DNA of 64,000 bases from an uncultured Oscillospiraceae bacterium (GCA_950075865.1 CATMVA010000008.1:1-64000), one strand, 5' to 3'; shown: positions 1-64,000, counted from the stretch's first letter. Numbers and translations: made by a program. The notes: generated by a model not told the origin, from the letters alone.

Positions 1-121
1 GCTTCGCTGGGCTTCGATTTGGTTTTGGGCGCAATCTCGAAAGAAAATCGATTTTGACCGCTTACTCCAACATCAATCATTTTTAAAATCACAACAGGCA
101 TATTTCATGGAAACCTCCCCC

Positions 122-922
122 CTACCCCAGCGCCACATCTAGGATCATCATGACCGTAAACCCCACGGAAAAGCAGAGCGTCCCCAGATTCCAGTGGCTC
201 CCGGAGGACATCTCAGGGATCAGTTCCTCCACCACCACATAGATCATAGCCCCGGCCGCGAAGCTGAGCAAATAGGGCAGCGCTGGAACCATCAACTCCG
301 CCAGAAGGATGGTGCACAGCGCCCCCAGCGGCTCAACCGCCCCGGAAAGCGCCCCCCAGAGGAAGGCACGCCCCTTCCCCATCCCCTCACTGTGAAGCGG
401 CATGGATATGATGGCCCCCTCGGGAAAATTCTGGATGGCAATGCCCAGAGACAGCGCCAGCGCACCAGCGGTCGTAATGCCGCCCTCCCCGGTCAAAAGC
501 CCGGCATAGACCACCCCCACCGCCATCCCCTCGGGGATGTTGTGGAGGATCACTGCCAGCACCAGCATCACTGGCCGAGGCAAATAGGCCCTTGGACCCT
601 CCGCCTTGTCGGTATCCATGTGAAGGTGCGGTATGATATGGTCCAGCAGCAGGAGAAACAGGATCCCGATCCAAAAGCCTACCGCCGCCGGAACAAAGGC
701 CCAACGCCCCATACGCTCAGACTGATCCATAGCCGGGATCAGCAGACTCCAGATCGAAGCCGCCGTCATCACGCCCGCCGCGAACCCAGTCAGGCCCCGG
801 CGTACCAGCTGGTTCATATCCTTCTTCAGGAGAAAGACGCACCCCGCCCCCAAAGAAGTTCCCCAAAAAGGGATCAGCAATCCCCAAACAGTCCTGTGCA
901 ACACTTCTGCCCTTCCTCCCAC
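122..922 (-). CDS. ZIP family divalent metal transporter
   Basis: 266 aa multi-TM protein with HNIPEGMAVG and NFPEGAIISMPL motifs typical of ZIP transporters. Confidence 0.9.
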   Translation of the reverse strand: MGGRAEVLHRTVWGLLIPFWGTSLGAGCVFLLKKDMNQLVRRGLTGFAAGVMTAASIWSLLIPAMDQSERMGRWAFVPAAVGFWIGILFLLLLDHIIPHLHMDTDKAEGPRAYLPRPVMLVLAVILHNIPEGMAVGVVYAGLLTGEGGITTAGALALSLGIAIQNFPEGAIISMPLHSEGMGKGRAFLWGALSGAVEPLGALCTILLAELMVPALPYLLSFAAGAMIYVVVEELIPEMSSGSHWNLGTLCFSVGFTVMMILDVALG

Positions 923-940
923 CAGCGCAAATTTTCCACC

Positions 941-965
941 CGACAGTTAGCCAAGGCTAACCGTC
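941..965. promoter_or_regulatory. Palindromic operator (GTTAGCC-AA-GGCTAAC) just downstream of the ZIP promoter -10
   Basis: Perfect 7-bp arms at 946-952/955-961, extended by CGAC/GTCG; 5 bp from the -10. Confidence 0.6.
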
Positions 966-969
966 GGCA

Positions 970-998
970 ATGATAAACTATTCTTCCCATTTTGTCAA
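970..998 (-). promoter_or_regulatory. Sigma70-type promoter for ZIP gene (TTGACA-17-TATCAT)
   Basis: Reverse strand TTGACA (998-993), 17 nt spacer, TATCAT (975-970). Confidence 0.65.
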
Positions 999-1058
999 GC
1001 CTTTTTCCCTATGTCGAGATCCCAACAACAAAAAAATGAAAAGGTATCCTATAAATAA

Positions 1059-1083
1059 GGAGCCGGCTATCACAGCCGGCTCC
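1059..1083 (-). terminator. Hairpin terminator GGAGCCGGCT/AGCCGGCTCC
   Basis: Perfect 10-bp inverted repeat after the 1106-3028 stop codon, T-rich flanks. Confidence 0.7.
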
Positions 1084-1105
1084 CTCTTTTTATTTCTTCC
1101 CGTTT

Positions 1106-3028
1106 TTACAGATTGGCCGCAATAAAATAGGAGTCGTTGGTGGCCTCCAGCACCTGGGCCACCCGCTTACAGTCCCCCACCATGGCCGTCTCGGGTGTAA
1201 TGCCGTAGAAGGAGAAAGCCAGATCCTTCCGGGGGCGCATCCCTACCGAAAGCAGCACATGGTCGGCAGGCAGAAAACGCTCCTCTCCCGTCTGATCCGT
1301 GACCACCACACCGTCGGGGCGGATCTCCTTCACAGCGGAGCCCAACATGGCCTTGGGCGGATTCCCGCTCTCCCGGATGGCATTGTTCAGCCCGTGGCGG
1401 TAAAGCCAGTTGCTCTTCTTGGCCAGGGCGCCCTGGGGCTCCACCACCGTAACATCGTTGCCCCGGTCGCTGAGCTCCAGGGCCAGTTCGCTGCCGATGG
1501 CGCCGCCGCCCACGATGACGATCCGCCCCCGGACTCTGTCCAGCTCAGGGTAAACGCTTACCGCCTGCCGGGCATACTCGGCTCCCGGGATGGGGGGCTG
1601 GATGAAATCGGCCCCCACCGCCACCATCAGCGCGTCCGGTGCAAGGTTGCGGACCAGCTCCGGGGTGGCCTCGGTATTCAGCCGGACCTCCACTGTGGTC
1701 CTGGCCAACTGGTTGATCAGATAGTCCCGGTATTTTTTCAGATCGGCCTTATGATCCCCGTAGTCGGCATAGCAGAGGTTGCCCCCCAGCCGCCCGCTCT
1801 TCTCCAGCAGGATGATCTGATGCCCCCGCTCCGCCGCGGTCAGGGCCCCCTTCATCCCGGCGGGGCCGCCGCCCACAATAACCACCCTTTTTGCCCGATC
1901 TGCCTTGGAAAGACAGAGGGGGACTCTGTCCTCCCGACGGAATCGCGGGTTTACCGAGCACTGGGTGTTAGCGTGCTCGGTGGCGATATGGTAGCAGTTC
2001 AGACAGCGCAGACAGGGCACAATGTCCTCCTCCCGGTCCTCCATGGCCTTCTGGGGCCAGTAGGGATCGGCCACCAGCTGACGGCCCAGCATGACGGCGT
2101 CCACCTTACCTTCGGCGATGGCCTTCTCACAGGCGTCAGGGTCGGCGACTCCCCCCACCACACTGACCAGAACCTTGCTCTCCCGCTTTACCCGGGCTGC
2201 AAAATCCAGATTGTACATCCGAGGCGTGAAAATGGTGGTGTGGGCGTATGTATTGGCCACATACTTGTCGATGGTGCCCCCGTAGCAGTCCATCCCGCAG
2301 GAGATGTTGACGATGTCCATGTCGTCCTCCACCGACCGGATAAAGTAGAGCATATCGTCCTCGGTGTAGCTCTCGGGCACCTTCAGCTCCCGACTCACCC
2401 GCACCAGCAGGGGGTAATCCGGCCCCACCGCCTTCCGTACGGCCCGCAGGGCCTCCCGGGCAAACCGGGTCCGGTTCTCCAGGGAACCGCCGTACTCATC
2501 CTCCCTCCGGTTCCACACCGGCGAGAGAAAGAGGGAGCAGAGGCTGTCATGACCGAAGTGGAGCATGACCATGTCAAAGCCAAATGCCTTGCCCTCCACA
2601 GCCTTCCGGCACATCTCTCCAATCTTTTGGTCCATACCCTTCCTCGTCATGGCCCGCATCCGGCCGCCGGTAAAATGGACCCCGTCAGAGGGTCCGTCGG
2701 CGCTGCCGTCCTCGTGGATATCCCCGTGGAACCCGATCTCCAGCATAGCCATACCGCCCGCCTGCCCCATGACCGACAGGACCTCCCGGCTCACGTCCCG
2801 CGCGTATTTCGAGAAGGGCTCCCTCTCCCCCGCCAGGCCGGAAAGAGCATACTCGCTCACCGCGACCACGGCGGCCCCGCCCAAGGACTTGTCCGGCAGG
2901 CTCAGGCCGCCATAGTTGGTGGTGGACAGCTGTACCGCCCTGGGGATCCCCATGGGAGCGGCGATGACCCGGTTTTTCAGCATGATACTGTTGACCCGAA
3001 GGGGGGAAAACAGCTTCGGATATTTCAT
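1106..3028 (-). CDS. Old Yellow Enzyme-type FMN/4Fe-4S/FAD oxidoreductase (2-enoate reductase/BaiCD-like), copy 1
   Basis: 640 aa; HFGH and YGGSLENR active-site motifs; CLRCLNCYHIATEHANTQC Fe-S motif; GGGPAG and GGGAIGSE dinucleotide-binding motifs. Confidence 0.9.
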   Translation of the reverse strand: MKYPKLFSPLRVNSIMLKNRVIAAPMGIPRAVQLSTTNYGGLSLPDKSLGGAAVVAVSEYALSGLAGEREPFSKYARDVSREVLSVMGQAGGMAMLEIGFHGDIHEDGSADGPSDGVHFTGGRMRAMTRKGMDQKIGEMCRKAVEGKAFGFDMVMLHFGHDSLCSLFLSPVWNRREDEYGGSLENRTRFAREALRAVRKAVGPDYPLLVRVSRELKVPESYTEDDMLYFIRSVEDDMDIVNISCGMDCYGGTIDKYVANTYAHTTIFTPRMYNLDFAARVKRESKVLVSVVGGVADPDACEKAIAEGKVDAVMLGRQLVADPYWPQKAMEDREEDIVPCLRCLNCYHIATEHANTQCSVNPRFRREDRVPLCLSKADRAKRVVIVGGGPAGMKGALTAAERGHQIILLEKSGRLGGNLCYADYGDHKADLKKYRDYLINQLARTTVEVRLNTEATPELVRNLAPDALMVAVGADFIQPPIPGAEYARQAVSVYPELDRVRGRIVIVGGGAIGSELALELSDRGNDVTVVEPQGALAKKSNWLYRHGLNNAIRESGNPPKAMLGSAVKEIRPDGVVVTDQTGEERFLPADHVLLSVGMRPRKDLAFSFYGITPETAMVGDCKRVAQVLEATNDSYFIAANL

Positions 3029-3069
3029 TTGTAGCTCTCCTTTCTGGTGTATCGCCCCGGAGCCTTCCC

Positions 3070-5040
3070 TTACAGGTTTGCCGCCCCGCTGAAGCCGATC
3101 AGGGTGTCGATGAATTCGTCAAAGGTGGCGCAGCCCATCAGCCGGTCAAACTCCGCGTCGTCACTCACATTCCGGGTGATGAGCTCGAAAATATCGGAGA
3201 AGAGATCCCGGTCCTCCTCCCGCAGGGTAAAGACAAAGGTAAGCTTGACCCGGTTGTCCCCCCAGCGGATGGGGGTATGGTTCAGGGCCACCGCGATCAC
3301 GCTGGAGCCGGCCCGATTGTCCAGGGGGTGGGCGATGGCCACCCTCCCGTAGGAGGAGGCCGCGATCCGCTCATGGTCATAGATCTTCTGCTTGAAGTCT
3401 CCCTCCACGTATCCCTGACCCGTCATCCGGTCACAGATATATTCGATGGCGTCGTTCTGGTCGGCCAGGGGCGCGTCCACAAAGAACAGGTCCTCATGGA
3501 AAAAGTACAGGATCTTTTCCCGGACCCGGTTGCTGATCTTCTCCTGCTTGATGGAGTCGATGACCGAAAACAGATTGCGGAAGTCGGCCTCGCTCATAAA
3601 GGGGTCAATGACCAGCTGGGTGATGCCGATGGAAGGCAGCCGCTCGGTGGTGACCACCAGATCCACATTGCTCAGATCGATGGTCCGGTCTATGGAGGTA
3701 TAGATGTTGGCGATCAGCAGATTGTCGGTGCAGACATGGGAGATCCGCTTAAAGATCCGCTGGGACAACAGGTTGTAGTCCGAGCAGACCAGCACGCAGG
3801 AGACCCGGTTGTGTACCGCGATCTGCTCCTGCATCAGCACCCCGATGTGCAGCGCGATATAGGCGATCTCGTCCTCGGGAAGCCACAGCTCGGTCTTCTC
3901 ATGGATGATGTTGGAGATACTCACCGCGATGGCGTACATAAAGGGGTAGGAATCCTTGATCTCGCTGAACTGCAGGTTGGAGATCCGAATGCCGTTGTTC
4001 AGCCGGACCAGCAGGTTTTTCAGATGGAAGGCAAATCGGATCAGGAAATCCTCATTCTGCCCGATCTGTATCCCGTAGATCCGGTCCACCGCGCCCACGA
4101 TGTCGTCCAGCAGGGACTTGATCTCGAGCCCCAGGATATCCCGCAGCTGCTCATAGCGAAGCACCTCCACCTGGGTAGTGACCGCCCTCGTCATCATCAA
4201 AACCGAGGCCTGGTAAATATCCCGCAGCGTATAGGGTGTCTGATAAACCTCCTTCAGCCGCTCATAGATGTCGTTCACGATGGCCCGAACGGCGGGCGCC
4301 CCCAACTCCTCCAGCACAGGGGTCTTTGGCCCGTAGGGGTCGGCCACCTCTTCCGCGGCCCCGTTGATCTCGATGGTCAGCCCCAGATGCAGACAGTAAT
4401 TTAAAAGGGAGTAGTCGTCCAGAAAGTACTCATGCTTCCGCAGCACTTCCAGAACGATCCCCTCCACCTCCTTCAGGTCCACCGTGGTAAAGACCTGCTG
4501 GATGCTGTCCCTGGAAAACCGGCTGGCCTGCAGCTCGTCGTTCACAAAGTGCATCACCGCCGAGCGCTTGTCCTTATCCAGCCCGGTGATGGAGATCACA
4601 TCCTTCCGGATATGGAGGGCCAAATGATACTCGTTCAGCTCGGCCCGCACCTTGGCCAGCTCATTCTGCAGGGTCTCCGGGGCAACACAGAGCTGGCCCG
4701 CCAGCTCATCGACGGTCAGCTTCTGCCCCTGTGCCAGCAGTCTGGTCAGGAGAATACTTTTCCGCTCGGCATAATTCAGCGGCGCGGCGCCGCCCTCCGC
4801 CTGTCCCATGATCTCCCGGGCCATGGCCCTGTTGATGCTGTACCCCTTGGCCGAGGATGTGATCAGCCCCGGATGCTCCTCGTTCAGCTCGGCCACCGAA
4901 TACTTGACGTTGCGGACCGAGATCCCCAGCACCTCCGCCAGCTCTCCCGAAGTCGTCCAGTCGAACGCGTCGATCAGCCGGTCCATGATTCGCTGTTTTG
5001 TGGACTGATTTGCCACGGAAAACACCCCCTTTTGATCCAT
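3070..5040 (-). CDS. PRD-containing transcriptional activator/antiterminator with HTH and EIIA-like C-terminus (LicR/MtlR type)
   Basis: 656 aa; N-terminal HTH_11-like, PRD-like region (AYIALHIGVLMQEQ), EIIB-like (VLVCSDYNLLSQRIFKRI) and EIIA-like (AIAHPLDNRAGSSVIAVAL) segments. Confidence 0.85.
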   Translation of the reverse strand: MDQKGVFSVANQSTKQRIMDRLIDAFDWTTSGELAEVLGISVRNVKYSVAELNEEHPGLITSSAKGYSINRAMAREIMGQAEGGAAPLNYAERKSILLTRLLAQGQKLTVDELAGQLCVAPETLQNELAKVRAELNEYHLALHIRKDVISITGLDKDKRSAVMHFVNDELQASRFSRDSIQQVFTTVDLKEVEGIVLEVLRKHEYFLDDYSLLNYCLHLGLTIEINGAAEEVADPYGPKTPVLEELGAPAVRAIVNDIYERLKEVYQTPYTLRDIYQASVLMMTRAVTTQVEVLRYEQLRDILGLEIKSLLDDIVGAVDRIYGIQIGQNEDFLIRFAFHLKNLLVRLNNGIRISNLQFSEIKDSYPFMYAIAVSISNIIHEKTELWLPEDEIAYIALHIGVLMQEQIAVHNRVSCVLVCSDYNLLSQRIFKRISHVCTDNLLIANIYTSIDRTIDLSNVDLVVTTERLPSIGITQLVIDPFMSEADFRNLFSVIDSIKQEKISNRVREKILYFFHEDLFFVDAPLADQNDAIEYICDRMTGQGYVEGDFKQKIYDHERIAASSYGRVAIAHPLDNRAGSSVIAVALNHTPIRWGDNRVKLTFVFTLREEDRDLFSDIFELITRNVSDDAEFDRLMGCATFDEFIDTLIGFSGAANL

Positions 5041-5081
5041 TCCCTATTATCAGGGCGCCATACCGGGAAAACAAGCGGCCG

Positions 5082-5104
5082 TTTTGCACCGCACCGGTGC
5101 AAAA
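5082..5104. promoter_or_regulatory. Palindromic activator site TTTTGCACCG-CAC-CGGTGCAAAA upstream of the PTS promoter
   Basis: Perfect 10-bp arms in the 134-bp divergent intergenic region, 7 bp upstream of a TTGTTT-17-TATATT promoter (5112-5140). Confidence 0.7.
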
Positions 5105-5111
5105 GCCGGGA

Positions 5112-5140
5112 TTGTTTCCATGCGGCCGATTTTTTATATT
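5112..5140 (+). promoter_or_regulatory. Candidate promoter of PTS operon (TTGTTT-17-TATATT)
   Basis: Weak -35, good -10, 17-nt spacing, downstream of the palindrome. Confidence 0.5.
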
Positions 5141-5174
5141 TAGGATATCCCAAAATGACAGGAGGGAATCCGAT

Positions 5175-5492
5175 ATGACTACGGAGGAAGTCTACGAGAA
5201 AGCGTGTGAGATCATCGCCTTTGCCGGCGACAGCAAGAGCTATTCCATGGAGGCCATTCAGAACGCCGAGGAGGGCGACTTCGCCGCCGCCGAGGAGTGC
5301 TTCCAAAGCGCCGACAAAGCCTTGCAGACCGCTCACAACCTGCACACCGACCTTCTGGTGGTGGAGGCCCGCGACCTGGGCTGCGTCCCGGTCAACATGA
5401 TGCTGATCCACGCCTCCAACCACCTGACGGCAGCCGAGCTGACCCGGGATTTTGCCGAGCGGCTGGTCACTGTTTATAAAACCAGATCCTGA
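5175..5492 (+). CDS. PTS lactose/cellobiose-class EIIA
   Basis: ATG after GGAGGG; EIIA-Lac/Cel style sequence with conserved AHNLHTDLL...MLIHASNHLTAAEL. Confidence 0.85.
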   Translation: MTTEEVYEKACEIIAFAGDSKSYSMEAIQNAEEGDFAAAEECFQSADKALQTAHNLHTDLLVVEARDLGCVPVNMMLIHASNHLTAAELTRDFAERLVTVYKTRS

Positions 5493-5510
5493 GGAAAGGA
5501 GGGAAATACC

Positions 5511-5822
5511 ATGTACAACATCGTTTTGGTCTGTGAGCACGGAGCCAGCACGGGGATGCTGACCGCGGCCATGAAGAAAGCGGCCGAGACCATGGGTGTG
5601 GACGCCACCATCAACGCCTACCCCTACACCAAGCTGGACGAACTCATCGACGGTGCCGACATCATCCTGCTTGGCCCTCAGGTCCGGTTCAAGAAGAAGG
5701 GCTTTGAGGAAAAGTACGCCGACAAGGGCGTAGAGTTTCTTGTGGTGGATACAGTCGCCTACGGCACCATGAACGGCGAAAAAGTCCTGAAGCAGACCCT
5801 GGAACACCTGCAAAACAAATAG
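5511..5822 (+). CDS. PTS lactose/cellobiose-class EIIB
   Basis: 103 aa; N-terminal VLVCEHGASTGML phosphocysteine loop. Confidence 0.9.
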   Translation: MYNIVLVCEHGASTGMLTAAMKKAAETMGVDATINAYPYTKLDELIDGADIILLGPQVRFKKKGFEEKYADKGVEFLVVDTVAYGTMNGEKVLKQTLEHLQNK

Positions 5823-5847
5823 GCAAAACATAGAGAGGAGAAACATC

Positions 5848-7116
5848 ATGGAAAAATTTATGGAAAAGCTAAATAGCATCGTTGAGCCTCTGGCCAACTG
5901 GGTCTATAAGCAGAAGTTCCTGCTGGCCCTGTCCGAGACCATGCAGGCCCTGCTCCCCATCACGGTCATCGGCTCCTTCGCCTGCCTCTTTGCCTTCGTG
6001 GACATCGGCGGCTGGCAGGCTTTCCTGGGATCCCATCCTGTGATCCTCACGGGTCTCATGAATACCCAGAGCTGGACCCTCAGCATCATCGCCTTCTACA
6101 CCGTGGCCGCCCTTTCCTACCTGTACGCCAAACGCCTGGAGATGGACGAGCCTCTGTCCTGTGTCCCCCTGGCCCTGGCCGCCTTCATGCTCCTGACCCC
6201 CACCGAGCTCTACACCGCCCTCCCCACCGCCTGGCTGGGCCACAAGGGCATGTTCTCGGCCTTCATCATCGTTTTCCTGGTGGTCCGCTTCGTCAAGCTC
6301 TGCCAGGACAAGAACATCACCATCAAAATGCCCGCCGGCGTGCCCCATTATGTAGAGGCCACCTTTGCCGTGCTGATCCCCGCCGTCATCATCTGCTTCG
6401 GCTGCAGCTTCATTGGCCAGGCCGTCGCTCAAACCTCTGTGGGATCTATCCATGACGTGATCTACAACTTCATCCAGGCCCCCTTCATGAACCTGGGCAG
6501 CGGCTTCGGCGGCACCCTTATTCAGGAGCTGGTGATGACCCTGGCCATGTTCTGCGGCGTCCACGGCCAGTCCGTCGTGCCCTGGCAGCCCGCCCTGATG
6601 ACCGCCTGTGACGAAGCCAACGCCGCCGCTATCCGGGCCGGCGCCGCCATCCCCAACGTCTACGGCTCGGGCTCCATGAACATCATCCAGATGGGCGGCA
6701 TTGGCGCCACCCTGGGCCTTGCCATCCTGATGGTCATCTTCTGCCGCTCCAAGCGGTACAAGTCCCTCTCCCGTGTGGCCATCGTCCCCCAGATCTTCAA
6801 CATCGGCGAGCCTCTGCTCTTCGGCATCCCCATCATGCTCAACCCCGTGCTCTTCCTGCCTTACATGGGCGGCGTGGTGGCCAATACCCTTCTGGTGTAC
6901 GGCAGCATCGCCTTCGGCATCGTGGGCCGCCCCAACGGCGTGAACCCCTCCTGGACCATGCCCGGTCCCCTTCAGGGCCTGCTGGGCATCTCCACCCCCA
7001 TCCAGGGCGTCATTCTGGCCTTGGTCGTCATCGCAGTGGACATGGTCATCTGGTATCCTTTCGTCCGTATGATGGATAAGCAGGCCCTGGCCGAAGAGGC
7101 CGCCGAGGAAGCCTGA
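5848..7116 (+). CDS. PTS cellobiose-class EIIC permease
   Basis: 422 aa multi-TM; MEKFMEKLNSIVEPLANWV start and FNIGEPLLFGIPIMLNP motif typical of CelB/LicC. Confidence 0.95.
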   Translation: MEKFMEKLNSIVEPLANWVYKQKFLLALSETMQALLPITVIGSFACLFAFVDIGGWQAFLGSHPVILTGLMNTQSWTLSIIAFYTVAALSYLYAKRLEMDEPLSCVPLALAAFMLLTPTELYTALPTAWLGHKGMFSAFIIVFLVVRFVKLCQDKNITIKMPAGVPHYVEATFAVLIPAVIICFGCSFIGQAVAQTSVGSIHDVIYNFIQAPFMNLGSGFGGTLIQELVMTLAMFCGVHGQSVVPWQPALMTACDEANAAAIRAGAAIPNVYGSGSMNIIQMGGIGATLGLAILMVIFCRSKRYKSLSRVAIVPQIFNIGEPLLFGIPIMLNPVLFLPYMGGVVANTLLVYGSIAFGIVGRPNGVNPSWTMPGPLQGLLGISTPIQGVILALVVIAVDMVIWYPFVRMMDKQALAEEAAEEA

Positions 7117-7137
7117 TCCATCCTCAAACACAACCAA

Positions 7138-7174
7138 AGAAGCGATGGGTTTGGGTCCCAAACCCATCGCTTCT
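7138..7174 (+). terminator. Strong intra-operon hairpin (terminator/attenuator)
   Basis: AGAAGCGATGGGTTTGGG-T-CCCAAACCCATCGCTTCT, 18-bp perfect arms followed by CTTTATTT. Confidence 0.75.
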
Positions 7175-7195
7175 CTTTATTTAGGAGGCATCGTT

Positions 7196-7438
7196 ATGAT
7201 CCAAATCGGAAGCTCCAAGCTCAAACAGGTCATGGAAGCTCTGGACGGCCAGACCCATGACGGCATCACTTTTCACGTGGAAGGAAAACCCCAGGGCCTC
7301 TCCTGCAAGCTTACCCACAACGGCGAAAGCGACAACGCAGCCAAGTCCGTCGTCAAGAAGGTGGTCGCCTCCCTCCCCGGCTGCGCCACCGCCTACCTGA
7401 AGGTGGATCTTCTGGACGAGCAAGGCCGCATCATCTGA
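7196..7438 (+). CDS. Small uncharacterised protein (80 aa)
   Basis: ATG after AGGAGG; intact small ORF between PTS EIIC and OYE gene. Confidence 0.65.
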   Translation: MIQIGSSKLKQVMEALDGQTHDGITFHVEGKPQGLSCKLTHNGESDNAAKSVVKKVVASLPGCATAYLKVDLLDEQGRII

Positions 7439-7455
7439 AAAGGCGGGACCAAACC

Positions 7456-7725
7456 ATGAAATTCTATTTAGGCGATCCCGGTTTTCAAAAGACGATGCGG
7501 AAGATCTATTCCTGGCTGGTCCCCGGCTTCTGCTGCGGCATAAGCATCCTCCTTCTGCTTTCGGGCGGATGGATCCCCTCCCTGCTCTTTCTCTGTGTCA
7601 CCTTGCTCTATCTGCCTATGCTGAAGGACTTCTGGGCCCGTTTTTGGCTCAAGGGCTTTCTGAAGGCCCTTCTGGCCCTAGCCATGGTCATCGGAGCCAT
7701 TTACAGCACCGGGCTCTACGTCTGA
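7456..7725 (+). CDS. Small membrane protein (89 aa)
   Basis: Three predicted hydrophobic segments; RBS-like GGCGGG upstream. Confidence 0.65.
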   Translation: MKFYLGDPGFQKTMRKIYSWLVPGFCCGISILLLLSGGWIPSLLFLCVTLLYLPMLKDFWARFWLKGFLKALLALAMVIGAIYSTGLYV

Positions 7726-7759
7726 CCCTCTCAATCACCCCTCGAAAGGAAGCGCTGCA

Positions 7760-11136
<3,377 letters not shown>

Positions 11137-11149
11137 AAGGAGGCACAAC

Positions 11150-13051
11150 ATGGAAAACAAATATCCCCAGCTTCTCTCCCCCATTCAGATCAACTCCCTG
11201 ATGCTGAAAAACCGCATCCTGGGCATGCCCACGGGCTGCTCCACCGCCCCCGCCGCCGGCGGGGCCGCCGTGGTCACCATCGGCTCGGTGGCGGTGGACT
11301 GCGAGAAAAGCTCCTGGGACTACACCGCGGAGTATTCCTTCTCCAAATATAACGCCGCCTGGCACCGGGAGCAGATCTCCACCGCCCACTACGGCGGGGC
11401 CGCCATCTCCTGCGAGCTGTTCCACGCCGGTGTCTGGTGCCGGGTCCCCAAGGGGGATTTCGCCTGGGGCCCCAGCGATTGCTACATGGAGGAATATGAC
11501 CGCCAGGTCAGGGCCCTGGACGAGGAACACATGCAGGAGATCTGCGGCGCCTATGCCCGCACCGCCCGGGACGCCAAGGACATGGGCTATGACATGTTCC
11601 TGATGCACTTCGGCCACGGCTGGCTGGCCTCCTCCTTCCTCTCCCCTTACTTCAACAAACGCACCGACGAGTACGGCGGCTCCATCGAGAACCGCGCCCG
11701 CTTCCCCCTCCGGATTCTGAAGGCTGTCCGGGACGCGGTAGGCCCCAAGTTCCCCATCGACATGCGCCTCAACGACAATGACCGGCTCCCCGGGGGCATT
11801 GAGTTCGAGGACGTGATCCGCTTCGTCCAGCTGGCCGAACCCTACATCGACGCGGTCCAGCTCTCCTGCGGCCAGGATATGATCCGTCTGGGCAACATCT
11901 TCGCCATACCCACCAACCTGACTCCCCACATGCTGAACGTGGAGTATGCCGCCGCGTTGAGAAAGCACCTCAGCAGCAAGCTCAAGGTCTACGCCGTGGG
12001 CGCCATTATGAACCCCGACGAAGCTGAGGAGATCATCGCCTCAGGCAAGGTGGACATGGTGGCTCTGGGCCGGACCCTGACAGCCGATCCCCAGTATGCC
12101 AACAAGCTGATGGAGGGCCGCCGGGAGGACATCATTCCCTGTGTCCGCTGCCAGCAGTGCTACCACATCGCCACCAACCGGAGAAACGTAGGCTGCACCG
12201 TCAATCCCGCCATCCTCCGCCCCGGCCTGGACACCAGTCTGGTCAGGACTGACTCCCCCAAGCATGTGGTGGTCATCGGCGCCGGCCCCGCCGGTCTCCA
12301 GGCCGCCATCACCGCTGACAAGGTGGGCCATAAGGTCACCCTCGTTGAGAAGGACGGCGAGGTAGGCGGCCTCATACGGCTCATCGCCCGGGAGCACTAC
12401 AAATCAGAGTTTAGGGACTATCTGGACTATATGCGCCGGCAGCTGGACAAGTCCCATGTAGACCTCCGCCTCAATACCCCAGCCACCCCCGACTACATCC
12501 GCTCCCTGAAGCCTGACCGCCTGATCATCGCCATCGGAGCCGAGCCGGTCACGCCCCCGGTGGAGGGGATCGACGGCCCCAACGTCATGGGCTTCCGCCA
12601 GGCCATTATGGAGCCGGAAACCATCGGAGACCGGGTGGCCGTCATCGGCGGCGGCGTAGTGGGCATCGAGCTGGCCCTGGGCCTCTCCCTGGAGGAGGGC
12701 AAGGAGGTCCATGTGATCGAGATGGGCGATCAGATCGCCGCCACCGCCAACATGCTCTATCAAACCGGGATCAAAGAGGCCATTTCCAGGGCCAAAACCC
12801 TCAAAATCCACCTCAAAACCACCCTAAAAAAAGTCAACTTTGACTCGGTGGTGGCAGAGCCCGCAAACGCTTCCGCCGCAACGCTTTCCGTCGACACCGT
12901 CATTGTCGCCGCCGGATTGCGTCCCAAAACCGCAGAAGCCCACTCCTTCTACGGCATTGTCCCGGATACATTGATAACAGGCGATTGTAAAGCCCTACGC
13001 ATTGTCATGGAAGCCAATTTTGAAGGCTACGCCGCCGGAAACAAGAAATAA
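11150..13051 (+). CDS. Old Yellow Enzyme-type FMN/4Fe-4S/FAD oxidoreductase, copy 3
   Basis: 633 aa; HFGH...YGGSIENR; CVRCQQCYHIATNRRNVGC; GAGPAGLQAA and GGGVVGIE motifs. Confidence 0.9.
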   Translation: MENKYPQLLSPIQINSLMLKNRILGMPTGCSTAPAAGGAAVVTIGSVAVDCEKSSWDYTAEYSFSKYNAAWHREQISTAHYGGAAISCELFHAGVWCRVPKGDFAWGPSDCYMEEYDRQVRALDEEHMQEICGAYARTARDAKDMGYDMFLMHFGHGWLASSFLSPYFNKRTDEYGGSIENRARFPLRILKAVRDAVGPKFPIDMRLNDNDRLPGGIEFEDVIRFVQLAEPYIDAVQLSCGQDMIRLGNIFAIPTNLTPHMLNVEYAAALRKHLSSKLKVYAVGAIMNPDEAEEIIASGKVDMVALGRTLTADPQYANKLMEGRREDIIPCVRCQQCYHIATNRRNVGCTVNPAILRPGLDTSLVRTDSPKHVVVIGAGPAGLQAAITADKVGHKVTLVEKDGEVGGLIRLIAREHYKSEFRDYLDYMRRQLDKSHVDLRLNTPATPDYIRSLKPDRLIIAIGAEPVTPPVEGIDGPNVMGFRQAIMEPETIGDRVAVIGGGVVGIELALGLSLEEGKEVHVIEMGDQIAATANMLYQTGIKEAISRAKTLKIHLKTTLKKVNFDSVVAEPANASAATLSVDTVIVAAGLRPKTAEAHSFYGIVPDTLITGDCKALRIVMEANFEGYAAGNKK

Positions 13052-13055
13052 ACCA

Positions 13056-13102
13056 AAAACAGCAGTCCGAAGCGTTAAAATTGCCAAGGACTGCTGTTTT
13101 TT
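13056..13102 (+). terminator. Rho-independent terminator
   Basis: AAAACAGCAGTCC ... GGACTGCTGTTTTTT after OYE copy 3 stop. Confidence 0.8.
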
Positions 13103-13206
13103 CAACTTTTCAGGCAGAATTTTATCTTTCCGCCAGCCGGATCCGTCCCTTTCCCGACCGCAAGTCATTTTCCCTTATGTTTTCCCCATCCGCAAGCAGT
13201 TTTCTC

Positions 13207-13908
13207 TTACGATTTCCCCTGCCCATAGTAAGCGTTGGGCCCATGCTTACGCATGAAGTGCTTGTCCTGTATCCATTGCGGCGCAGGGCTTGCCTTGGGA
13301 TCATGCAGTTCGGTAAAGGTAGCCATCTTCGCCACCTCCTCCAAAACCACCGCATGATACACCGCCTCGGCAGCGCTTTTGCCCCAGGTAAAGGGGCCGT
13401 GATTGGCGCAAACGATTGCGGGGAGGTGAATGGGGTTGATTTTTCGATTTTGGAAGGTTTCGATGATCACAAGGCCGGTGTTTTTCTCGTAATCCTCCTC
13501 GGTCTCGGCGGCTGTAAGCTCTCTGCTGCAAGGGATAGGACCGTAGAAATAGTCGGCGTGGGTGGTGCCGTAGCAGGGGATATCCCGGCGGGCCTGGGCC
13601 CAACCCACGGCGTGGGGACTGTGGGTATGGACAATGCCGCCTAGAGCCGCAAAGGCTTTGTAGAGTTCCAGATGGGTCTTGGTATCCGAAGAGGGGTTGA
13701 GTTTTCCCTCTATCTTGTTGCCTTCAAGGTCCATGACCACCATATCTTGCGGCTTTAGGTCCTCATAGGCGATTCCGGAGGGTTTGATGACGAAAAGCCC
13801 CTCTTTTCGGTCAATTCCACTGACATTTCCCCATGTAAAAGTGACCAAATTTCGTTTTGGCAGCTCCATATTTGCTTCGTAAACTTCTTTTTTCAGCTCT
13901 TCCAGCAT
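13207..13908 (-). CDS. araD: L-ribulose-5-phosphate 4-epimerase (AraD/UlaF/SgbE family)
   Basis: [14 protein letters not shown]...VKPSGIAY...[14 protein letters not shown]...HTHS motifs of class II aldolase/AraD. Confidence 0.93.
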
Positions 13909-14009
13909 AGCTTGTTTTGCCTCCGTTTTTTGATGTTTTGAGGTCGTTTTCGGGGGTTTTGAGGGTAGTTTGAATTTGCCGACCCCGGGGCGGATATCGG
14001 ATCATCTTT

Positions 14010-14067
14010 CCAGTCCGGGCAGCCCACGATTTTCTTTGACCGGGTGAACCAGTCTGGGCAGCCGACG
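14010..14067. repeat. Short degenerate direct repeat CCAGTC[C/T]GGGCAGCC[C/G]ACG (two copies)
   Basis: 14010-14028 and 14049-14067 match at 17 of 19 positions. Confidence 0.5.
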
Positions 14068-14235
14068 GGTTCCGTCCCTTTGGTCCTCCGCTCATGGAAA
14101 GATGAGGATGGGACATCGGATCATTTTCCGCGCCCCGGCGGACCAGGAGAGAACGCCGCATCCTTTTTCCTATCCGGGAGCCGCCCGCAGGACGGTGAAC
14201 CGGCGGGACCGGAGGGGACTATCCCCATTCATTTT

Positions 14236-14961
14236 TTAATCATATTCTTCGCAGATAAATTTGAAGTCCTCAGTCTTGCGCAATGCCGCCAAAGCGTATT
14301 TCTCAATATGTTCCGTCATGATCTCTGCCGCATACCGGAAAATTTCCGACGGATGGCCCTCGGCACAGCGCACCATTGTGATCAGCATCTTATTGTCGCC
14401 CTCAATATATTCAGACGGGTAGTCGCCAGAATTATCGCAGGCATCCTCGTCACGGTATTTCTGTCTGACTGCCTCTGTCTGCGCTGCGGTGCCAATCACT
14501 GCATGATAATCCATGTTATCGCCGTCACAGTACCAGTCGATAAAAAGCCTTGCCACGACATCCGTGCACTGCTGGATCTGCCCGATCATGGCATCTGCAT
14601 TTCGGATGGCAAATCTCCGGATCTTCTCCTTCGCAGCTTCCCTGCTTTCATAGCGGATGTACAAAAGTGTTTCGCGGCCTTTCAGCACGGCCGAGATCTT
14701 CTGAAGGATCCCATCCTTGCCATAGACTGCGCGCAGCGTCCGAACAAGCTCCCCCTCCAGCACGCCGTACGACCTCATCTGACGCCGTTCCTGCCCAACA
14801 GGAATGTCATAATCAAGGATTTGATACTGTGCGTCATAGTCGAAGGAGACAGCGCTGTCCCCCCCGGTATCCTGACTCAAATCAACAACGCTGTATACGC
14901 CTTCTTTGTACACAAGCGGAAGATCATGTAATTCCAACATTTGAGAGCCTCCCTCTTCCAA
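14236..14961 (-). CDS. Hypothetical protein (241 aa ORF, likely start near MLELHDLP)
   Basis: Intact ORF with lower-GC codon usage; no family recognised. Confidence 0.55.
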   Translation of the reverse strand: MEEGGSQMLELHDLPLVYKEGVYSVVDLSQDTGGDSAVSFDYDAQYQILDYDIPVGQERRQMRSYGVLEGELVRTLRAVYGKDGILQKISAVLKGRETLLYIRYESREAAKEKIRRFAIRNADAMIGQIQQCTDVVARLFIDWYCDGDNMDYHAVIGTAAQTEAVRQKYRDEDACDNSGDYPSEYIEGDNKMLITMVRCAEGHPSEIFRYAAEIMTEHIEKYALAALRKTEDFKFICEEYD

Positions 14962-15117
14962 AGCCCGGTCTATATACCTGAATTATAGGCTCAATGTCTG
15001 CTGCTTACAATCTATATTTGCAAGTTCTTTTCTATGGATATACGATTTTGGAAAGGGCGTTTCTTTATCCGGGGAGAAGGATGCCTGCGGGGACGAGGTA
15101 ATGGGGCGGGGTCCCTC

Positions 15118-16182
15118 TTATTTGGTGATGCGGTAGAGGGCCACCTCATCGGTCTCCCGGTTGGCGGCCACCACCACATCGGAGCCTGTTTGGTCCGTGA
15201 AGTACATGATGTTGGCGCAGCCCACGTCACGGTCGATGACCGCGGTCACATAGTCCCCGGCTTCCGGATCCCAGGTGACGGCCACCGTGTCCCGGGTCCC
15301 CTTCCGCCAGCCCACCAGCCAGGTGGGCTTTCCCAAAAGCGTGCAGGCCCAGGTGGCGTGGAGCATTTCGGTGTCCTTCTCGGGAAGGGGGCATTTCCAC
15401 TGGGGCACATAGTTTCCGTCCCCGTCCAGGTGCCAGACGGTGAGGGAGGAACCGTGGAAGGGGGAGATGAGCCCCAGCTCGGGCTGTCCGTCCCCATCAA
15501 AGTCCATGAGGACCGCATCGCTGGTGGGGACGGCCAGGAGCTGGCGGATCTCCCATTCCCCGCCGGGGGCGGCGGGAGGCGTGAAGCGGAGGGTGCCCGC
15601 CTCGCAGCCCACGACGGCGCTCTCCCCTTCCCCGTCCCGAAAAATCGAAAAGCCGTGGTTTTTCAGCAGGCCGTCCTTCAGCAGAGTGAGGGGAAGCTGG
15701 TGATCTTCGTCATAGGCAGACAGGTCATCGGGCAGGACGGCCCCGTAGCAGGCCCCGGGAAAGCGCCAGTCCCCCTCGTGCTCATGACCGCTTTTCAGGC
15801 AGCACACGATGAGGTAACGGACCCCGCCCCGCTCCAGGATGCCGAAGCGGTGGACAAAGGGAGCGTCGCAGAGCTTCCGGATCTCCCAGCCGCCCTGGGC
15901 CCCGGGCTGGGCCAGGATGATGGAGGCCTCTTTGGAATCGTCAGGGGAATAGAACTTCCGGGTGGCCAGGAAGGCCCCCTCCCGGCCGGGGAGAGAGGCC
16001 ACCGTCATGGTGCCGCCGGGGGCTTGCCAGACCGTGTCCAGCAGCTCCCCTTCCTCGGAAAAGAGAAGGCAGGGATCGTCCTTCTCGGCAGCCACCAGGA
16101 AGCAGGGCCGCCCGCCGTAAGTCAATCGTCCCAGAGAGTAGCATTGATCGAGCCGGGCGATGACTTTTTTCTCTATTTGCAT
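15118..16182 (-). CDS. FG-GAP/VCBS-like beta-propeller protein without obvious signal peptide
   Basis: 354 aa; DFDGDGQPELGLI and HLDGDGNYVPQW repeat-like blade motifs; one nt gap from downstream epimerase gene. Confidence 0.7.
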   Translation of the reverse strand: MQIEKKVIARLDQCYSLGRLTYGGRPCFLVAAEKDDPCLLFSEEGELLDTVWQAPGGTMTVASLPGREGAFLATRKFYSPDDSKEASIILAQPGAQGGWEIRKLCDAPFVHRFGILERGGVRYLIVCCLKSGHEHEGDWRFPGACYGAVLPDDLSAYDEDHQLPLTLLKDGLLKNHGFSIFRDGEGESAVVGCEAGTLRFTPPAAPGGEWEIRQLLAVPTSDAVLMDFDGDGQPELGLISPFHGSSLTVWHLDGDGNYVPQWKCPLPEKDTEMLHATWACTLLGKPTWLVGWRKGTRDTVAVTWDPEAGDYVTAVIDRDVGCANIMYFTDQTGSDVVVAANRETDEVALYRITK

Positions 16183-16183
16183 G

Positions 16184-17044
16184 TCACCGTCCCCCTTTTG
16201 CCGCCGCGACCACGTCTATCAGGGCGGACATTTGGGTGCGGGCGAAGAGGATGTCCTCCTTCCAGTCGGCCTTGCCCACGTCCCACATCTCGGTCACGTA
16301 GCGGCGGACCCCCAGGTCCCAAGCCTTGCCGATCACGGCGGGGAAATCCACGTGGCCGGTGAGGAAGGGGATCTCCCGGAACTTGCCGGGGACGGTCTCC
16401 TTCAAGTGGAGGGCCACCAGGTGGCCGCGCCCGGTCTCCAGGTCCGCCAGAACGCTCCCCCCCGCCGCCAGGGCGGCGTTGGTCAGATTCCCCGAATCGG
16501 GGTAGACCCCCAAGTAGGGGCTGTTTATCAGGTCCACATACTTCATGGCCTTTTGGGTGGTGTTCATGAAGTCGGTCTCCATGGTCTCGAAGCCCAGGAG
16601 GATCCCCCGGGAAGCCGCCATGGCGGTGGCTTTGGCCAGGTTTTCCCGGAAGAGACGCTCGCTCCCGGCGGTGCCAGGCTCGTAGTACACGTCGTAGCCC
16701 GCCAGCTGGATCACACGGATGCCCAGGTCGTCGGCCAGGACCACCGCCTTCTCCATGATCTCCATGCTCTTTTCCCGGGCGGCCGGGTCAGAGGCACCGA
16801 AGGGATACTTCCGGTGGCCTGACAGGCACATGCTGCGGATGGGCAGGCCCACCTCGGCCATGAGGGCCGTGAGCTCCTGCCGCTCGGCCCGGCTCCAGTC
16901 CAGACGGGAGAGCTTTTCGTCGGTCTCGTCAATGCTGATCTCCACAAAATCATAGCCGCACTCCTTGGCGCAGAGCAGCTTTTCCCGCCAGCTCAGGGCT
17001 TTGGGCATGGCCTTCTCATAAAGGCCGATGGCGTATGCCTTCAT
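16184..17044 (-). CDS. L-ribulose-5-phosphate 3-epimerase (UlaE/SgbU-like, xylose isomerase-like TIM barrel)
   Basis: MKAYAIGLYEKAMPKALSWREKLLCAKECGYDFVEISIDETDEKLSRLDW start and SMCLSGHRKYPFGASD motif. Confidence 0.9.
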   Translation of the reverse strand: MKAYAIGLYEKAMPKALSWREKLLCAKECGYDFVEISIDETDEKLSRLDWSRAERQELTALMAEVGLPIRSMCLSGHRKYPFGASDPAAREKSMEIMEKAVVLADDLGIRVIQLAGYDVYYEPGTAGSERLFRENLAKATAMAASRGILLGFETMETDFMNTTQKAMKYVDLINSPYLGVYPDSGNLTNAALAAGGSVLADLETGRGHLVALHLKETVPGKFREIPFLTGHVDFPAVIGKAWDLGVRRYVTEMWDVGKADWKEDILFARTQMSALIDVVAAAKGGR

Positions 17045-17063
17045 GATCCTTCCTCCTTTTTTC

Positions 17064-18572
17064 TCAAAGCTGTTCCCAGACAGGGTCCAGAGCCTCCACG
17101 ATGGCACGGTAGGTCCTGTATTTCTTCTCATAGACCGCCCGGTATTCCCTCCGGGGCTCCACACGGCCGGACACCCGGACCATCTTCTCCATGGCCTGTT
17201 GATAGCTCTCAAAGACTCCGGCGCCCACACCGGCTGCGATGGCGGCCCCCAGAATGCCCTGCTCCCCGCACTCCACCGTCTCGATGGGAAGCTGGAGGGC
17301 GTCGGCAAACATCTGGACCCACACGGGGGAGTTGGCCGCGCCGCCGGCCAGGCGGACGGTTTTGGGGGGCTCCCGGTTGGCCAGGAGGCGTTTCACATGG
17401 GTCAGGTGGGAGAATACGATCCCCTCGTAGACCGCCCGCACCATATGGGACCGGGTGTGGTAGTCGGTCAGCCCCACAAAGCAGCCCCTGGCCAGGGCGC
17501 TCTCATTGGAGCCGTTCAGGAAGGGCAGGAAGTAGACGGTCTGCTCCTCCGGGCGGATGGCGGCCACCTCGGCGTTGAGCAGGTCGTAGACCGACCTTCC
17601 CTCCCCCTTCCTCTTCTCCCCGGTATCGGCCAGGAGCTTGTCGATAAACCACTGGAGGTTGCCCGCCGAGGTGGGGCTGCTCTCCTCGATGAGGTAGTAG
17701 CCGGGCAGACAGTACATGGAATTGAGGGCCACCGTCCGGTTGGTGATGGGGGCCCGGGTGATATACTCGTTGATGCTCCATGTGCCGGCGATCATGCACA
17801 TGCCCTCCTCGTCCCCCAGGCCGGAGGCGATACCGCAGGCATCCACGTCGAACATACCGGCCATGACGGGGGTACCCGTCTTCAGTCCGGTGAGGGCGGC
17901 CGCCTCTGGCGTCACGGCACCGCAGACCTCGTGGGAACAGACCAGGGGGGGCAGCTTGTCAAAGACCTCCTCCAGCCCAAAGAGGGCCATCAGCTCCCGG
18001 TCATAGGCCCCGGTGGTCAGGTTCACCAGGTTGCCCCCCGAGAAGTCGGTATATTCCCCGTTGGCTTTGCCGGTCAGGCGAAAGCGGATATAGTCCTTCA
18101 CCGAAAAGACCCAGGCGGTGCACGCCAAGACGGCAGGCTCGTGCTCCTTGAGCCAGGCCAGCAGGCTCACCGGCTGGCAGGCCAGGATATCCTGCATGGT
18201 CTTGGGGTAGATCTTTTCGGCCGTGCCGTCCTCCTTCCACCTCTTGACCTGCTCCCAGGCCCGTGTGTCGGTGGAGAGGATGCCGGGGTAGGCAGGCTTC
18301 CCCGCCCGGTCCACCAGGTAGAGGCCCTTGCCGTGGCCTGAGAAGGAGATCCCGGCGATGGCCGCGGGAGAGACCCCGCTTTTTTCCACCGCCTGCCGGA
18401 TCACCTTGGCGTTCTGGAGCCAAAGCTCCTCCATATCCCGCTCGGTATATCCGGCCTTGGGGGTACGATTGTGGATAGGCTCCCGGGAGACGGCCAGAAG
18501 GCGGCCCTCCCCGTCGATAACGCCGGCCTTCACGAATGTGCCTCCGTTATCGATACCCAGCAGATAGTTCAT
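17064..18572 (-). CDS. FGGY-family carbohydrate kinase (L-xylulose kinase-like)
   Basis: LLGIDNGGTFVKAGV N-terminus, SFSGHGKGLYLVD, and RLAGGAANSPVWVQMFAD FGGY signature. Confidence 0.88.
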   Translation of the reverse strand: MNYLLGIDNGGTFVKAGVIDGEGRLLAVSREPIHNRTPKAGYTERDMEELWLQNAKVIRQAVEKSGVSPAAIAGISFSGHGKGLYLVDRAGKPAYPGILSTDTRAWEQVKRWKEDGTAEKIYPKTMQDILACQPVSLLAWLKEHEPAVLACTAWVFSVKDYIRFRLTGKANGEYTDFSGGNLVNLTTGAYDRELMALFGLEEVFDKLPPLVCSHEVCGAVTPEAAALTGLKTGTPVMAGMFDVDACGIASGLGDEEGMCMIAGTWSINEYITRAPITNRTVALNSMYCLPGYYLIEESSPTSAGNLQWFIDKLLADTGEKRKGEGRSVYDLLNAEVAAIRPEEQTVYFLPFLNGSNESALARGCFVGLTDYHTRSHMVRAVYEGIVFSHLTHVKRLLANREPPKTVRLAGGAANSPVWVQMFADALQLPIETVECGEQGILGAAIAAGVGAGVFESYQQAMEKMVRVSGRVEPRREYRAVYEKKYRTYRAIVEALDPVWEQL

Positions 18573-18595
18573 GGTCCGCTCCCCCTTCCGCTTTC

Positions 18596-19882
18596 TTACA
18601 GGTCCACCTGGCCCAGCATGATCTTCAGGATCTGGGCATCGGTCTCCTTCATGCCCACACGGCCGATGTAGCCCAGGCTCTTGATGGTCTCCTCAATGTC
18701 CTTCTGGACAAAGCCCTCCCCGGCCTGGAAGAAGCGGCCCCGCATACTCATGTGGTGGCCCGTGATGGCGGCGTCCACCGCCGAGGCGATCTTGGCGGCG
18801 CAGGAGGATTTGGCCCCGTCGCACACCATGCCGCCCACGTTGGCCACTGTGTTGACGATGGTCATGCAGATCTGCTCGTAGCTGCCGCCACACAAGTATG
18901 TAATGGCCGCGCCGCAGCCGCAGGCCGCCGTCACCGCCCCGCAGAAGGCCGAGAGGCTGCCTATAAAATGCTTCTGATAGATGGAGACCAAGTTGCTCAC
19001 AATAAGAGCACGGTAGAGCTTCTCCTCGCTGACGCACAGCTCCCGGGCATACTCGATGACGGGCAGGGAGACCGTCATGCCCTGGTTGCCGCTGCCCGAA
19101 TTGATGACCACGGGCAGGGAGCAGCCCCCCATGCGGGCGTCCGAGCCGGCTGCCGCCTTTGCCCGCGCCCGGAAGTGGACGGCGCTGCCGTAGACCTCCA
19201 GGATTGTCTTGCCCACCTGGGCGCCGAAGTTTTCGCTGAGACCCTTCTGGGAGATAGCCGAGTTCTTCTCGATCTGGCTTTGGAGCACCGGGCGGACCTG
19301 CTTCAGGTCCACCTCGTCGGCAAAGGCCAGAATGTTCCGGATGCTCCAGCGGTCCCAGTCCTCCTCGTACCGCGCCTTCTCCACCGGCTTCTGCTCGAAG
19401 AGGACCTGGTCGTCGTACATGATCTTAGTGATAAGGGTGTGGCGGTTGACGATGGTCACCTCGGCCCGGTGCCCGGGCGTGCTGGCCGTGGCCACGATGT
19501 AGAGGTTCTCCACGTCCTCCTGGAGGGAGCAGTTCACGAAGCCCTGGGCGATCAGCTCCTTGGTCTTTTCGATGTGCTCGTCGGTGATCTCCTCCAGCAC
19601 CTCCAGCTCCCGGGCAGGGTCGCCTCCTACCACCCCCAGGACGGCGGCCACGTCAATGCCCCGCAGGCCCTTGGAGTTGGGCACGGTGACCCCCTGGACG
19701 TTTTTGACGATGTTGCCGCTGCAGCGGATATCCAGGTGAGTGGGCATCTCCCCCAGGGTCTCCCGGGCCTTGGCCGCGCAGTAGGCGATGGCGATGGGCT
19801 CGGTGCAGCCCAGAGCGGGGACAAGCTCCCGCCTGAGGGTGTCAATAAAGATCTGCTGGTCCTTTTTATCCATGTCGGTCAC
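18596..19882 (-). CDS. UPF0597 / YhaM(CyuA)-like L-cysteine desulfidase / serine dehydratase alpha family protein
   Basis: ELVPALGCTEPIAIAYCAA, SGNIVKNVQGVTVPNS, GSGNQGMTVSLPVIEYA motifs. Confidence 0.88.
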   Translation of the reverse strand: MTDMDKKDQQIFIDTLRRELVPALGCTEPIAIAYCAAKARETLGEMPTHLDIRCSGNIVKNVQGVTVPNSKGLRGIDVAAVLGVVGGDPARELEVLEEITDEHIEKTKELIAQGFVNCSLQEDVENLYIVATASTPGHRAEVTIVNRHTLITKIMYDDQVLFEQKPVEKARYEEDWDRWSIRNILAFADEVDLKQVRPVLQSQIEKNSAISQKGLSENFGAQVGKTILEVYGSAVHFRARAKAAAGSDARMGGCSLPVVINSGSGNQGMTVSLPVIEYARELCVSEEKLYRALIVSNLVSIYQKHFIGSLSAFCGAVTAACGCGAAITYLCGGSYEQICMTIVNTVANVGGMVCDGAKSSCAAKIASAVDAAITGHHMSMRGRFFQAGEGFVQKDIEETIKSLGYIGRVGMKETDAQILKIMLGQVDL

Positions 19883-20004
19883 CTTTCTCTCATAATATCA
19901 TAAAACTCTCCATTCACAAGAGCAAAAGCCACCGTTATCTCAAATGATACCTCAGTTCTTTGGCTCTTGTCAATCCAGAGTTCGCTCAGGAAGGGAATTG
20001 TGGG

Positions 20005-20041
20005 AAAAGGACCCGGGCAGGTCTTGTGCCCGGGTCCTTTT
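20005..20041 (-). terminator. Bidirectional hairpin terminator
   Basis: AAAAGGACCCGGGCA...TGCCCGGGTCCTTTT between the 20055 and 19882 genes. Confidence 0.8.
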
Positions 20042-20054
20042 CGGAGTTGATGGA

Positions 20055-21233
20055 TCAGTCCTCGATCACGCCGGTGTAGTCGGGGTTGACGGTACGGTAG
20101 GGCACGAACTGTCCGTCCTTGATGGTGACCACGCCCATGGGCTTATCGGGGTCGCCGTTGACCACGGTGTAGGTGCCGCAGAGACCCTCCACGGTGCAGT
20201 TGCGCATGTAGGAGGCGATGGCGGCGCGGTCGGGGCCGCAGGCCTTCAGCGCGTCCAGGAAGCAGGTGACGCCGTCATACATGTTCAGCACGTGGGAATT
20301 GATGGACTCCACGTTGTACTTGGCCTTATACCCCTCGGAGAAGGTCTTGAACTGGGGGGTGTCGGCGTCCAGGTCCAGGGCGGTCATGATGAGGGTGCCG
20401 TCGCCCTCGGTGCCCACCACGTCCAGCAGGCCCTGCTGCTGGGCGGCGCCGAAGGTCATGATGGGGGCGTCGATCTCCAGGTTCTTGGCCTGGAGGATGA
20501 TGGTAGCCACATCGGCGTAGCCGCCATAGACCACCAGGACCTCGGGATTCTGGGTCTTGAGGGAGGTGAGGATGGCGTTGAAATCCTTCTGGCCGTTCTC
20601 ATAGGACTCGGCGGCCAGCACCTTGCCGCCCCGATCCTCGAAGTACTTGGTGAAGTACTCCTTGCTGCTGTTGCCGGCGTCGTCGTTCAGGTAAAGGAAG
20701 ACCACGTTCTCGGCGCCGTAGAAGTTGGCCAGGAACTTGGCGTAGAAACGCTGCTGGATCTCGGAGGTGTTGCAGCCCCGGACCATGTAGTCGCCCAGGC
20801 TGGTGAAGTCAGCGTGGGAGGAGGAGGGAGCGAACTGGACGATGCCGGCATCCTCGAAGGTGGGGGCGTCGGCGATGGCACAGGTGGAGGAGAAGGGGCC
20901 AAAGCAGGCCAGGTAATCCTTATTCTCGGCCACCAGAGCGGCCACGGTCACAGACTCCTTGGAGTCGCCCTTGTCGTCGAAGAAGTCGCACTCCACCTTG
21001 TGGCCGTTGATGCCGCCGGCGGCGTTGATCTCTTCCAGCTTGTACTCGATGGCAGTCTTGTAGGAATTCCCGTGCTCGGCAGCGCTGCCGGTCAGGGGGG
21101 CGATCAGGGCGATCTTATAGGGCTCGTTGCCCTCAGGGTCGTTGTTGCCGGTGGGTTCCTTGTCCCCGCCGCAGGCGGCAAGCATTCCCAGGAGCATGGT
21201 TCCGGCCAGGAGCATCGCGATTCTTTTTTTCAT
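20055..21233 (-). CDS. Branched-chain-amino-acid-type ABC transporter substrate-binding lipoprotein
   Basis: Lipobox LLGMLAACGG; Peripla_BP_6 style IALIAPLTGSAAEHGNSYKTAIEYKLEEINAAGGING. Confidence 0.93.
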   Translation of the reverse strand: MKKRIAMLLAGTMLLGMLAACGGDKEPTGNNDPEGNEPYKIALIAPLTGSAAEHGNSYKTAIEYKLEEINAAGGINGHKVECDFFDDKGDSKESVTVAALVAENKDYLACFGPFSSTCAIADAPTFEDAGIVQFAPSSSHADFTSLGDYMVRGCNTSEIQQRFYAKFLANFYGAENVVFLYLNDDAGNSSKEYFTKYFEDRGGKVLAAESYENGQKDFNAILTSLKTQNPEVLVVYGGYADVATIILQAKNLEIDAPIMTFGAAQQQGLLDVVGTEGDGTLIMTALDLDADTPQFKTFSEGYKAKYNVESINSHVLNMYDGVTCFLDALKACGPDRAAIASYMRNCTVEGLCGTYTVVNGDPDKPMGVVTIKDGQFVPYRTVNPDYTGVIED

Positions 21234-21249
21234 TTTCTTATCCTTCCTT

Positions 21250-22176
21250 TCAATAGGTGTCGCAGACTTTTGCCATTGCTTTTATATTGTCCATGGGGGC
21301 ATAGGCCGCCAATGTACAATCGCCGCCAAGAATGAGTCCCTGCTTTCCGTAAGACTCCAGAACGGCCAGGGTCTCCTGGGCCGTCTCTTCGGGGGTGCCG
21401 TTGGAGATGGCGCCCAGGTTGTCCAGGCCGCCCATCACCTTCCGGCCGAACATGGCCCGGCCCTGCTGGAGGGACAGGTTGTTGCCGTGGATGTCCCAGT
21501 TGATGGCCGCGCACTCGTAGTCCCGGTACTGGTCCATGCGCAGGTTGTCGCCGCACATGTGGAAGATGTTGATCTTGGATCGGGTGTTGATGTATTTCAG
21601 CACCCCCAGGTCATACTGCTTCACATACCGCTGGAACAGATCGTCCTCAAAGCGGTTGAGCTCGCCCCCCCGGGAGGCGTAGTACATACCGTCCACACCC
21701 TCGCTGAAGAAAATGTCGGCCTGGCGGATCACCGCGTCCTCCAGGCGCTTCAGGGCATCCTCGAAGGCGGGGTCACGGGAGTAGGTGTGGGCGTTGACGA
21801 TGGCGTCATCCTTCGTCATGGCCCGGGCGTGGTTCCAGGGAGTGAAGAGGGTCCAGTAGACCAGGTCCTCCCCCTGGTTCAGGTCAAGCAGCCGCTTGAG
21901 CAGGTCCAGGTTAGTCTGGAAGTATTTCTCGTTGGGGTCGAAGCCCTTGAAGGCCTTCCAGTCCTGGGGGGTCTGGAGGGGAAAATCCACCACGAAGCGC
22001 AGATCCACGATGATCTTCAGGAAGGAGTTGGCGCTCTCACGGTGGAACTCCATCTGGGCCTCGGCGCCCGCCTGGCCGAAACGGCGATCCTCGGGCACAT
22101 GGGCGAACACACAGTGGGGCGCGTGGTCCACCGGCTGGTCGGCAAAAAAGGCCAACATTCTCTCTTTTCTTGTCAT
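21250..22176 (-). CDS. Uroporphyrinogen decarboxylase (URO-D)/MtaA-superfamily protein
   Basis: 308 aa; MTRKERMLAFF N-terminus, HMCGDN (HxCG) and GGDCTL motifs reminiscent of zinc methyltransferases. Confidence 0.8.
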   Translation of the reverse strand: MTRKERMLAFFADQPVDHAPHCVFAHVPEDRRFGQAGAEAQMEFHRESANSFLKIIVDLRFVVDFPLQTPQDWKAFKGFDPNEKYFQTNLDLLKRLLDLNQGEDLVYWTLFTPWNHARAMTKDDAIVNAHTYSRDPAFEDALKRLEDAVIRQADIFFSEGVDGMYYASRGGELNRFEDDLFQRYVKQYDLGVLKYINTRSKINIFHMCGDNLRMDQYRDYECAAINWDIHGNNLSLQQGRAMFGRKVMGGLDNLGAISNGTPEETAQETLAVLESYGKQGLILGGDCTLAAYAPMDNIKAMAKVCDTY

Positions 22177-23216
22177 TCTTCTCCCACCTTTGTCCAGGTT
22201 TTAGTTTCCAGTGACTTGTAGGCCGCGTTGATGACTTCCAGGCAGTGCAGGCCTTCCCGTGAAGTACACAGGGGACGGGTGTCCTCCAGGATGCACTTGG
22301 CGAAGATGTCCACGATCTTGGTCAGAGGGGGCTCGTAATGGCCGGGCAGACGTCCGGTGTCGTAATAGACACGCTCGCCGTTGCGCTTATGGAGCACCAC
22401 GCCGTACTGGCCGGCATAGGTCTCGATGGTGCCGTCGGTGCCGTAGATCATGGTCTTGCGGGCATTGTCCGAGAAGTCCAGCCAGGAGACCTCTACCGTG
22501 CCCACCACGCCGCTCTTGTAGCGGACATTCATGACGGCCTGATCCTCGTAGGGGATGGGGCTGCCGTCGCTCATGGTCTTGGCCAGGGTGTTGGCGCAGA
22601 GGAAGACCTCCTCCACCTCATCCTCCAGCATGTAGGTCATCAGGTCGATGCGGTGGCTGCCCACCTGGGACAGGACGCCGTGGACGTGGTTGACCCGGTC
22701 GTAGTGGCCCTTATTGACCACGCCCTCGGCGTTGGTCTCATGGCCGCGGAAGCCGTACTCGGTGCGGAAGAAGAGCACCTTGCCGATGGCCCCCGATTGG
22801 ATCAGCTCCTTGGCCTTCATGTGGGGGGTGTAGAGACGCTGGTTGTGGTTGATCATCAGCTTTTTGCCGCTCTTGCGCTCGGCCTCGATCATCCGGCGGC
22901 ACTGCTCAGGATTGGAGGCCATGGGCTTTTCGCACAGGACGTGCTTGCCGGCCTCCAGGCCCTTGACGCTGATCTCCCAGTGGGAGCCCTCCGAGGTGGC
23001 CACCAGGATGGCGTCCACCTCAGGGTCGGCCAGGACCTCCTCCAGGCTGCCGTAGACCTTGCCGCCGTATTGCTGGGCAAGAGCGTCGGCCTTGGCCTGG
23101 GTCCGGTTATAGAAACCGTGCAGGTCCACATAGGGACTGGCGTCGCACAGCGGAGCGTGCCGCTTTTTGGCCACGTCTCCGCAGCCCACGATCACGATAG
23201 ATACTTTACCTTCCAT
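22173..23216 (-). CDS. Gfo/Idh/MocA family oxidoreductase
   Basis: VGCGDVAKKRHAPL Rossmann motif, CEKPMASNPEQCRRMIEA. Confidence 0.93.
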   Translation of the reverse strand: MEGKVSIVIVGCGDVAKKRHAPLCDASPYVDLHGFYNRTQAKADALAQQYGGKVYGSLEEVLADPEVDAILVATSEGSHWEISVKGLEAGKHVLCEKPMASNPEQCRRMIEAERKSGKKLMINHNQRLYTPHMKAKELIQSGAIGKVLFFRTEYGFRGHETNAEGVVNKGHYDRVNHVHGVLSQVGSHRIDLMTYMLEDEVEEVFLCANTLAKTMSDGSPIPYEDQAVMNVRYKSGVVGTVEVSWLDFSDNARKTMIYGTDGTIETYAGQYGVVLHKRNGERVYYDTGRLPGHYEPPLTKIVDIFAKCILEDTRPLCTSREGLHCLEVINAAYKSLETKTWTKVGEE

Positions 23217-23231
23217 GTTTGTCCTCCTTTA

Positions 23232-23954
23232 TCAGCCGCCCAGATAGGCGTTCTTCACCTGTTCGTTCACCAGAAGGTCCTTGCTGTCTCCGCTGAGGAC
23301 GATCCGGCCGGTCTCCAGCACGTAGCCCCGGTCGGAGACGCCCAGGGCCATCTTGGCGTTCTGCTCCACCAGAAGGATGGTGATCCCCATGGCGTTGATC
23401 TCCTTGATCAGGGAGAAGATCTCCTTGACGATAATGGGAGCCAGGCCCAGGGAGGGCTCATCCAGGATGAGGAGCTTAGGCTTGCCCATCAGGGCGCGGG
23501 CCACGGCCAGCATCTGCTGCTCGCCGCCCGACAGGGTGCCGGCCAGCTGGGTGTTGCGCTCCTTCAGCACCGGGAAGAGGGTGAAGGCACGCTCGATGCC
23601 CTCGTCGATCAGGCTCTTGTCGCTATATGCGTAAGCGCCCATGCGGAGGTTTTCGGTCACCGACATCCGGGGGAAGACCTGGCGGCCCTCGGGGGATACT
23701 GCGATGCCCCGCTTGATGATCTGGTGGGAGGGCAGGGCGGCGATGTTGTCACCCTGGAACCAGATTTCGCCTGAGGCGGCCTTGACCACGCCAATGATGG
23801 TGTTCATAGTGGTGGACTTTCCCGCGCCGTTGGCGCCCAGAAGGGTGACCACCTCCCCCTCGTTGACCGTAAAGCTGATGCCCTGCACCGCCTTGATGGC
23901 GCCGTAGCTGACGTGCAGGTCCTTCACTTCAAGCAATGCCATCTTATCACTCAT
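23232..23954 (-). CDS. livF: ABC transporter ATP-binding protein LivF-like
   Basis: GANGAGKSTTMNTI Walker A, LSGGEQQMLAVARALM signature. Confidence 0.93.
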   Translation of the reverse strand: MSDKMALLEVKDLHVSYGAIKAVQGISFTVNEGEVVTLLGANGAGKSTTMNTIIGVVKAASGEIWFQGDNIAALPSHQIIKRGIAVSPEGRQVFPRMSVTENLRMGAYAYSDKSLIDEGIERAFTLFPVLKERNTQLAGTLSGGEQQMLAVARALMGKPKLLILDEPSLGLAPIIVKEIFSLIKEINAMGITILLVEQNAKMALGVSDRGYVLETGRIVLSGDSKDLLVNEQVKNAYLGG

Positions 23955-24723
23955 CCTTTCCGAGGTATGCCTCAATGACGCTGGGATTGGCCTTGACCTC
24001 CTCAGGAGTGCCGTCTGCGATGCACTCGCCGTGGTCCTGAACATAAATATGCTCGCATATGCTCATGACCAGCTTCATATCGTGCTCGATAAGGACCACC
24101 GTGTAGCCCATCCCTTTCAGCTTGAGGATAAACTCACCCAGGTCGTGGGTCTCCTGCTCGTTCATGCCGGCGGCCGGCTCGTCAAAGAGCAGGATCTCGG
24201 GGGAGCTGGCCATGGCCCGGGAGAACTCCAGACGGCGCTGAAGGCCGTAGGGAAGGCTGGTAGCGTAGTTGTAGCGGAAATCGTAAAGGCCGGTGATCTT
24301 CAGGATGTCCTCGGCGATCTTCTGGGTCTCTTCCTCCTCCTGACGGGCACGCTTGGTCTTGAGGACCACGTCGATCAGGTTGGAGCGGGTCTTGCAATGG
24401 ACCCCCAGCATCACGTTTTCCAGCACCGTCATGGTGGGGAAAAGACGGATGTTCTGGAAGGTACGGGCCATACCCAGCTTGGTGATCTCATAGGGCTTCT
24501 TTCCTGTGATGTCCATGTCGTGGAAGTAGATCTTGCCCTCGGTGGGAACATACATGCCGGTGATGTCGTTGAAGAGGGTGGATTTGCCCGCGCCGTTGGG
24601 GCCGATGATGCCCACGATCTCGTTCTTATGGATCTGGATGTTGGCGTCGTGGACGGCGCACAGGCCGCCGAAGCGCTGGGTCAGATGTTCTGTACGCAGG
24701 ATGACCTCATTCATGCTTCTCAC
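23947..24723 (-). CDS. livG: ABC transporter ATP-binding protein LivG-like
   Basis: GPNGAGKSTLFNDITG Walker A, LPYGLQRRLEFSRAMA signature, LFDEPAAGMN. Confidence 0.93.
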   Translation of the reverse strand: MRSMNEVILRTEHLTQRFGGLCAVHDANIQIHKNEIVGIIGPNGAGKSTLFNDITGMYVPTEGKIYFHDMDITGKKPYEITKLGMARTFQNIRLFPTMTVLENVMLGVHCKTRSNLIDVVLKTKRARQEEEETQKIAEDILKITGLYDFRYNYATSLPYGLQRRLEFSRAMASSPEILLFDEPAAGMNEQETHDLGEFILKLKGMGYTVVLIEHDMKLVMSICEHIYVQDHGECIADGTPEEVKANPSVIEAYLGKDE

Positions 24724-25693
24724 CTCCGGAACGGACCGACATCTGCTGCCGGATATGCTTCAGGTTGAACCCGCCCAGGATGCCCTGGGGACGGACCAGC
24801 ATCATGACGATCAGCAGCACACCGTAGACGATCTGCCGCACGTCCAGCAGGGGACGCAGGATCTCGGGCAGGACGGTGAGGGAAATGGCGCCCAGCACGC
24901 TGCCCATCAGGTTACCCAGGCCGCCCATGATGGTCATACTGATGAAGATGGTGGACTGGTCAAAGGTAAAGTTACTGGGGTCGATGAAGCCGATGTAGTG
25001 GGCGTAGAAGGCGCCGGCCAGCCCGGCGAAGGCGGTGGCGATGGCGAAGGTCATGACCTTGTACCGGAAGGGGTTGACACCCATGGCCGAGGCGGCGATG
25101 TCGTCATCCTTCACCGCCATGATGCCCCGGCCCAGACGGGAGTTGATGATCCGGTTGATGATGAACATGGTGAGGATCACCAGAGCCAGGATCACGTAGT
25201 ACTGCATCCACTTTGGGAAGCGGAAGCCGAAGAGGGCGAGCCGGGGAATACCGGGGATACCCCGGGAGCCGCGGGTCAGCCAGTCCAGATTGGTCTCCAG
25301 AGCCCGGCAGATCTCGCAGAAGGCCATGGTCACGATGGCCACGTACCGGCCGCTGAGCTTCAGGGTGGGAAGGCCCACCAGGATGCCGCACAGGGCGGTC
25401 ATCACGGCGCCGGCCAGCAGGGTGGCCAGGAAGCCCCAGCCCAGCTTGGTGGACAGGATGGCGGCGGTGTAGGCCCCAATGCCGAAGAAGCCGGCCCAGC
25501 CCAGGCCCGTGATCCCCATGTATCCGGTCAGCACGTTCAGGCTCAGGGAGACCAGCACGTTGACCAGGCACAGGGTGCCGATGTTGATGAGGTAGGCCCG
25601 AGTGAAGAGCAGAGGGTAAACCACCGCAATGGCAAAGAGAACCAGGTTGACCCATTTCTCGTTTTTGGCCCAGCCCTGTAAAAACTGTTTCAT
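24707..25693 (-). CDS. livM: Branched-chain-type ABC transporter permease LivM-like
   Basis: 328 aa multi-TM; GYMGITGLGWAGFFGIGAY and GRGIMAVKDDDIAASAMGVN. Confidence 0.92.
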   Translation of the reverse strand: MKQFLQGWAKNEKWVNLVLFAIAVVYPLLFTRAYLINIGTLCLVNVLVSLSLNVLTGYMGITGLGWAGFFGIGAYTAAILSTKLGWGFLATLLAGAVMTALCGILVGLPTLKLSGRYVAIVTMAFCEICRALETNLDWLTRGSRGIPGIPRLALFGFRFPKWMQYYVILALVILTMFIINRIINSRLGRGIMAVKDDDIAASAMGVNPFRYKVMTFAIATAFAGLAGAFYAHYIGFIDPSNFTFDQSTIFISMTIMGGLGNLMGSVLGAISLTVLPEILRPLLDVRQIVYGVLLIVMMLVRPQGILGGFNLKHIRQQMSVRSGGEKHE

Positions 25694-25711
25694 GTCTCTC
25701 CCCTCCCCCTC

Positions 25712-26590
25712 TTAAACTTTATTGAGCTTCCGGTGACCCAGAAGCCCGTTGGGCTTGAAGATCAGGAAGGCAATGATGATAATGAAGGCGATCATGTCCT
25801 TGTAGGCCGAGGTCCAGTAACCAGCCACAAAGGTCTCCAGCATACCGATGATCACGCCGCCCAGCATGGCGCCGGGGACCGAGCCGATGCCGCCCAGGAT
25901 GGCTGAGGCGAAGGTCTTGACGCTCACCGAGGTGTAGAGGGTGGTGTCCACCGAGCCGTAGTACATAGCCACCATGGTACCCGCGATGGCGGCGCTGGCC
26001 GAGCCGATGAGGAAGGTGACCGTGATGATCCGGTTCACGTTGACCCCCATCATCCGGGAAGCCACCTGGTTCTGGGCGATGGAACGCATGGCGCTGCCCA
26101 GCTTGGTCTTGTACACGATAATAGAGAGGACCGCCATGATGATGACCGACATGACGATGATCACCAGTTGGTTGCCCGTCATGATGGCACTGCCGATATA
26201 GATCCGCCCGATGTTTACCGCGTTGGGCAGGGACCGGGTAGCGCTGCCGAAGACGGCAATGAGCCCGTTGATGATAACTGTGGAGACACCCAGGGTGGCC
26301 ACCATGGAGGAAGAGGTCTGGGCCTTATGGTTGCGGATGGTGGTCAGGATGAACCGGTCCATCATGGCGCCCAGGATACCCGTGGCCAGCACCGCGATCA
26401 GAAAAGCCGGGATAAAGCCCCAGCCCATGGATGCATAGAGCAGGACCACAATGTAAGGCGCAAACACATAAAACGCGCCGTTGGCAAAGTTGGCCAACTC
26501 CAGAACGCTGTATACCATGGAGAAACCTACCGCCACCAGGGCATAGGTCGCGCCAATGGTCAGACCGTTGATAATTTGCTGTAAAAGCAT
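25712..26590 (-). CDS. livH: Branched-chain-type ABC transporter permease LivH-like
   Basis: MLLQQIINGLTIGATYALVAVGFSMVYSVLELANFANG. Confidence 0.92.
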   Translation of the reverse strand: MLLQQIINGLTIGATYALVAVGFSMVYSVLELANFANGAFYVFAPYIVVLLYASMGWGFIPAFLIAVLATGILGAMMDRFILTTIRNHKAQTSSSMVATLGVSTVIINGLIAVFGSATRSLPNAVNIGRIYIGSAIMTGNQLVIIVMSVIIMAVLSIIVYKTKLGSAMRSIAQNQVASRMMGVNVNRIITVTFLIGSASAAIAGTMVAMYYGSVDTTLYTSVSVKTFASAILGGIGSVPGAMLGGVIIGMLETFVAGYWTSAYKDMIAFIIIIAFLIFKPNGLLGHRKLNKV

Positions 26591-26625
26591 CACGCCGCCT
26601 CCTTTGTTCCTCATTGAGGAATGAC

Positions 26626-27327
26626 TTATTTTTCGTACAGGCTACTGACTCCCAGAACCGCGCTGCGGAATGAAGGGGAAGCCAGGATCTTCCGAAACCG
26701 CGCGATGGTATTTCGGGAATGCTCGCTGCTGGCCCGGAGGGCCCGGTCCAGGTCCCCGGCCTCCAGGGCGTCGATGAGCTCCATGTGCTCGTTGATGGAG
26801 TCGCTCTGCCGGGGCAGGAGGACGTTGAGGAGCTGGGCCCGCTCATTCTGATACCGGATCAGGTCGTGCATGGAGCACAGCCGGCTGTTGCCCGACATCT
26901 CCAGGATGCTCCGGTGGAAGCTCATCCCCTCCCGGAAGTAGGCCCGGTCATCCTCTGTGCTGGCCGCGTGGGAGTGGCTCTCCACGATCTGGCGGAGCTG
27001 CCTGGCCTGGGCCTTGGTCAGCCCCCCCTTCTCCACGATAATCTTCACCGCTTCGCTCTCCAGGGCTTCCTTCACCTGGTAAAGCTCGATCAGGTCGGTC
27101 AGGTCAAAGGTGCTGACAATGAACTTCCCGTTTTCAATGTTGACCAGACCATACTGCTCCAGCATCATCAGGGCCTTCTCGATGGGGGTCCGGCTCATGC
27201 CCAGCTCAGTGGTGATCTGGTTGCTGGAGAGATGACTGCCCGGTTGCCATTCGTAGGAGATGATCCTCTCCTTCATGATCTCAAAGGCTTCGCTGACCTG
27301 GGAGGCTTTCATCGGGGATGTCTTCAT
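26626..27327 (-). CDS. GntR family (FCD-domain) transcriptional regulator
   Basis: N-terminal winged helix (LSSNQITTELGMSRTPIEKALMMLEQYGLV) plus FadR-like C-terminus. Confidence 0.9.
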   Translation of the reverse strand: MKTSPMKASQVSEAFEIMKERIISYEWQPGSHLSSNQITTELGMSRTPIEKALMMLEQYGLVNIENGKFIVSTFDLTDLIELYQVKEALESEAVKIIVEKGGLTKAQARQLRQIVESHSHAASTEDDRAYFREGMSFHRSILEMSGNSRLCSMHDLIRYQNERAQLLNVLLPRQSDSINEHMELIDALEAGDLDRALRASSEHSRNTIARFRKILASPSFRSAVLGVSSLYEK

Positions 27328-27342
27328 AATCGACCTCCTTTA

Positions 27343-27378
27343 TGAATTCAATTTTTGTCTAATTTTGAATTCAATTTT
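27343..27378. promoter_or_regulatory. Tandem 13-bp repeat TGAATTCAATTTT (candidate GntR operator)
   Basis: Exact copies at 27343-27355 and 27366-27378 immediately upstream of the GntR start, each with a TGAATTCA palindrome. Confidence 0.6.
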
Positions 27379-27580
27379 ATTAGCATTTTACATTCATTAT
27401 TTTTATGTGTCAATAAGGTCCACCCATTTTTGTCATTTTATAAAAATTTTTGGTCCGTTTTTTGTGCAACTTAACGAATCCAACCGCCTTTTCTTTCCTT
27501 TCACCGGAGGGCAGCCTTTCCATTTTTGGAAAAAAGGAGTATAATAAACCAAACAAAAATACTGCAAGGAGAATGTAAGG

Positions 27581-30061
27581 ATGGTGGACAAGATCCTGAT
27601 CCGCGGCGCGCGGGTCCATAATCTGAAAAATGTGGACGTAGATGTGCCTCTGGGGGAGATCGTGGGCATCGCCGGAGTGTCCGGCTCGGGCAAGTCCTCC
27701 CTAGCCCTGGGGGTGCTGTACGCCGAGGGCTCCCGCCGGTATTTGGACTCCCTTTCCACCTACACCAGGCGACGGATGACCCAGGCGTCCAAGGCCCAGG
27801 TGGACGAGGTGCTGTACGTCCCCGCCGCCCTGGCCCTCCACCAGCGGCCCGCCGTGCCCGGCATCCGCAGCACCTTCGGCACCGGGACCGAGCTGCTGAA
27901 CAGCCTGCGGCTCATGTTCTCCCGGCTTGCAAGCCACCGCTGTCCCAACGGACACTACCTCCCCCCTGCTCTGGCCGTGGCCGCCGGGCAGGAGCTGGTC
28001 TGCCCGGAATGCGGCGCGCGTTTCTTTGCCCCCTCGGCCGAGGAGCTGTCCTTCAACAGTCAGGGGGCCTGTCCCACCTGCGACGGCACGGGCACAGTCC
28101 GCAGGGTGGATCTGACTACTCTGGTGCCCGACGAATCTCTCACCATCGACCAGGGGGCGGTGGCCCCCTGGAACACCCTGATGTGGTCCCTGATGACCGA
28201 CGTGTGCCGGGCCATGGGGGTCCGCACCGACGTGCCCTTCCGGGATTTGACCGAGGAGGAGAAGGAGATCGTTTACCACGGCCCGGCCGAGAAAAAGCAC
28301 ATCCTCTATCACCCCAAAAAGTCCGGCTCCAACGACTTCGCCGAGCTGGACTTTACCTACTTCAACGCCGTCTACACCGTGGAAAACGCCCTGAGCAAGG
28401 TCAAGGACGAGAAGGGCATGAAACGTGTGGAGAAGTTCCTCCGGCAGGAGCCCTGCCCGGACTGCGGAGGCTCCCGGCTGTCCGGGGCAGCCCGGGCCCC
28501 CAAGCTCCGGGGCATCTCCCTGGGCGAGGCCTGTACCATGCCCCTTGCCGAACTTCTGGAATGGGTAAACGGCGTCCCCGCCGCTCTGCGGTCGGAGATG
28601 AGGCCCATGGCCGAGAGCATCTGCGAATCCTTCCGGCTGGCGGCCAGGCGGCTAATGGACCTGGGGCTGGGCTATCTGACCCTGGACCGGGCCTCGGCCA
28701 CCCTCTCCACCGGCGAGCGGCAACGGATGCAGTTGGCAAGGGCAGTCCGGAACCGGACCACCGGGGTCCTCTATGTGCTGGACGAGCCCTCCATTGGGCT
28801 CCACCCGGCCAATATCGTGGGGCTGACCGGGGTCATGCGGGACCTGGTGGCGGACGGTAATTCGGTCATTCTGGTGGACCACGACACCCAGATCCTCCGG
28901 GAGGCCGACCACATCATCGAGATGGGGCCCGAAGCGGGCAGCCGGGGCGGCCGGGTCATCGCCCAGGGGACCATCCCCGAAATTGAAAGCTCCCCCGTCT
29001 CCCAGATCGGGCCCTTTCTGGCCGGGAGGGCAGGGATCCTGCGGGAGCGGATTCCGGCGGAAGGGCTCTTTTCCGAGGGGCGGATCCGGCTCTGCACCGG
29101 GGAGATCCATACGGTGAAGCCGCTGGAGGTGGACCTACCCAAGGGGCGGCTCACTGTGGTCACGGGGGTGTCCGGCTCGGGCAAGACCACCCTGGTGCTG
29201 GAGAGTCTGATCCCCGGGCTGGAGGCGGCCATCCATGGGCGGAGCCTGCCTGCCCATGTCCGGTCGGTGGAGACCGGGGGTATCCGGCAGGTGAAGCTCA
29301 TCGATGCCACCCCCATCGGCATCAATGTCCGCTCCACCGTGGCCACCTACGCCAACGTCCACGATGAGCTGCGCAAGCTCTTCGCCCGGACGGCGGACGC
29401 CAAAGACCTGGGGTACAAGGCCGGAGATTTCTCCTACAACACCGGCGCCCTCCGCTGCCCCACCTGTGACGGCACCGGGGTGATCAGCCTGGATGTACAG
29501 TTCCTGCCCGATGTGGACATCCCCTGCCCCGACTGCCGGGGCAGCCGGTACGGCAGAGACGCGGAGCGCATCCGGTATCAGACCAGGCACGGCCTCTCCC
29601 TCACCCTCCCCGAGCTGATGGACATGGACGTGAATACCACCCTCTCGGCCTGCGGGGATATGAAGGTGGTGGCCCAGCGGCTGAAGGTGCTGCGGGAGCT
29701 GGGGCTGGGCTACCTGACCCTGGGGGAGGAGACCCCCAGCCTGTCCGGGGGCGAGGCCCAGCGGCTCAAGCTGGCCAGCGAGATGGGCAGGGCCCAGGAG
29801 GATTCGGTCTTTGTCTTTGACGAGCCCACCATCGGGCTCCACCCCCTGGATGTGCAGACTCTGCTTAACGTGTTCCAGACCCTGATCAAAAACGGGGCCA
29901 CCGTCATCGTCATCGAGCACGACCTGGATGTGATCCGCAACGCCGACTACATCATCGACATGGGCCCCGGCGGCGGGAAAGCCGGGGGACGCATCATAGC
30001 CACCGGCACGCCGGAGGAGGTCCGGCAGATACCGGAAAGTGTGACCGGACGGTTTCTCTGA
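27581..30061 (+). CDS. Short UvrA-family ABC ATPase (UvrA2/DrrC-like)
   Basis: 826 aa with two ABC modules, zinc-finger-type CPECGARFF/CPTCDGTG motifs, QRLKLASEMGR. Confidence 0.9.
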   Translation: MVDKILIRGARVHNLKNVDVDVPLGEIVGIAGVSGSGKSSLALGVLYAEGSRRYLDSLSTYTRRRMTQASKAQVDEVLYVPAALALHQRPAVPGIRSTFGTGTELLNSLRLMFSRLASHRCPNGHYLPPALAVAAGQELVCPECGARFFAPSAEELSFNSQGACPTCDGTGTVRRVDLTTLVPDESLTIDQGAVAPWNTLMWSLMTDVCRAMGVRTDVPFRDLTEEEKEIVYHGPAEKKHILYHPKKSGSNDFAELDFTYFNAVYTVENALSKVKDEKGMKRVEKFLRQEPCPDCGGSRLSGAARAPKLRGISLGEACTMPLAELLEWVNGVPAALRSEMRPMAESICESFRLAARRLMDLGLGYLTLDRASATLSTGERQRMQLARAVRNRTTGVLYVLDEPSIGLHPANIVGLTGVMRDLVADGNSVILVDHDTQILREADHIIEMGPEAGSRGGRVIAQGTIPEIESSPVSQIGPFLAGRAGILRERIPAEGLFSEGRIRLCTGEIHTVKPLEVDLPKGRLTVVTGVSGSGKTTLVLESLIPGLEAAIHGRSLPAHVRSVETGGIRQVKLIDATPIGINVRSTVATYANVHDELRKLFARTADAKDLGYKAGDFSYNTGALRCPTCDGTGVISLDVQFLPDVDIPCPDCRGSRYGRDAERIRYQTRHGLSLTLPELMDMDVNTTLSACGDMKVVAQRLKVLRELGLGYLTLGEETPSLSGGEAQRLKLASEMGRAQEDSVFVFDEPTIGLHPLDVQTLLNVFQTLIKNGATVIVIEHDLDVIRNADYIIDMGPGGGKAGGRIIATGTPEEVRQIPESVTGRFL

Positions 30062-30075
30062 AAACAAGGTCAAAA

Positions 30076-30111
30076 AAAGAGGACGGAAGCCATATGGCTT
30101 CCGTCCTCTTT
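30076..30111. terminator. Bidirectional terminator between convergent genes
   Basis: 36-nt perfect palindrome AAAGAGGACGGAAGCCATATGGCTTCCGTCCTCTTT. Confidence 0.85.
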
Positions 30112-30126
30112 GGCTTTTATTCAAGA

Positions 30127-32064
30127 TTATTTCGCAAGCTCCGCGGCGGCAGTCTTACCTACCACTCGGCCGGCGGCCGTAAACACGGAAACCGAAACAC
30201 CGCCCACATAGTTATCGCCGAAAATGTGGCCGTCCGAGCACTCGCCCACGGCGAACAGGTCAGGGATCACGGCGCCCTCGGCAGTCAGCACATGGCCGGT
30301 GTAGTCGGAGACGATACCGCCGCCCATGGTACCCCAGCCGCCGGCGCAGACTTCGTAGGCATAGTAGCCCTCGGTACCAGTGTAGGCCACCAGCCGGTTG
30401 GCCGCCTTGCCCAGGTCGGTATCCTCACCGTTGGTGCACATCTCCTGATACCGGTCGAAGGTTGCACGCATGGTAACAGGATCAATGCTGAGCTTGACCG
30501 CCAGCTCCTCAATTGTGGCGCCGTAATAGATCGCGCCGCCGTTGGCCATGCCGGCCTTCATGCTGGCTACGATCTCCTCGTTGGAGGAGTCCACGATGAC
30601 CCAGTAATGGGCAGACCCGCCTGCCAGCAGTGTGTTGGTATTCAGATTGGCCTCGCTGAGCTGGCGCTCGCCCGCCGCATTGACCACCAGGCAGGTATTG
30701 TTACTGGGACGCTTCTTGGCGGTATTGAGAACGCTCTGCCGAAGGGTCGCGCCCGCCTGCTTGATGCGGAGGGCTCCCTCAATGGCGGCGCCCACCCCGG
30801 CGGCCATCCGCTGACCGTCACCGGTGGTGCCGGTGGCCGCCAGCTGAAGCAGAGTGGCCTGGGACTCGGCGGGGAAGTTGCTGTATTCGGCACCCGGTGC
30901 GAAGGAGGAGCCGCCGGTAGCCAGGATGACCTTGGAGGCGTAGATGGTCAGATCGTCGCCGTTGCTGGTGTACCGGATCCCCGCGGCAGCACCGTTGTCC
31001 ATCACGATGGAGTTTGCCGTGGTGTTGGTGAGAACGGTGATACCTTGCCCCTCGGCCAGAGCGGTCAGGTCCTTCATCAGTCCCGCACCCGAGCCAGTCC
31101 AGGCGACCACGCCGGTCTTGCCGCTGATGCTGGTCTTGCCGGTCAGTCCCATGCCCATCATGAAGTTGACCGTCTCGTTCACATGCTCCTCAATGAAGCG
31201 GATATAGCCCAGGTCCACCTCATAACCGGTGCTGTTGCCCCGGCCGGCCTGTTCCTTCATGAACTCCACAAAGCTGTCCACGCTCTGGTCGTTATCGGGG
31301 AAATCCGCCGCCACCGCGTCAGAGCCGCTGACCCGCATCCAGGCACTGGACAGGGCGCTGGAGCCTCCGGTCATATACCGCTTCTCCACCAGAATGACAT
31401 TGGCACCGGCCTCACGGGCAGCCATGGCGGCCATCACGCCGGCCAGACCGGCACCCACCACGACCACGTCGGTGGTCATGTCGTCCAGCTTTTCGGGGGC
31501 ATGGGCGGCGGGGCGGATATTGTAGTCCGACGTATTGAAGCCCGCCTGGCGGATGGCGGCTATCACCGCCTGGCGGATGGCTACGCTGGTCAGGGTGGCG
31601 CCGCCCACAGCATCTACGGCAAAGCTCTGGTTCTCCACGATCCACCGGGGCATCAGCTCAAGAGCGGCGTCAGCGATGCCGGCGCTCTCCGTGTGCTCAG
31701 CCACGGTGACGGCGGTGATCTTGCCGCCGGTGAAGGTCACATCCACCGTGACCTCCCCGTTCCGTCCGCTGCCGGTGGCGGTGTAAGTCATGGGCTCGGC
31801 GGGGGTGGGCTCGGGAGTCGCCACAGGCACGGTGGTCTCACTGCTGGGGATGGTCAGCTTCTGGCCTACGTAAATCAGGTTAGGGTCCTTTATCTGATCC
31901 TTGTTGGCCTCGTAGATCTCCTCCCATTTGAAGCCGCTGCCCAAGGTCTTTTGGGCAAGCGTCCAAAGGCTGTCGCCGGCTTCCACCACGCACTCGGAGG
32001 CAAAGGCCGATGTGGTCAGAAGCATGGTCAGGGCAAGGAACAGTGCGAACAATCTTTTCTTCAT
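30127..32064 (-). CDS. Secreted LysM / FMN-binding / FAD_binding_2 flavoprotein reductase
   Basis: Signal peptide, LysM ([18 protein letters not shown]...YVGQKLTIP), FMN-binding motif [14 protein letters not shown] domain [26 protein letters not shown]. Confidence 0.9.
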
Positions 32065-32260
32065 GTGCTTCTATCTCCTTTTCACAATATTTGGACGGAC
32101 AGAACAACAACCCATATCCTGAGAAATGGGTGGAACTGCCCTTATTATATCGGTCACCTTCCCCTTTTGGCTATTTCCTTTTTGCTTTCGGTGTCAACCA
32201 AAGGTTAACACTTAACGGCTCGTCTTCTATGAGATATAGTTAGAAAAAGGAGGCGTAGGC

Positions 32261-33142
32261 ATGAACGATATCCAGCTCCGTTCTTTTCTGATCGTCACCG
32301 ATTGCGGCAGCTTCTCTCAGGCGGAAAAGGTGCTGTTTCTCTCCAAGCAGGCCCTGAAAAAGCAGATGGACGCTTTGGAGGAGGAGCTTCAGTGCACGCT
32401 GTTTATCCGCACGCCCCAAGGCATCCAGCTGACCGAGGCGGGCGTCACTTTTTTGTCCACGGTCCCCAGTATCCTCAAGGAGATGGACAATTCGGTGGCT
32501 CTTTGCCGGCAGGTCAATCAAAAGAAGCATCCGGTGCGGGTCTGTGTTCCCAACCATCCGGCGCCGCTCCTGGCAAAGCCCACCTGGGAGTTCTGCCAGA
32601 AAAATCCCGACATTGTGGTGCAGTTTCGGTTCAATTCGGCCGAGGCCCTGTCGCCGCCCCAATTGATCTCCGACGGTGTGATCGATGTTTTTGAGGCTTC
32701 CCTCGATCTGAACATGTCCCATCCCCTGGAGTACACCCCCACGGTCCGGCTGCCCTATGTATGTATGGTCACCCCCGGCCACCCACTGGCTGGGAAAGGC
32801 GGTCCCATCTCACAGGAAGCCCTGGAGGGCACCGAGGTCTTTTTCAGCCGTTTCTCCTGGTGCCCCGAACTTGTGGACGCCCTGTCCCCTTATTGCCGTA
32901 TCTCCGTCCGGGAGGAAGCCACCACCTCCGAGCTGGAGCTGGCCTACAATATCTGCTATGCCGGGGGGCTCTATATTTCGGCGGATTATTGCACCGATCA
33001 TATGCCCCCTCTGATCCCCGTTCCCCTGTCCCTCCCCTTCCGGCGGGAGATCGGACTTCTTTACAGCGCCACCGCCCCGGCCGAGGTTCGACGCTATGTC
33101 CGGGGGATGAAAGCCCTGCTGGGGGATCCGTCAGTTTCGTGA
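32261..33142 (+). CDS. LysR family transcriptional regulator
   Basis: MNDIQLRSFLIVTDCGSFSQAEKVLFLSKQALKKQMDALEEELQCTLF HTH. Confidence 0.9.
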   Translation: MNDIQLRSFLIVTDCGSFSQAEKVLFLSKQALKKQMDALEEELQCTLFIRTPQGIQLTEAGVTFLSTVPSILKEMDNSVALCRQVNQKKHPVRVCVPNHPAPLLAKPTWEFCQKNPDIVVQFRFNSAEALSPPQLISDGVIDVFEASLDLNMSHPLEYTPTVRLPYVCMVTPGHPLAGKGGPISQEALEGTEVFFSRFSWCPELVDALSPYCRISVREEATTSELELAYNICYAGGLYISADYCTDHMPPLIPVPLSLPFRREIGLLYSATAPAEVRRYVRGMKALLGDPSVS

Positions 33143-33153
33143 GTCTTCCGCAT

Positions 33154-33192
33154 GAAAAAGCGCCATCTCTCATGGAGAGATGGCGCTTTTTC
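33154..33192. terminator. Bidirectional terminator
   Basis: GAAAAAGCGCCATCTCTC-ATG-GAGAGATGGCGCTTTTTC, 18-bp perfect arms. Confidence 0.85.
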
Positions 33193-33224
33193 TTTAATAT
33201 CTTTGGTTCTTCCCGGGAAAGGTC

Positions 33225-33710
33225 CCACGTTTGAAGCTCCTCAGTGGGGATGGTGGCCAGAGCCTCGTCCTCAGCTGCCGTCAGGGCGGGCATACGCCAG
33301 CCCGACCGGCTGGAGACGGTGATGCCCATGCCGCCGGCGGCAATGACCTTGCCCACCTCCTCCAGCAGCACGGCGGTACCGTAGAGGTCCACCTTCAGGA
33401 TGGCCTGGATGGGGGCCTGGGAGGGGGAAACGCCGGCACCGTTGGTGATCTTCGGGAAGGGGTACACCCGGCCCATGTTCAAGACGGCGGGAAGCATGGA
33501 GCGGAACTCGTCGGTCCCCTGGCAGCCCAACAGGGTGGCCAGGATGGCCAGAAACCGGGTTTTGCCGTCCAGGCTCCCCTGGTGGATCACCTCGTCAAAG
33601 GCAAAGTTGTCGAAGCGCTCGATAAACTCGGGGTCAGTCTCAGGAAAGGCGGACACGCTGCCGGGAAATACTTTCTCGTGATACTGTTTTGCGAATTCAC
33701 TGATGGCCAT
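33225..33710 (-). pseudogene. Chimeric remnant: N-terminal carboxymuconolactone decarboxylase-like fragment fused to SDR-like fragment, no proper stop
   Basis: MAISEFAKQYHEKVFPGS...LLGCQGTDEFRSMLPAVLNMG (CMD-like), then VDLYGTAVLLEEVGKVIAAGGMGITVSSRSGWRMPALTAAEDEALATIPTEEL (SDR-like); reading frame runs through the 33154 terminator into LysR antisense. Confidence 0.7.
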
Positions 33711-33742
33711 TTGGGGTTCCTTCTGACAATGTTTGGGACCAA

Positions 33743-34852
33743 TTATTTGTTTTCGAACTCGGCGGCCACGTCCTCCAGAAGATCCCGGATCTTCAGGTGC
33801 TGGGGGCAGATCTGCTCGCACAGGCCGCACTTGATGCAGTCGCTGGCCTTGCCGCCGTCCCTGGTATGGATATTGTTGTAATAGTAGTCGGTGTTCCAGT
33901 TGTTGAACTGCTTCTTAGCGTTGAGGCAGGCGAAGAGGTCGGGGATGGCGATCTTCTGGGGGCACCGCTCGGTGCAGTAGCGGCAGGCTGTACAGGGGAT
34001 CAGGTTCTGGGCCCGGAAGATCCCGGTGACCTTCTTCACCGCCTCCCGCTCAGCCTCATCGAGGGGCTGGAAGTCCTTCATGTAGCTGATGTTGTCCTCC
34101 ATCATCTCCATGCTGCCCATGCCCGAGAGGACCATCAGGATGCCCTCGAAGCCGGCGGCAAAGCGGATAGCATAGCTGGCGTTGCTGCCGCCGAGGAGAG
34201 CGTCAAATACCTGCTGGGCCTTCTCGGGCAGGTTCACCAGGCTGCCGCCCTTCACCGGCTCCATGACGATGACCGGCTTATTGTGCTTGCGGCAGACCTC
34301 ATAGCACTTCCGGCTCTCCACCGATGGGTCCTCGTAGTCCACGTAGTTAAACTGAAGCTGGACCACCTCCACCTGGGGATACTCGGTAAGGATCCGGTCC
34401 AGAACGGTAGCCTTGTCGTGGAAGGAGATGCCGAAATGGCGGAACTTGCCCTCGGCCTTGAGCTCCAGGGCGGTCTCGTAGGCGTGGAGACTCTTGTACT
34501 TCTCAAAGATCTTGGCGTCCTGGGCGTGCATCAGGTAGAAGTCGAAGCACTCCACCCCGCAAGCCTCTAACTGGCTTTCAAAGAGGGGACGGATCTCCTC
34601 GGTGGTGTTGAAGTGGTGGGTGGAAAGCTTGTCGGTGAGGATGTAGGCCTCCCGGGGATACCGGCTGGTGAGGCAGGCCTTGAGGGCGGGCTCGCTCTTG
34701 CCCTGGAGGTAGCCATGGGCGGTGTCGAAATAGTTGAAGCCGTTTGCCAGGAAGGTGTCCACCATCTTCTTGGTCAGCTCCAGGTCCACCTCTCCGTCCA
34801 CCATGGGAAGGCGCATACAGCCAAAGCCAAAATTCTTCTTGATCCGGTCCAT
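33743..34852 (-). CDS. Aldo/keto reductase with C-terminal 4Fe-4S domain
   Basis: FGFGCMRLPMVDGEVDLE, FDTAHGYLQGKSE, CTACRYCTERCPQKIAIP and CIKCGLCEQICPQHL. Confidence 0.93.
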   Translation of the reverse strand: MDRIKKNFGFGCMRLPMVDGEVDLELTKKMVDTFLANGFNYFDTAHGYLQGKSEPALKACLTSRYPREAYILTDKLSTHHFNTTEEIRPLFESQLEACGVECFDFYLMHAQDAKIFEKYKSLHAYETALELKAEGKFRHFGISFHDKATVLDRILTEYPQVEVVQLQFNYVDYEDPSVESRKCYEVCRKHNKPVIVMEPVKGGSLVNLPEKAQQVFDALLGGSNASYAIRFAAGFEGILMVLSGMGSMEMMEDNISYMKDFQPLDEAEREAVKKVTGIFRAQNLIPCTACRYCTERCPQKIAIPDLFACLNAKKQFNNWNTDYYYNNIHTRDGGKASDCIKCGLCEQICPQHLKIRDLLEDVAAEFENK

Positions 34853-34869
34853 GTAATCTACTCCTTTTA

Positions 34870-35244
34870 TCATTTGGTTTCCTTTTTCATGTTTTCCTCG
34901 TACCGGGCGATCTTTTTGTCCAGCCGATCCAGGGTCTCCCCTATCTGGCGCTGCTGCTCCAAAAGGGTCCTCCGCTGCTCCAGCAGGAGGGCATACCGCT
35001 CCTGGGTGGTGTCCTCCTCCATCCGGCAGAGCTGAACATACCGGGCGATGCTCACCACCGGCAGGCCGGCGCTTCGCATACAGAGGCAAAGCTCCACCCA
35101 GTTCAGGTCCTCCTGACTGTAATTCCGGATCCCGCCGGGGGTGCGGCCCACCGGAGGGATCATGCCCGCCCGCTCGTAATAACGGAGGGTATCCTCAGGT
35201 ATCTGATACCGACGGCTCACTTCCTTAATGGTCATGACGTTCAC
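34870..35244 (-). CDS. MerR family transcriptional regulator
   Basis: MTIKEVSRRYQIPEDTLRYYERAGMIPPVGRTPGGIRNYSQEDLNWVELC. Confidence 0.93.
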   Translation of the reverse strand: MNVMTIKEVSRRYQIPEDTLRYYERAGMIPPVGRTPGGIRNYSQEDLNWVELCLCMRSAGLPVVSIARYVQLCRMEEDTTQERYALLLEQRRTLLEQQRQIGETLDRLDKKIARYEENMKKETK

Positions 35245-35275
35245 CCCCCTTTCCTTATCTTGATCTGGATACCTG

Positions 35276-35306
35276 ATTATAATAGTTTGAGTTCACTTCA
35301 AGTCAA
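35276..35306 (-). promoter_or_regulatory. MerR-type promoter with 19-bp spacer
   Basis: Reverse strand TTGACT-19-TATAAT; spacer TGAAGTGAACTCAAACTAT contains an imperfect dyad. Confidence 0.7.
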
Positions 35307-35316
35307 GAGGAAATTT

Positions 35317-35358
35317 CAAAAAAACGCCGGCTGTCCGGCTTTTTTCCGGACAGTCGGC
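35317..35358 (-). terminator. Rho-independent terminator of flavodoxin-like gene
   Basis: GCCGGCTGTCCGG/CCGGACAGTCGGC with T-tract on the minus strand. Confidence 0.8.
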
Positions 35359-35392
35359 ACTTTTCCCCGCAGTCAGGACCGGGCGGGTCAGC

Positions 35393-36010
35393 TCAGTGGA
35401 TGAAGTTCATGGGGGCGAAAGGCTCCTTCTGGGGAAGGCCGTACTTCTCCTTGCCCAAGGCGATGCTCTTCATCAGGAAGGCCATGCTCTGGGCCAGGGT
35501 GCGCATCTGCTGCATACCCTCGGTGTCCTGCTCAGCCTCGCCGGGAGCGGAGCCATGGACGCCGTTCCAGTACTGGCCACTGGCGATGGGCATGCCGCAG
35601 ATGCCGAAGAACTTGTTGAGCTCGTCATAAGTAGCGGTCAGGCCACCCCGGCGGGCCGAGGCTACGGCGGCGCCTACCTTCATGGATTTGTCGAAGGGAG
35701 TGCTGAAAAAGAGACGCTGGAGAAAAGCCACCAGAGTGGCGTTGGCCGAGGCGTAGTACACGGGCGAACCCACCACCAGGCCGTCGCAGGCGACGAACTT
35801 TGGGGCGGTCTCGTTGACGGCGTCCTCAAAGATACACTTGCCGGTCTCCTTACACTTCCGGCAGGCGATACAGCCCCGGATATCCTTATTGCCGATGTGG
35901 ACGATCTCGGTCTCAACGCCCTCCTGGGCGAAGACCTTCTCCATCTCGTGCAGGGCCCGGGCGGTATTTCCGTTGGGGCGTGGACTTCCGTTGATCATCA
36001 GGACCTTCAT
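35393..36010 (-). CDS. Flavodoxin-like NAD(P)H-dependent FMN reductase family protein
   Basis: MKVLMINGSPRPNGNTARAL, CIACRKCKETGKC, GLVVGSPVYYASAN. Confidence 0.92.
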   Translation of the reverse strand: MKVLMINGSPRPNGNTARALHEMEKVFAQEGVETEIVHIGNKDIRGCIACRKCKETGKCIFEDAVNETAPKFVACDGLVVGSPVYYASANATLVAFLQRLFFSTPFDKSMKVGAAVASARRGGLTATYDELNKFFGICGMPIASGQYWNGVHGSAPGEAEQDTEGMQQMRTLAQSMAFLMKSIALGKEKYGLPQKEPFAPMNFIH

Positions 36011-36145
36011 GGTATTTCCCCCTTATGTGTTTGTTTGAAAATGGCAAAATAAAAATATGTCTGTTTTACCACGATTATATCACCTTTCCGGCCCTACCAC
36101 AACCACATACCACCTCACACCTTATAGATCCTCCGTCTCAAACAC

Positions 36146-37081
36146 CTACATACGCTCTTCGAAGCAAGCAATGAAAGCGCGGACTGCGTCCGGAATATAG
36201 GTTCTTTTCGGCAGGAGCATATAGAAGATTCGTTCCGTCTGCCGGGAGTTCAATTTATAATAACGCAGCCTGTTCGTCGCCGCCGATACCAGACGGTCGC
36301 TGACAAAGGCGGCGCCCAGTCCATGCTCGACCAAATGATAAGCAGTCACCAACTGCTCCACTTCCAGCTTGATATTGGGCTGAAATCCAGCCTCTCTGAA
36401 AAGACGCCCGGCACGGTCGTGCAGGTTATTTCCCTCGGTCAGTAAAATATACTCCAAACTGCGGAACAACTCCAGTGGCACCGCAGGACAAGCCGGGTCC
36501 AGGTGATGACCACCCATTACCTGGGCCGCAGTAAGAGCCGCAGCGCCGCACCGTTCATTGACGGGGTTCATCTGCGGCACAGCAAGAAGGATATGATCCC
36601 GAAAGGCGGGATAGCGCTTAAAATCCGCGATAAAATCTTCATTACAACTGAACGTCAGGTCAAGCTCCTGCTCGGAGAGCATTTTGGCCAAGCTGTCTGA
36701 GCTGCCTTCGATCAATTCCAGCTTAATTTTGGGGTAAGCACGGCTGAACTCGGTTAGAACATCGGGCAGGATATAGGAGTTCAAATAATGGGATCCTCCC
36801 AAGCAAAGTCTTCCCGCGTTCAGTTCCCGGATGTCAGAGATCCTCCGTTCCATCCCCTCCTCCAACTGCATGGCCTGGCGCACGGTTTCCATATAGATTT
36901 TCCCGGCCAGGGTCAGAACTGGAGGGCGTCGGCTTCGATCAAAGATCGGCATTCCCAAGCTCCGCTCTACCTTTTTCACTGCCATACTCAAAGTTGGCTG
37001 AGAAAGGTAGAGCTTCTCCGCCGCTTTGGAAAAGCTGCCTTCCTTCCAAATCTCATAAATATACCGCATCTCTTGCTCCAT
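36146..37081 (-). CDS. LysR family transcriptional regulator
   Basis: IYEIWKEGSFSKAAEKLYLSQPTLSMAVKKVERSLGMPIFDR HTH. Confidence 0.92.
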   Translation of the reverse strand: MEQEMRYIYEIWKEGSFSKAAEKLYLSQPTLSMAVKKVERSLGMPIFDRSRRPPVLTLAGKIYMETVRQAMQLEEGMERRISDIRELNAGRLCLGGSHYLNSYILPDVLTEFSRAYPKIKLELIEGSSDSLAKMLSEQELDLTFSCNEDFIADFKRYPAFRDHILLAVPQMNPVNERCGAAALTAAQVMGGHHLDPACPAVPLELFRSLEYILLTEGNNLHDRAGRLFREAGFQPNIKLEVEQLVTAYHLVEHGLGAAFVSDRLVSAATNRLRYYKLNSRQTERIFYMLLPKRTYIPDAVRAFIACFEERM

Positions 37082-37232
37082 TGCACTCGTCCACCCTTTA
37101 CCGCTCTTTTATATAAATTTTTTTGATCATTTTATAATTAATATCATATTGATTATATACCATTTGCCTGCTATTGTAAAGGCATCAGCTGAAAACTATA
37201 ACAAAATGCTCAAAGCAAAAGGGGAATTCGCA

Positions 37233-38741
37233 ATGGAGATCAACGCTTTAATGATGGACGTCACGGACAATGTGGTCACCTGCGTAGCTGATGTGAGAAA
37301 GGGAGAAACAGTTTGTTACAATCAGAACGGTACTCTTTGCACTCTGACGGCCGAAGAGGATATCCCCTACTGCCACAAGATTGCTCTGTGGGATCTTTCA
37401 CAAGGGGAAAACGTCATCAAATACGGCGAAATCATTGGCCAAACCGACGCCCCCATTGCCAAAGGCCATTGGGTCTGCCATGAAAACATCCACAGCGTGC
37501 CCCGGGATTATGACAGCGAACTTGTACCCGACGACGGAAATGAAGTGATTCCCGTCACCCCGATCAAAACTGACGAAGGATTGAAATTCTGGGGTTATCG
37601 GCGGGCCGAGGGCCGTCCGGGCATTCGCAACCATGTTTTGATTCTTCCCTCCTGCGCCTGCGGCTCTGAGAGCGCCCGCATCGTGGCCAGCCAGGTTCGG
37701 GGGGCGGTGAACATCGTTTTCAACACCGGTTGCTCCGATGTGGCCGCCAATACCGCTATGAGTCAAAAAGTCCTGACCGGCTTTGCCTGTAATCCCAACG
37801 TATACGGTGTGGTCATTATCGGCCTGGGCTGCGAAACGGTAGGACATGACAAGCTCCGGGAAAAAATCCAGTCCATGACTTCCAAGCCGGTGATGTCTTT
37901 TGGGATCCAGGATGAGGGCGGCACATTGAAGACCATTGAAAAGGCGGTCCGTGCAGCCCGGGATATGGCCGCCCAGGCTGGGATGCAACAAAAAGAACTG
38001 TTCGATATCTCGGAGTTGTTTCTGGGCATTGAGTGCGGCGGATCGGACGCCACCTCCGGAATTGCCTCCAATCCCACAGTAGGCGTTCTCAGCGACATGC
38101 TGGTAGATCTGGGGGCTACCGCCATGATGAGCGAATCCATTGAATGGATCGGCGGAGAACATGTCGTCGCCAAACGCGGGGCAACTGCCAAGATCCACAA
38201 CGAGGTCATCAAAATCTGCCAGGCCTACGAGGAGCACCTTCAAGCCGCCGGGCAGGACTGCCGGGCAGGTCAACCGACACCGGGCAACAAGGCGGGCGGC
38301 TTATCCACGCTGGACGAAAAGAGCCTGGGCTGTATTCGTAAGGGAGGCACCCGCCCCATTGTGGAGGTTCTGGCTCAAGGCGACCGTCCCACCAGAAGCG
38401 GCGCCATAGTCATGGATACCGCTGGATATGATATCTCTTCTGTGACGAGCATGGTAGCTGGCGGCTGCCAGGCAGTCATCTTCACCACCGGACGGGGAAC
38501 GCCGACAGGAAACGCCATCGTTCCCGTCCTGAAAGTCACCGCCAACCGGCGGACCTACCAAAAAATGGAGGACAATATGGACGTGGACCTCTCCCCTGTT
38601 ATCCGGGGAGAAAAGACCTTTCAAGAGATGGGGGCCGAATTACTTGAGACGATCCATGCAATCTGCAATGGCAAGCTGACCAAGGTGGAGGCCTATGGCT
38701 TTTCGGACGTCGCGGTAGATCATGTCTGCCGTTATGTATAA
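37233..38741 (+). CDS. UxaA-family hydrolase (altronate/galactarate-type dehydratase)
   Basis: SAF-like N-terminus plus GYRRAEGRPGIRNHVLILPSCACGSESARIVA and LGIECGGSDATSGIASNPTVG. Confidence 0.9.
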   Translation: MEINALMMDVTDNVVTCVADVRKGETVCYNQNGTLCTLTAEEDIPYCHKIALWDLSQGENVIKYGEIIGQTDAPIAKGHWVCHENIHSVPRDYDSELVPDDGNEVIPVTPIKTDEGLKFWGYRRAEGRPGIRNHVLILPSCACGSESARIVASQVRGAVNIVFNTGCSDVAANTAMSQKVLTGFACNPNVYGVVIIGLGCETVGHDKLREKIQSMTSKPVMSFGIQDEGGTLKTIEKAVRAARDMAAQAGMQQKELFDISELFLGIECGGSDATSGIASNPTVGVLSDMLVDLGATAMMSESIEWIGGEHVVAKRGATAKIHNEVIKICQAYEEHLQAAGQDCRAGQPTPGNKAGGLSTLDEKSLGCIRKGGTRPIVEVLAQGDRPTRSGAIVMDTAGYDISSVTSMVAGGCQAVIFTTGRGTPTGNAIVPVLKVTANRRTYQKMEDNMDVDLSPVIRGEKTFQEMGAELLETIHAICNGKLTKVEAYGFSDVAVDHVCRYV

Positions 38742-38768
38742 TTTTCGAGAGAAAGGGAGAGTAACATT

Positions 38769-40583
38769 ATGAACGAGACCATATCAAAAAGCTCACGCAC
38801 CAAGAACAAAGCAGGACGTTTTTTGGCTTTCACGATGGCTGTCCTCATGATCGCCACAGTGTTGCTGTGGGGCGTGTCCTCCAATTGGGGCGACGTAACA
38901 ATCAAGAGGTATACTCTGGTCACCGATGACGGCAAAGAGGTAAGCGGCGTCCTGTACATCCCGAAGACGGCGACGGCGGAAAATCCTGCTCCCTGCGTTA
39001 TCAATATGCACGGCCGCGCCAACACGGCTCACGTATGTGACACCTGGGCGCTGGAGGAAGCCCGCCGGGGTTATGTAGTTCTCAGCCTGGACCTGTTTGG
39101 CTGCGGCGAAAGCGATCTGCTGGACGGCGGCAGCAGCAAGTCTTACTACAAGTATCCTGAGGTGTGGTATGACTACCTGAAGGACCTGAGTTTTATCATT
39201 CCGGACCAGTTTGTCTATGTGGGATTCTCCATGGGCAATACGCCGGCCTACACCATGGCAGAGCGTCATCCGGATACGACCATCGGCAACATCCAGGTGT
39301 TCAACTTCCGGGCTCCCTCCAAGGACTGCCAAACGAATCTGTGTGTCATCAAGGCCCAGAGCGACCAGTACAACTATGGGCAGGTCGGTGACCTTGACGT
39401 CTATGAGGCGTCGATCGCCGCCGCCTTTGGTCTGGACGATGTCAGCGAGCTGGAGCGGGAGAAGATCTACGGTAGCTTTGAGGAGCGTACGGCGCGCAAG
39501 TATGTCTTTGCTCCCAGAGCCCTGCATCAGAGCGGCGGCATTGACTCCAACGTCATCTCCGCCCTGCTGACCTTCCTGGATCAGTGCGCGCCCATGCCCA
39601 ACTACATCGCCCCGAGCAGCCAGACCTGGGGCTTCCAGCAGATCCTGACGCTGATCTGCTATGTCTTCACCGTGGCGTTTATCCTGGCTGTGGGTAATCT
39701 ACTCTTGCAGATCCCGTACTTTGGAAACGCAATCTGCGTACCGCTGCAAAAGAACCGCTGCCGGCACGGCGTGTCTCTGGCCCTGAATATTGCCATCGGC
39801 ATTTTGATCCCCACCTTCACTTTCATCACCTTCTCCACCTGGGGTATGTCTCTGTTTGACAAGAATCCCGTGTTCAAGGCCAAAAACTTCAACGGAATTC
39901 TTTTCTGGCTGGTCCTAAATACGCTCATCACCATTTGTATCATGATTTACAACCACAAGAAGGACACCAAGCACGGCGAGAAGCTGGGTCTGGCGGAGTA
40001 TGTGTTGGTTGGCGAAGGAGAAACGCACATTCCCCTGCACAGAGTCGCTAAGGCGTTTGTCGTAGCCGCAGTGACCGTTTTCGCTGCGTTCTCCTGGCTG
40101 GCGATCGCGGACGCCGTCTTCGGCGTGAACTACCAGTTCTGGATCCTCGGGATATTCAGCCGCGTCAGCACCAAGCGGTTCTTCGGTGCCGTTCCGTATA
40201 TGTTCATCATCTTCTTCGTACTGTTCATCGCGGGAATCGGCATGAACACTGCCCGGCGTCTGCCCTGCACCGGTAATGCCAAGCGGGACATGGCCCGTGA
40301 CATGGCCATCAACGCCTTGATTGCGGCGGCCCCTGTGGCTATCTTGCTGCTGATTCAGTATGGCGGCTGCTGGCTGATTGGAACAGGCTTTACTCCCTTT
40401 GCCCTGCAGGGCGGAAGCGTGGGTGCCCTGAACTTCGCTTTCGGTTTCCCGTTCCTCATGGGCAGCATGGCCATCATCAACACCTATTTCTACCGCAAGA
40501 CAGGCAGCATTTGGGTCGGCGCTTTCATGGGTGCGATGACCGCCGCGCTGTGCGCCTATACCGGCCAGCCTCTCTCGCTATAA
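38769..40583 (+). CDS. Alpha/beta hydrolase fused to multi-pass membrane domain
   Basis: 604 aa; INMHGRANTA oxyanion-like, LDLFGCGES, nucleophile elbow GFSMG; multiple TM helices after ~residue 300. Confidence 0.8.
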   Translation: MNETISKSSRTKNKAGRFLAFTMAVLMIATVLLWGVSSNWGDVTIKRYTLVTDDGKEVSGVLYIPKTATAENPAPCVINMHGRANTAHVCDTWALEEARRGYVVLSLDLFGCGESDLLDGGSSKSYYKYPEVWYDYLKDLSFIIPDQFVYVGFSMGNTPAYTMAERHPDTTIGNIQVFNFRAPSKDCQTNLCVIKAQSDQYNYGQVGDLDVYEASIAAAFGLDDVSELEREKIYGSFEERTARKYVFAPRALHQSGGIDSNVISALLTFLDQCAPMPNYIAPSSQTWGFQQILTLICYVFTVAFILAVGNLLLQIPYFGNAICVPLQKNRCRHGVSLALNIAIGILIPTFTFITFSTWGMSLFDKNPVFKAKNFNGILFWLVLNTLITICIMIYNHKKDTKHGEKLGLAEYVLVGEGETHIPLHRVAKAFVVAAVTVFAAFSWLAIADAVFGVNYQFWILGIFSRVSTKRFFGAVPYMFIIFFVLFIAGIGMNTARRLPCTGNAKRDMARDMAINALIAAAPVAILLLIQYGGCWLIGTGFTPFALQGGSVGALNFAFGFPFLMGSMAIINTYFYRKTGSIWVGAFMGAMTAALCAYTGQPLSL

Positions 40584-40630
40584 TTCCTCTCATAACATAC
40601 GAGCGCATACTTTTGTGTGCGCCTAAAAGC

Positions 40631-40672
40631 AAGGAAAAGCCTTGGAGCTGAATGGCTCCAAGGCTTTTCCTT
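40631..40672 (-). terminator. Perfect hairpin terminator
   Basis: AAGGAAAAGCCTTGGAGC/GCTCCAAGGCTTTTCCTT, 18-bp arms, 6-nt loop. Confidence 0.75.
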
Positions 40673-40727
40673 GGCCCGGGCAACTGGATTCGAGCCAGTA
40701 GGAAGCCGGCGCTTCGCGCCGTTTCCC
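40672..40727 (-). other. tRNA-like 3' fragment (type II variable arm, T-arm, acceptor 3' strand and CCA)
   Basis: Minus strand GGAAACGGCGCGAAGCGCCGGCTTCC + ACTGG-CTCGAAT-CCAGT + TGCCCGG-G-CCA; no matching 5' CCGGGCA half upstream. Confidence 0.4.
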
Positions 40728-40779
40728 TCCATGCAGCGGATCAAAACACAAGAGGACGCTGGTTCTGCCGCACCATAAA

Positions 40780-40813
40780 TAAAAAGAGAGGGGCAACCAC
40801 AGTTGCTCCTCCC
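40780..40813 (-). terminator. Terminator after tRNA-Pro
   Basis: Minus strand GGAGGAGCAACTGTGGTTGCCCCTCTCTTTTTATTT. Confidence 0.6.
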
Positions 40814-40814
40814 T

Positions 40815-40891
40815 TGGTCCGAGTGACTGGATTCGAACCAGCGGCCTCTTGAACCCCATTCAAGCGCGATACCAAACTTCGCCACACCCGG
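40815..40891 (-). tRNA. tRNA-Pro(GGG)
   Basis: 77-nt cloverleaf: acceptor CCGGGTG/CACTCGG, anticodon loop ATGGGGT in CTTGA/TCAAG stem, GGTTCGAATCC T-arm, encoded CCA. Confidence 0.95.
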
Positions 40892-41063
40892 ATATTCAGT
40901 TGTGCCCTCATAGGGCTCAATTATATTAGCACATTTATCTTCGGTTGGCAACCCCTTTTCCGAAATTTTTTGCAGGGAATCTTCCCTCACCCTTTTCTAC
41001 TCCTGACATAGACTGGACTGGAAGACCAAATCTTCCTCCAATCTCATTCGGGAGGTAACTAAC

Positions 41064-41912
41064 ATGCCTGAAAAGGTCATGCCCGGCCCCGTGTCGGACG
41101 CCGCCGGCGTTCGGGAGGCCGTCTGTGTACACACCAAAAAGATCATGGATGCATGCCGTGACAAGGACTGCATCGAGGACCTGCGGGTCTGGCTCACCAA
41201 AGAGTCCCAGTGCGTCCTGGAGCGCGCCTGCAGCGTGAAGGCCGGCTGCGCCGAGCTGCTCTTTGTCTCGACCAACGTGGACTCCATCTGCTACAACAAG
41301 GGCTTCTACACCGTGGACGTACGCTACTACTACCGGATCAGTGCCGACGCCTTTGTAGGGGCCGCCCGCCCGGTGGAGGTCACCGGTCTGGCCGTCTTTG
41401 ACAAGCGGGTCATGCTCTTCGGCGGCGAGGGCTGCTCCAAGACCTTCACCTCCGACATGGCTCTGGACTGCCCCGACCTCACCCAGGCCCCCGAGGTCAA
41501 TCAGCCTCTGGCCGTGGTGGAAGCCGTGGATCCCATGGTCCTGGGTCTTAAGCTGGTGGACCGCTGCGACTGCAAGTGCGCCTGCGACTGCTGCTGCGAA
41601 CTCAGCGATGTGCCCGGCTGCATCTGCGCCTGCTTCGGCGACGACCTGGACTTCACTTCCCAGGGCAAGCGGCTCTTCGTCTCCCTGGGCCAGTTCTCCC
41701 TCATCCGCCTGGAGCGGGACACCCAGCTCCTGATTCCGGTTTACGACTACTGCATGCCCGAGAAGGAGTGCGCCTGCGACGGGCCTCACTGCGAGGAGGA
41801 CCCCTGTGAGCTCTTCCGCCATGTGAGCTTCCCCGTGGACCAGTTCTTCCCCACCCGCCGGCCCATCCAGGACGGCGACGGCTGCGGCTGTGGCTGCTGC
41901 TCTGCCAACTGA
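41064..41912 (+). CDS. Cysteine-rich hypothetical protein
   Basis: 282 aa; CDCKCACDCCCELSDVPGCICACFGDD and C-terminal GCGCGCCSAN; RBS GGGAGG upstream. Confidence 0.8.
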   Translation: MPEKVMPGPVSDAAGVREAVCVHTKKIMDACRDKDCIEDLRVWLTKESQCVLERACSVKAGCAELLFVSTNVDSICYNKGFYTVDVRYYYRISADAFVGAARPVEVTGLAVFDKRVMLFGGEGCSKTFTSDMALDCPDLTQAPEVNQPLAVVEAVDPMVLGLKLVDRCDCKCACDCCCELSDVPGCICACFGDDLDFTSQGKRLFVSLGQFSLIRLERDTQLLIPVYDYCMPEKECACDGPHCEEDPCELFRHVSFPVDQFFPTRRPIQDGDGCGCGCCSAN

Positions 41913-41930
41913 CCCCTGCCCTGCCAGACC

Positions 41931-41960
41931 AAAAGCCGAGGACTTTCGTCCCCGGCTTTT
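41931..41960 (+). terminator. Rho-independent terminator
   Basis: AAAAGCCGaGGACTTTCGTCCcCGGCTTTT. Confidence 0.75.
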
Positions 41961-41971
41961 GCGTTGCCTTC

Positions 41972-42215
41972 TTATTTACCCGCCGTGATCCCCTCGTAAA
42001 TACTACCATAGAACAAGCCATAGGTGGCCAGAGTAGCCCCGGTAACACCATCACGGCCTTCCAATAGTTCTTACCGTCCGCCCCCTTCTCCCGGACCAGG
42101 CCGGCGGGATCAGTGCCCATGGTGGTTCCCAGGATGGACTCCCGGATAGCGACCTCGTTGGTGGCCCAGTCAAAGTAAGGCATCTCCACCGAAACGTCAG
42201 TCTCGGAACGAAGGT
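41972..42215 (-). pseudogene. Frameshifted remnant of FMN-binding domain protein
   Basis: VEMPYFDWATNEVAIRESILGTTMGTDPAGLVREKGADGKNYW in one frame, then EGRDGVTGATLATYGLFYGSIYEGITAGK* (DGVTGATLAT FMN-attachment-like motif) in another. Confidence 0.6.
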
Positions 42216-42234
42216 AGGCCACCTCACCAGCGTG

Positions 42235-42387
42235 GGGCAGGCCTTCCTGAAAACCCTCCGCCGGAACTACGAGCCCGCCGACGACCTGCTGCTGACCCCG
42301 ATGCAGAATTATCTTTTCCACCGGGCCGAAGAGTTCTCCCTCTATGTGGTAGGCATTCCGGTCCGGGCAAAACACACCCAGACATAA
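42235..42387 (+). pseudogene. C-terminal coding remnant of unidentified gene
   Basis: Open frame QAFLKTLRRNYEPADDLLLTPMQNYLFHRAEEFSLYVVGIPVRAKHTQT* without start or N-terminal part. Confidence 0.4.
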
Positions 42388-42421
42388 AAAGAGCGTCCCG
42401 ATTTTTCCGGGACGCTCTTTC
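42386..42421. terminator. Bidirectional terminator
   Basis: AAAAAGAGCGTCCCG...CGGGACGCTCTTTCTT. Confidence 0.8.
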
Positions 42422-43486
42422 TTATTCCCCCAGCACCAGATACTTTATGACAGGGATCCGCCGCAGCAGCTCATAGAGGGCCAGGGTACCCGCACCGCCC
42501 AGAAGGGCGGTCAGAGGGTAGACCGCAAGGGCGGGCAGGCTGGTTTTGTACAGGGCCCAAGCCGCCGCCAGCAGGGGCAGGTAGTGGCAGACATAGATCC
42601 CCCAGCTTTTGCTCACCAGCCAGCGGGAGGTTTTTGTCTCCCGGTCCAGCTTGGCCTGGGCGCAGCCGATGGCCGCCAAGGTGGCGATCCAGGCATAGGC
42701 GTTGGTATAGAAATTTTTCAGGATGGCGTAGTCGGCATAATTCTGTCCCCAATAGAGGGCCACGAAGCCCACGCCCATGACCAGAGCGGCGACGAGCAGG
42801 AGACAACGCCATTGTTCCAAGGTCTTCTGCACCCTCTCATGCGAAAGGAGATAATAGCCCAGCAGAAAGGCCACAAAATAGATCCCGAAGCGGTACACGG
42901 TGATCACCGGGGCGTTAAGAATCTGGGCCCCGCCCCAGAGGAACAGCCCGGCAACCAGGGACGCACCCGGGCCCGCCCTGCCGCAAAGAGTATCGAGCCG
43001 GTCTCCCCGGTCCGCTTTCCGCAGAAGTACCAGCAGCAGGGAGTAAATCCACAAAAGCTGGGCAAACCACAGAGGTCCGGTGCCCGAGAGTACCGAGATC
43101 AGGTAGATGATGGCGGCACGGCCCGGGCCTTCCCCGGGGATGAAGGCAGTCCCGCCCCCCAGCCACATGTTGAAATAGCCAAGGATCCACCAGAACACAA
43201 ACAGGCCCAGGGTAGAAGGCACCAGCAGCTTCTTGGTCCGGGAAGCAATGAACTCCCTGTGGCTCCGCTTCTCCAGAGAGTACCGGGCCGCCATACCCGC
43301 CAAGGCGTAGAGCAGGACCATAAACCAGGGGTAGACGAAGTAGAGAAGGGCATCCTGGTACTGGACAGCCGAGAACTGCCCCACCCCGCCCAGCACGCCG
43401 GAGGCGTTGAACAGGTACAACACATGGTACACGAAGACCAAAGCCACGATCCCCGCCCGGAGGTTGTCCAGCCAGTGTTTTCTCAT
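42422..43486 (-). CDS. Acyltransferase 3 family membrane protein
   Basis: RKHWLDNLRAGIVALVFVYHVLYLFN N-terminus, ~10 TM. Confidence 0.9.
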   Translation of the reverse strand: MRKHWLDNLRAGIVALVFVYHVLYLFNASGVLGGVGQFSAVQYQDALLYFVYPWFMVLLYALAGMAARYSLEKRSHREFIASRTKKLLVPSTLGLFVFWWILGYFNMWLGGGTAFIPGEGPGRAAIIYLISVLSGTGPLWFAQLLWIYSLLLVLLRKADRGDRLDTLCGRAGPGASLVAGLFLWGGAQILNAPVITVYRFGIYFVAFLLGYYLLSHERVQKTLEQWRCLLLVAALVMGVGFVALYWGQNYADYAILKNFYTNAYAWIATLAAIGCAQAKLDRETKTSRWLVSKSWGIYVCHYLPLLAAAWALYKTSLPALAVYPLTALLGGAGTLALYELLRRIPVIKYLVLGE

Positions 43487-43704
43487 TGTTCCTCTCCCCC
43501 ACCGAAAATCATGCCCCGAAGTTTGTCAAACTGTGCCTGGGGCGGGATGGCCAGGCCCCGCTTCTCATCCCCCAGGATCAGCAGGGTATCTCCGGGCTTG
43601 ATATTAAAAATTTCCCGGGCCTGCTTGGGGATCACGATCTGGCCCTTCTCCCCCACTGTAGCCGTCCAGGCGTACTTCCCCTTGGGTCCCTTGGATAATG
43701 TCAT
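43483..43704 (-). CDS. AbrB/MazE/SpoVT-like DNA-binding protein
   Basis: ATVGEKGQIVIPKQAREIFNIKPGDTLLILGDEKRGLAI. Confidence 0.92.
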   Translation of the reverse strand: MTLSKGPKGKYAWTATVGEKGQIVIPKQAREIFNIKPGDTLLILGDEKRGLAIPPQAQFDKLRGMIFGGGEEQ

Positions 43705-43720
43705 GGTACTCCCCCCTTTA

Positions 43721-43747
43721 AGTATGATTTGTATAACAAATCATACT
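43721..43747. promoter_or_regulatory. Operator overlapping the AbrB-gene -10
   Basis: AGTATGATTTGT-ATA-ACAAATCATACT, perfect 12-bp arms. Confidence 0.7.
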
Positions 43748-43768
43748 ACCAGGTTCCACATCTGTCAA
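43740..43768 (-). promoter_or_regulatory. Promoter TTGACA-17-TATGAT of AbrB/acyltransferase operon
   Basis: Reverse-strand consensus -35/-10 with 17-nt spacing. Confidence 0.75.
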
Positions 43769-43793
43769 GAGAATTTTAAGCTGAACACAAAAA

Positions 43794-43821
43794 ATCCCGG
43801 AGGCTCCATAGCCTCCGGGAT
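43794..43821 (-). terminator. Terminator of cls
   Basis: ATCCCGGAGGCT/AGCCTCCGGGAT hairpin with T-rich tail on the minus strand. Confidence 0.8.
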
Positions 43822-43834
43822 CTATCTTTTTTCT

Positions 43835-45376
43835 TCACATAAGCGGGGCGAACAGCCGCAGCACCGCCCGGAAGAGCAGGCGGAAAAAGTTGTGGTCCCT
43901 CGCGATCTCCAGGGTGATCTCCTCACTCCGGCTCTGGGTGGCCAGAATGTCGGTCTTCACGTCCAGAACCGCCGGATCCCCACAGAGCCACACCCCGTTT
44001 TCAAAACACAGGAACATGCTCCGGTAATCCAGGTTGATGGATCCCACCGTGGCGTACAGGTCGTCCACCACAAAGGTTTTCCCGTGTAGGAAGCCGGGGG
44101 TATACTCAAAGATCCGCACACCCGCCTCCAGAAGGGGGATATAGTGGGCCCGGGTCATCTCAAAGACCGTCTTTTTATCCGGAATGTGGGGAGTGAATAT
44201 CCGCACGTCCACCCCGGACTGGGACGCCGCGCGCAGGGCGGTATTGACGCTGTCGTTGATGATGAGGTAAGGGGTGGTGATATAGATATACTCCCTGGCC
44301 TTGTTGATAAGGTTCAGATAGACCGTCTCAGCCACCGGCTCCCGCACCAGGGGGCTGTCGGTGTAGGGCTGGACCCAGCCCTTGCTCTCCCATGCCTCGG
44401 AGGGAAGGACCCTGGGCCGGTAGGTGGGAATATCCTCCCGGTCTCCGCTGACATACTCCCACATGGTGAGGAACATGACGGTCATAGACCAGGCCGCCTC
44501 CCCCTTCAGACGGATGGCGCTGTCCTTCCAGTGGCCGAACCGCTCCTTCCCGTTGATATACTCGTCGGCCAGGTTGATCCCCCCGGTGAATGCGGTGTGG
44601 CCGTCCACCACGCAGATCTTCCGATGGTCCCGGTTGTTGAGCCGCACCGACAAAACGGGCAGGAACCGGTTGAACACCCGGCACTTGATTCCCCTGGCCT
44701 CCAGCGCCCTGTCATAGTGGTTGGGCAGAGTGTAGAGATTTCCCACATCGTCATAGATGACCCGCACATCCACCCCCTCCCGGGCCTTCTCGGTAAGAAT
44801 CTCCAGAATGGCGTTCCAGAACTTCCCCGGCGCGATGATATAGTATTCCAGAAAGATATATTTTTCCGCCTTTTCCAGCTCCTCCAGGATGGGCTTCAGG
44901 GCGTCGTCCCCCAGGGGGAAATATTTGGTGGCGGTGTTGGTATAAAGAGGGCAAAAGCCATGCTCCTCCAGGTACCGGGACTGGTTCACCGCATCCTTTC
45001 CATAGACCGACAGGCTCTCCGCTTTCCGGTCCCCCTCCAGGGTCTCCCGGAGGTGCCGGCTCATGCCGTCCATCTTCCGACGTACCCGCCTGGTCAGGCC
45101 GTTTCCCCCGCACACCAGATAGACCAGGCCGCCAAAGACCGGGGCCAGCAGGATCAGAATGATCCAGGTCATCTTATACCCCGGATCGTCCGGCTTACTG
45201 AGGATATAGAGCACCTCCACCACCGACAGGGCCATGCAGAGGAAGTAAATATAGATGAAGTAATCGGAAAACCCCACCACCGCGGCCACCAGCAGGGTCA
45301 CCTGAAGGAGCAGCAGAAAAGCCCCCTGGGCGGTCCGGTGCAGAAGGACCGACATGATTTTTTTGAGAACGGACAT
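43835..45376 (-). CDS. cls: Cardiolipin synthase
   Basis: Two PLD HKD motifs (HRKICVVDGHTAFTGGINLADEY; HGKTFVVDDLYATVGSINLDYRS). Confidence 0.95.
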   Translation of the reverse strand: MSVLKKIMSVLLHRTAQGAFLLLLQVTLLVAAVVGFSDYFIYIYFLCMALSVVEVLYILSKPDDPGYKMTWIILILLAPVFGGLVYLVCGGNGLTRRVRRKMDGMSRHLRETLEGDRKAESLSVYGKDAVNQSRYLEEHGFCPLYTNTATKYFPLGDDALKPILEELEKAEKYIFLEYYIIAPGKFWNAILEILTEKAREGVDVRVIYDDVGNLYTLPNHYDRALEARGIKCRVFNRFLPVLSVRLNNRDHRKICVVDGHTAFTGGINLADEYINGKERFGHWKDSAIRLKGEAAWSMTVMFLTMWEYVSGDREDIPTYRPRVLPSEAWESKGWVQPYTDSPLVREPVAETVYLNLINKAREYIYITTPYLIINDSVNTALRAASQSGVDVRIFTPHIPDKKTVFEMTRAHYIPLLEAGVRIFEYTPGFLHGKTFVVDDLYATVGSINLDYRSMFLCFENGVWLCGDPAVLDVKTDILATQSRSEEITLEIARDHNFFRLLFRAVLRLFAPLM

Positions 45377-45406
45377 AAAGTGCCTTCTTTCTTTGGAGAT
45401 CCCGGA

Positions 45407-48400
45407 TCACTTGACTACCACATTTTCCCGGCCAAAGAGCTCGCCCAGCTCGTCGATCAGGCTGGACCGAAGATCCCCCGCGGCCCCCAGCCGTCTCTTG
45501 GTGTCCTCACAGTAAAAGACCACCTGCTGGTTTCCGGGGAACATATTGAGGACCAGCCGGGCCTTTCGCATCCGGGGATCGTCAGCAGAAGGGGTTTTGA
45601 CATAGAGTTTGCCGGAAGCTGCTCCGCTCCCCCTGGCAGCCCCGGCCGAGCCGGACACGGCCGCTGGCGCCTCCCCGCCGTCCTCCAGGGGACGGATCCT
45701 GTCACACATGAGCTGTGGGGCCTTCTCATCCCGGACCGACAGCTTGCCCTCGGCCAGGATGGCCGCCCCCTCCCGGAGGTAGGGGGCGCATTCCCCCAAA
45801 ACCCTGGAGAACACCAGCAACTCTATGGCGCCGGTATCGTCCTCCATGGTCACATAGGCCATCAGGGTATTGTTCTTGGTGGTTTTGGTCTTAGAGGTGT
45901 TCACCACCCCCGCCAGGACCACCTTCTGCCCATCCCGGTAGGTCTGAGGTCCCTCCTCCCGGTCAAAATCGGCCAGAATGCCGCCGATGGGCGCCGCGTT
46001 CAGGCTTTGCACCAGCGCCCGGTAGTCATCCATGGGGTGCCCGGTAAGGTAAAGCCCGGTGGTCTCCTTCTCCATGCGCATCCGCTCCCGCTGAGAGAGC
46101 TCGGGGAGATCGGGCAGGGGCACCTCGGGGGCGCTGGCAAAGCTGCCCTCCCCGCCAAAGAGATCATACTGCCCCTCGATGGTGTCCCGCCGGGTCTTGG
46201 CGATCACGTCCATGGTCTTCTCGGCCACGGCCAGCAGTTGGGAACGCCTGGCCCCCGTGCTGTCGAAAGCCCCACACTTGACGAGGGACTCCACCACCCG
46301 CTTGTTGCAGTCCTGACCAAACATCCGGGAGCAGAAATCGCTGAGGGACACAAAATCCCCGTTCCTCTCCCGCTCCCCGATGACCTGAAGGGCGAACCCC
46401 CGGCCCACACCCTTTACAGCGGCCAGGCCGAACCGGATTCCCTCCTCCACCGCTGTGAAGTCAGCGCCCGAACGGTTCACATCGGGGGGCAACAGAGACA
46501 AATCGCAGTTTTTACACTCGGCGATATACTCGGCCACCTTGGTGCTGGAGTCCAACACCGAGGTCAGAAGGGCCGCCATATACTCCCGGGTGTAATGATA
46601 CTTGAACCAGGCAGTCTGGTAGGCCACAATGGCGTAGGCCAGGGAGTGGGCCTTGTTGAAGGCATACTCTGCAAAAGCGTAGATTTCCTTGTAGATCTCT
46701 TGGGCCACATCCTCCGGGATCCCGTTGGCCACGCAGCCCTTGATATTCCGATCTGGGTCCCCGTGGAGGAAGGCCTCCCGCTCCCGCTCGATGTCCTTGA
46801 CCTTCTTCTTGCTCATAGCCCGGCGTACCATGTCGGCCTGGCCCAGAGAGTACCCCGCCATCTGCTGGAAGATGGCGATGACCTGCTCCTGATAGACGAT
46901 ACACCCGTAGGTCACTGACAGGATGGGCTCCAGAATGGAATGAAGATAGGTCACCTTGGCTGGATTCTGGGCGCACTCCAGGAACCGGGGGATGGAGTCC
47001 ATTGGGCCCGGCCGGTAGAGGGCAATGACGGCGCACAGATCCTCCACGCTCTTGGGCCGCAGGCCCACGGTCACCCCGGTCATGCCAGCAGATTCCAGCT
47101 GGAACACCCCACTGGTCTTGCCGTCGGCGAGCATCTTGAAAACCTCCTGATCGTCCATGGGCACATCGTCCAGGGTAAACCCCGGCCGCTCCTTCTGCAC
47201 CATCTTCACCGTGTCGTCCAACACGGTCAGGTTCCTCAACCCCAAAAAGTCCATCTTGAGCAGTCCCAGCTCCTCCAGGGTCACCATGGTGTACTGGGTC
47301 ACAGGCTGGCCGTCGTTAGTGGCCAGGGGCACATAGTCGGTCACGGGCAGCCGGGTGATGACCACGCCGGCGGCGTGGGTGGAGGCGTGGCGGGGCATCC
47401 CTTCGATGGCCTTGGCCGTATCAATGAGGAGCTTGATCTGCTCGTCCTCGCTGTACAGATCCCGGAGGGGCTTGGAAACCTTCAACGCCTCGTCCAGGGT
47501 GATATGGAGGGCGGTGGGCACCTGCTTGGCCACCTGGTCCACCTGATCGTAGGGCATCCCCAGCACCCGGCCCACGTCCCGGATAGCGCCCCGGGCCGCC
47601 ATGGTGCCAAAGGTGACGATCTGGGCCACATGGTCGGCGCCGTACTTCTCCCGGACGTAATCAATGACCTCCTCGCGGCGGCGGATGCAGAAGTCGATGT
47701 CAATATCGGGCATAGTGACCCGCTCAGGATTCAAAAAACGCTCGAAGAAGAGACCGTACTTCATGGGGTCCACTTCTGTGATGGCCATGCAGTAGGCCAC
47801 CATGCTTCCGGCGGCCGAGCCACGGCCGGGCCCCACCGGGATCCCGCTGCGCTTGGCAAAGCCGATGAAGTCGGAGACAATGAGGAAATACTCCACGAAC
47901 CCCATCTGCCGGATGATTCCCATCTCATACTCCAGCTGTTTCAGGTAACCCTCAGGGGCATTGGGATAACGCCGCTCAAATCCCTCCCGGCAAAACCGCT
48001 CAAAGTACGCGTCCGGATCGGTCTCCCCTTCCGGCAGATGGAATTCGGGCAGGTGGTACTTGCCGAACTCAAACTCCACATTACACATATCGGCAATCTT
48101 CTGGGTATTAGCAAGGGCCTCGGGGTACCGGCCGAAGAGCTGGGTCATCTCCTCCTCACTTTTGATGTACATCTCATCGGATTCAAACTTCATCCGGTCC
48201 GGGTCGGCCTCGGTCTTACCGGTCTGGATGCACATGAGGATATCCTGCATCCGGGCGTCCTCCCGGGTCAGATAGTGGGCGTCGTTGGTACAAACCAGGG
48301 GGATGCCGGTCTCCTCGTGGAGCCGCACCAGCCCCGCGATGACCTGGGGATCGGCTTCCAGGCCATGATCCTGAAGCTCCAGATAATAGCTTCCCCGGCC

Positions 48401-48895
48401 AAAGAGCTTGTCCATCTCCAGAGCATGGACCTTGGCCCCCTCATAGTCCCCATTCCGCAGCCGCCGGGGCAGTTCCCCGGCCAAGCAGGCCGACAGACAG
48501 ATAAGCCCCTCGGCATGCTGATGGAGCAGATCCAGATCGATCCGGGGCTTGATGTAGAAACCCTCGGTGTAGGACTGGCTCACCATGTGGGACAGGTTGC
48601 GGTAACCCACCTCGTTCTTACACAGGAGGATCAGGTGGCGGGCCTGACTGTCCAGCTCATGGATCCGGTCGAACCGGGTCCGGGGAGCCACATAGACCTC
48701 GCAGCCGATGACCGGCTTGATCCCCTCGGCCTTGCAGGCCTTGTAGAAGTCGATGACCCCGTACATATTCCCGTGGTCGGTGATGGCCACGGCGTTCTGC
48801 CCCAGCTCCTTCACCCGCTTCACCAGCTTGGGGATCCGGCAGGCCCCGTCCAGCAGGGAGTATTCCGTATGGTTGTGCAGATGGACAAAGGACAT
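45407..48895 (-). CDS. dnaE: DNA polymerase III subunit alpha
   Basis: 1162 aa; PHP domain FVHLHNHTEYSLLDGACR, PDIDIDFCIRRREEVIDYV. Confidence 0.98.
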   Translation of the reverse strand: MSFVHLHNHTEYSLLDGACRIPKLVKRVKELGQNAVAITDHGNMYGVIDFYKACKAEGIKPVIGCEVYVAPRTRFDRIHELDSQARHLILLCKNEVGYRNLSHMVSQSYTEGFYIKPRIDLDLLHQHAEGLICLSACLAGELPRRLRNGDYEGAKVHALEMDKLFGRGSYYLELQDHGLEADPQVIAGLVRLHEETGIPLVCTNDAHYLTREDARMQDILMCIQTGKTEADPDRMKFESDEMYIKSEEEMTQLFGRYPEALANTQKIADMCNVEFEFGKYHLPEFHLPEGETDPDAYFERFCREGFERRYPNAPEGYLKQLEYEMGIIRQMGFVEYFLIVSDFIGFAKRSGIPVGPGRGSAAGSMVAYCMAITEVDPMKYGLFFERFLNPERVTMPDIDIDFCIRRREEVIDYVREKYGADHVAQIVTFGTMAARGAIRDVGRVLGMPYDQVDQVAKQVPTALHITLDEALKVSKPLRDLYSEDEQIKLLIDTAKAIEGMPRHASTHAAGVVITRLPVTDYVPLATNDGQPVTQYTMVTLEELGLLKMDFLGLRNLTVLDDTVKMVQKERPGFTLDDVPMDDQEVFKMLADGKTSGVFQLESAGMTGVTVGLRPKSVEDLCAVIALYRPGPMDSIPRFLECAQNPAKVTYLHSILEPILSVTYGCIVYQEQVIAIFQQMAGYSLGQADMVRRAMSKKKVKDIEREREAFLHGDPDRNIKGCVANGIPEDVAQEIYKEIYAFAEYAFNKAHSLAYAIVAYQTAWFKYHYTREYMAALLTSVLDSSTKVAEYIAECKNCDLSLLPPDVNRSGADFTAVEEGIRFGLAAVKGVGRGFALQVIGERERNGDFVSLSDFCSRMFGQDCNKRVVESLVKCGAFDSTGARRSQLLAVAEKTMDVIAKTRRDTIEGQYDLFGGEGSFASAPEVPLPDLPELSQRERMRMEKETTGLYLTGHPMDDYRALVQSLNAAPIGGILADFDREEGPQTYRDGQKVVLAGVVNTSKTKTTKNNTLMAYVTMEDDTGAIELLVFSRVLGECAPYLREGAAILAEGKLSVRDEKAPQLMCDRIRPLEDGGEAPAAVSGSAGAARGSGAASGKLYVKTPSADDPRMRKARLVLNMFPGNQQVVFYCEDTKRRLGAAGDLRSSLIDELGELFGRENVVVK

Positions 48896-48916
48896 GCCAT
48901 CGCCTCCTTGGTATTT

Positions 48917-49834
48917 TTATTTTTCAGCATCCGGCCCATCGTCCCCCATCTCCCCCAGCTTCTTCAGCCGGTAGTTGAAGGTGGACTTGGTGATGGGCGG
49001 CTCGCAGAGCCCCCCCAGCTCGGTGAGGGTCAAGTCAGGGTTCTCCAGCCGCAGCCGGGCGGCCTCGGCCAGCTTGGGGGGCAGGGTACTCAAGTCCATC
49101 CTGGTTTGGAGCCGCCGGATAGCCTCGATCTGGGCCTGGGCAGCGTCCACCGCCTTGTCCAGATTGGCAGCGTCGCAGTTCACCCGGCGGTTCACGCCCC
49201 CTCGGATATCCTTCTCCGCCTTGGCGTTCATCAGCTCCATGGCGGCCAGAGGGGCCCCCAGGGCGGTGAGGAAATCAGCAATGTCCTCGCTGCGCTTGAA
49301 GTAGGCCATGTGGTTGCCCCCCCGGCAGATCCCCTTGGGGTCAAAGCCCGCCTCCCGCAGAAGGGTCTGCATCTCCCGGTCCACCGAGCGGTGGGTGGTG
49401 GTCAATTCCAAATGATACCCCTTCTGGGGATCGGTGACCGACCCCCCGGCCAAAAAGGCCCCCCGGAAGAAGGAAAGTCGGCAGTGATCCTCCTCCAGGA
49501 TGCCGAAATTGACGTGGTGGGCCACCGCCGAGCCCAAATCATAGCCGAAAGCTGCCGAGAGCAGGTCCAGCTTGTCCCCATCCATGATGGAAAAGACCCG
49601 TTTACCAGGTCCGGGATCAGGCAGGCGATCAAAGGTGATATGGAAGGCCTTTTTGAACAAAAGGGGCAGCCGCTGGGCCAGGTCCTCCGACTCGGTGACG
49701 ATCCGGGCCTCGCTGCCGTCGAAACGGTTGGCATACAGGAGAAGGCCATAGCATTCGGCCTGGGCACAGCACTTCCGGTTCACCGGCAAGCGGCACAGCT
49801 CGGCCTTAGCGTCGCGGGAAAAGGACATGGACAT
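48917..49834 (-). CDS. whiA: DNA-binding/sporulation regulator WhiA
   Basis: MSMSFSRDAKAELCRLP N-terminus, LAGGSVTDPQKGYHLEL, C-terminal HTH LGGLCEPPITKSTFNYRLKKL. Confidence 0.95.
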   Translation of the reverse strand: MSMSFSRDAKAELCRLPVNRKCCAQAECYGLLLYANRFDGSEARIVTESEDLAQRLPLLFKKAFHITFDRLPDPGPGKRVFSIMDGDKLDLLSAAFGYDLGSAVAHHVNFGILEEDHCRLSFFRGAFLAGGSVTDPQKGYHLELTTTHRSVDREMQTLLREAGFDPKGICRGGNHMAYFKRSEDIADFLTALGAPLAAMELMNAKAEKDIRGGVNRRVNCDAANLDKAVDAAQAQIEAIRRLQTRMDLSTLPPKLAEAARLRLENPDLTLTELGGLCEPPITKSTFNYRLKKLGEMGDDGPDAEK

Positions 49835-49866
49835 TCCCCTTTCTCTTTTGGTATACATGCCTGGGC

Positions 49867-50316
49867 TTACCCTTCCAGTTCCTTTTTGACCTTCTCCATC
49901 AGGGTTTTGCACCCGGCGTGCTTCTCGATCTGCTTCCCTGTTTCTCCGTCGGTCCGGGAAAAGGACCGGGTGTGATAATAGCGGCACTGGACAGCCTGGA
50001 CCCCTGTCTCTGTGAGCAGCCTGTCGGGCCCCTTCAACTCCGTGGCGGTATTCCCATCGGCGTCGGTCACCAGATAGCCCAGGACTCCCCGGTCGGAGCA
50101 TACCGCCCACACCGAATCGCGCATCCTCGGGACATAGCTGACGAGCCATTCCAGAAGCCGTGATACCTCCGCCGTGCGCTCCCATGAGGAAGAGCAGTCA
50201 TGGGACTCGCAGTCGTCCCCCATGCACACGCTGTCCCGGTCCGCGGATATCAGCACTGGGTATTTCGGCTCCGGGGGCTTTCTTTCCCAAAAACGCATTC
50301 TGACGCCGCCCTTCAA
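49867..50316 (-). CDS. Hypothetical protein translationally coupled to yvcK
   Basis: 149 aa, overlaps yvcK stop by 4 nt. Confidence 0.7.
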   Translation of the reverse strand: MKGGVRMRFWERKPPEPKYPVLISADRDSVCMGDDCESHDCSSSWERTAEVSRLLEWLVSYVPRMRDSVWAVCSDRGVLGYLVTDADGNTATELKGPDRLLTETGVQAVQCRYYHTRSFSRTDGETGKQIEKHAGCKTLMEKVKKELEG

Positions 50317-51326
50317 AACACCTTGGTCTCAGCCCGCTCCTCGTAGAGTTCCATGACCACCTGGCTGAGGCGGTCAGAGGAGTGGCGGGCGTACTGGGTG
50401 CCGGTGGAGAGCATAGGGCGCTCCACCACCTCCACCCCAAGGGCTTCGGTCTTTTTCCGGTCCACCAGGATGGGCTCGGCCCCCTCCTCCCGATAGCGTT
50501 CCAGCACATCGTCGGCCACGGGAGAGCAGTTGGCAAGACACAGGTCCACAAGGTTGGGGGCAGAGTGGTCCAGGAGGGCGGAAACGTGGTCAGAGAGAGT
50601 CATACCCTCGGTCTCCCCGTCCTGGGTCATGATGTTGCCGATATAGACCCGAAGGGCATCGCTCTGGCAGATGGCCTCGGTGACGCCGTCCACCAGAAGG
50701 TTGGGGATGACGCTGGTATAGAGACTGCCGGGGCCTAAAAGGATCAGACCGGCCTCCCGGATAGCCTCGATGGCTGCCGCGGTGGGGGTGGGACGGTCAG
50801 GGATGAGACGGACGCTTCTAATGCGGCAATCCTGGGCCTTTTTAAAGTCGGCGATCTTGGATTCGCCCAGAATGGCGGTACCATTTTCAAAGGTGGCTTC
50901 CAGCTTCACGTCGGCGCTGGTGACAGGCAGGATGCGGCCCGAGATGGCCAGAACGTGGCTCATCTCGCTGACAGCCTCCTCAAAGGAACCGGTAATGCCG
51001 TTGAGGGCGGCCAGAATCAAGTTGCCGAAGGACTGGCCGGTAAGACTACCGGAACCGGCGGGAAACCGGTAGGCCAGCAGTTGGCCCATGACAGGCTCGG
51101 TGTTGGCAAGGGCCTCCATGCAGTGGCGGATGTCCCCCGGCGGGGGCATGCCCAGGTCGGTGCGCAGCACCCCGGAGCCACCGCCGTCATCGGCCACGGT
51201 GACAATGGCAGTCAGGTTGCGGGTGTGGCGCTTCAGCCCCCGCAGGAGGGTGGAAAGGCCGTGGCCGCCACCGATGGCCACGATCTTGGGGCCCCTGGCC
51301 CGGCGGCTGGTGAGTTTCTCGTCCAT
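50313..51326 (-). CDS. yvcK: Gluconeogenesis factor YvcK/CofD-like
   Basis: KIVAIGGGHGLSTLLRGLKRHTRNLTAIVTVADDGGGSG. Confidence 0.97.
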   Translation of the reverse strand: MDEKLTSRRARGPKIVAIGGGHGLSTLLRGLKRHTRNLTAIVTVADDGGGSGVLRTDLGMPPPGDIRHCMEALANTEPVMGQLLAYRFPAGSGSLTGQSFGNLILAALNGITGSFEEAVSEMSHVLAISGRILPVTSADVKLEATFENGTAILGESKIADFKKAQDCRIRSVRLIPDRPTPTAAAIEAIREAGLILLGPGSLYTSVIPNLLVDGVTEAICQSDALRVYIGNIMTQDGETEGMTLSDHVSALLDHSAPNLVDLCLANCSPVADDVLERYREEGAEPILVDRKKTEALGVEVVERPMLSTGTQYARHSSDRLSQVVMELYEERAETKVF

Positions 51327-52189
51327 TAGCACGCCCTCGTCATGTCCCGGTGGTTCTCCCCGGTCTCATAGCCCTTCTGGCGGATGAAGTCAGCCAGGGC
51401 CCGGGCCACCGCCACCGAACGGTGCTGACCTCCGGTGCAGCCCACGGCGATGACCAGAGCCGCCTTCCCCTCCTCCACATACTGGGGCAGGAGGAAGGCA
51501 ATGAGCTGCTCCAGATAGGCCATGAACTCCTCCCCCTGCCGGTTGGAAAAGACAAAATCATAGACCGGCTTTTCCAGACCCGTGTGGTGCTTGAGCTCGG
51601 GCACATAGAAGGGGTTGGGCAGGAAACGAACGTCAAAGACCAGGTCGGCCTCCAGAGGGATGCCATACTTGAAGCCGAAGGAGGTAACGCTGACGCTCAT
51701 GGCCTTCTGGGGCGTCCGGGAATCAAATAGCCGAAGGATCTCGGCGCGCAGCTTGGCGGTGGAGAGCCCCGAGGTGTCCACAATGTACTCGGCCCGGGCC
51801 CGGACCGGCTCCAGGATCAGCTTCTCCCGGCGGATGGCCTCCTCCAGGGACTGGCTGCTCTGGGCCAGGGGGTGGAGCCGCCGGGTCTCCTTGTAGCGCT
51901 TGACTACGGTCTCTACCGAGGCCTCCATAAACAGGATCTTATGGGCGCAGTTCATCCCCGAAAGGCTGTCCAAGGCCGCGAAAAGGCCGTCAAAGGTCTG
52001 GCCTCCCCGGATATCCACCACCACGGCGGCCTTGTCGTACTGCACCTGCCCGGCCATGGCTATCTCAGCAAATTTGGGGATCAGAGAGGCTGGCATGTTG
52101 TCCACCACGAAGTATCCCATATCCTCCAGAAACGAGGCCGCCTGGCTTTTGCCCGCGCCCGACAGGCCCGAGACCACGATCAGTTCCAT
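51326..52189 (-). CDS. rapZ: RNase adapter/nucleotide-binding protein RapZ
   Basis: VSGLSGAGKSQAASFLEDMGYFVVDNMP; AIGCTGGQHRS-like VAVGCTGGQHRSV. Confidence 0.97.
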   Translation of the reverse strand: MELIVVSGLSGAGKSQAASFLEDMGYFVVDNMPASLIPKFAEIAMAGQVQYDKAAVVVDIRGGQTFDGLFAALDSLSGMNCAHKILFMEASVETVVKRYKETRRLHPLAQSSQSLEEAIRREKLILEPVRARAEYIVDTSGLSTAKLRAEILRLFDSRTPQKAMSVSVTSFGFKYGIPLEADLVFDVRFLPNPFYVPELKHHTGLEKPVYDFVFSNRQGEEFMAYLEQLIAFLLPQYVEEGKAALVIAVGCTGGQHRSVAVARALADFIRQKGYETGENHRDMTRAC

Positions 52190-52192
52190 ATC

Positions 52193-53194
52193 TTACACCC
52201 CCAAGGTTTTCACTTCCAGTTCCAGCGCGACGCCGGTCTGGTCCAGGACCCGTTTTTTCACTTCCTCCACCAGCGCCAGAATGTCGGCGCAGGTGGCCCC
52301 GCCCCGGTTCACAATGAACCCGGCGTGCTTTTCCGACACCTGGGCGCCACCTACGGCCAGGCCCTTACAACCACACTGATCGATGAGGGCGGCGGCATAG
52401 ACCGGCGTGCCGTCAGGCAGCGGGGCGGGCCGCTTGAAGGTGGAGCCCGCCGAAGGATATTCCAAGGGCTGCTTGGCCTTCCGCTGGGCAGAGAGCTCGG
52501 CCATTCTGGCCTTGATGGCCCCCGGATCACCGCGGGTCAGTCGAAATCCAGCCATAGTCACGAAAAGCTCTTTATCGCAAAAATAGCTGTGGCGGTAGGA
52601 AAAGGTGCTGTTTTCCACTTCACGATAATTTACATTTAAAATACCGTTTTTCTCACTCGGCGTCCCAAACGCAAGAAACAATTTCCCATCCATAACCCTG
52701 AAAGAGCCTACATCTTCTCCGAAATAGTTGACAAAATCCAGAACTTGAACGGCCTCTCCCCCGTAGGCCCCGGCGTTCATGTAGACCGCTCCCCCTACCG
52801 TACCGGGGATACCGGCAGCCCATTCCAGACCACTCAGCCCCTCCTGAGCGGCAAAATTGGCCAGTTTTGAAAGCAGGACACCGCTTCCGGCGACAATGAA
52901 ATTTTCGCTCCGCTCCAGCCTGTCCAGACGGACCGTGGAAATCACAAGCCCGTTATACCCTTGGTCGGACACCAGCAGATTGGAGCCGTTTCCCATAAAA
53001 AACGGGGTGATTTTCTGTTCCTGACACACTCGCAAAAGATCCCCGGCTTCGCCCGGCGTCTTAGGCTGAGCCATCAGGGCGGCGGGGCCGCCTACCCGGA
53101 AGGAAGTGTGCTTGCTCATGGGCTCATTTTTCCGAAGCTCCAGGCCGGGACATTCCTCCCGGAGCCGCTTTTCCAGTTCTTCCAAACGTTTCAT
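52193..53194 (-). CDS. murB: UDP-N-acetylmuramate dehydrogenase
   Basis: KHTSFRVGGPAALM, GNGSNLLVSDQGYNGLVI, AGIPGTVGGAVYMNAGAYGGE. Confidence 0.97.
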   Translation of the reverse strand: MKRLEELEKRLREECPGLELRKNEPMSKHTSFRVGGPAALMAQPKTPGEAGDLLRVCQEQKITPFFMGNGSNLLVSDQGYNGLVISTVRLDRLERSENFIVAGSGVLLSKLANFAAQEGLSGLEWAAGIPGTVGGAVYMNAGAYGGEAVQVLDFVNYFGEDVGSFRVMDGKLFLAFGTPSEKNGILNVNYREVENSTFSYRHSYFCDKELFVTMAGFRLTRGDPGAIKARMAELSAQRKAKQPLEYPSAGSTFKRPAPLPDGTPVYAAALIDQCGCKGLAVGGAQVSEKHAGFIVNRGGATCADILALVEEVKKRVLDQTGVALELEVKTLGV

Positions 53195-53226
53195 AGAAGG
53201 CCCTCCTTTCCGCCAGTGTATGCGGT

Positions 53227-54918
53227 TTACAGCGTTTTCTTGTATGCTTCGGCGGCGGTCAGCAGCTCTTCGGCCGAAGCCAGGGCGGCGTCGGTGATGC
53301 GTTCGCCCGAGGTGAGGCGGGCCAGCTCGGCCTGCCGGCGTTCCCGGCTCAAATCTTCCACATTTGTGTAGGTTCTGCCGTCTTTCTCTCCTTTTTCCAC
53401 GCAAAAGTGAACATCGGCCATAGCGGCGATTTGGGGCAGGTGGGTGACGCAGAGGACCTGCTTGCCCTGGGCCACCTGGCAGAGCTTCTGGGCCACCTTC
53501 TGAGCGGCACGGCCCGAGACCCCGGTATCCACCTCGTCGAAGACCAGGGTATCCACCCCATCCCCTTCTGCCAGAACGTTTTTCAGGCAGAGCATGATAC
53601 GGGCCAGCTCGCCGCCCGAGGCGATCTTTTGAATGGGCTTTAGGTCTTCGCCAACATTTGCGGACATTAAGAAGCGAATTTGGTCCATTCCATCCTCATT
53701 CAGGCCGGTTTCACTGTCAATTGTGCCAAATTCCACCTGGAAACGGACTTTTGGCATATCCAACTGGGCAAGCTCGTTCTGAATTCGCTTTTCCAGAACT
53801 TTTGCGCCCTCTTTCCTTATTTCTGACAGGGTCTTTGCCTCATTTTTGCACTCTTTCAGGATCTCGGCATATTCGGTCTCCAAACGGGCCATGGCATCGT
53901 CGGCAAAGGCGATCTCATCCCGTTCATTTTGGCACTTTTGTAAGAAATCCAGCATAATTTCCTCATTTTCACCGTATTTCTTCTTCAAACGGTACAGAGT
54001 ATCCAAGCGGGACTCAATGCGGTCCAGCTCGCCGGGGTCAGCCTCAAAATTATCTAACATATTTCGGGTGGAATCGGCGGAATCCTGGGTCAAAATGGCG
54101 AGTTCGGATATCTTTTCAAGAAGTTCGTCCAGTTCGGAGCTGACGCCCGAAACACGGGTCAGAGCCTGTTCCGCCTGGGAGAGTAGGGATGCGGCACCGG
54201 GGAGGTCATCGTCGCCGCTGAGGGCGTAATGGGCATTCTGGACGGCCTCGGTCAGGGCGACGGCGGAACGCAGAATTTCCCGCCGCTCTAAGAGTTCCGC
54301 CTCCTCCCCCACCCGGAGGTCCGCTTTTTCCAATTCCCCGATCTGGTAGTTCAGGATGTCAAGTTTGCGGGCCTTTTCCCCCTCGTTCATGCGAAAACGG
54401 TCCATTTTGACCCTGGTTTGAACCAACCGGTTGTACGTTTCCCGGTAAGTTGCAATGTGATTCCCATTTTTGGAAAAATTATCCAAGTATGAGAGATGGC
54501 AGCCCTCGTCCAAAAGCTGCTGCCCGTCATGCTGACCATGGATATTCAATATCTGCCGGCCCAGAGCGCGGAGCTGGGCCACCGTGACCGGGCGGCCATT
54601 GACCCGGCAAATGTTTTTGCCGTCAGGCAGGATCTCCCGGCTGAGGAGCATTTCCCCATTTCCATCGGGTATCAGGCCATTCTCCTCCATCCATGGGGAG
54701 GGGCGCAGGGCCGTAAAGGTCCCGGCCACCAGGGCCGAGGGGGCCCCGGTACGGATGAGCTCCCGGCTGGTCCGCTCCCCGGTGACGGCACTCATGGCGT
54801 CCACCACGATGGATTTGCCCGCGCCGGTCTCGCCGGTGAGGACGTTGAAGCCCGGACCGAAGGAGATGTCGGCCGACTGGATGACGGCGATATTTTCAAT
54901 GTGAAGGACCGAGAGCAT
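53227..54918 (-). CDS. recN: DNA repair protein RecN
   Basis: MLSVLHIENIAVIQSADISFGPGFNVLTGETGAGKSIV; LVFDEVDTGVSGRAAQKVAQKL. Confidence 0.97.
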   Translation of the reverse strand: MLSVLHIENIAVIQSADISFGPGFNVLTGETGAGKSIVVDAMSAVTGERTSRELIRTGAPSALVAGTFTALRPSPWMEENGLIPDGNGEMLLSREILPDGKNICRVNGRPVTVAQLRALGRQILNIHGQHDGQQLLDEGCHLSYLDNFSKNGNHIATYRETYNRLVQTRVKMDRFRMNEGEKARKLDILNYQIGELEKADLRVGEEAELLERREILRSAVALTEAVQNAHYALSGDDDLPGAASLLSQAEQALTRVSGVSSELDELLEKISELAILTQDSADSTRNMLDNFEADPGELDRIESRLDTLYRLKKKYGENEEIMLDFLQKCQNERDEIAFADDAMARLETEYAEILKECKNEAKTLSEIRKEGAKVLEKRIQNELAQLDMPKVRFQVEFGTIDSETGLNEDGMDQIRFLMSANVGEDLKPIQKIASGGELARIMLCLKNVLAEGDGVDTLVFDEVDTGVSGRAAQKVAQKLCQVAQGKQVLCVTHLPQIAAMADVHFCVEKGEKDGRTYTNVEDLSRERRQAELARLTSGERITDAALASAEELLTAAEAYKKTL

Positions 54919-54947
54919 AGGGGATCACTCCTTTGGTGGAATAACCC

Positions 54948-55010
54948 AGACAACGGGAACTGTCCTTCCGTCCCAAAGAACAGGACAAAAGAACCGTCCC
55001 CCTGTCTAGG
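54948..55010. repeat. REP-like repeat copy A (GACAAAAGAACCGTCCC core)
   Basis: Core 54984-55000 matches copy B core (GGGACGGTTCTTcTGTC) in reverse orientation. Confidence 0.6.
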
Positions 55011-55019
55011 GGTGTCCGG

Positions 55020-55472
55020 TCAGGAAAGCATTTCCCGGATCTGGTCGCAGAATTCCTCGGCGGCGGTGTTGCTGCGCATGATGAGGATGGCGGTGTCGTC
55101 CCCGGCCAGGGAGCCCACCAGGTCGGGCAGGTCCATGCCGTCCATGGCGGCCCCGGCCGCGTTGGCAAGGCCGGGCATGGTCTTGAGGACCACGATGTTC
55201 TGGGCCACGTCCAGGGAGGTGACGCTCTCCCGGAAAATGGTACGCAGACGGCCGGCCACGCCGGCGGCAGCCTTCCGCTGGGAGACGGAGTACTTGTATA
55301 TCCCCCCGGCGGTGAGCTCCTTCACCAGGTGGAGCTGCTTGATGTCCCGGGAGACGGTGGCCTGGGTGGTGGTGATCCCCCGCTCACGCAGATGCTCCAG
55401 AAGCTGCTCCTGGGTCTCTATCTCGGAAGAGGAAATGATATTCAGGATCTCCTGCTGGCGTTTGCTTTTCAT
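55020..55472 (-). CDS. argR: Arginine repressor
   Basis: MKSKRQQEILNIISSSEIETQEQLLEHLRERGITTTQATVSRDIKQLHLVK. Confidence 0.96.
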   Translation of the reverse strand: MKSKRQQEILNIISSSEIETQEQLLEHLRERGITTTQATVSRDIKQLHLVKELTAGGIYKYSVSQRKAAAGVAGRLRTIFRESVTSLDVAQNIVVLKTMPGLANAAGAAMDGMDLPDLVGSLAGDDTAILIMRSNTAAEEFCDQIREMLS

Positions 55473-56338
55473 GGCTCGTTCCTCCCAAGTTTTTGATTCA
55501 TCAAGGTATAGAAGCTACGGCCAGTAAGGCGGATCAAACGGGTCTTGGACCGGGAGCGGCGGATCTCCACCTGGTCCCCCGGACGGAGGCGGAAAGCCTT
55601 GCCCCCGTCCACCGATAGATAGACAGCTTTCCGGGATGCCTTCTCGGGCAGGACGGTGACCCGGCGGTTCCCGTCCAGCACCAGAGGCCGGACATAAAGA
55701 GCGTGGGGACAGATGGGGGTCACCGTGATGTTCTCGGCGGTGGGCTCCACGATGGGGCCGCCCGCCGACATGGAGTAGGCGGTGGAGCCGGTGGGGGTAC
55801 CGATGACCACCCCGTCCCCGGGGAAGCTGCTCATCAGGATGCCGTCTGCCAGTACGTCCAGGTCGATGACACGAGCCATGGCCCCCTTGGTGACCACCGC
55901 GTCGTTGAGGGCGGTGTCCCGGTGGATCACCCGGCCCTCCCGGCGGACCCACACGTCCAGGAGCATCCGCTTTTCGATCCGGTAATCCCCCTTGGGAAGG
56001 CGCTCCAGGAGGGGGAGCTCCCCGGTCTCCAACTCGGCCATGAAGCCCATGCTGCCCAGGTTCACCCCCAACACCGGGATGTTGCCGTGGGCCAGGGCCT
56101 CCTTGGCGGCGTGGAGGATGGTGCCATCCCCGCCGAAGCAGATCAGGATGTCCGCCCCACGGAAGGCCTCCTGGGCCGGGAGGAAGGTCAGGTCTCCAGG
56201 CACGCTGGGGCGGTCCTCCCCTCCAAAGGGGAGGGTGAATGCGGTCTGGCAGCCGGCCCCCTCCAGGATGCGGCAGGCCTCACGGGCGGCCTGGAGGCCT
56301 TTTTCCAGATATGGATTTGGGCTGAGGACGATCTTCAT
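55469..56338 (-). CDS. nadK: NAD kinase
   Basis: ILICFGGDGTILHAAKE (GGDGT), GVNLGSMGFMAEL, TGSTAYSMSAGGPIVEP. Confidence 0.96.
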   Translation of the reverse strand: MKIVLSPNPYLEKGLQAAREACRILEGAGCQTAFTLPFGGEDRPSVPGDLTFLPAQEAFRGADILICFGGDGTILHAAKEALAHGNIPVLGVNLGSMGFMAELETGELPLLERLPKGDYRIEKRMLLDVWVRREGRVIHRDTALNDAVVTKGAMARVIDLDVLADGILMSSFPGDGVVIGTPTGSTAYSMSAGGPIVEPTAENITVTPICPHALYVRPLVLDGNRRVTVLPEKASRKAVYLSVDGGKAFRLRPGDQVEIRRSRSKTRLIRLTGRSFYTLMNQKLGRNEP

Positions 56339-56409
56339 GGGCGGTCACTCCTTTTGGGGACAATAAAAGAATGGATCATAAAGGTCTGGGCGGTTTTCTT
56401 GCCCAAGGG

Positions 56410-56492
56410 CAAGGGCCTCTTTCATGTGGGACCATTCTGGATATGGTGTTTTAACCTTGCCGGTCAAGGGCCTCTTTCATGAGGGACTATTC
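56410..56492 (+). repeat. Direct repeat CAAGGGCCTCTTTCATGwGGGACyATTCT (two copies)
   Basis: 56410-56437 and 56465-56492 differ at two positions. Confidence 0.7.
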
Positions 56493-56935
56493 TTGATGTC
56501 AAGAATAGCCCCCCACACCCCCCAAGAACCACCAGAGGGGGGATTTCGATTTCCCCCCTCTGGACTCCCCCTTGAAGCGACCAAAGAGGGGCCCATTGCG
56601 ATGGCCCCTCTTTGGAAACACCCCAGAGCTGTTCTGGCGGAGAGAGGGGACCTTCGACCCGCACTTCGTGGCGGGTCTCGGTTCGGGGAGGCGGCGGGGG
56701 CAAGCCCCCGCCCTACGCGGCCCCGCCGCCAACCCAGCAGGGCTGAACATGCAAGGCGGCGCCGATTACAACAGGGAATCCAAAGGTCACGATGTTGTCA
56801 GCGGCAGCGGCGCAAGAAGGAGCACGGGTCACATTAAGAGGGCCGCCGGGCAGTAAAATTGGCAAGGGCTTTTCTTGGGGGTGTGGGGGCCAAATTCTTT
56901 TCTCGAAAAGATGGCCCCCACAAAGAAAAAAGAAA
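56487..56935. repeat. Palindrome-rich noncoding block (at least six inverted repeats) bounded by imperfect inverted repeats
   Basis: Palindromes at 56487-56508, 56532-56563, 56581-56615, 56656-56677, 56693-56712, 56882-56922; outer arms GCCCCCCACACCCCCCAAGAA (56508-56528) vs TTCTTGGGGGTGTGGGGGC (56872-56890). Confidence 0.75.
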
Positions 56936-57145
56936 TTATCTTTGATCAGAGATCCCCGCCAAATAGTCCGTAGACACCCGGAAAAATTTTGCCATGCGGA
57001 TCAAAGTGGAAACAACAGGTTCCCGTTCGCCGGATTCGTACCTTTGGTAGGTCCTGCTGGTTATCCCCATTTCCGCAGCGACTGCGGCTTGGGACAGCTT
57101 TCGCTCTTCCCGCAAAAGTAAAATTCTCTCTGAAAAAGTTGCCAT
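56936..57145 (-). CDS. XRE-family HTH repressor (69 aa)
   Basis: FSERILLLREERKLSQAAVAAEMGITSRTYQRYESGEREPVVSTLIRMAKFFRVSTDYLAG. Confidence 0.93.
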   Translation of the reverse strand: MATFSERILLLREERKLSQAAVAAEMGITSRTYQRYESGEREPVVSTLIRMAKFFRVSTDYLAGISDQR

Positions 57146-57160
57146 TTTTGAATCTCCCTC

Positions 57161-57213
57161 TTGACACGACCATTCGGTCGTAGTATGATTATAGCATAAC
57201 GACCGTTTGGTCG
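57161..57213 (+). promoter_or_regulatory. Consensus promoter with twin operators CGACC-N4-GGTCG
   Basis: TTGACA (57161)-17-TATGAT (57184-57189); operators at 57167-57180 and 57200-57213, 33 bp centre to centre. Confidence 0.85.
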
Positions 57214-57232
57214 CAACTATGAGGTGATTTTT

Positions 57233-57499
57233 ATGCGTTCTCCTTTGGTCGACTGGCTCTATTCTTACGCCCTCAACAACCGTCTGGACGGGCAATACAC
57301 CGACGGCGAGGAAGAATATATCTCCTGCCTGTATAGCAGCGAGCGGCGCTTGGAGCGGCTCGCCGCCATGTTGGACGGGAACGCCCAGAGGGAGCTGGAG
57401 GACTATCTCCGGGAGCAGGGCATTGTGGACAGCTACCACCGGGAGTCCCTGTTCTTCGCCGGGCTTTCCATCGGGCTGGAATTGTCACGGCTGGGATAG
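57233..57499 (+). CDS. Small protein (88 aa) of XRE-linked module, DUF6809-like
   Basis: GAGGTG RBS 7 nt before the ATG; C-terminal YHRESLFFAGLSIGLELS. Confidence 0.7.
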   Translation: MRSPLVDWLYSYALNNRLDGQYTDGEEEYISCLYSSERRLERLAAMLDGNAQRELEDYLREQGIVDSYHRESLFFAGLSIGLELSRLG

Positions 57500-57517
57500 C
57501 TCCCCCATACGGAAGAC

Positions 57518-58315
57518 TTATTGATCCAGCGCGGCGTGGGAGGAGTCCACCAAGGCGGAAAGGTCGGGGATGAAGTCGGAGGGACCTTCCGCCGAGAGCC
57601 AGCCGAGATATTCAATGTTGCCCTCGGGGCCGCGGATGGGGGAAAAGGTCAGACCCCGGACGGTGAAGCCGGCATTTTTGACGTGGTCCAGGAAGTGTTC
57701 CAGAACCTCCAAGTGGACTGCCCGGTCCCGGACCACCCCCTTCTTCCCCACCTTGTCCTTGCCCGCTTCAAATTGGGGCTTGATGAGGCAGACCCCCTGG
57801 CCTCCCGCGTTCATCAGGGGACGGAGGGGCGGCAGGATCAGGTTCAGGGAGATGAAGGACACATCCACGCTGAAAAAGTCCAGCGGGTCGGGGATCTGTT
57901 CCGTGGTCAGGTAGCGGGCGTTGGTGCGCTCCAGGGTGACCACCCGGGGATCCTGGCGGAGCTTCCAGGCGAACTGGCCGTAGCCAACGTCCACGGCGTA
58001 GACCTTACCGGCGCCGTTTTGGAGCATACAATCGGTGAAGCCGCCGGTGGAGGCGCCGATGTCGGCGCAGGTCTTATCCGTCAGGGTGATGGGCCAAGTG
58101 TTCATGGCCTTTTCCAGCTTGTAACCGCCCCGGCTCACGTATTTGAGACCCTCCCCCCGGACCTCGATGGGAGCGTCCGGGTCGGTGGGAGCGCCGGCCT
58201 TGTCCACCTTCTGGCCCTTCACATAGACCTGTCCGGCCATAATGAGGGCCTGGGCCTTCTGGCGGGAGTCCACCAGGCCCTTTTCAAGAAGAAGTACGTC
58301 CAGCCGCTTTTTCAC
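57518..58315 (-). CDS. tlyA: TlyA family rRNA (cytidine-2'-O)-methyltransferase/hemolysin A
   Basis: S4 domain MKKRLDVLLLEKGLVDSRQKAQALIMAGQVYVKGQKVDKAG; DIGASTGGFTDCMLQNGA. Confidence 0.95.
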   Translation of the reverse strand: MKKRLDVLLLEKGLVDSRQKAQALIMAGQVYVKGQKVDKAGAPTDPDAPIEVRGEGLKYVSRGGYKLEKAMNTWPITLTDKTCADIGASTGGFTDCMLQNGAGKVYAVDVGYGQFAWKLRQDPRVVTLERTNARYLTTEQIPDPLDFFSVDVSFISLNLILPPLRPLMNAGGQGVCLIKPQFEAGKDKVGKKGVVRDRAVHLEVLEHFLDHVKNAGFTVRGLTFSPIRGPEGNIEYLGWLSAEGPSDFIPDLSALVDSSHAALDQ

Positions 58316-60149
58316 GGGCGGTCACCTCCTTCACCTGGCGGGCGATACTCTCGGTATCCAGCCCGTAGATCTTCCGAAGCTGGGCCGTGGTGCCCTGAGG
58401 GGGGACTTTGTCGCCCAGATTCCGCAACGCGAGACACCTTGTCCTCACGCCGGAAAGGGCCAGGTCGGCGGCAATGCGGCGGCCCACACAGTTTGCAGCC
58501 ATGGTTTCTTCGTAAACCCAGAGCGCTCCGGTCTTCTCCACCGATCCAAAAAGCAATTCCGTGGGCAGAGGGGTGACGGTGTTCAGCTTGACCACCTCGG
58601 CCGAGACGCCCTCCTGTTCCAGCAGAGTGGCCGCCTCCAGAAGGGAATTGACCTGGGTGCCATAGCCGGCCAGGGTCACGTCGGCGCCGGGGCGGAGGAG
58701 GGTAACGGGCTCGCCGTCCCAGGGTTCCTTGTAGGCTCCCTCTCCCCCGCGGGGATAGCGGATGGCCACGGGGCCTTTTATCTGATGTACCGCTTTGTAC
58801 AACATCTGCTCCAGTTCCGCGTAGTTCGCGGGGCACAGCACCGTCATGCCCGGGATGGTGTCCAGGAAGGCCCCATCGAAGACGCCGTGGTGGGTCTCCC
58901 CGTCCTCCCCCACCAGGCCTGCCCGGTCCACGCAGAGGAGCACGTGAAGGCCCTGGAGGGCCACGTCGTGGATGAGCATGTCGTAGGCGCGCTGGAGGAA
59001 GGTGGAGTAGACCGCAAAGACCGGGAGCATGCCCTGCTTGGCCAGGCCGGCGCACATGGTGACGGCGTGGCCCTCGGCGATTCCCACGTCGAAAAACCGC
59101 TCCGGAAAGGCTTTGGCGAAGCCGTCCAGGCCGGTGCCGGGGGTCATGGCGGCGGTGACGGCGCAGATGCGCTCGTCCTTCTCGGCCAAGGCACACAGGG
59201 CTTTTCCAAAGGCAGCGGAGAAGTTGGGTTTGGAGGGCTCCAGGTTCTTGCCCGTGGCGGGGTCGAAGGGGCCGATGCCGTGGAAGCGGTCGGGCTCGGC
59301 CTCGGCGGGGGCATAGCCCTTCCCTTTCACGGTGCGGACATGGAGGAGCACCGGGCCGGGCAGCTCCTTGGCGTATTTCATGAGCCGGGTCAGGCCCTTC
59401 ACGTCGTGGCCGTCCACCGGGCCCAGGTAAGTAAAGCCCATGTCCTCGAAGAGGGAGCAGGGCAAAAGGGTCTCCTTGATGGCAGTCTTGACCCGGTGGG
59501 TCACCCGGTAGATGTGCTTGCCCAGGAAGAAGGCGTTCATCACCTTCTTGTAGCCCCGCTTGAAGCTGAGGTACTGGGGCTTGAGACGCTGGCGGGCCAG
59601 GTAGTCGGCTACACCGCCCACATTCTCGGTGATAGACATGCCGTTGTCGTTGAGGATGACCAGGAGGGGCTCCCCGCTGTCGCCGGCGTCGGAGAGACCC
59701 TCGTAGGCCAGGCCGCCGGACAGGGCGCCGTCCCCCAGGAGGGCCACCACCTTGTAGTCCTTGCGCTGGAGGGTGCGGGCACGGGCCATGCCCACCGCCG
59801 CAGATACGGCGGTGGAGGCGTGGCCGGCCACGAAAGCGTCACAGACGCTCTCCCCCGGCTTGGGGAAGCCGGAGAGGCCCCCGAAGGTGCGCAGGGTGTC
59901 CATAGCCCCGGCCCGGCCGGTGAGCATCTTATGGCAGTAACACTGGTGGCCCACGTCAAAGACGATGCGGTCCCGCTCGGGAGTGAACACCCGGTGGAGG
60001 GCCACAGTGAGCTCCACCGAGCCCAGGTTGGAGGCCAGGTGACCCCCCTGGCGGGAGACCACCTCCACCAGGCGAGAGCGCAGGCCGGCGCAGAGGACCT
60101 CGGCTTCGGCGTCGTTGATGAGGTGCAGGTTTTGGGGTATATTCAGCAC
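58284..60149 (-). CDS. dxs: 1-deoxy-D-xylulose-5-phosphate synthase
   Basis: GGHLASNLGSVELTVALHRVF, DVGHQCYCHKMLTGR; GTG start probable. Confidence 0.96.
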   Translation of the reverse strand: MLNIPQNLHLINDAEAEVLCAGLRSRLVEVVSRQGGHLASNLGSVELTVALHRVFTPERDRIVFDVGHQCYCHKMLTGRAGAMDTLRTFGGLSGFPKPGESVCDAFVAGHASTAVSAAVGMARARTLQRKDYKVVALLGDGALSGGLAYEGLSDAGDSGEPLLVILNDNGMSITENVGGVADYLARQRLKPQYLSFKRGYKKVMNAFFLGKHIYRVTHRVKTAIKETLLPCSLFEDMGFTYLGPVDGHDVKGLTRLMKYAKELPGPVLLHVRTVKGKGYAPAEAEPDRFHGIGPFDPATGKNLEPSKPNFSAAFGKALCALAEKDERICAVTAAMTPGTGLDGFAKAFPERFFDVGIAEGHAVTMCAGLAKQGMLPVFAVYSTFLQRAYDMLIHDVALQGLHVLLCVDRAGLVGEDGETHHGVFDGAFLDTIPGMTVLCPANYAELEQMLYKAVHQIKGPVAIRYPRGGEGAYKEPWDGEPVTLLRPGADVTLAGYGTQVNSLLEAATLLEQEGVSAEVVKLNTVTPLPTELLFGSVEKTGALWVYEETMAANCVGRRIAADLALSGVRTRCLALRNLGDKVPPQGTTAQLRKIYGLDTESIARQVKEVTAREKAAGRTSS

Positions 60150-60185
60150 AGAGCGAGGCACCGCCTTTCGGTCAAATTTGGGGAG

Positions 60186-60238
60186 GACAGAGGGACGGTT
60201 CTTCTGTCGTGCCGACAACAAGAACCGTCCCTGCTGTC
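60186..60238. repeat. REP-like palindromic repeat copy B
   Basis: GGGACGGTTCTTCTGTC (60192-60208) facing GACAACAAGAACCGTCCC (60214-60231), flanked by GGACAG/CTGTCC. Confidence 0.7.
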
Positions 60239-60248
60239 CTCTGTATCT

Positions 60249-60710
60249 CTACTGCATCAGCCAGATGCCGCCCAGGCCTACGGCGATGCCCAGAAGGGCG
60301 CCCATGGCTACCTGGAGGGGAGTGTGGCCAATGAGCTCCTTCAGGTCACGGGCCAGGATGTCGTCGGCTTCGCCGGTCCAGTTATCCATCATATAGTTGA
60401 GGATCTTGGCCTGCTCGCCGGTCTCCCGGCGGACATGGGCGGCATCGTACATCACGACGGCGGCCATGATGGCGGCAATAGCGAAGAGGGGCGAGGACAG
60501 GCCGTAACGCCAGCCGATGGAGGCGGCGCAGGCACAGACAGCGGCCGAGTGGGAGGAGGGCATACCGCCGCTGGAGAGGAGATTTTTCCAGTCCCAGAAG
60601 CCGGCAGCCCGGAGGGTGATGAGGAGCTTGATGATCTGGGCCAAGGCCCAGGCCAGGATGGCCAGGGTCAGGATGGGGTTGCCCGTCAGAAGGGTCAGCA
60701 CATATCTCAT
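60249..60710 (-). CDS. Divergent PAP2 family membrane protein (YuiD-like)
   Basis: SSGGMPSSHSAAVCACAASIG and YDAAHVRRETGEQAKILN. Confidence 0.92.
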   Translation of the reverse strand: MRYVLTLLTGNPILTLAILAWALAQIIKLLITLRAAGFWDWKNLLSSGGMPSSHSAAVCACAASIGWRYGLSSPLFAIAAIMAAVVMYDAAHVRRETGEQAKILNYMMDNWTGEADDILARDLKELIGHTPLQVAMGALLGIAVGLGGIWLMQ

Positions 60711-60718
60711 GGGCGGCC

Positions 60719-61609
60719 TCAGCTTTCCCGTATGGTCAGGGCGTCGGCCAGGGCGCAGAGGAAGCCGGTGTCCGACGGCCAGGCGCCCGACCGCAGGGCG
60801 GTCTTGGCCTCCTGGGTGTAGCGGAGGACCGCTCTGCCGCACTCTACGGCGCCGGCTAGGGTCACATAAGTGGTCTTGCCGTTGGCCTCGTCCGAGCCGA
60901 TGGGCTTGCCCAGGGCCTCCGGGGTGGAGGTCACATCCAAAAGATCGTCCCGGATCTGGAAGGCCAGGCCCAGGCCGGCAGCATAGCCCATGGCGGCATC
61001 CAGGCAGGAGGGGTCCACCGGGCCCTGGCCCATGGCGGCGATGACCCCCATCATGCAGGCCGCCCGGAGCAGGTCACCCGTCTTCTTGTCGTCGATGCGG
61101 GCCAGCTTCTCCAGGCTGTCGGGCACGCCGGTCCCCAGGGTGTCCCAGTACTGGCCCAGGCACATGCCCTTCTCCCCCGCCGCCTCGGCCAGGGCCAGGG
61201 CGGCATGGGCGGGGGCGCCGGGGATGGTCCAGGGGCCCTTGGCCTGGAGCACGATGCGGAAAGCGGCCGCCTGGAGGGCATCCCCCGCCAGGACCGCCGC
61301 CGTCTCGCCGTAGACCTTGTGGTTGGTGGGCTTGCCCCGGCGCAGGTCGTCGTTGTCCATGCAGGGCAGGTCGTCGTGGATGAGGGAGTAGGTGTGGACC
61401 ATCTCCACGCCGCAGGCGAAGTCCAGGGCGGCGGCAGGGTCGCCCCCCGCGGCGGCGCAGAAGGCCAGGGCGAGTACCGGACGGAGGCGTTTTCCGCCGG
61501 CCAGCAGGCTATAGCGCATGGCTTCCTCCAGGCCGGGGCCGGGGAAGAATTCCGCCAGGCGGGCCTCCACCATGCTCCGGTAAAGGTCATATTGCTCCTG
61601 AAAAGTCAT
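60719..61609 (-). CDS. ispA: Farnesyl/geranyl diphosphate synthase
   Basis: LLAGGKRLRPVLALAF, HDDLPCMDNDDLRRGKPTNH and QIRDDLLDVT aspartate-rich motifs. Confidence 0.95.
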   Translation of the reverse strand: MTFQEQYDLYRSMVEARLAEFFPGPGLEEAMRYSLLAGGKRLRPVLALAFCAAAGGDPAAALDFACGVEMVHTYSLIHDDLPCMDNDDLRRGKPTNHKVYGETAAVLAGDALQAAAFRIVLQAKGPWTIPGAPAHAALALAEAAGEKGMCLGQYWDTLGTGVPDSLEKLARIDDKKTGDLLRAACMMGVIAAMGQGPVDPSCLDAAMGYAAGLGLAFQIRDDLLDVTSTPEALGKPIGSDEANGKTTYVTLAGAVECGRAVLRYTQEAKTALRSGAWPSDTGFLCALADALTIRES

Positions 61610-61854
61610 AGCTCCAACTCCTCCATGGGTTCCTCGATGGGACTGCCGTCGGGGCCGGGGAGGAGCTTGGTCACCTTCTGCTCAGCCTGGTCCAGGGCTT
61701 TGGCGCACTGCTTCATGAGGGCGGCTCCCTCCTCAAAGAGGGTAAGGGCCTCCTCCAGGGGGGTATCCCCCTTCTCCAGGGCGGCGACGATGGCTTCCAG
61801 GCGGGCCATGGCCGCCTCAAAGGTGGGCTGCTTTTTCGTGGGCATGGGAGTCAC
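61606..61854 (-). CDS. xseB: Exodeoxyribonuclease VII small subunit
   Basis: FEAAMARLEAIVAALEKGDTPLEEALTLFEEGAALMKQC. Confidence 0.95.
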   Translation of the reverse strand: MTPMPTKKQPTFEAAMARLEAIVAALEKGDTPLEEALTLFEEGAALMKQCAKALDQAEQKVTKLLPGPDGSPIEEPMEELEL

Positions 61855-61876
61855 TCCTTTGTCAGGTTAAGAACGG

Positions 61877-63067
61877 TCAAAGGTCTGCGGTGCAGCCTAC
61901 CGTGCCGTCCGAGAGGGTCAGGGTCAGGCGGTCGCCGGGGGACACATCCCCCACCGACTTCACAAGGCCGTGGGGACCTCTGGCCACCGTATAGCCCCGG
62001 GAGAGGACCTTCAGGGGGCTGAGGGCGTCCAGGGAGGCGCACAGGCGGGCGAAGTTCTCCCGGTCCCGTGCGGTGCGGACGGTGAGGCTGTGGGTGAGGC
62101 GCTCCCCCTGGCGGTCCAGGCGGGCGCGGCGGTCCTCCACCCAGGCCATGGGGTTTTGGAGCAGACGGCAGGCGGACAAGCGGTCCAGGCACTGTCGCTC
62201 ATACTGGACACGGCGGTCCATGGCTTTGGCCATACGGGCGCTCAGGTGGGAAAGGCGGGCATACTGCTCGCTCTGGTCGGGGACGGCCAGTTCGGCGCCG
62301 TTGGAGGGGGTGGCCGCCCGGAGGTCGGCGACGTAGTCGGCGATGGTCACGTCGGGCTCGTGGCCCACGGCAGAGATCACAGGGATGGCCGAGGCGTAGA
62401 TGGCGCGGGCCACCCGTTCGTCATTGAAGCACCAGAGGTCCTCCATGGAGCCGCCGCCCCGGCCGGTGATGATGAGGTCGGCGCATTTTCGGGCGTTGAC
62501 CCAGGAGATCGCCCCGGCGATCTCGGCAGGGGCCTCGCCCCCCTGGACACGGCAGGGCACCACGTAGATCCGAGCCATGGGCCAGCGGGCGTTCAGGATG
62601 CGGAGCATGTCCCGTACGGCCGCCCCCGCCGGAGAGGTGACCAGGGCGATGCGGCCGGGAAATTTGGGGATGGGCTTTTTGTGGTCCCCGTCAAAAAGGC
62701 CCTGGGCCGAGAGACGGGCCTTCAGCTCCTCGAAGGCGGCGTGAAGATCCCCCACCCCGTCGGGGGTGAGGGTGGAGACGTAGAGCTGATAGACGCCGTC
62801 CCGGGGATAGGCGCTCACCCGGCCGAAGGCCAGGACCTTCATGCCGTTCTGGGGACGGAAGCGGAGGGAGACGGCCTCCCGCCGGAACATGACGCAGCGG
62901 ATGGCTCCGGCCTCATCCTTCAGGGAGAAGTAATGGTGTCCCGAGGGGTAGAGCTTGTAGTTGGAGAGCTCCCCCCGGACAAAAAGGGCACCCAGACCGG
63001 GATCGGCCTCCAGAAGGTCCCGGATATGCTCGTTGACCTGGGTGACTGAATAGACGGGATACCTCAC
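61877..63067 (-). CDS. xseA: Exodeoxyribonuclease VII large subunit
   Basis: YSVTQVNEHIRDLLEADPGLGALFVRGELSNYK; RGGGSMEDLWCFNDERVARAI. Confidence 0.97.
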   Translation of the reverse strand: MRYPVYSVTQVNEHIRDLLEADPGLGALFVRGELSNYKLYPSGHHYFSLKDEAGAIRCVMFRREAVSLRFRPQNGMKVLAFGRVSAYPRDGVYQLYVSTLTPDGVGDLHAAFEELKARLSAQGLFDGDHKKPIPKFPGRIALVTSPAGAAVRDMLRILNARWPMARIYVVPCRVQGGEAPAEIAGAISWVNARKCADLIITGRGGGSMEDLWCFNDERVARAIYASAIPVISAVGHEPDVTIADYVADLRAATPSNGAELAVPDQSEQYARLSHLSARMAKAMDRRVQYERQCLDRLSACRLLQNPMAWVEDRRARLDRQGERLTHSLTVRTARDRENFARLCASLDALSPLKVLSRGYTVARGPHGLVKSVGDVSPGDRLTLTLSDGTVGCTADL

Positions 63068-63073
63068 CGTTTC

Positions 63074-63256
63074 TTACTCTTTTCCGTCGGGGATCTCGTC
63101 CTCGTCCCAGAGCTTTTTGGCCAGATCCTGGCCCAGCTCGGTGATGGCTTCCCGGACGGCCTTCCTCACGGCCAGCTTGACCACGAGGTAGAGTCCGGCG
63201 AAAAGCAGCAGGACCACAGCGAGGGCAATGAGCCAGTTTGTCAGCAGTTGAGGCAT
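63074..63256 (-). CDS. Small single-TM hypothetical protein
   Basis: 60 aa with one TM helix and a charged C-terminus. Confidence 0.6.
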   Translation of the reverse strand: MPQLLTNWLIALAVVLLLFAGLYLVVKLAVRKAVREAITELGQDLAKKLWDEDEIPDGKE

Positions 63257-63269
63257 AGGGATCTCTCCT

Positions 63270-64000
63270 TTATGTTTGATTGGCCAGACGATGGGCCAGA
63301 ACGGCCACCCCCATGGCATTATCGGTGGAATACTGAGGCTGGGCGAAGATGGCCTGGCAGGATCCAGCAAGCACGTACCGGAGCCGGGAATTGGAGGCCA
63401 CGCCTCCCGAGCACAGGAGGGGCAGGCCGGGGTAACGGTTCTGGGCCTCCACGGTGGCCCGGCGGATCAGGTCGGAGACCGTATTCAGGACGAAGCGGGC
63501 AACAACCGAAGGGTCCTTCCCCCGGCCAAAGAGGGCTGTGACCTGGTTCTCCATGCCCGAGAGGGAAAACTCCAGGCCGCTGAGTCTGACCCGAAAGGGC
63601 TCGATGGGTGTTTCGCACCGTTGGGAAAGCTCGTCCAGGGCCTTTCCGGCCGGGAAGCCGAGGCCCAGCATCACTCCGGCACGGTCGATGAGCTGGCCCG
63701 CCGAGATATCGGCGGTGCCGCCGACGCGACGGGCATTTACATTCACTCCGTCAGGCTCCACATGCAGAAGCTCGGTGGTGCCCCCGGAAAGGTGCCAGGC
63801 CAGAAAGGGAACGTCCAGCAAATCCATACGTCCCGCCGACCAAGCCGCGGCAGCCAGGTGGCCCTGCTGGTGGGAGACGGCGAAAAAGGGGACATTCAGG
63901 GTATGGGCCAGACTGCAGCCCAGGCTCTCCCCTGCCAGGAAGCAGGGCATATAGGAGCCCTCCACCGCCCGGGGACGGGTGGAGGCGCACACCGCCTCTA
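63270..64000 (-). CDS. TsaD/Kae1-domain protein, truncated by window end
   Basis: SHQQGHLAAAAWSAG, HLSGGTTELLHV, LLCSGGVASNSRLR; no start within window. Confidence 0.85.
   Translation of the reverse strand, partial: EAVCASTRPRAVEGSYMPCFLAGESLGCSLAHTLNVPFFAVSHQQGHLAAAAWSAGRMDLLDVPFLAWHLSGGTTELLHVEPDGVNVNARRVGGTADISAGQLIDRAGVMLGLGFPAGKALDELSQRCETPIEPFRVRLSGLEFSLSGMENQVTALFGRGKDPSVVARFVLNTVSDLIRRATVEAQNRYPGLPLLCSGGVASNSRLRYVLAGSCQAIFAQPQYSTDNAMGVAVLAHRLANQT

Follow-up and report, generated by a model that had tools for sequence, protein, structure and literature searches.

A lactose/cellobiose-class PTS and phospho-beta-glucosidase locus carrying three OYE-type flavoenzyme genes in an uncultured Oscillospiraceae bacterium

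Organization of the locus

ORF and family scans were performed on a stretch of 64,000 nucleotides (the window) from an uncultured Oscillospiraceae bacterium, and two divergent gene runs were found between positions 1106 and 13051. The leftward run consists of a PRD-type, PTS-controlled transcription regulator (3070-5040, minus strand) and, 41 bp behind it on the same strand, OYE-1 (1106-3028), a 640-aa FMN/Fe-S/FAD ene-reductase-type flavoenzyme assigned by Pfam and motifs. A hairpin 3' of OYE-1, at 1050-1092, is terminator-like on the minus strand according to hairpin folding. The rightward run, all on the plus strand, consists of PTS IIA (5175-5492), IIB (5511-5822), and IIC (5848-7116), small ORF 1 (80 aa, 7196-7438), small ORF 2 (89 aa and hydrophobic, 7456-7725), OYE-2 (645 aa, 7760-9697), a GH1 6-phospho-beta-glucosidase (9727-11136), and OYE-3 (633 aa, 11150-13051). 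A preliminary description of this DNA had claimed this gene content, order, and orientation, and every gene that it named was present and intact in the ORF, Pfam, and NCBIfam scans.

Intergenic gaps on the plus strand are 13-79 bp, the widest being that between IIC and small ORF 1. Because the rightward genes are so tightly packed, they are probably co-transcribed, as had been proposed, and the interleaving of OYE-2, GH1, and OYE-3 would place the OYE genes inside the sugar operon. Shine-Dalgarno sequences are found at nearly every start in the locus. Judging from its upstream sequence, the regulator probably starts not at 5040 but near 5016, at a GTG preceded by a ribosome-binding site. For GH1, whose open frame extends back to 9694, translation most likely starts at the TTG at 9727 behind AAAGGAG. 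Codon use and GC content of the locus genes are those of the neighboring genes, so a foreign origin finds no support in composition.

The two small ORFs, neither of which had a Pfam or NCBIfam match, are probably genes, since their codon use fits and Shine-Dalgarno sequences are at nearly every start (AGGAGG for small ORF 1). Small ORF 2 is probably membrane-spanning. An HPr-like identity for small ORF 1 was considered and rejected, given the lack of a family match and of any homologue among 118 other genomes of the order. Its single-sequence structure model was of low confidence (pLDDT 62), with no fold match at E < 0.001.

The divergent promoter region contains an inverted repeat at 5082-5104, TTTTGCACCG-CAC-CGGTGCAAAA, which was absent from the preliminary description. 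This palindrome has one match in the window, where none is expected by chance, and is operator-like in its position and symmetry. At the other end, an intrinsic terminator 3' of OYE-3 (13055-13101, plus strand) has perfect 14-bp arms at 13055-13068 and 13088-13101, a folding energy of -24.4 kcal/mol (z -6.1), and a U tract. The single end terminator described previously is therefore real, yet the run has a further hairpin, a perfect inverted repeat of 17-18 bp at 7138-7174 in the gap between IIC and small ORF 1 (-29.9 kcal/mol for the stretch, z -5.5). This repeat has a weak U tract and lies 22 bp past the stop codon of IIC, immediately ahead of the following ribosome-binding site. The hairpin could attenuate or process the transcript, and it could separate expression of the PTS from that of the downstream genes, which counts against the interpretation that we favor below.

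Beyond the locus, the minus strand from 13207 to 27327 of the window carries a pentose/ascorbate-type run with L-ribulose-5-phosphate 4-epimerase, a 3-epimerase, an FGGY kinase, a Gfo/Idh-type dehydrogenase, an MtaA-like methyltransferase, a Liv-type ABC transporter, and a GntR regulator. Two proteins of this run (14236-14961 and 15118-16182, minus strand) had no Pfam match.

Transport, cleavage, and regulation

The regulator matched the Pfam families PRD, PTS_EIIA_2, HTH_Mga, and Mga, all over cut-off. IIA scored 86.6 bits against PF02255 (cut-off 27), which places it among the Lac-family chains, and IIB scored 65.4 bits against PF02302 (cut-off 23.6) and has a Cys near its N-terminus in VLVCEHGASTGM. 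IIC scored 274 bits against TIGR00410 (cut-off 236), a lactose/cellobiose family model. The lactose/cellobiose class previously assigned to this PTS thus holds for all three chains. The same 274 bits are well below the cut-off of 434 bits for the cellobiose PTS equivalog TIGR00359, so cellobiose cannot be named as the substrate.

GH1 exceeded the cut-offs of two 6-phospho-beta-glucosidase models, NF007158 (654 bits, cut-off 639) and NF007154 (641 bits, cut-off 624), and its best PDB matches were 6-phospho-beta-glucosidases. Together with the catalytic Glu pair, carried in TFNE and ENGLG, these matches bear out the function that had been proposed for it. A Ser/Lys/Tyr loop is present that we take, from general knowledge of the family, to be phosphate-binding. 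The phospho-relay of a PTS requires EI and HPr, and both were located elsewhere in the genome: HPr at C13:58428 and C4:23049, and an EI-size PEP-utiliser at C13:59460, adjoining HPr. Since GH1 exceeds its cut-offs and the genome encodes EI and HPr, there is good support, by established knowledge of these families, for a route in which the substrate enters as a glucoside-6-phosphate and is then cleaved. Transport specificity and the identity of the aglycone are not readable from sequence.

The three OYE-type enzymes

OYE-1, OYE-2, and OYE-3 are full-length, two-domain FMN/Fe-S/FAD enzymes. OYE-1 matched Oxidored_FMN (113.5 bits) and Pyr_redox_2 (96.2 bits), OYE-2 matched the same two families, and OYE-3 matched PF00724 (144 bits), all over the Pfam cut-offs; the earlier claim of three large ene-reductases of this build is supported by these domain matches. 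The best NCBIfam matches of the three were BaiCD and bilirubin reductase, at 278-400 bits, and a BaiCD-type model matched OYE-3 over its full length. It could be argued from these names that the enzymes reduce steroids, bile acids, or bilirubin. However, OYE-1, OYE-2, and OYE-3 scored 344, 297, and 400 bits against BaiCD (NF041087, cut-off 825 bits) and 293, 278, and 324 bits against the long form of bilirubin reductase (NF045599, cut-off 750 bits), and within the locus, itself a sugar PTS operon, no further bai-type gene was observed. We know of no PTS for steroid or bilirubin conjugates, and we consider such a role highly improbable. The three proteins were also under the cut-offs for mycofactocin-associated OYEs.

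In a tree of 57 sequences, the three enzymes formed one clade with a bootstrap of 100 (100/99), in which OYE-1 and OYE-2 were sisters. Identities were 44% for OYE-1 and OYE-2, 40% for OYE-1 and OYE-3, and 36-37% for OYE-2 and OYE-3, and the best relatives in 397 genomes of the order and 392 of the class were approximately 36% identical at most over the full length. The three are therefore closer to each other than to any relative seen, which in phylogenetic terms indicates that they arose by duplication within the lineage of this locus. A contig scan with OYE-2 found no relative, and a plasmid tblastn search with OYE-1 found no match; a contig scan with the OYE-1/OYE-2 alignment, limited to two short patterns, found four distant relatives (approximately 34%). 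Three of the approximately 5 OYE-type proteins in the genome are at this locus, and the others lie elsewhere. That all three paralogues were kept in one locus argues for selection together with the operon.

By their motifs, the three enzymes are not equivalent. The substrate-binding motif of OYE-3 is HFGHGW, close to the HxGHGW of most relatives, and OYE-3 has a shortened loop region near residues 28-36. OYE-1 has HFGHDS, in which His-x-x-His is kept and Asp-Ser stands where relatives have Gly-Trp. OYE-2 has DICTDS, with Asp-x-x-Thr instead of His-x-x-His, while its Fe-S and Rossmann motifs are intact. The His pair was nearly invariant in a 14-sequence alignment, OYE-2 being the exception. Since OYE-2 lacks the His pair and both OYE-1 and OYE-2 lack the Tyr/Trp beside its position, enone reduction by these two enzymes is uncertain. 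The structure model of OYE-2 (pLDDT 83) had NCR (2-naphthoyl-CoA reductase) and Escherichia coli DCR as its best solved matches, and these also lack the His pair in alignments, so OYE-2 is not necessarily inactive.

That OYE-2 precedes GH1 in the transcript, with a pocket motif unlike that of relatives, hints weakly at another order of events, in which the OYEs act on the intact glucoside, phosphorylated or free, and reduction precedes hydrolysis. No phosphate-binding feature was identified in the OYEs, however, and the described substrate of daidzein reductase is the aglycone; we find this order very unlikely.

The Cys spacing of all three enzymes is CX2CX2CX11C; the family motif as published, CX2CX3CX11-13C, is longer by one residue. 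CX2CX2C was found in 41 of the 57 aligned sequences, which suggests a trait of the clade rather than a loss. Most of the clostridial Fe-S flavoenzyme relatives (L011-L109) show CX2CX2C, unlike the published motif.

Conservation and genomic context

Co-occurrence in related genomes, which the preliminary description had named as a check, was not borne out, as no PTS-OYE neighborhood was found around the nearest relatives in approximately 790 genomes of the order and class. Neither the OYE clade nor IIC, for which no relative was above 37% identity, had a close relative in these samples. No comparable PTS or GH1 was present in the neighborhoods of the OYE relatives (up to 19-22 kb), nor was a full OYE present in those of the PTS relatives; the loci of the nearest relatives have a PTS or an OYE, never both. 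Because the samples were draws from larger groups and loci not retrieved individually had flanks of 1.5 kb, a rare second case may have escaped notice. The empty check leaves conservation unsupported and does not refute the function, because the parts were absent together. Our search of the literature for loci combining a PTS with an OYE or 2-enoate reductase returned nothing relevant.

The same 2.3-Mb genome has at least 6 further GH1 phospho-beta-glucosidases (C1:285716, C6:48178, C6:119693, C12:39167, C13:74877, and C13:~80000), several of them near PTS genes and one adjoining a single-chain BglP-type permease. With this number of enzymes, the organism looks specialized for beta-glucosides. 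The module at C1:286k (L139) shares the regulator-IIA-IIB-IIC-GH1 order with the locus, but no OYE or small ORFs were seen in it. Its GH1 is 48% and its IIC 26% identical to those of the locus, so it is not a recent copy. A related module of the same core genes was found in another genome (L092). The locus looks like a standard PTS-GH1 module with an added OYE set.

These modules bear on the main alternative, namely that this is an ordinary operon for cellobiose or a simple beta-glucoside, whose OYEs serve some separate purpose, for example general detoxification of electrophiles or quinones, or redox balance, and are co-regulated by carbon supply instead of acting on an aglycone. A core without OYEs in the same genome, the related module in the other, and the lack of a conserved PTS-OYE link in the genomes sampled are all in keeping with it, as is the fact that Fe-S flavoenzymes are common in Clostridia and mostly of unknown function (PMC11574389). 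Yet three retained paralogues, all at this locus and interleaved with GH1, are hard to explain as passengers when the other OYE-type enzymes of the genome lie elsewhere. We consider this alternative unlikely, although it stays alive because no second genome with the same PTS-GH1-OYE arrangement was found among those sampled, which also counts against the explanation that we prefer.

Proposed function

The explanation that we prefer, with a probability of roughly 60%, is that the locus is an inducible operon for beta-glucoside uptake and use in which a C=C bond of the aglycone is reduced afterwards. In this scheme, the PRD regulator would sense PTS flux and substrate and control the divergent promoter via the palindrome at 5082-5104. 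IIA, IIB, and IIC would bring in the glucoside with phosphorylation at C6, and GH1 would release glucose-6-phosphate and the aglycone, probably that of some plant compound; the phenylpropanoids, flavonoids, and coumarins named in the preliminary description are candidates for it. OYE-1 and OYE-3, which retain the His pair, together with OYE-2 and its remodeled pocket, would then reduce an activated double bond, with electrons passing from NAD(P)H through FAD, the Fe-S cluster, and FMN. The purpose of this reduction could be either to lower the toxicity of the aglycone or to provide an electron sink.

In a fuller version, successive double bonds of the aglycone would be reduced by three specialized ene-reductases, one of them having a rebuilt active site, so that sugar uptake and anaerobic reduction of plant metabolites fall in one regulon. 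We advance this version tentatively, at somewhat less than even odds. Every component that has a family match belongs to a known type, but their combination, including a locally expanded OYE trio and a rebuilt active site, was not encountered in the genomes sampled or the literature searched. Because three Fe-S flavoenzymes are tied to a beta-glucoside transporter and a phospho-glucosidase, the locus narrows the likely OYE substrate to aglycones of PTS-imported glucosides, which is testable with a small panel.

Comparison with known systems

Precedents for glucoside import and cleavage and for C=C reduction have been published separately. Flavone reductase (FLR) of Flavonifractor plautii resembles the proposed activity as a gut bacterial enzyme whose substrate is a plant aglycone reduced at a C=C bond, but FLR has a WrbA/flavodoxin-like fold with FMN only and is not an OYE (PMC7862272). 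The locus enzymes are OYE barrels by family match, and the OYE-2 model matched NCR and DCR; they are neither members of the flavone reductase family nor homologues of FLR. The flavone reductase-type comparison made in the preliminary description is thus not supported, and FLR gives no reason to expect a flavone substrate for the enzymes of this locus.

The Fe-S cluster-dependent flavoenzymes have the two-domain build of the locus OYEs, in which a Cys cluster lies between an FMN barrel and an FAD/NAD(P) domain, and NCR and DCR are the best solved matches. The locus OYEs differ in being under all equivalog cut-offs tested, in their shorter Cys spacing, in the presence of three copies in one sugar operon, and in the missing His pair of OYE-2.

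For uptake and cleavage, the closest parallels are the plant-glucoside loci of Lactobacillus acidophilus, LBA0724-0728 and LBA0225-0228, which likewise bring together a regulator, a PTS permease, and a GH1 6-phospho-beta-glucosidase, and in which the glucoside is taken up in phosphorylated form and the aglycone freed inside the cell (PMC5698550). Their permease is a single-chain EIIABC or a separate EIIC, unlike that of this locus, and LBA0724 is a LicT antiterminator, whereas the regulator here is a DNA-binding PRD protein. No ene-reductase is present in those loci, and the aglycone is exported largely unmodified. If our interpretation is true, one gut-type organism would instead couple the uptake of plant glucosides directly to reduction of the aglycone.
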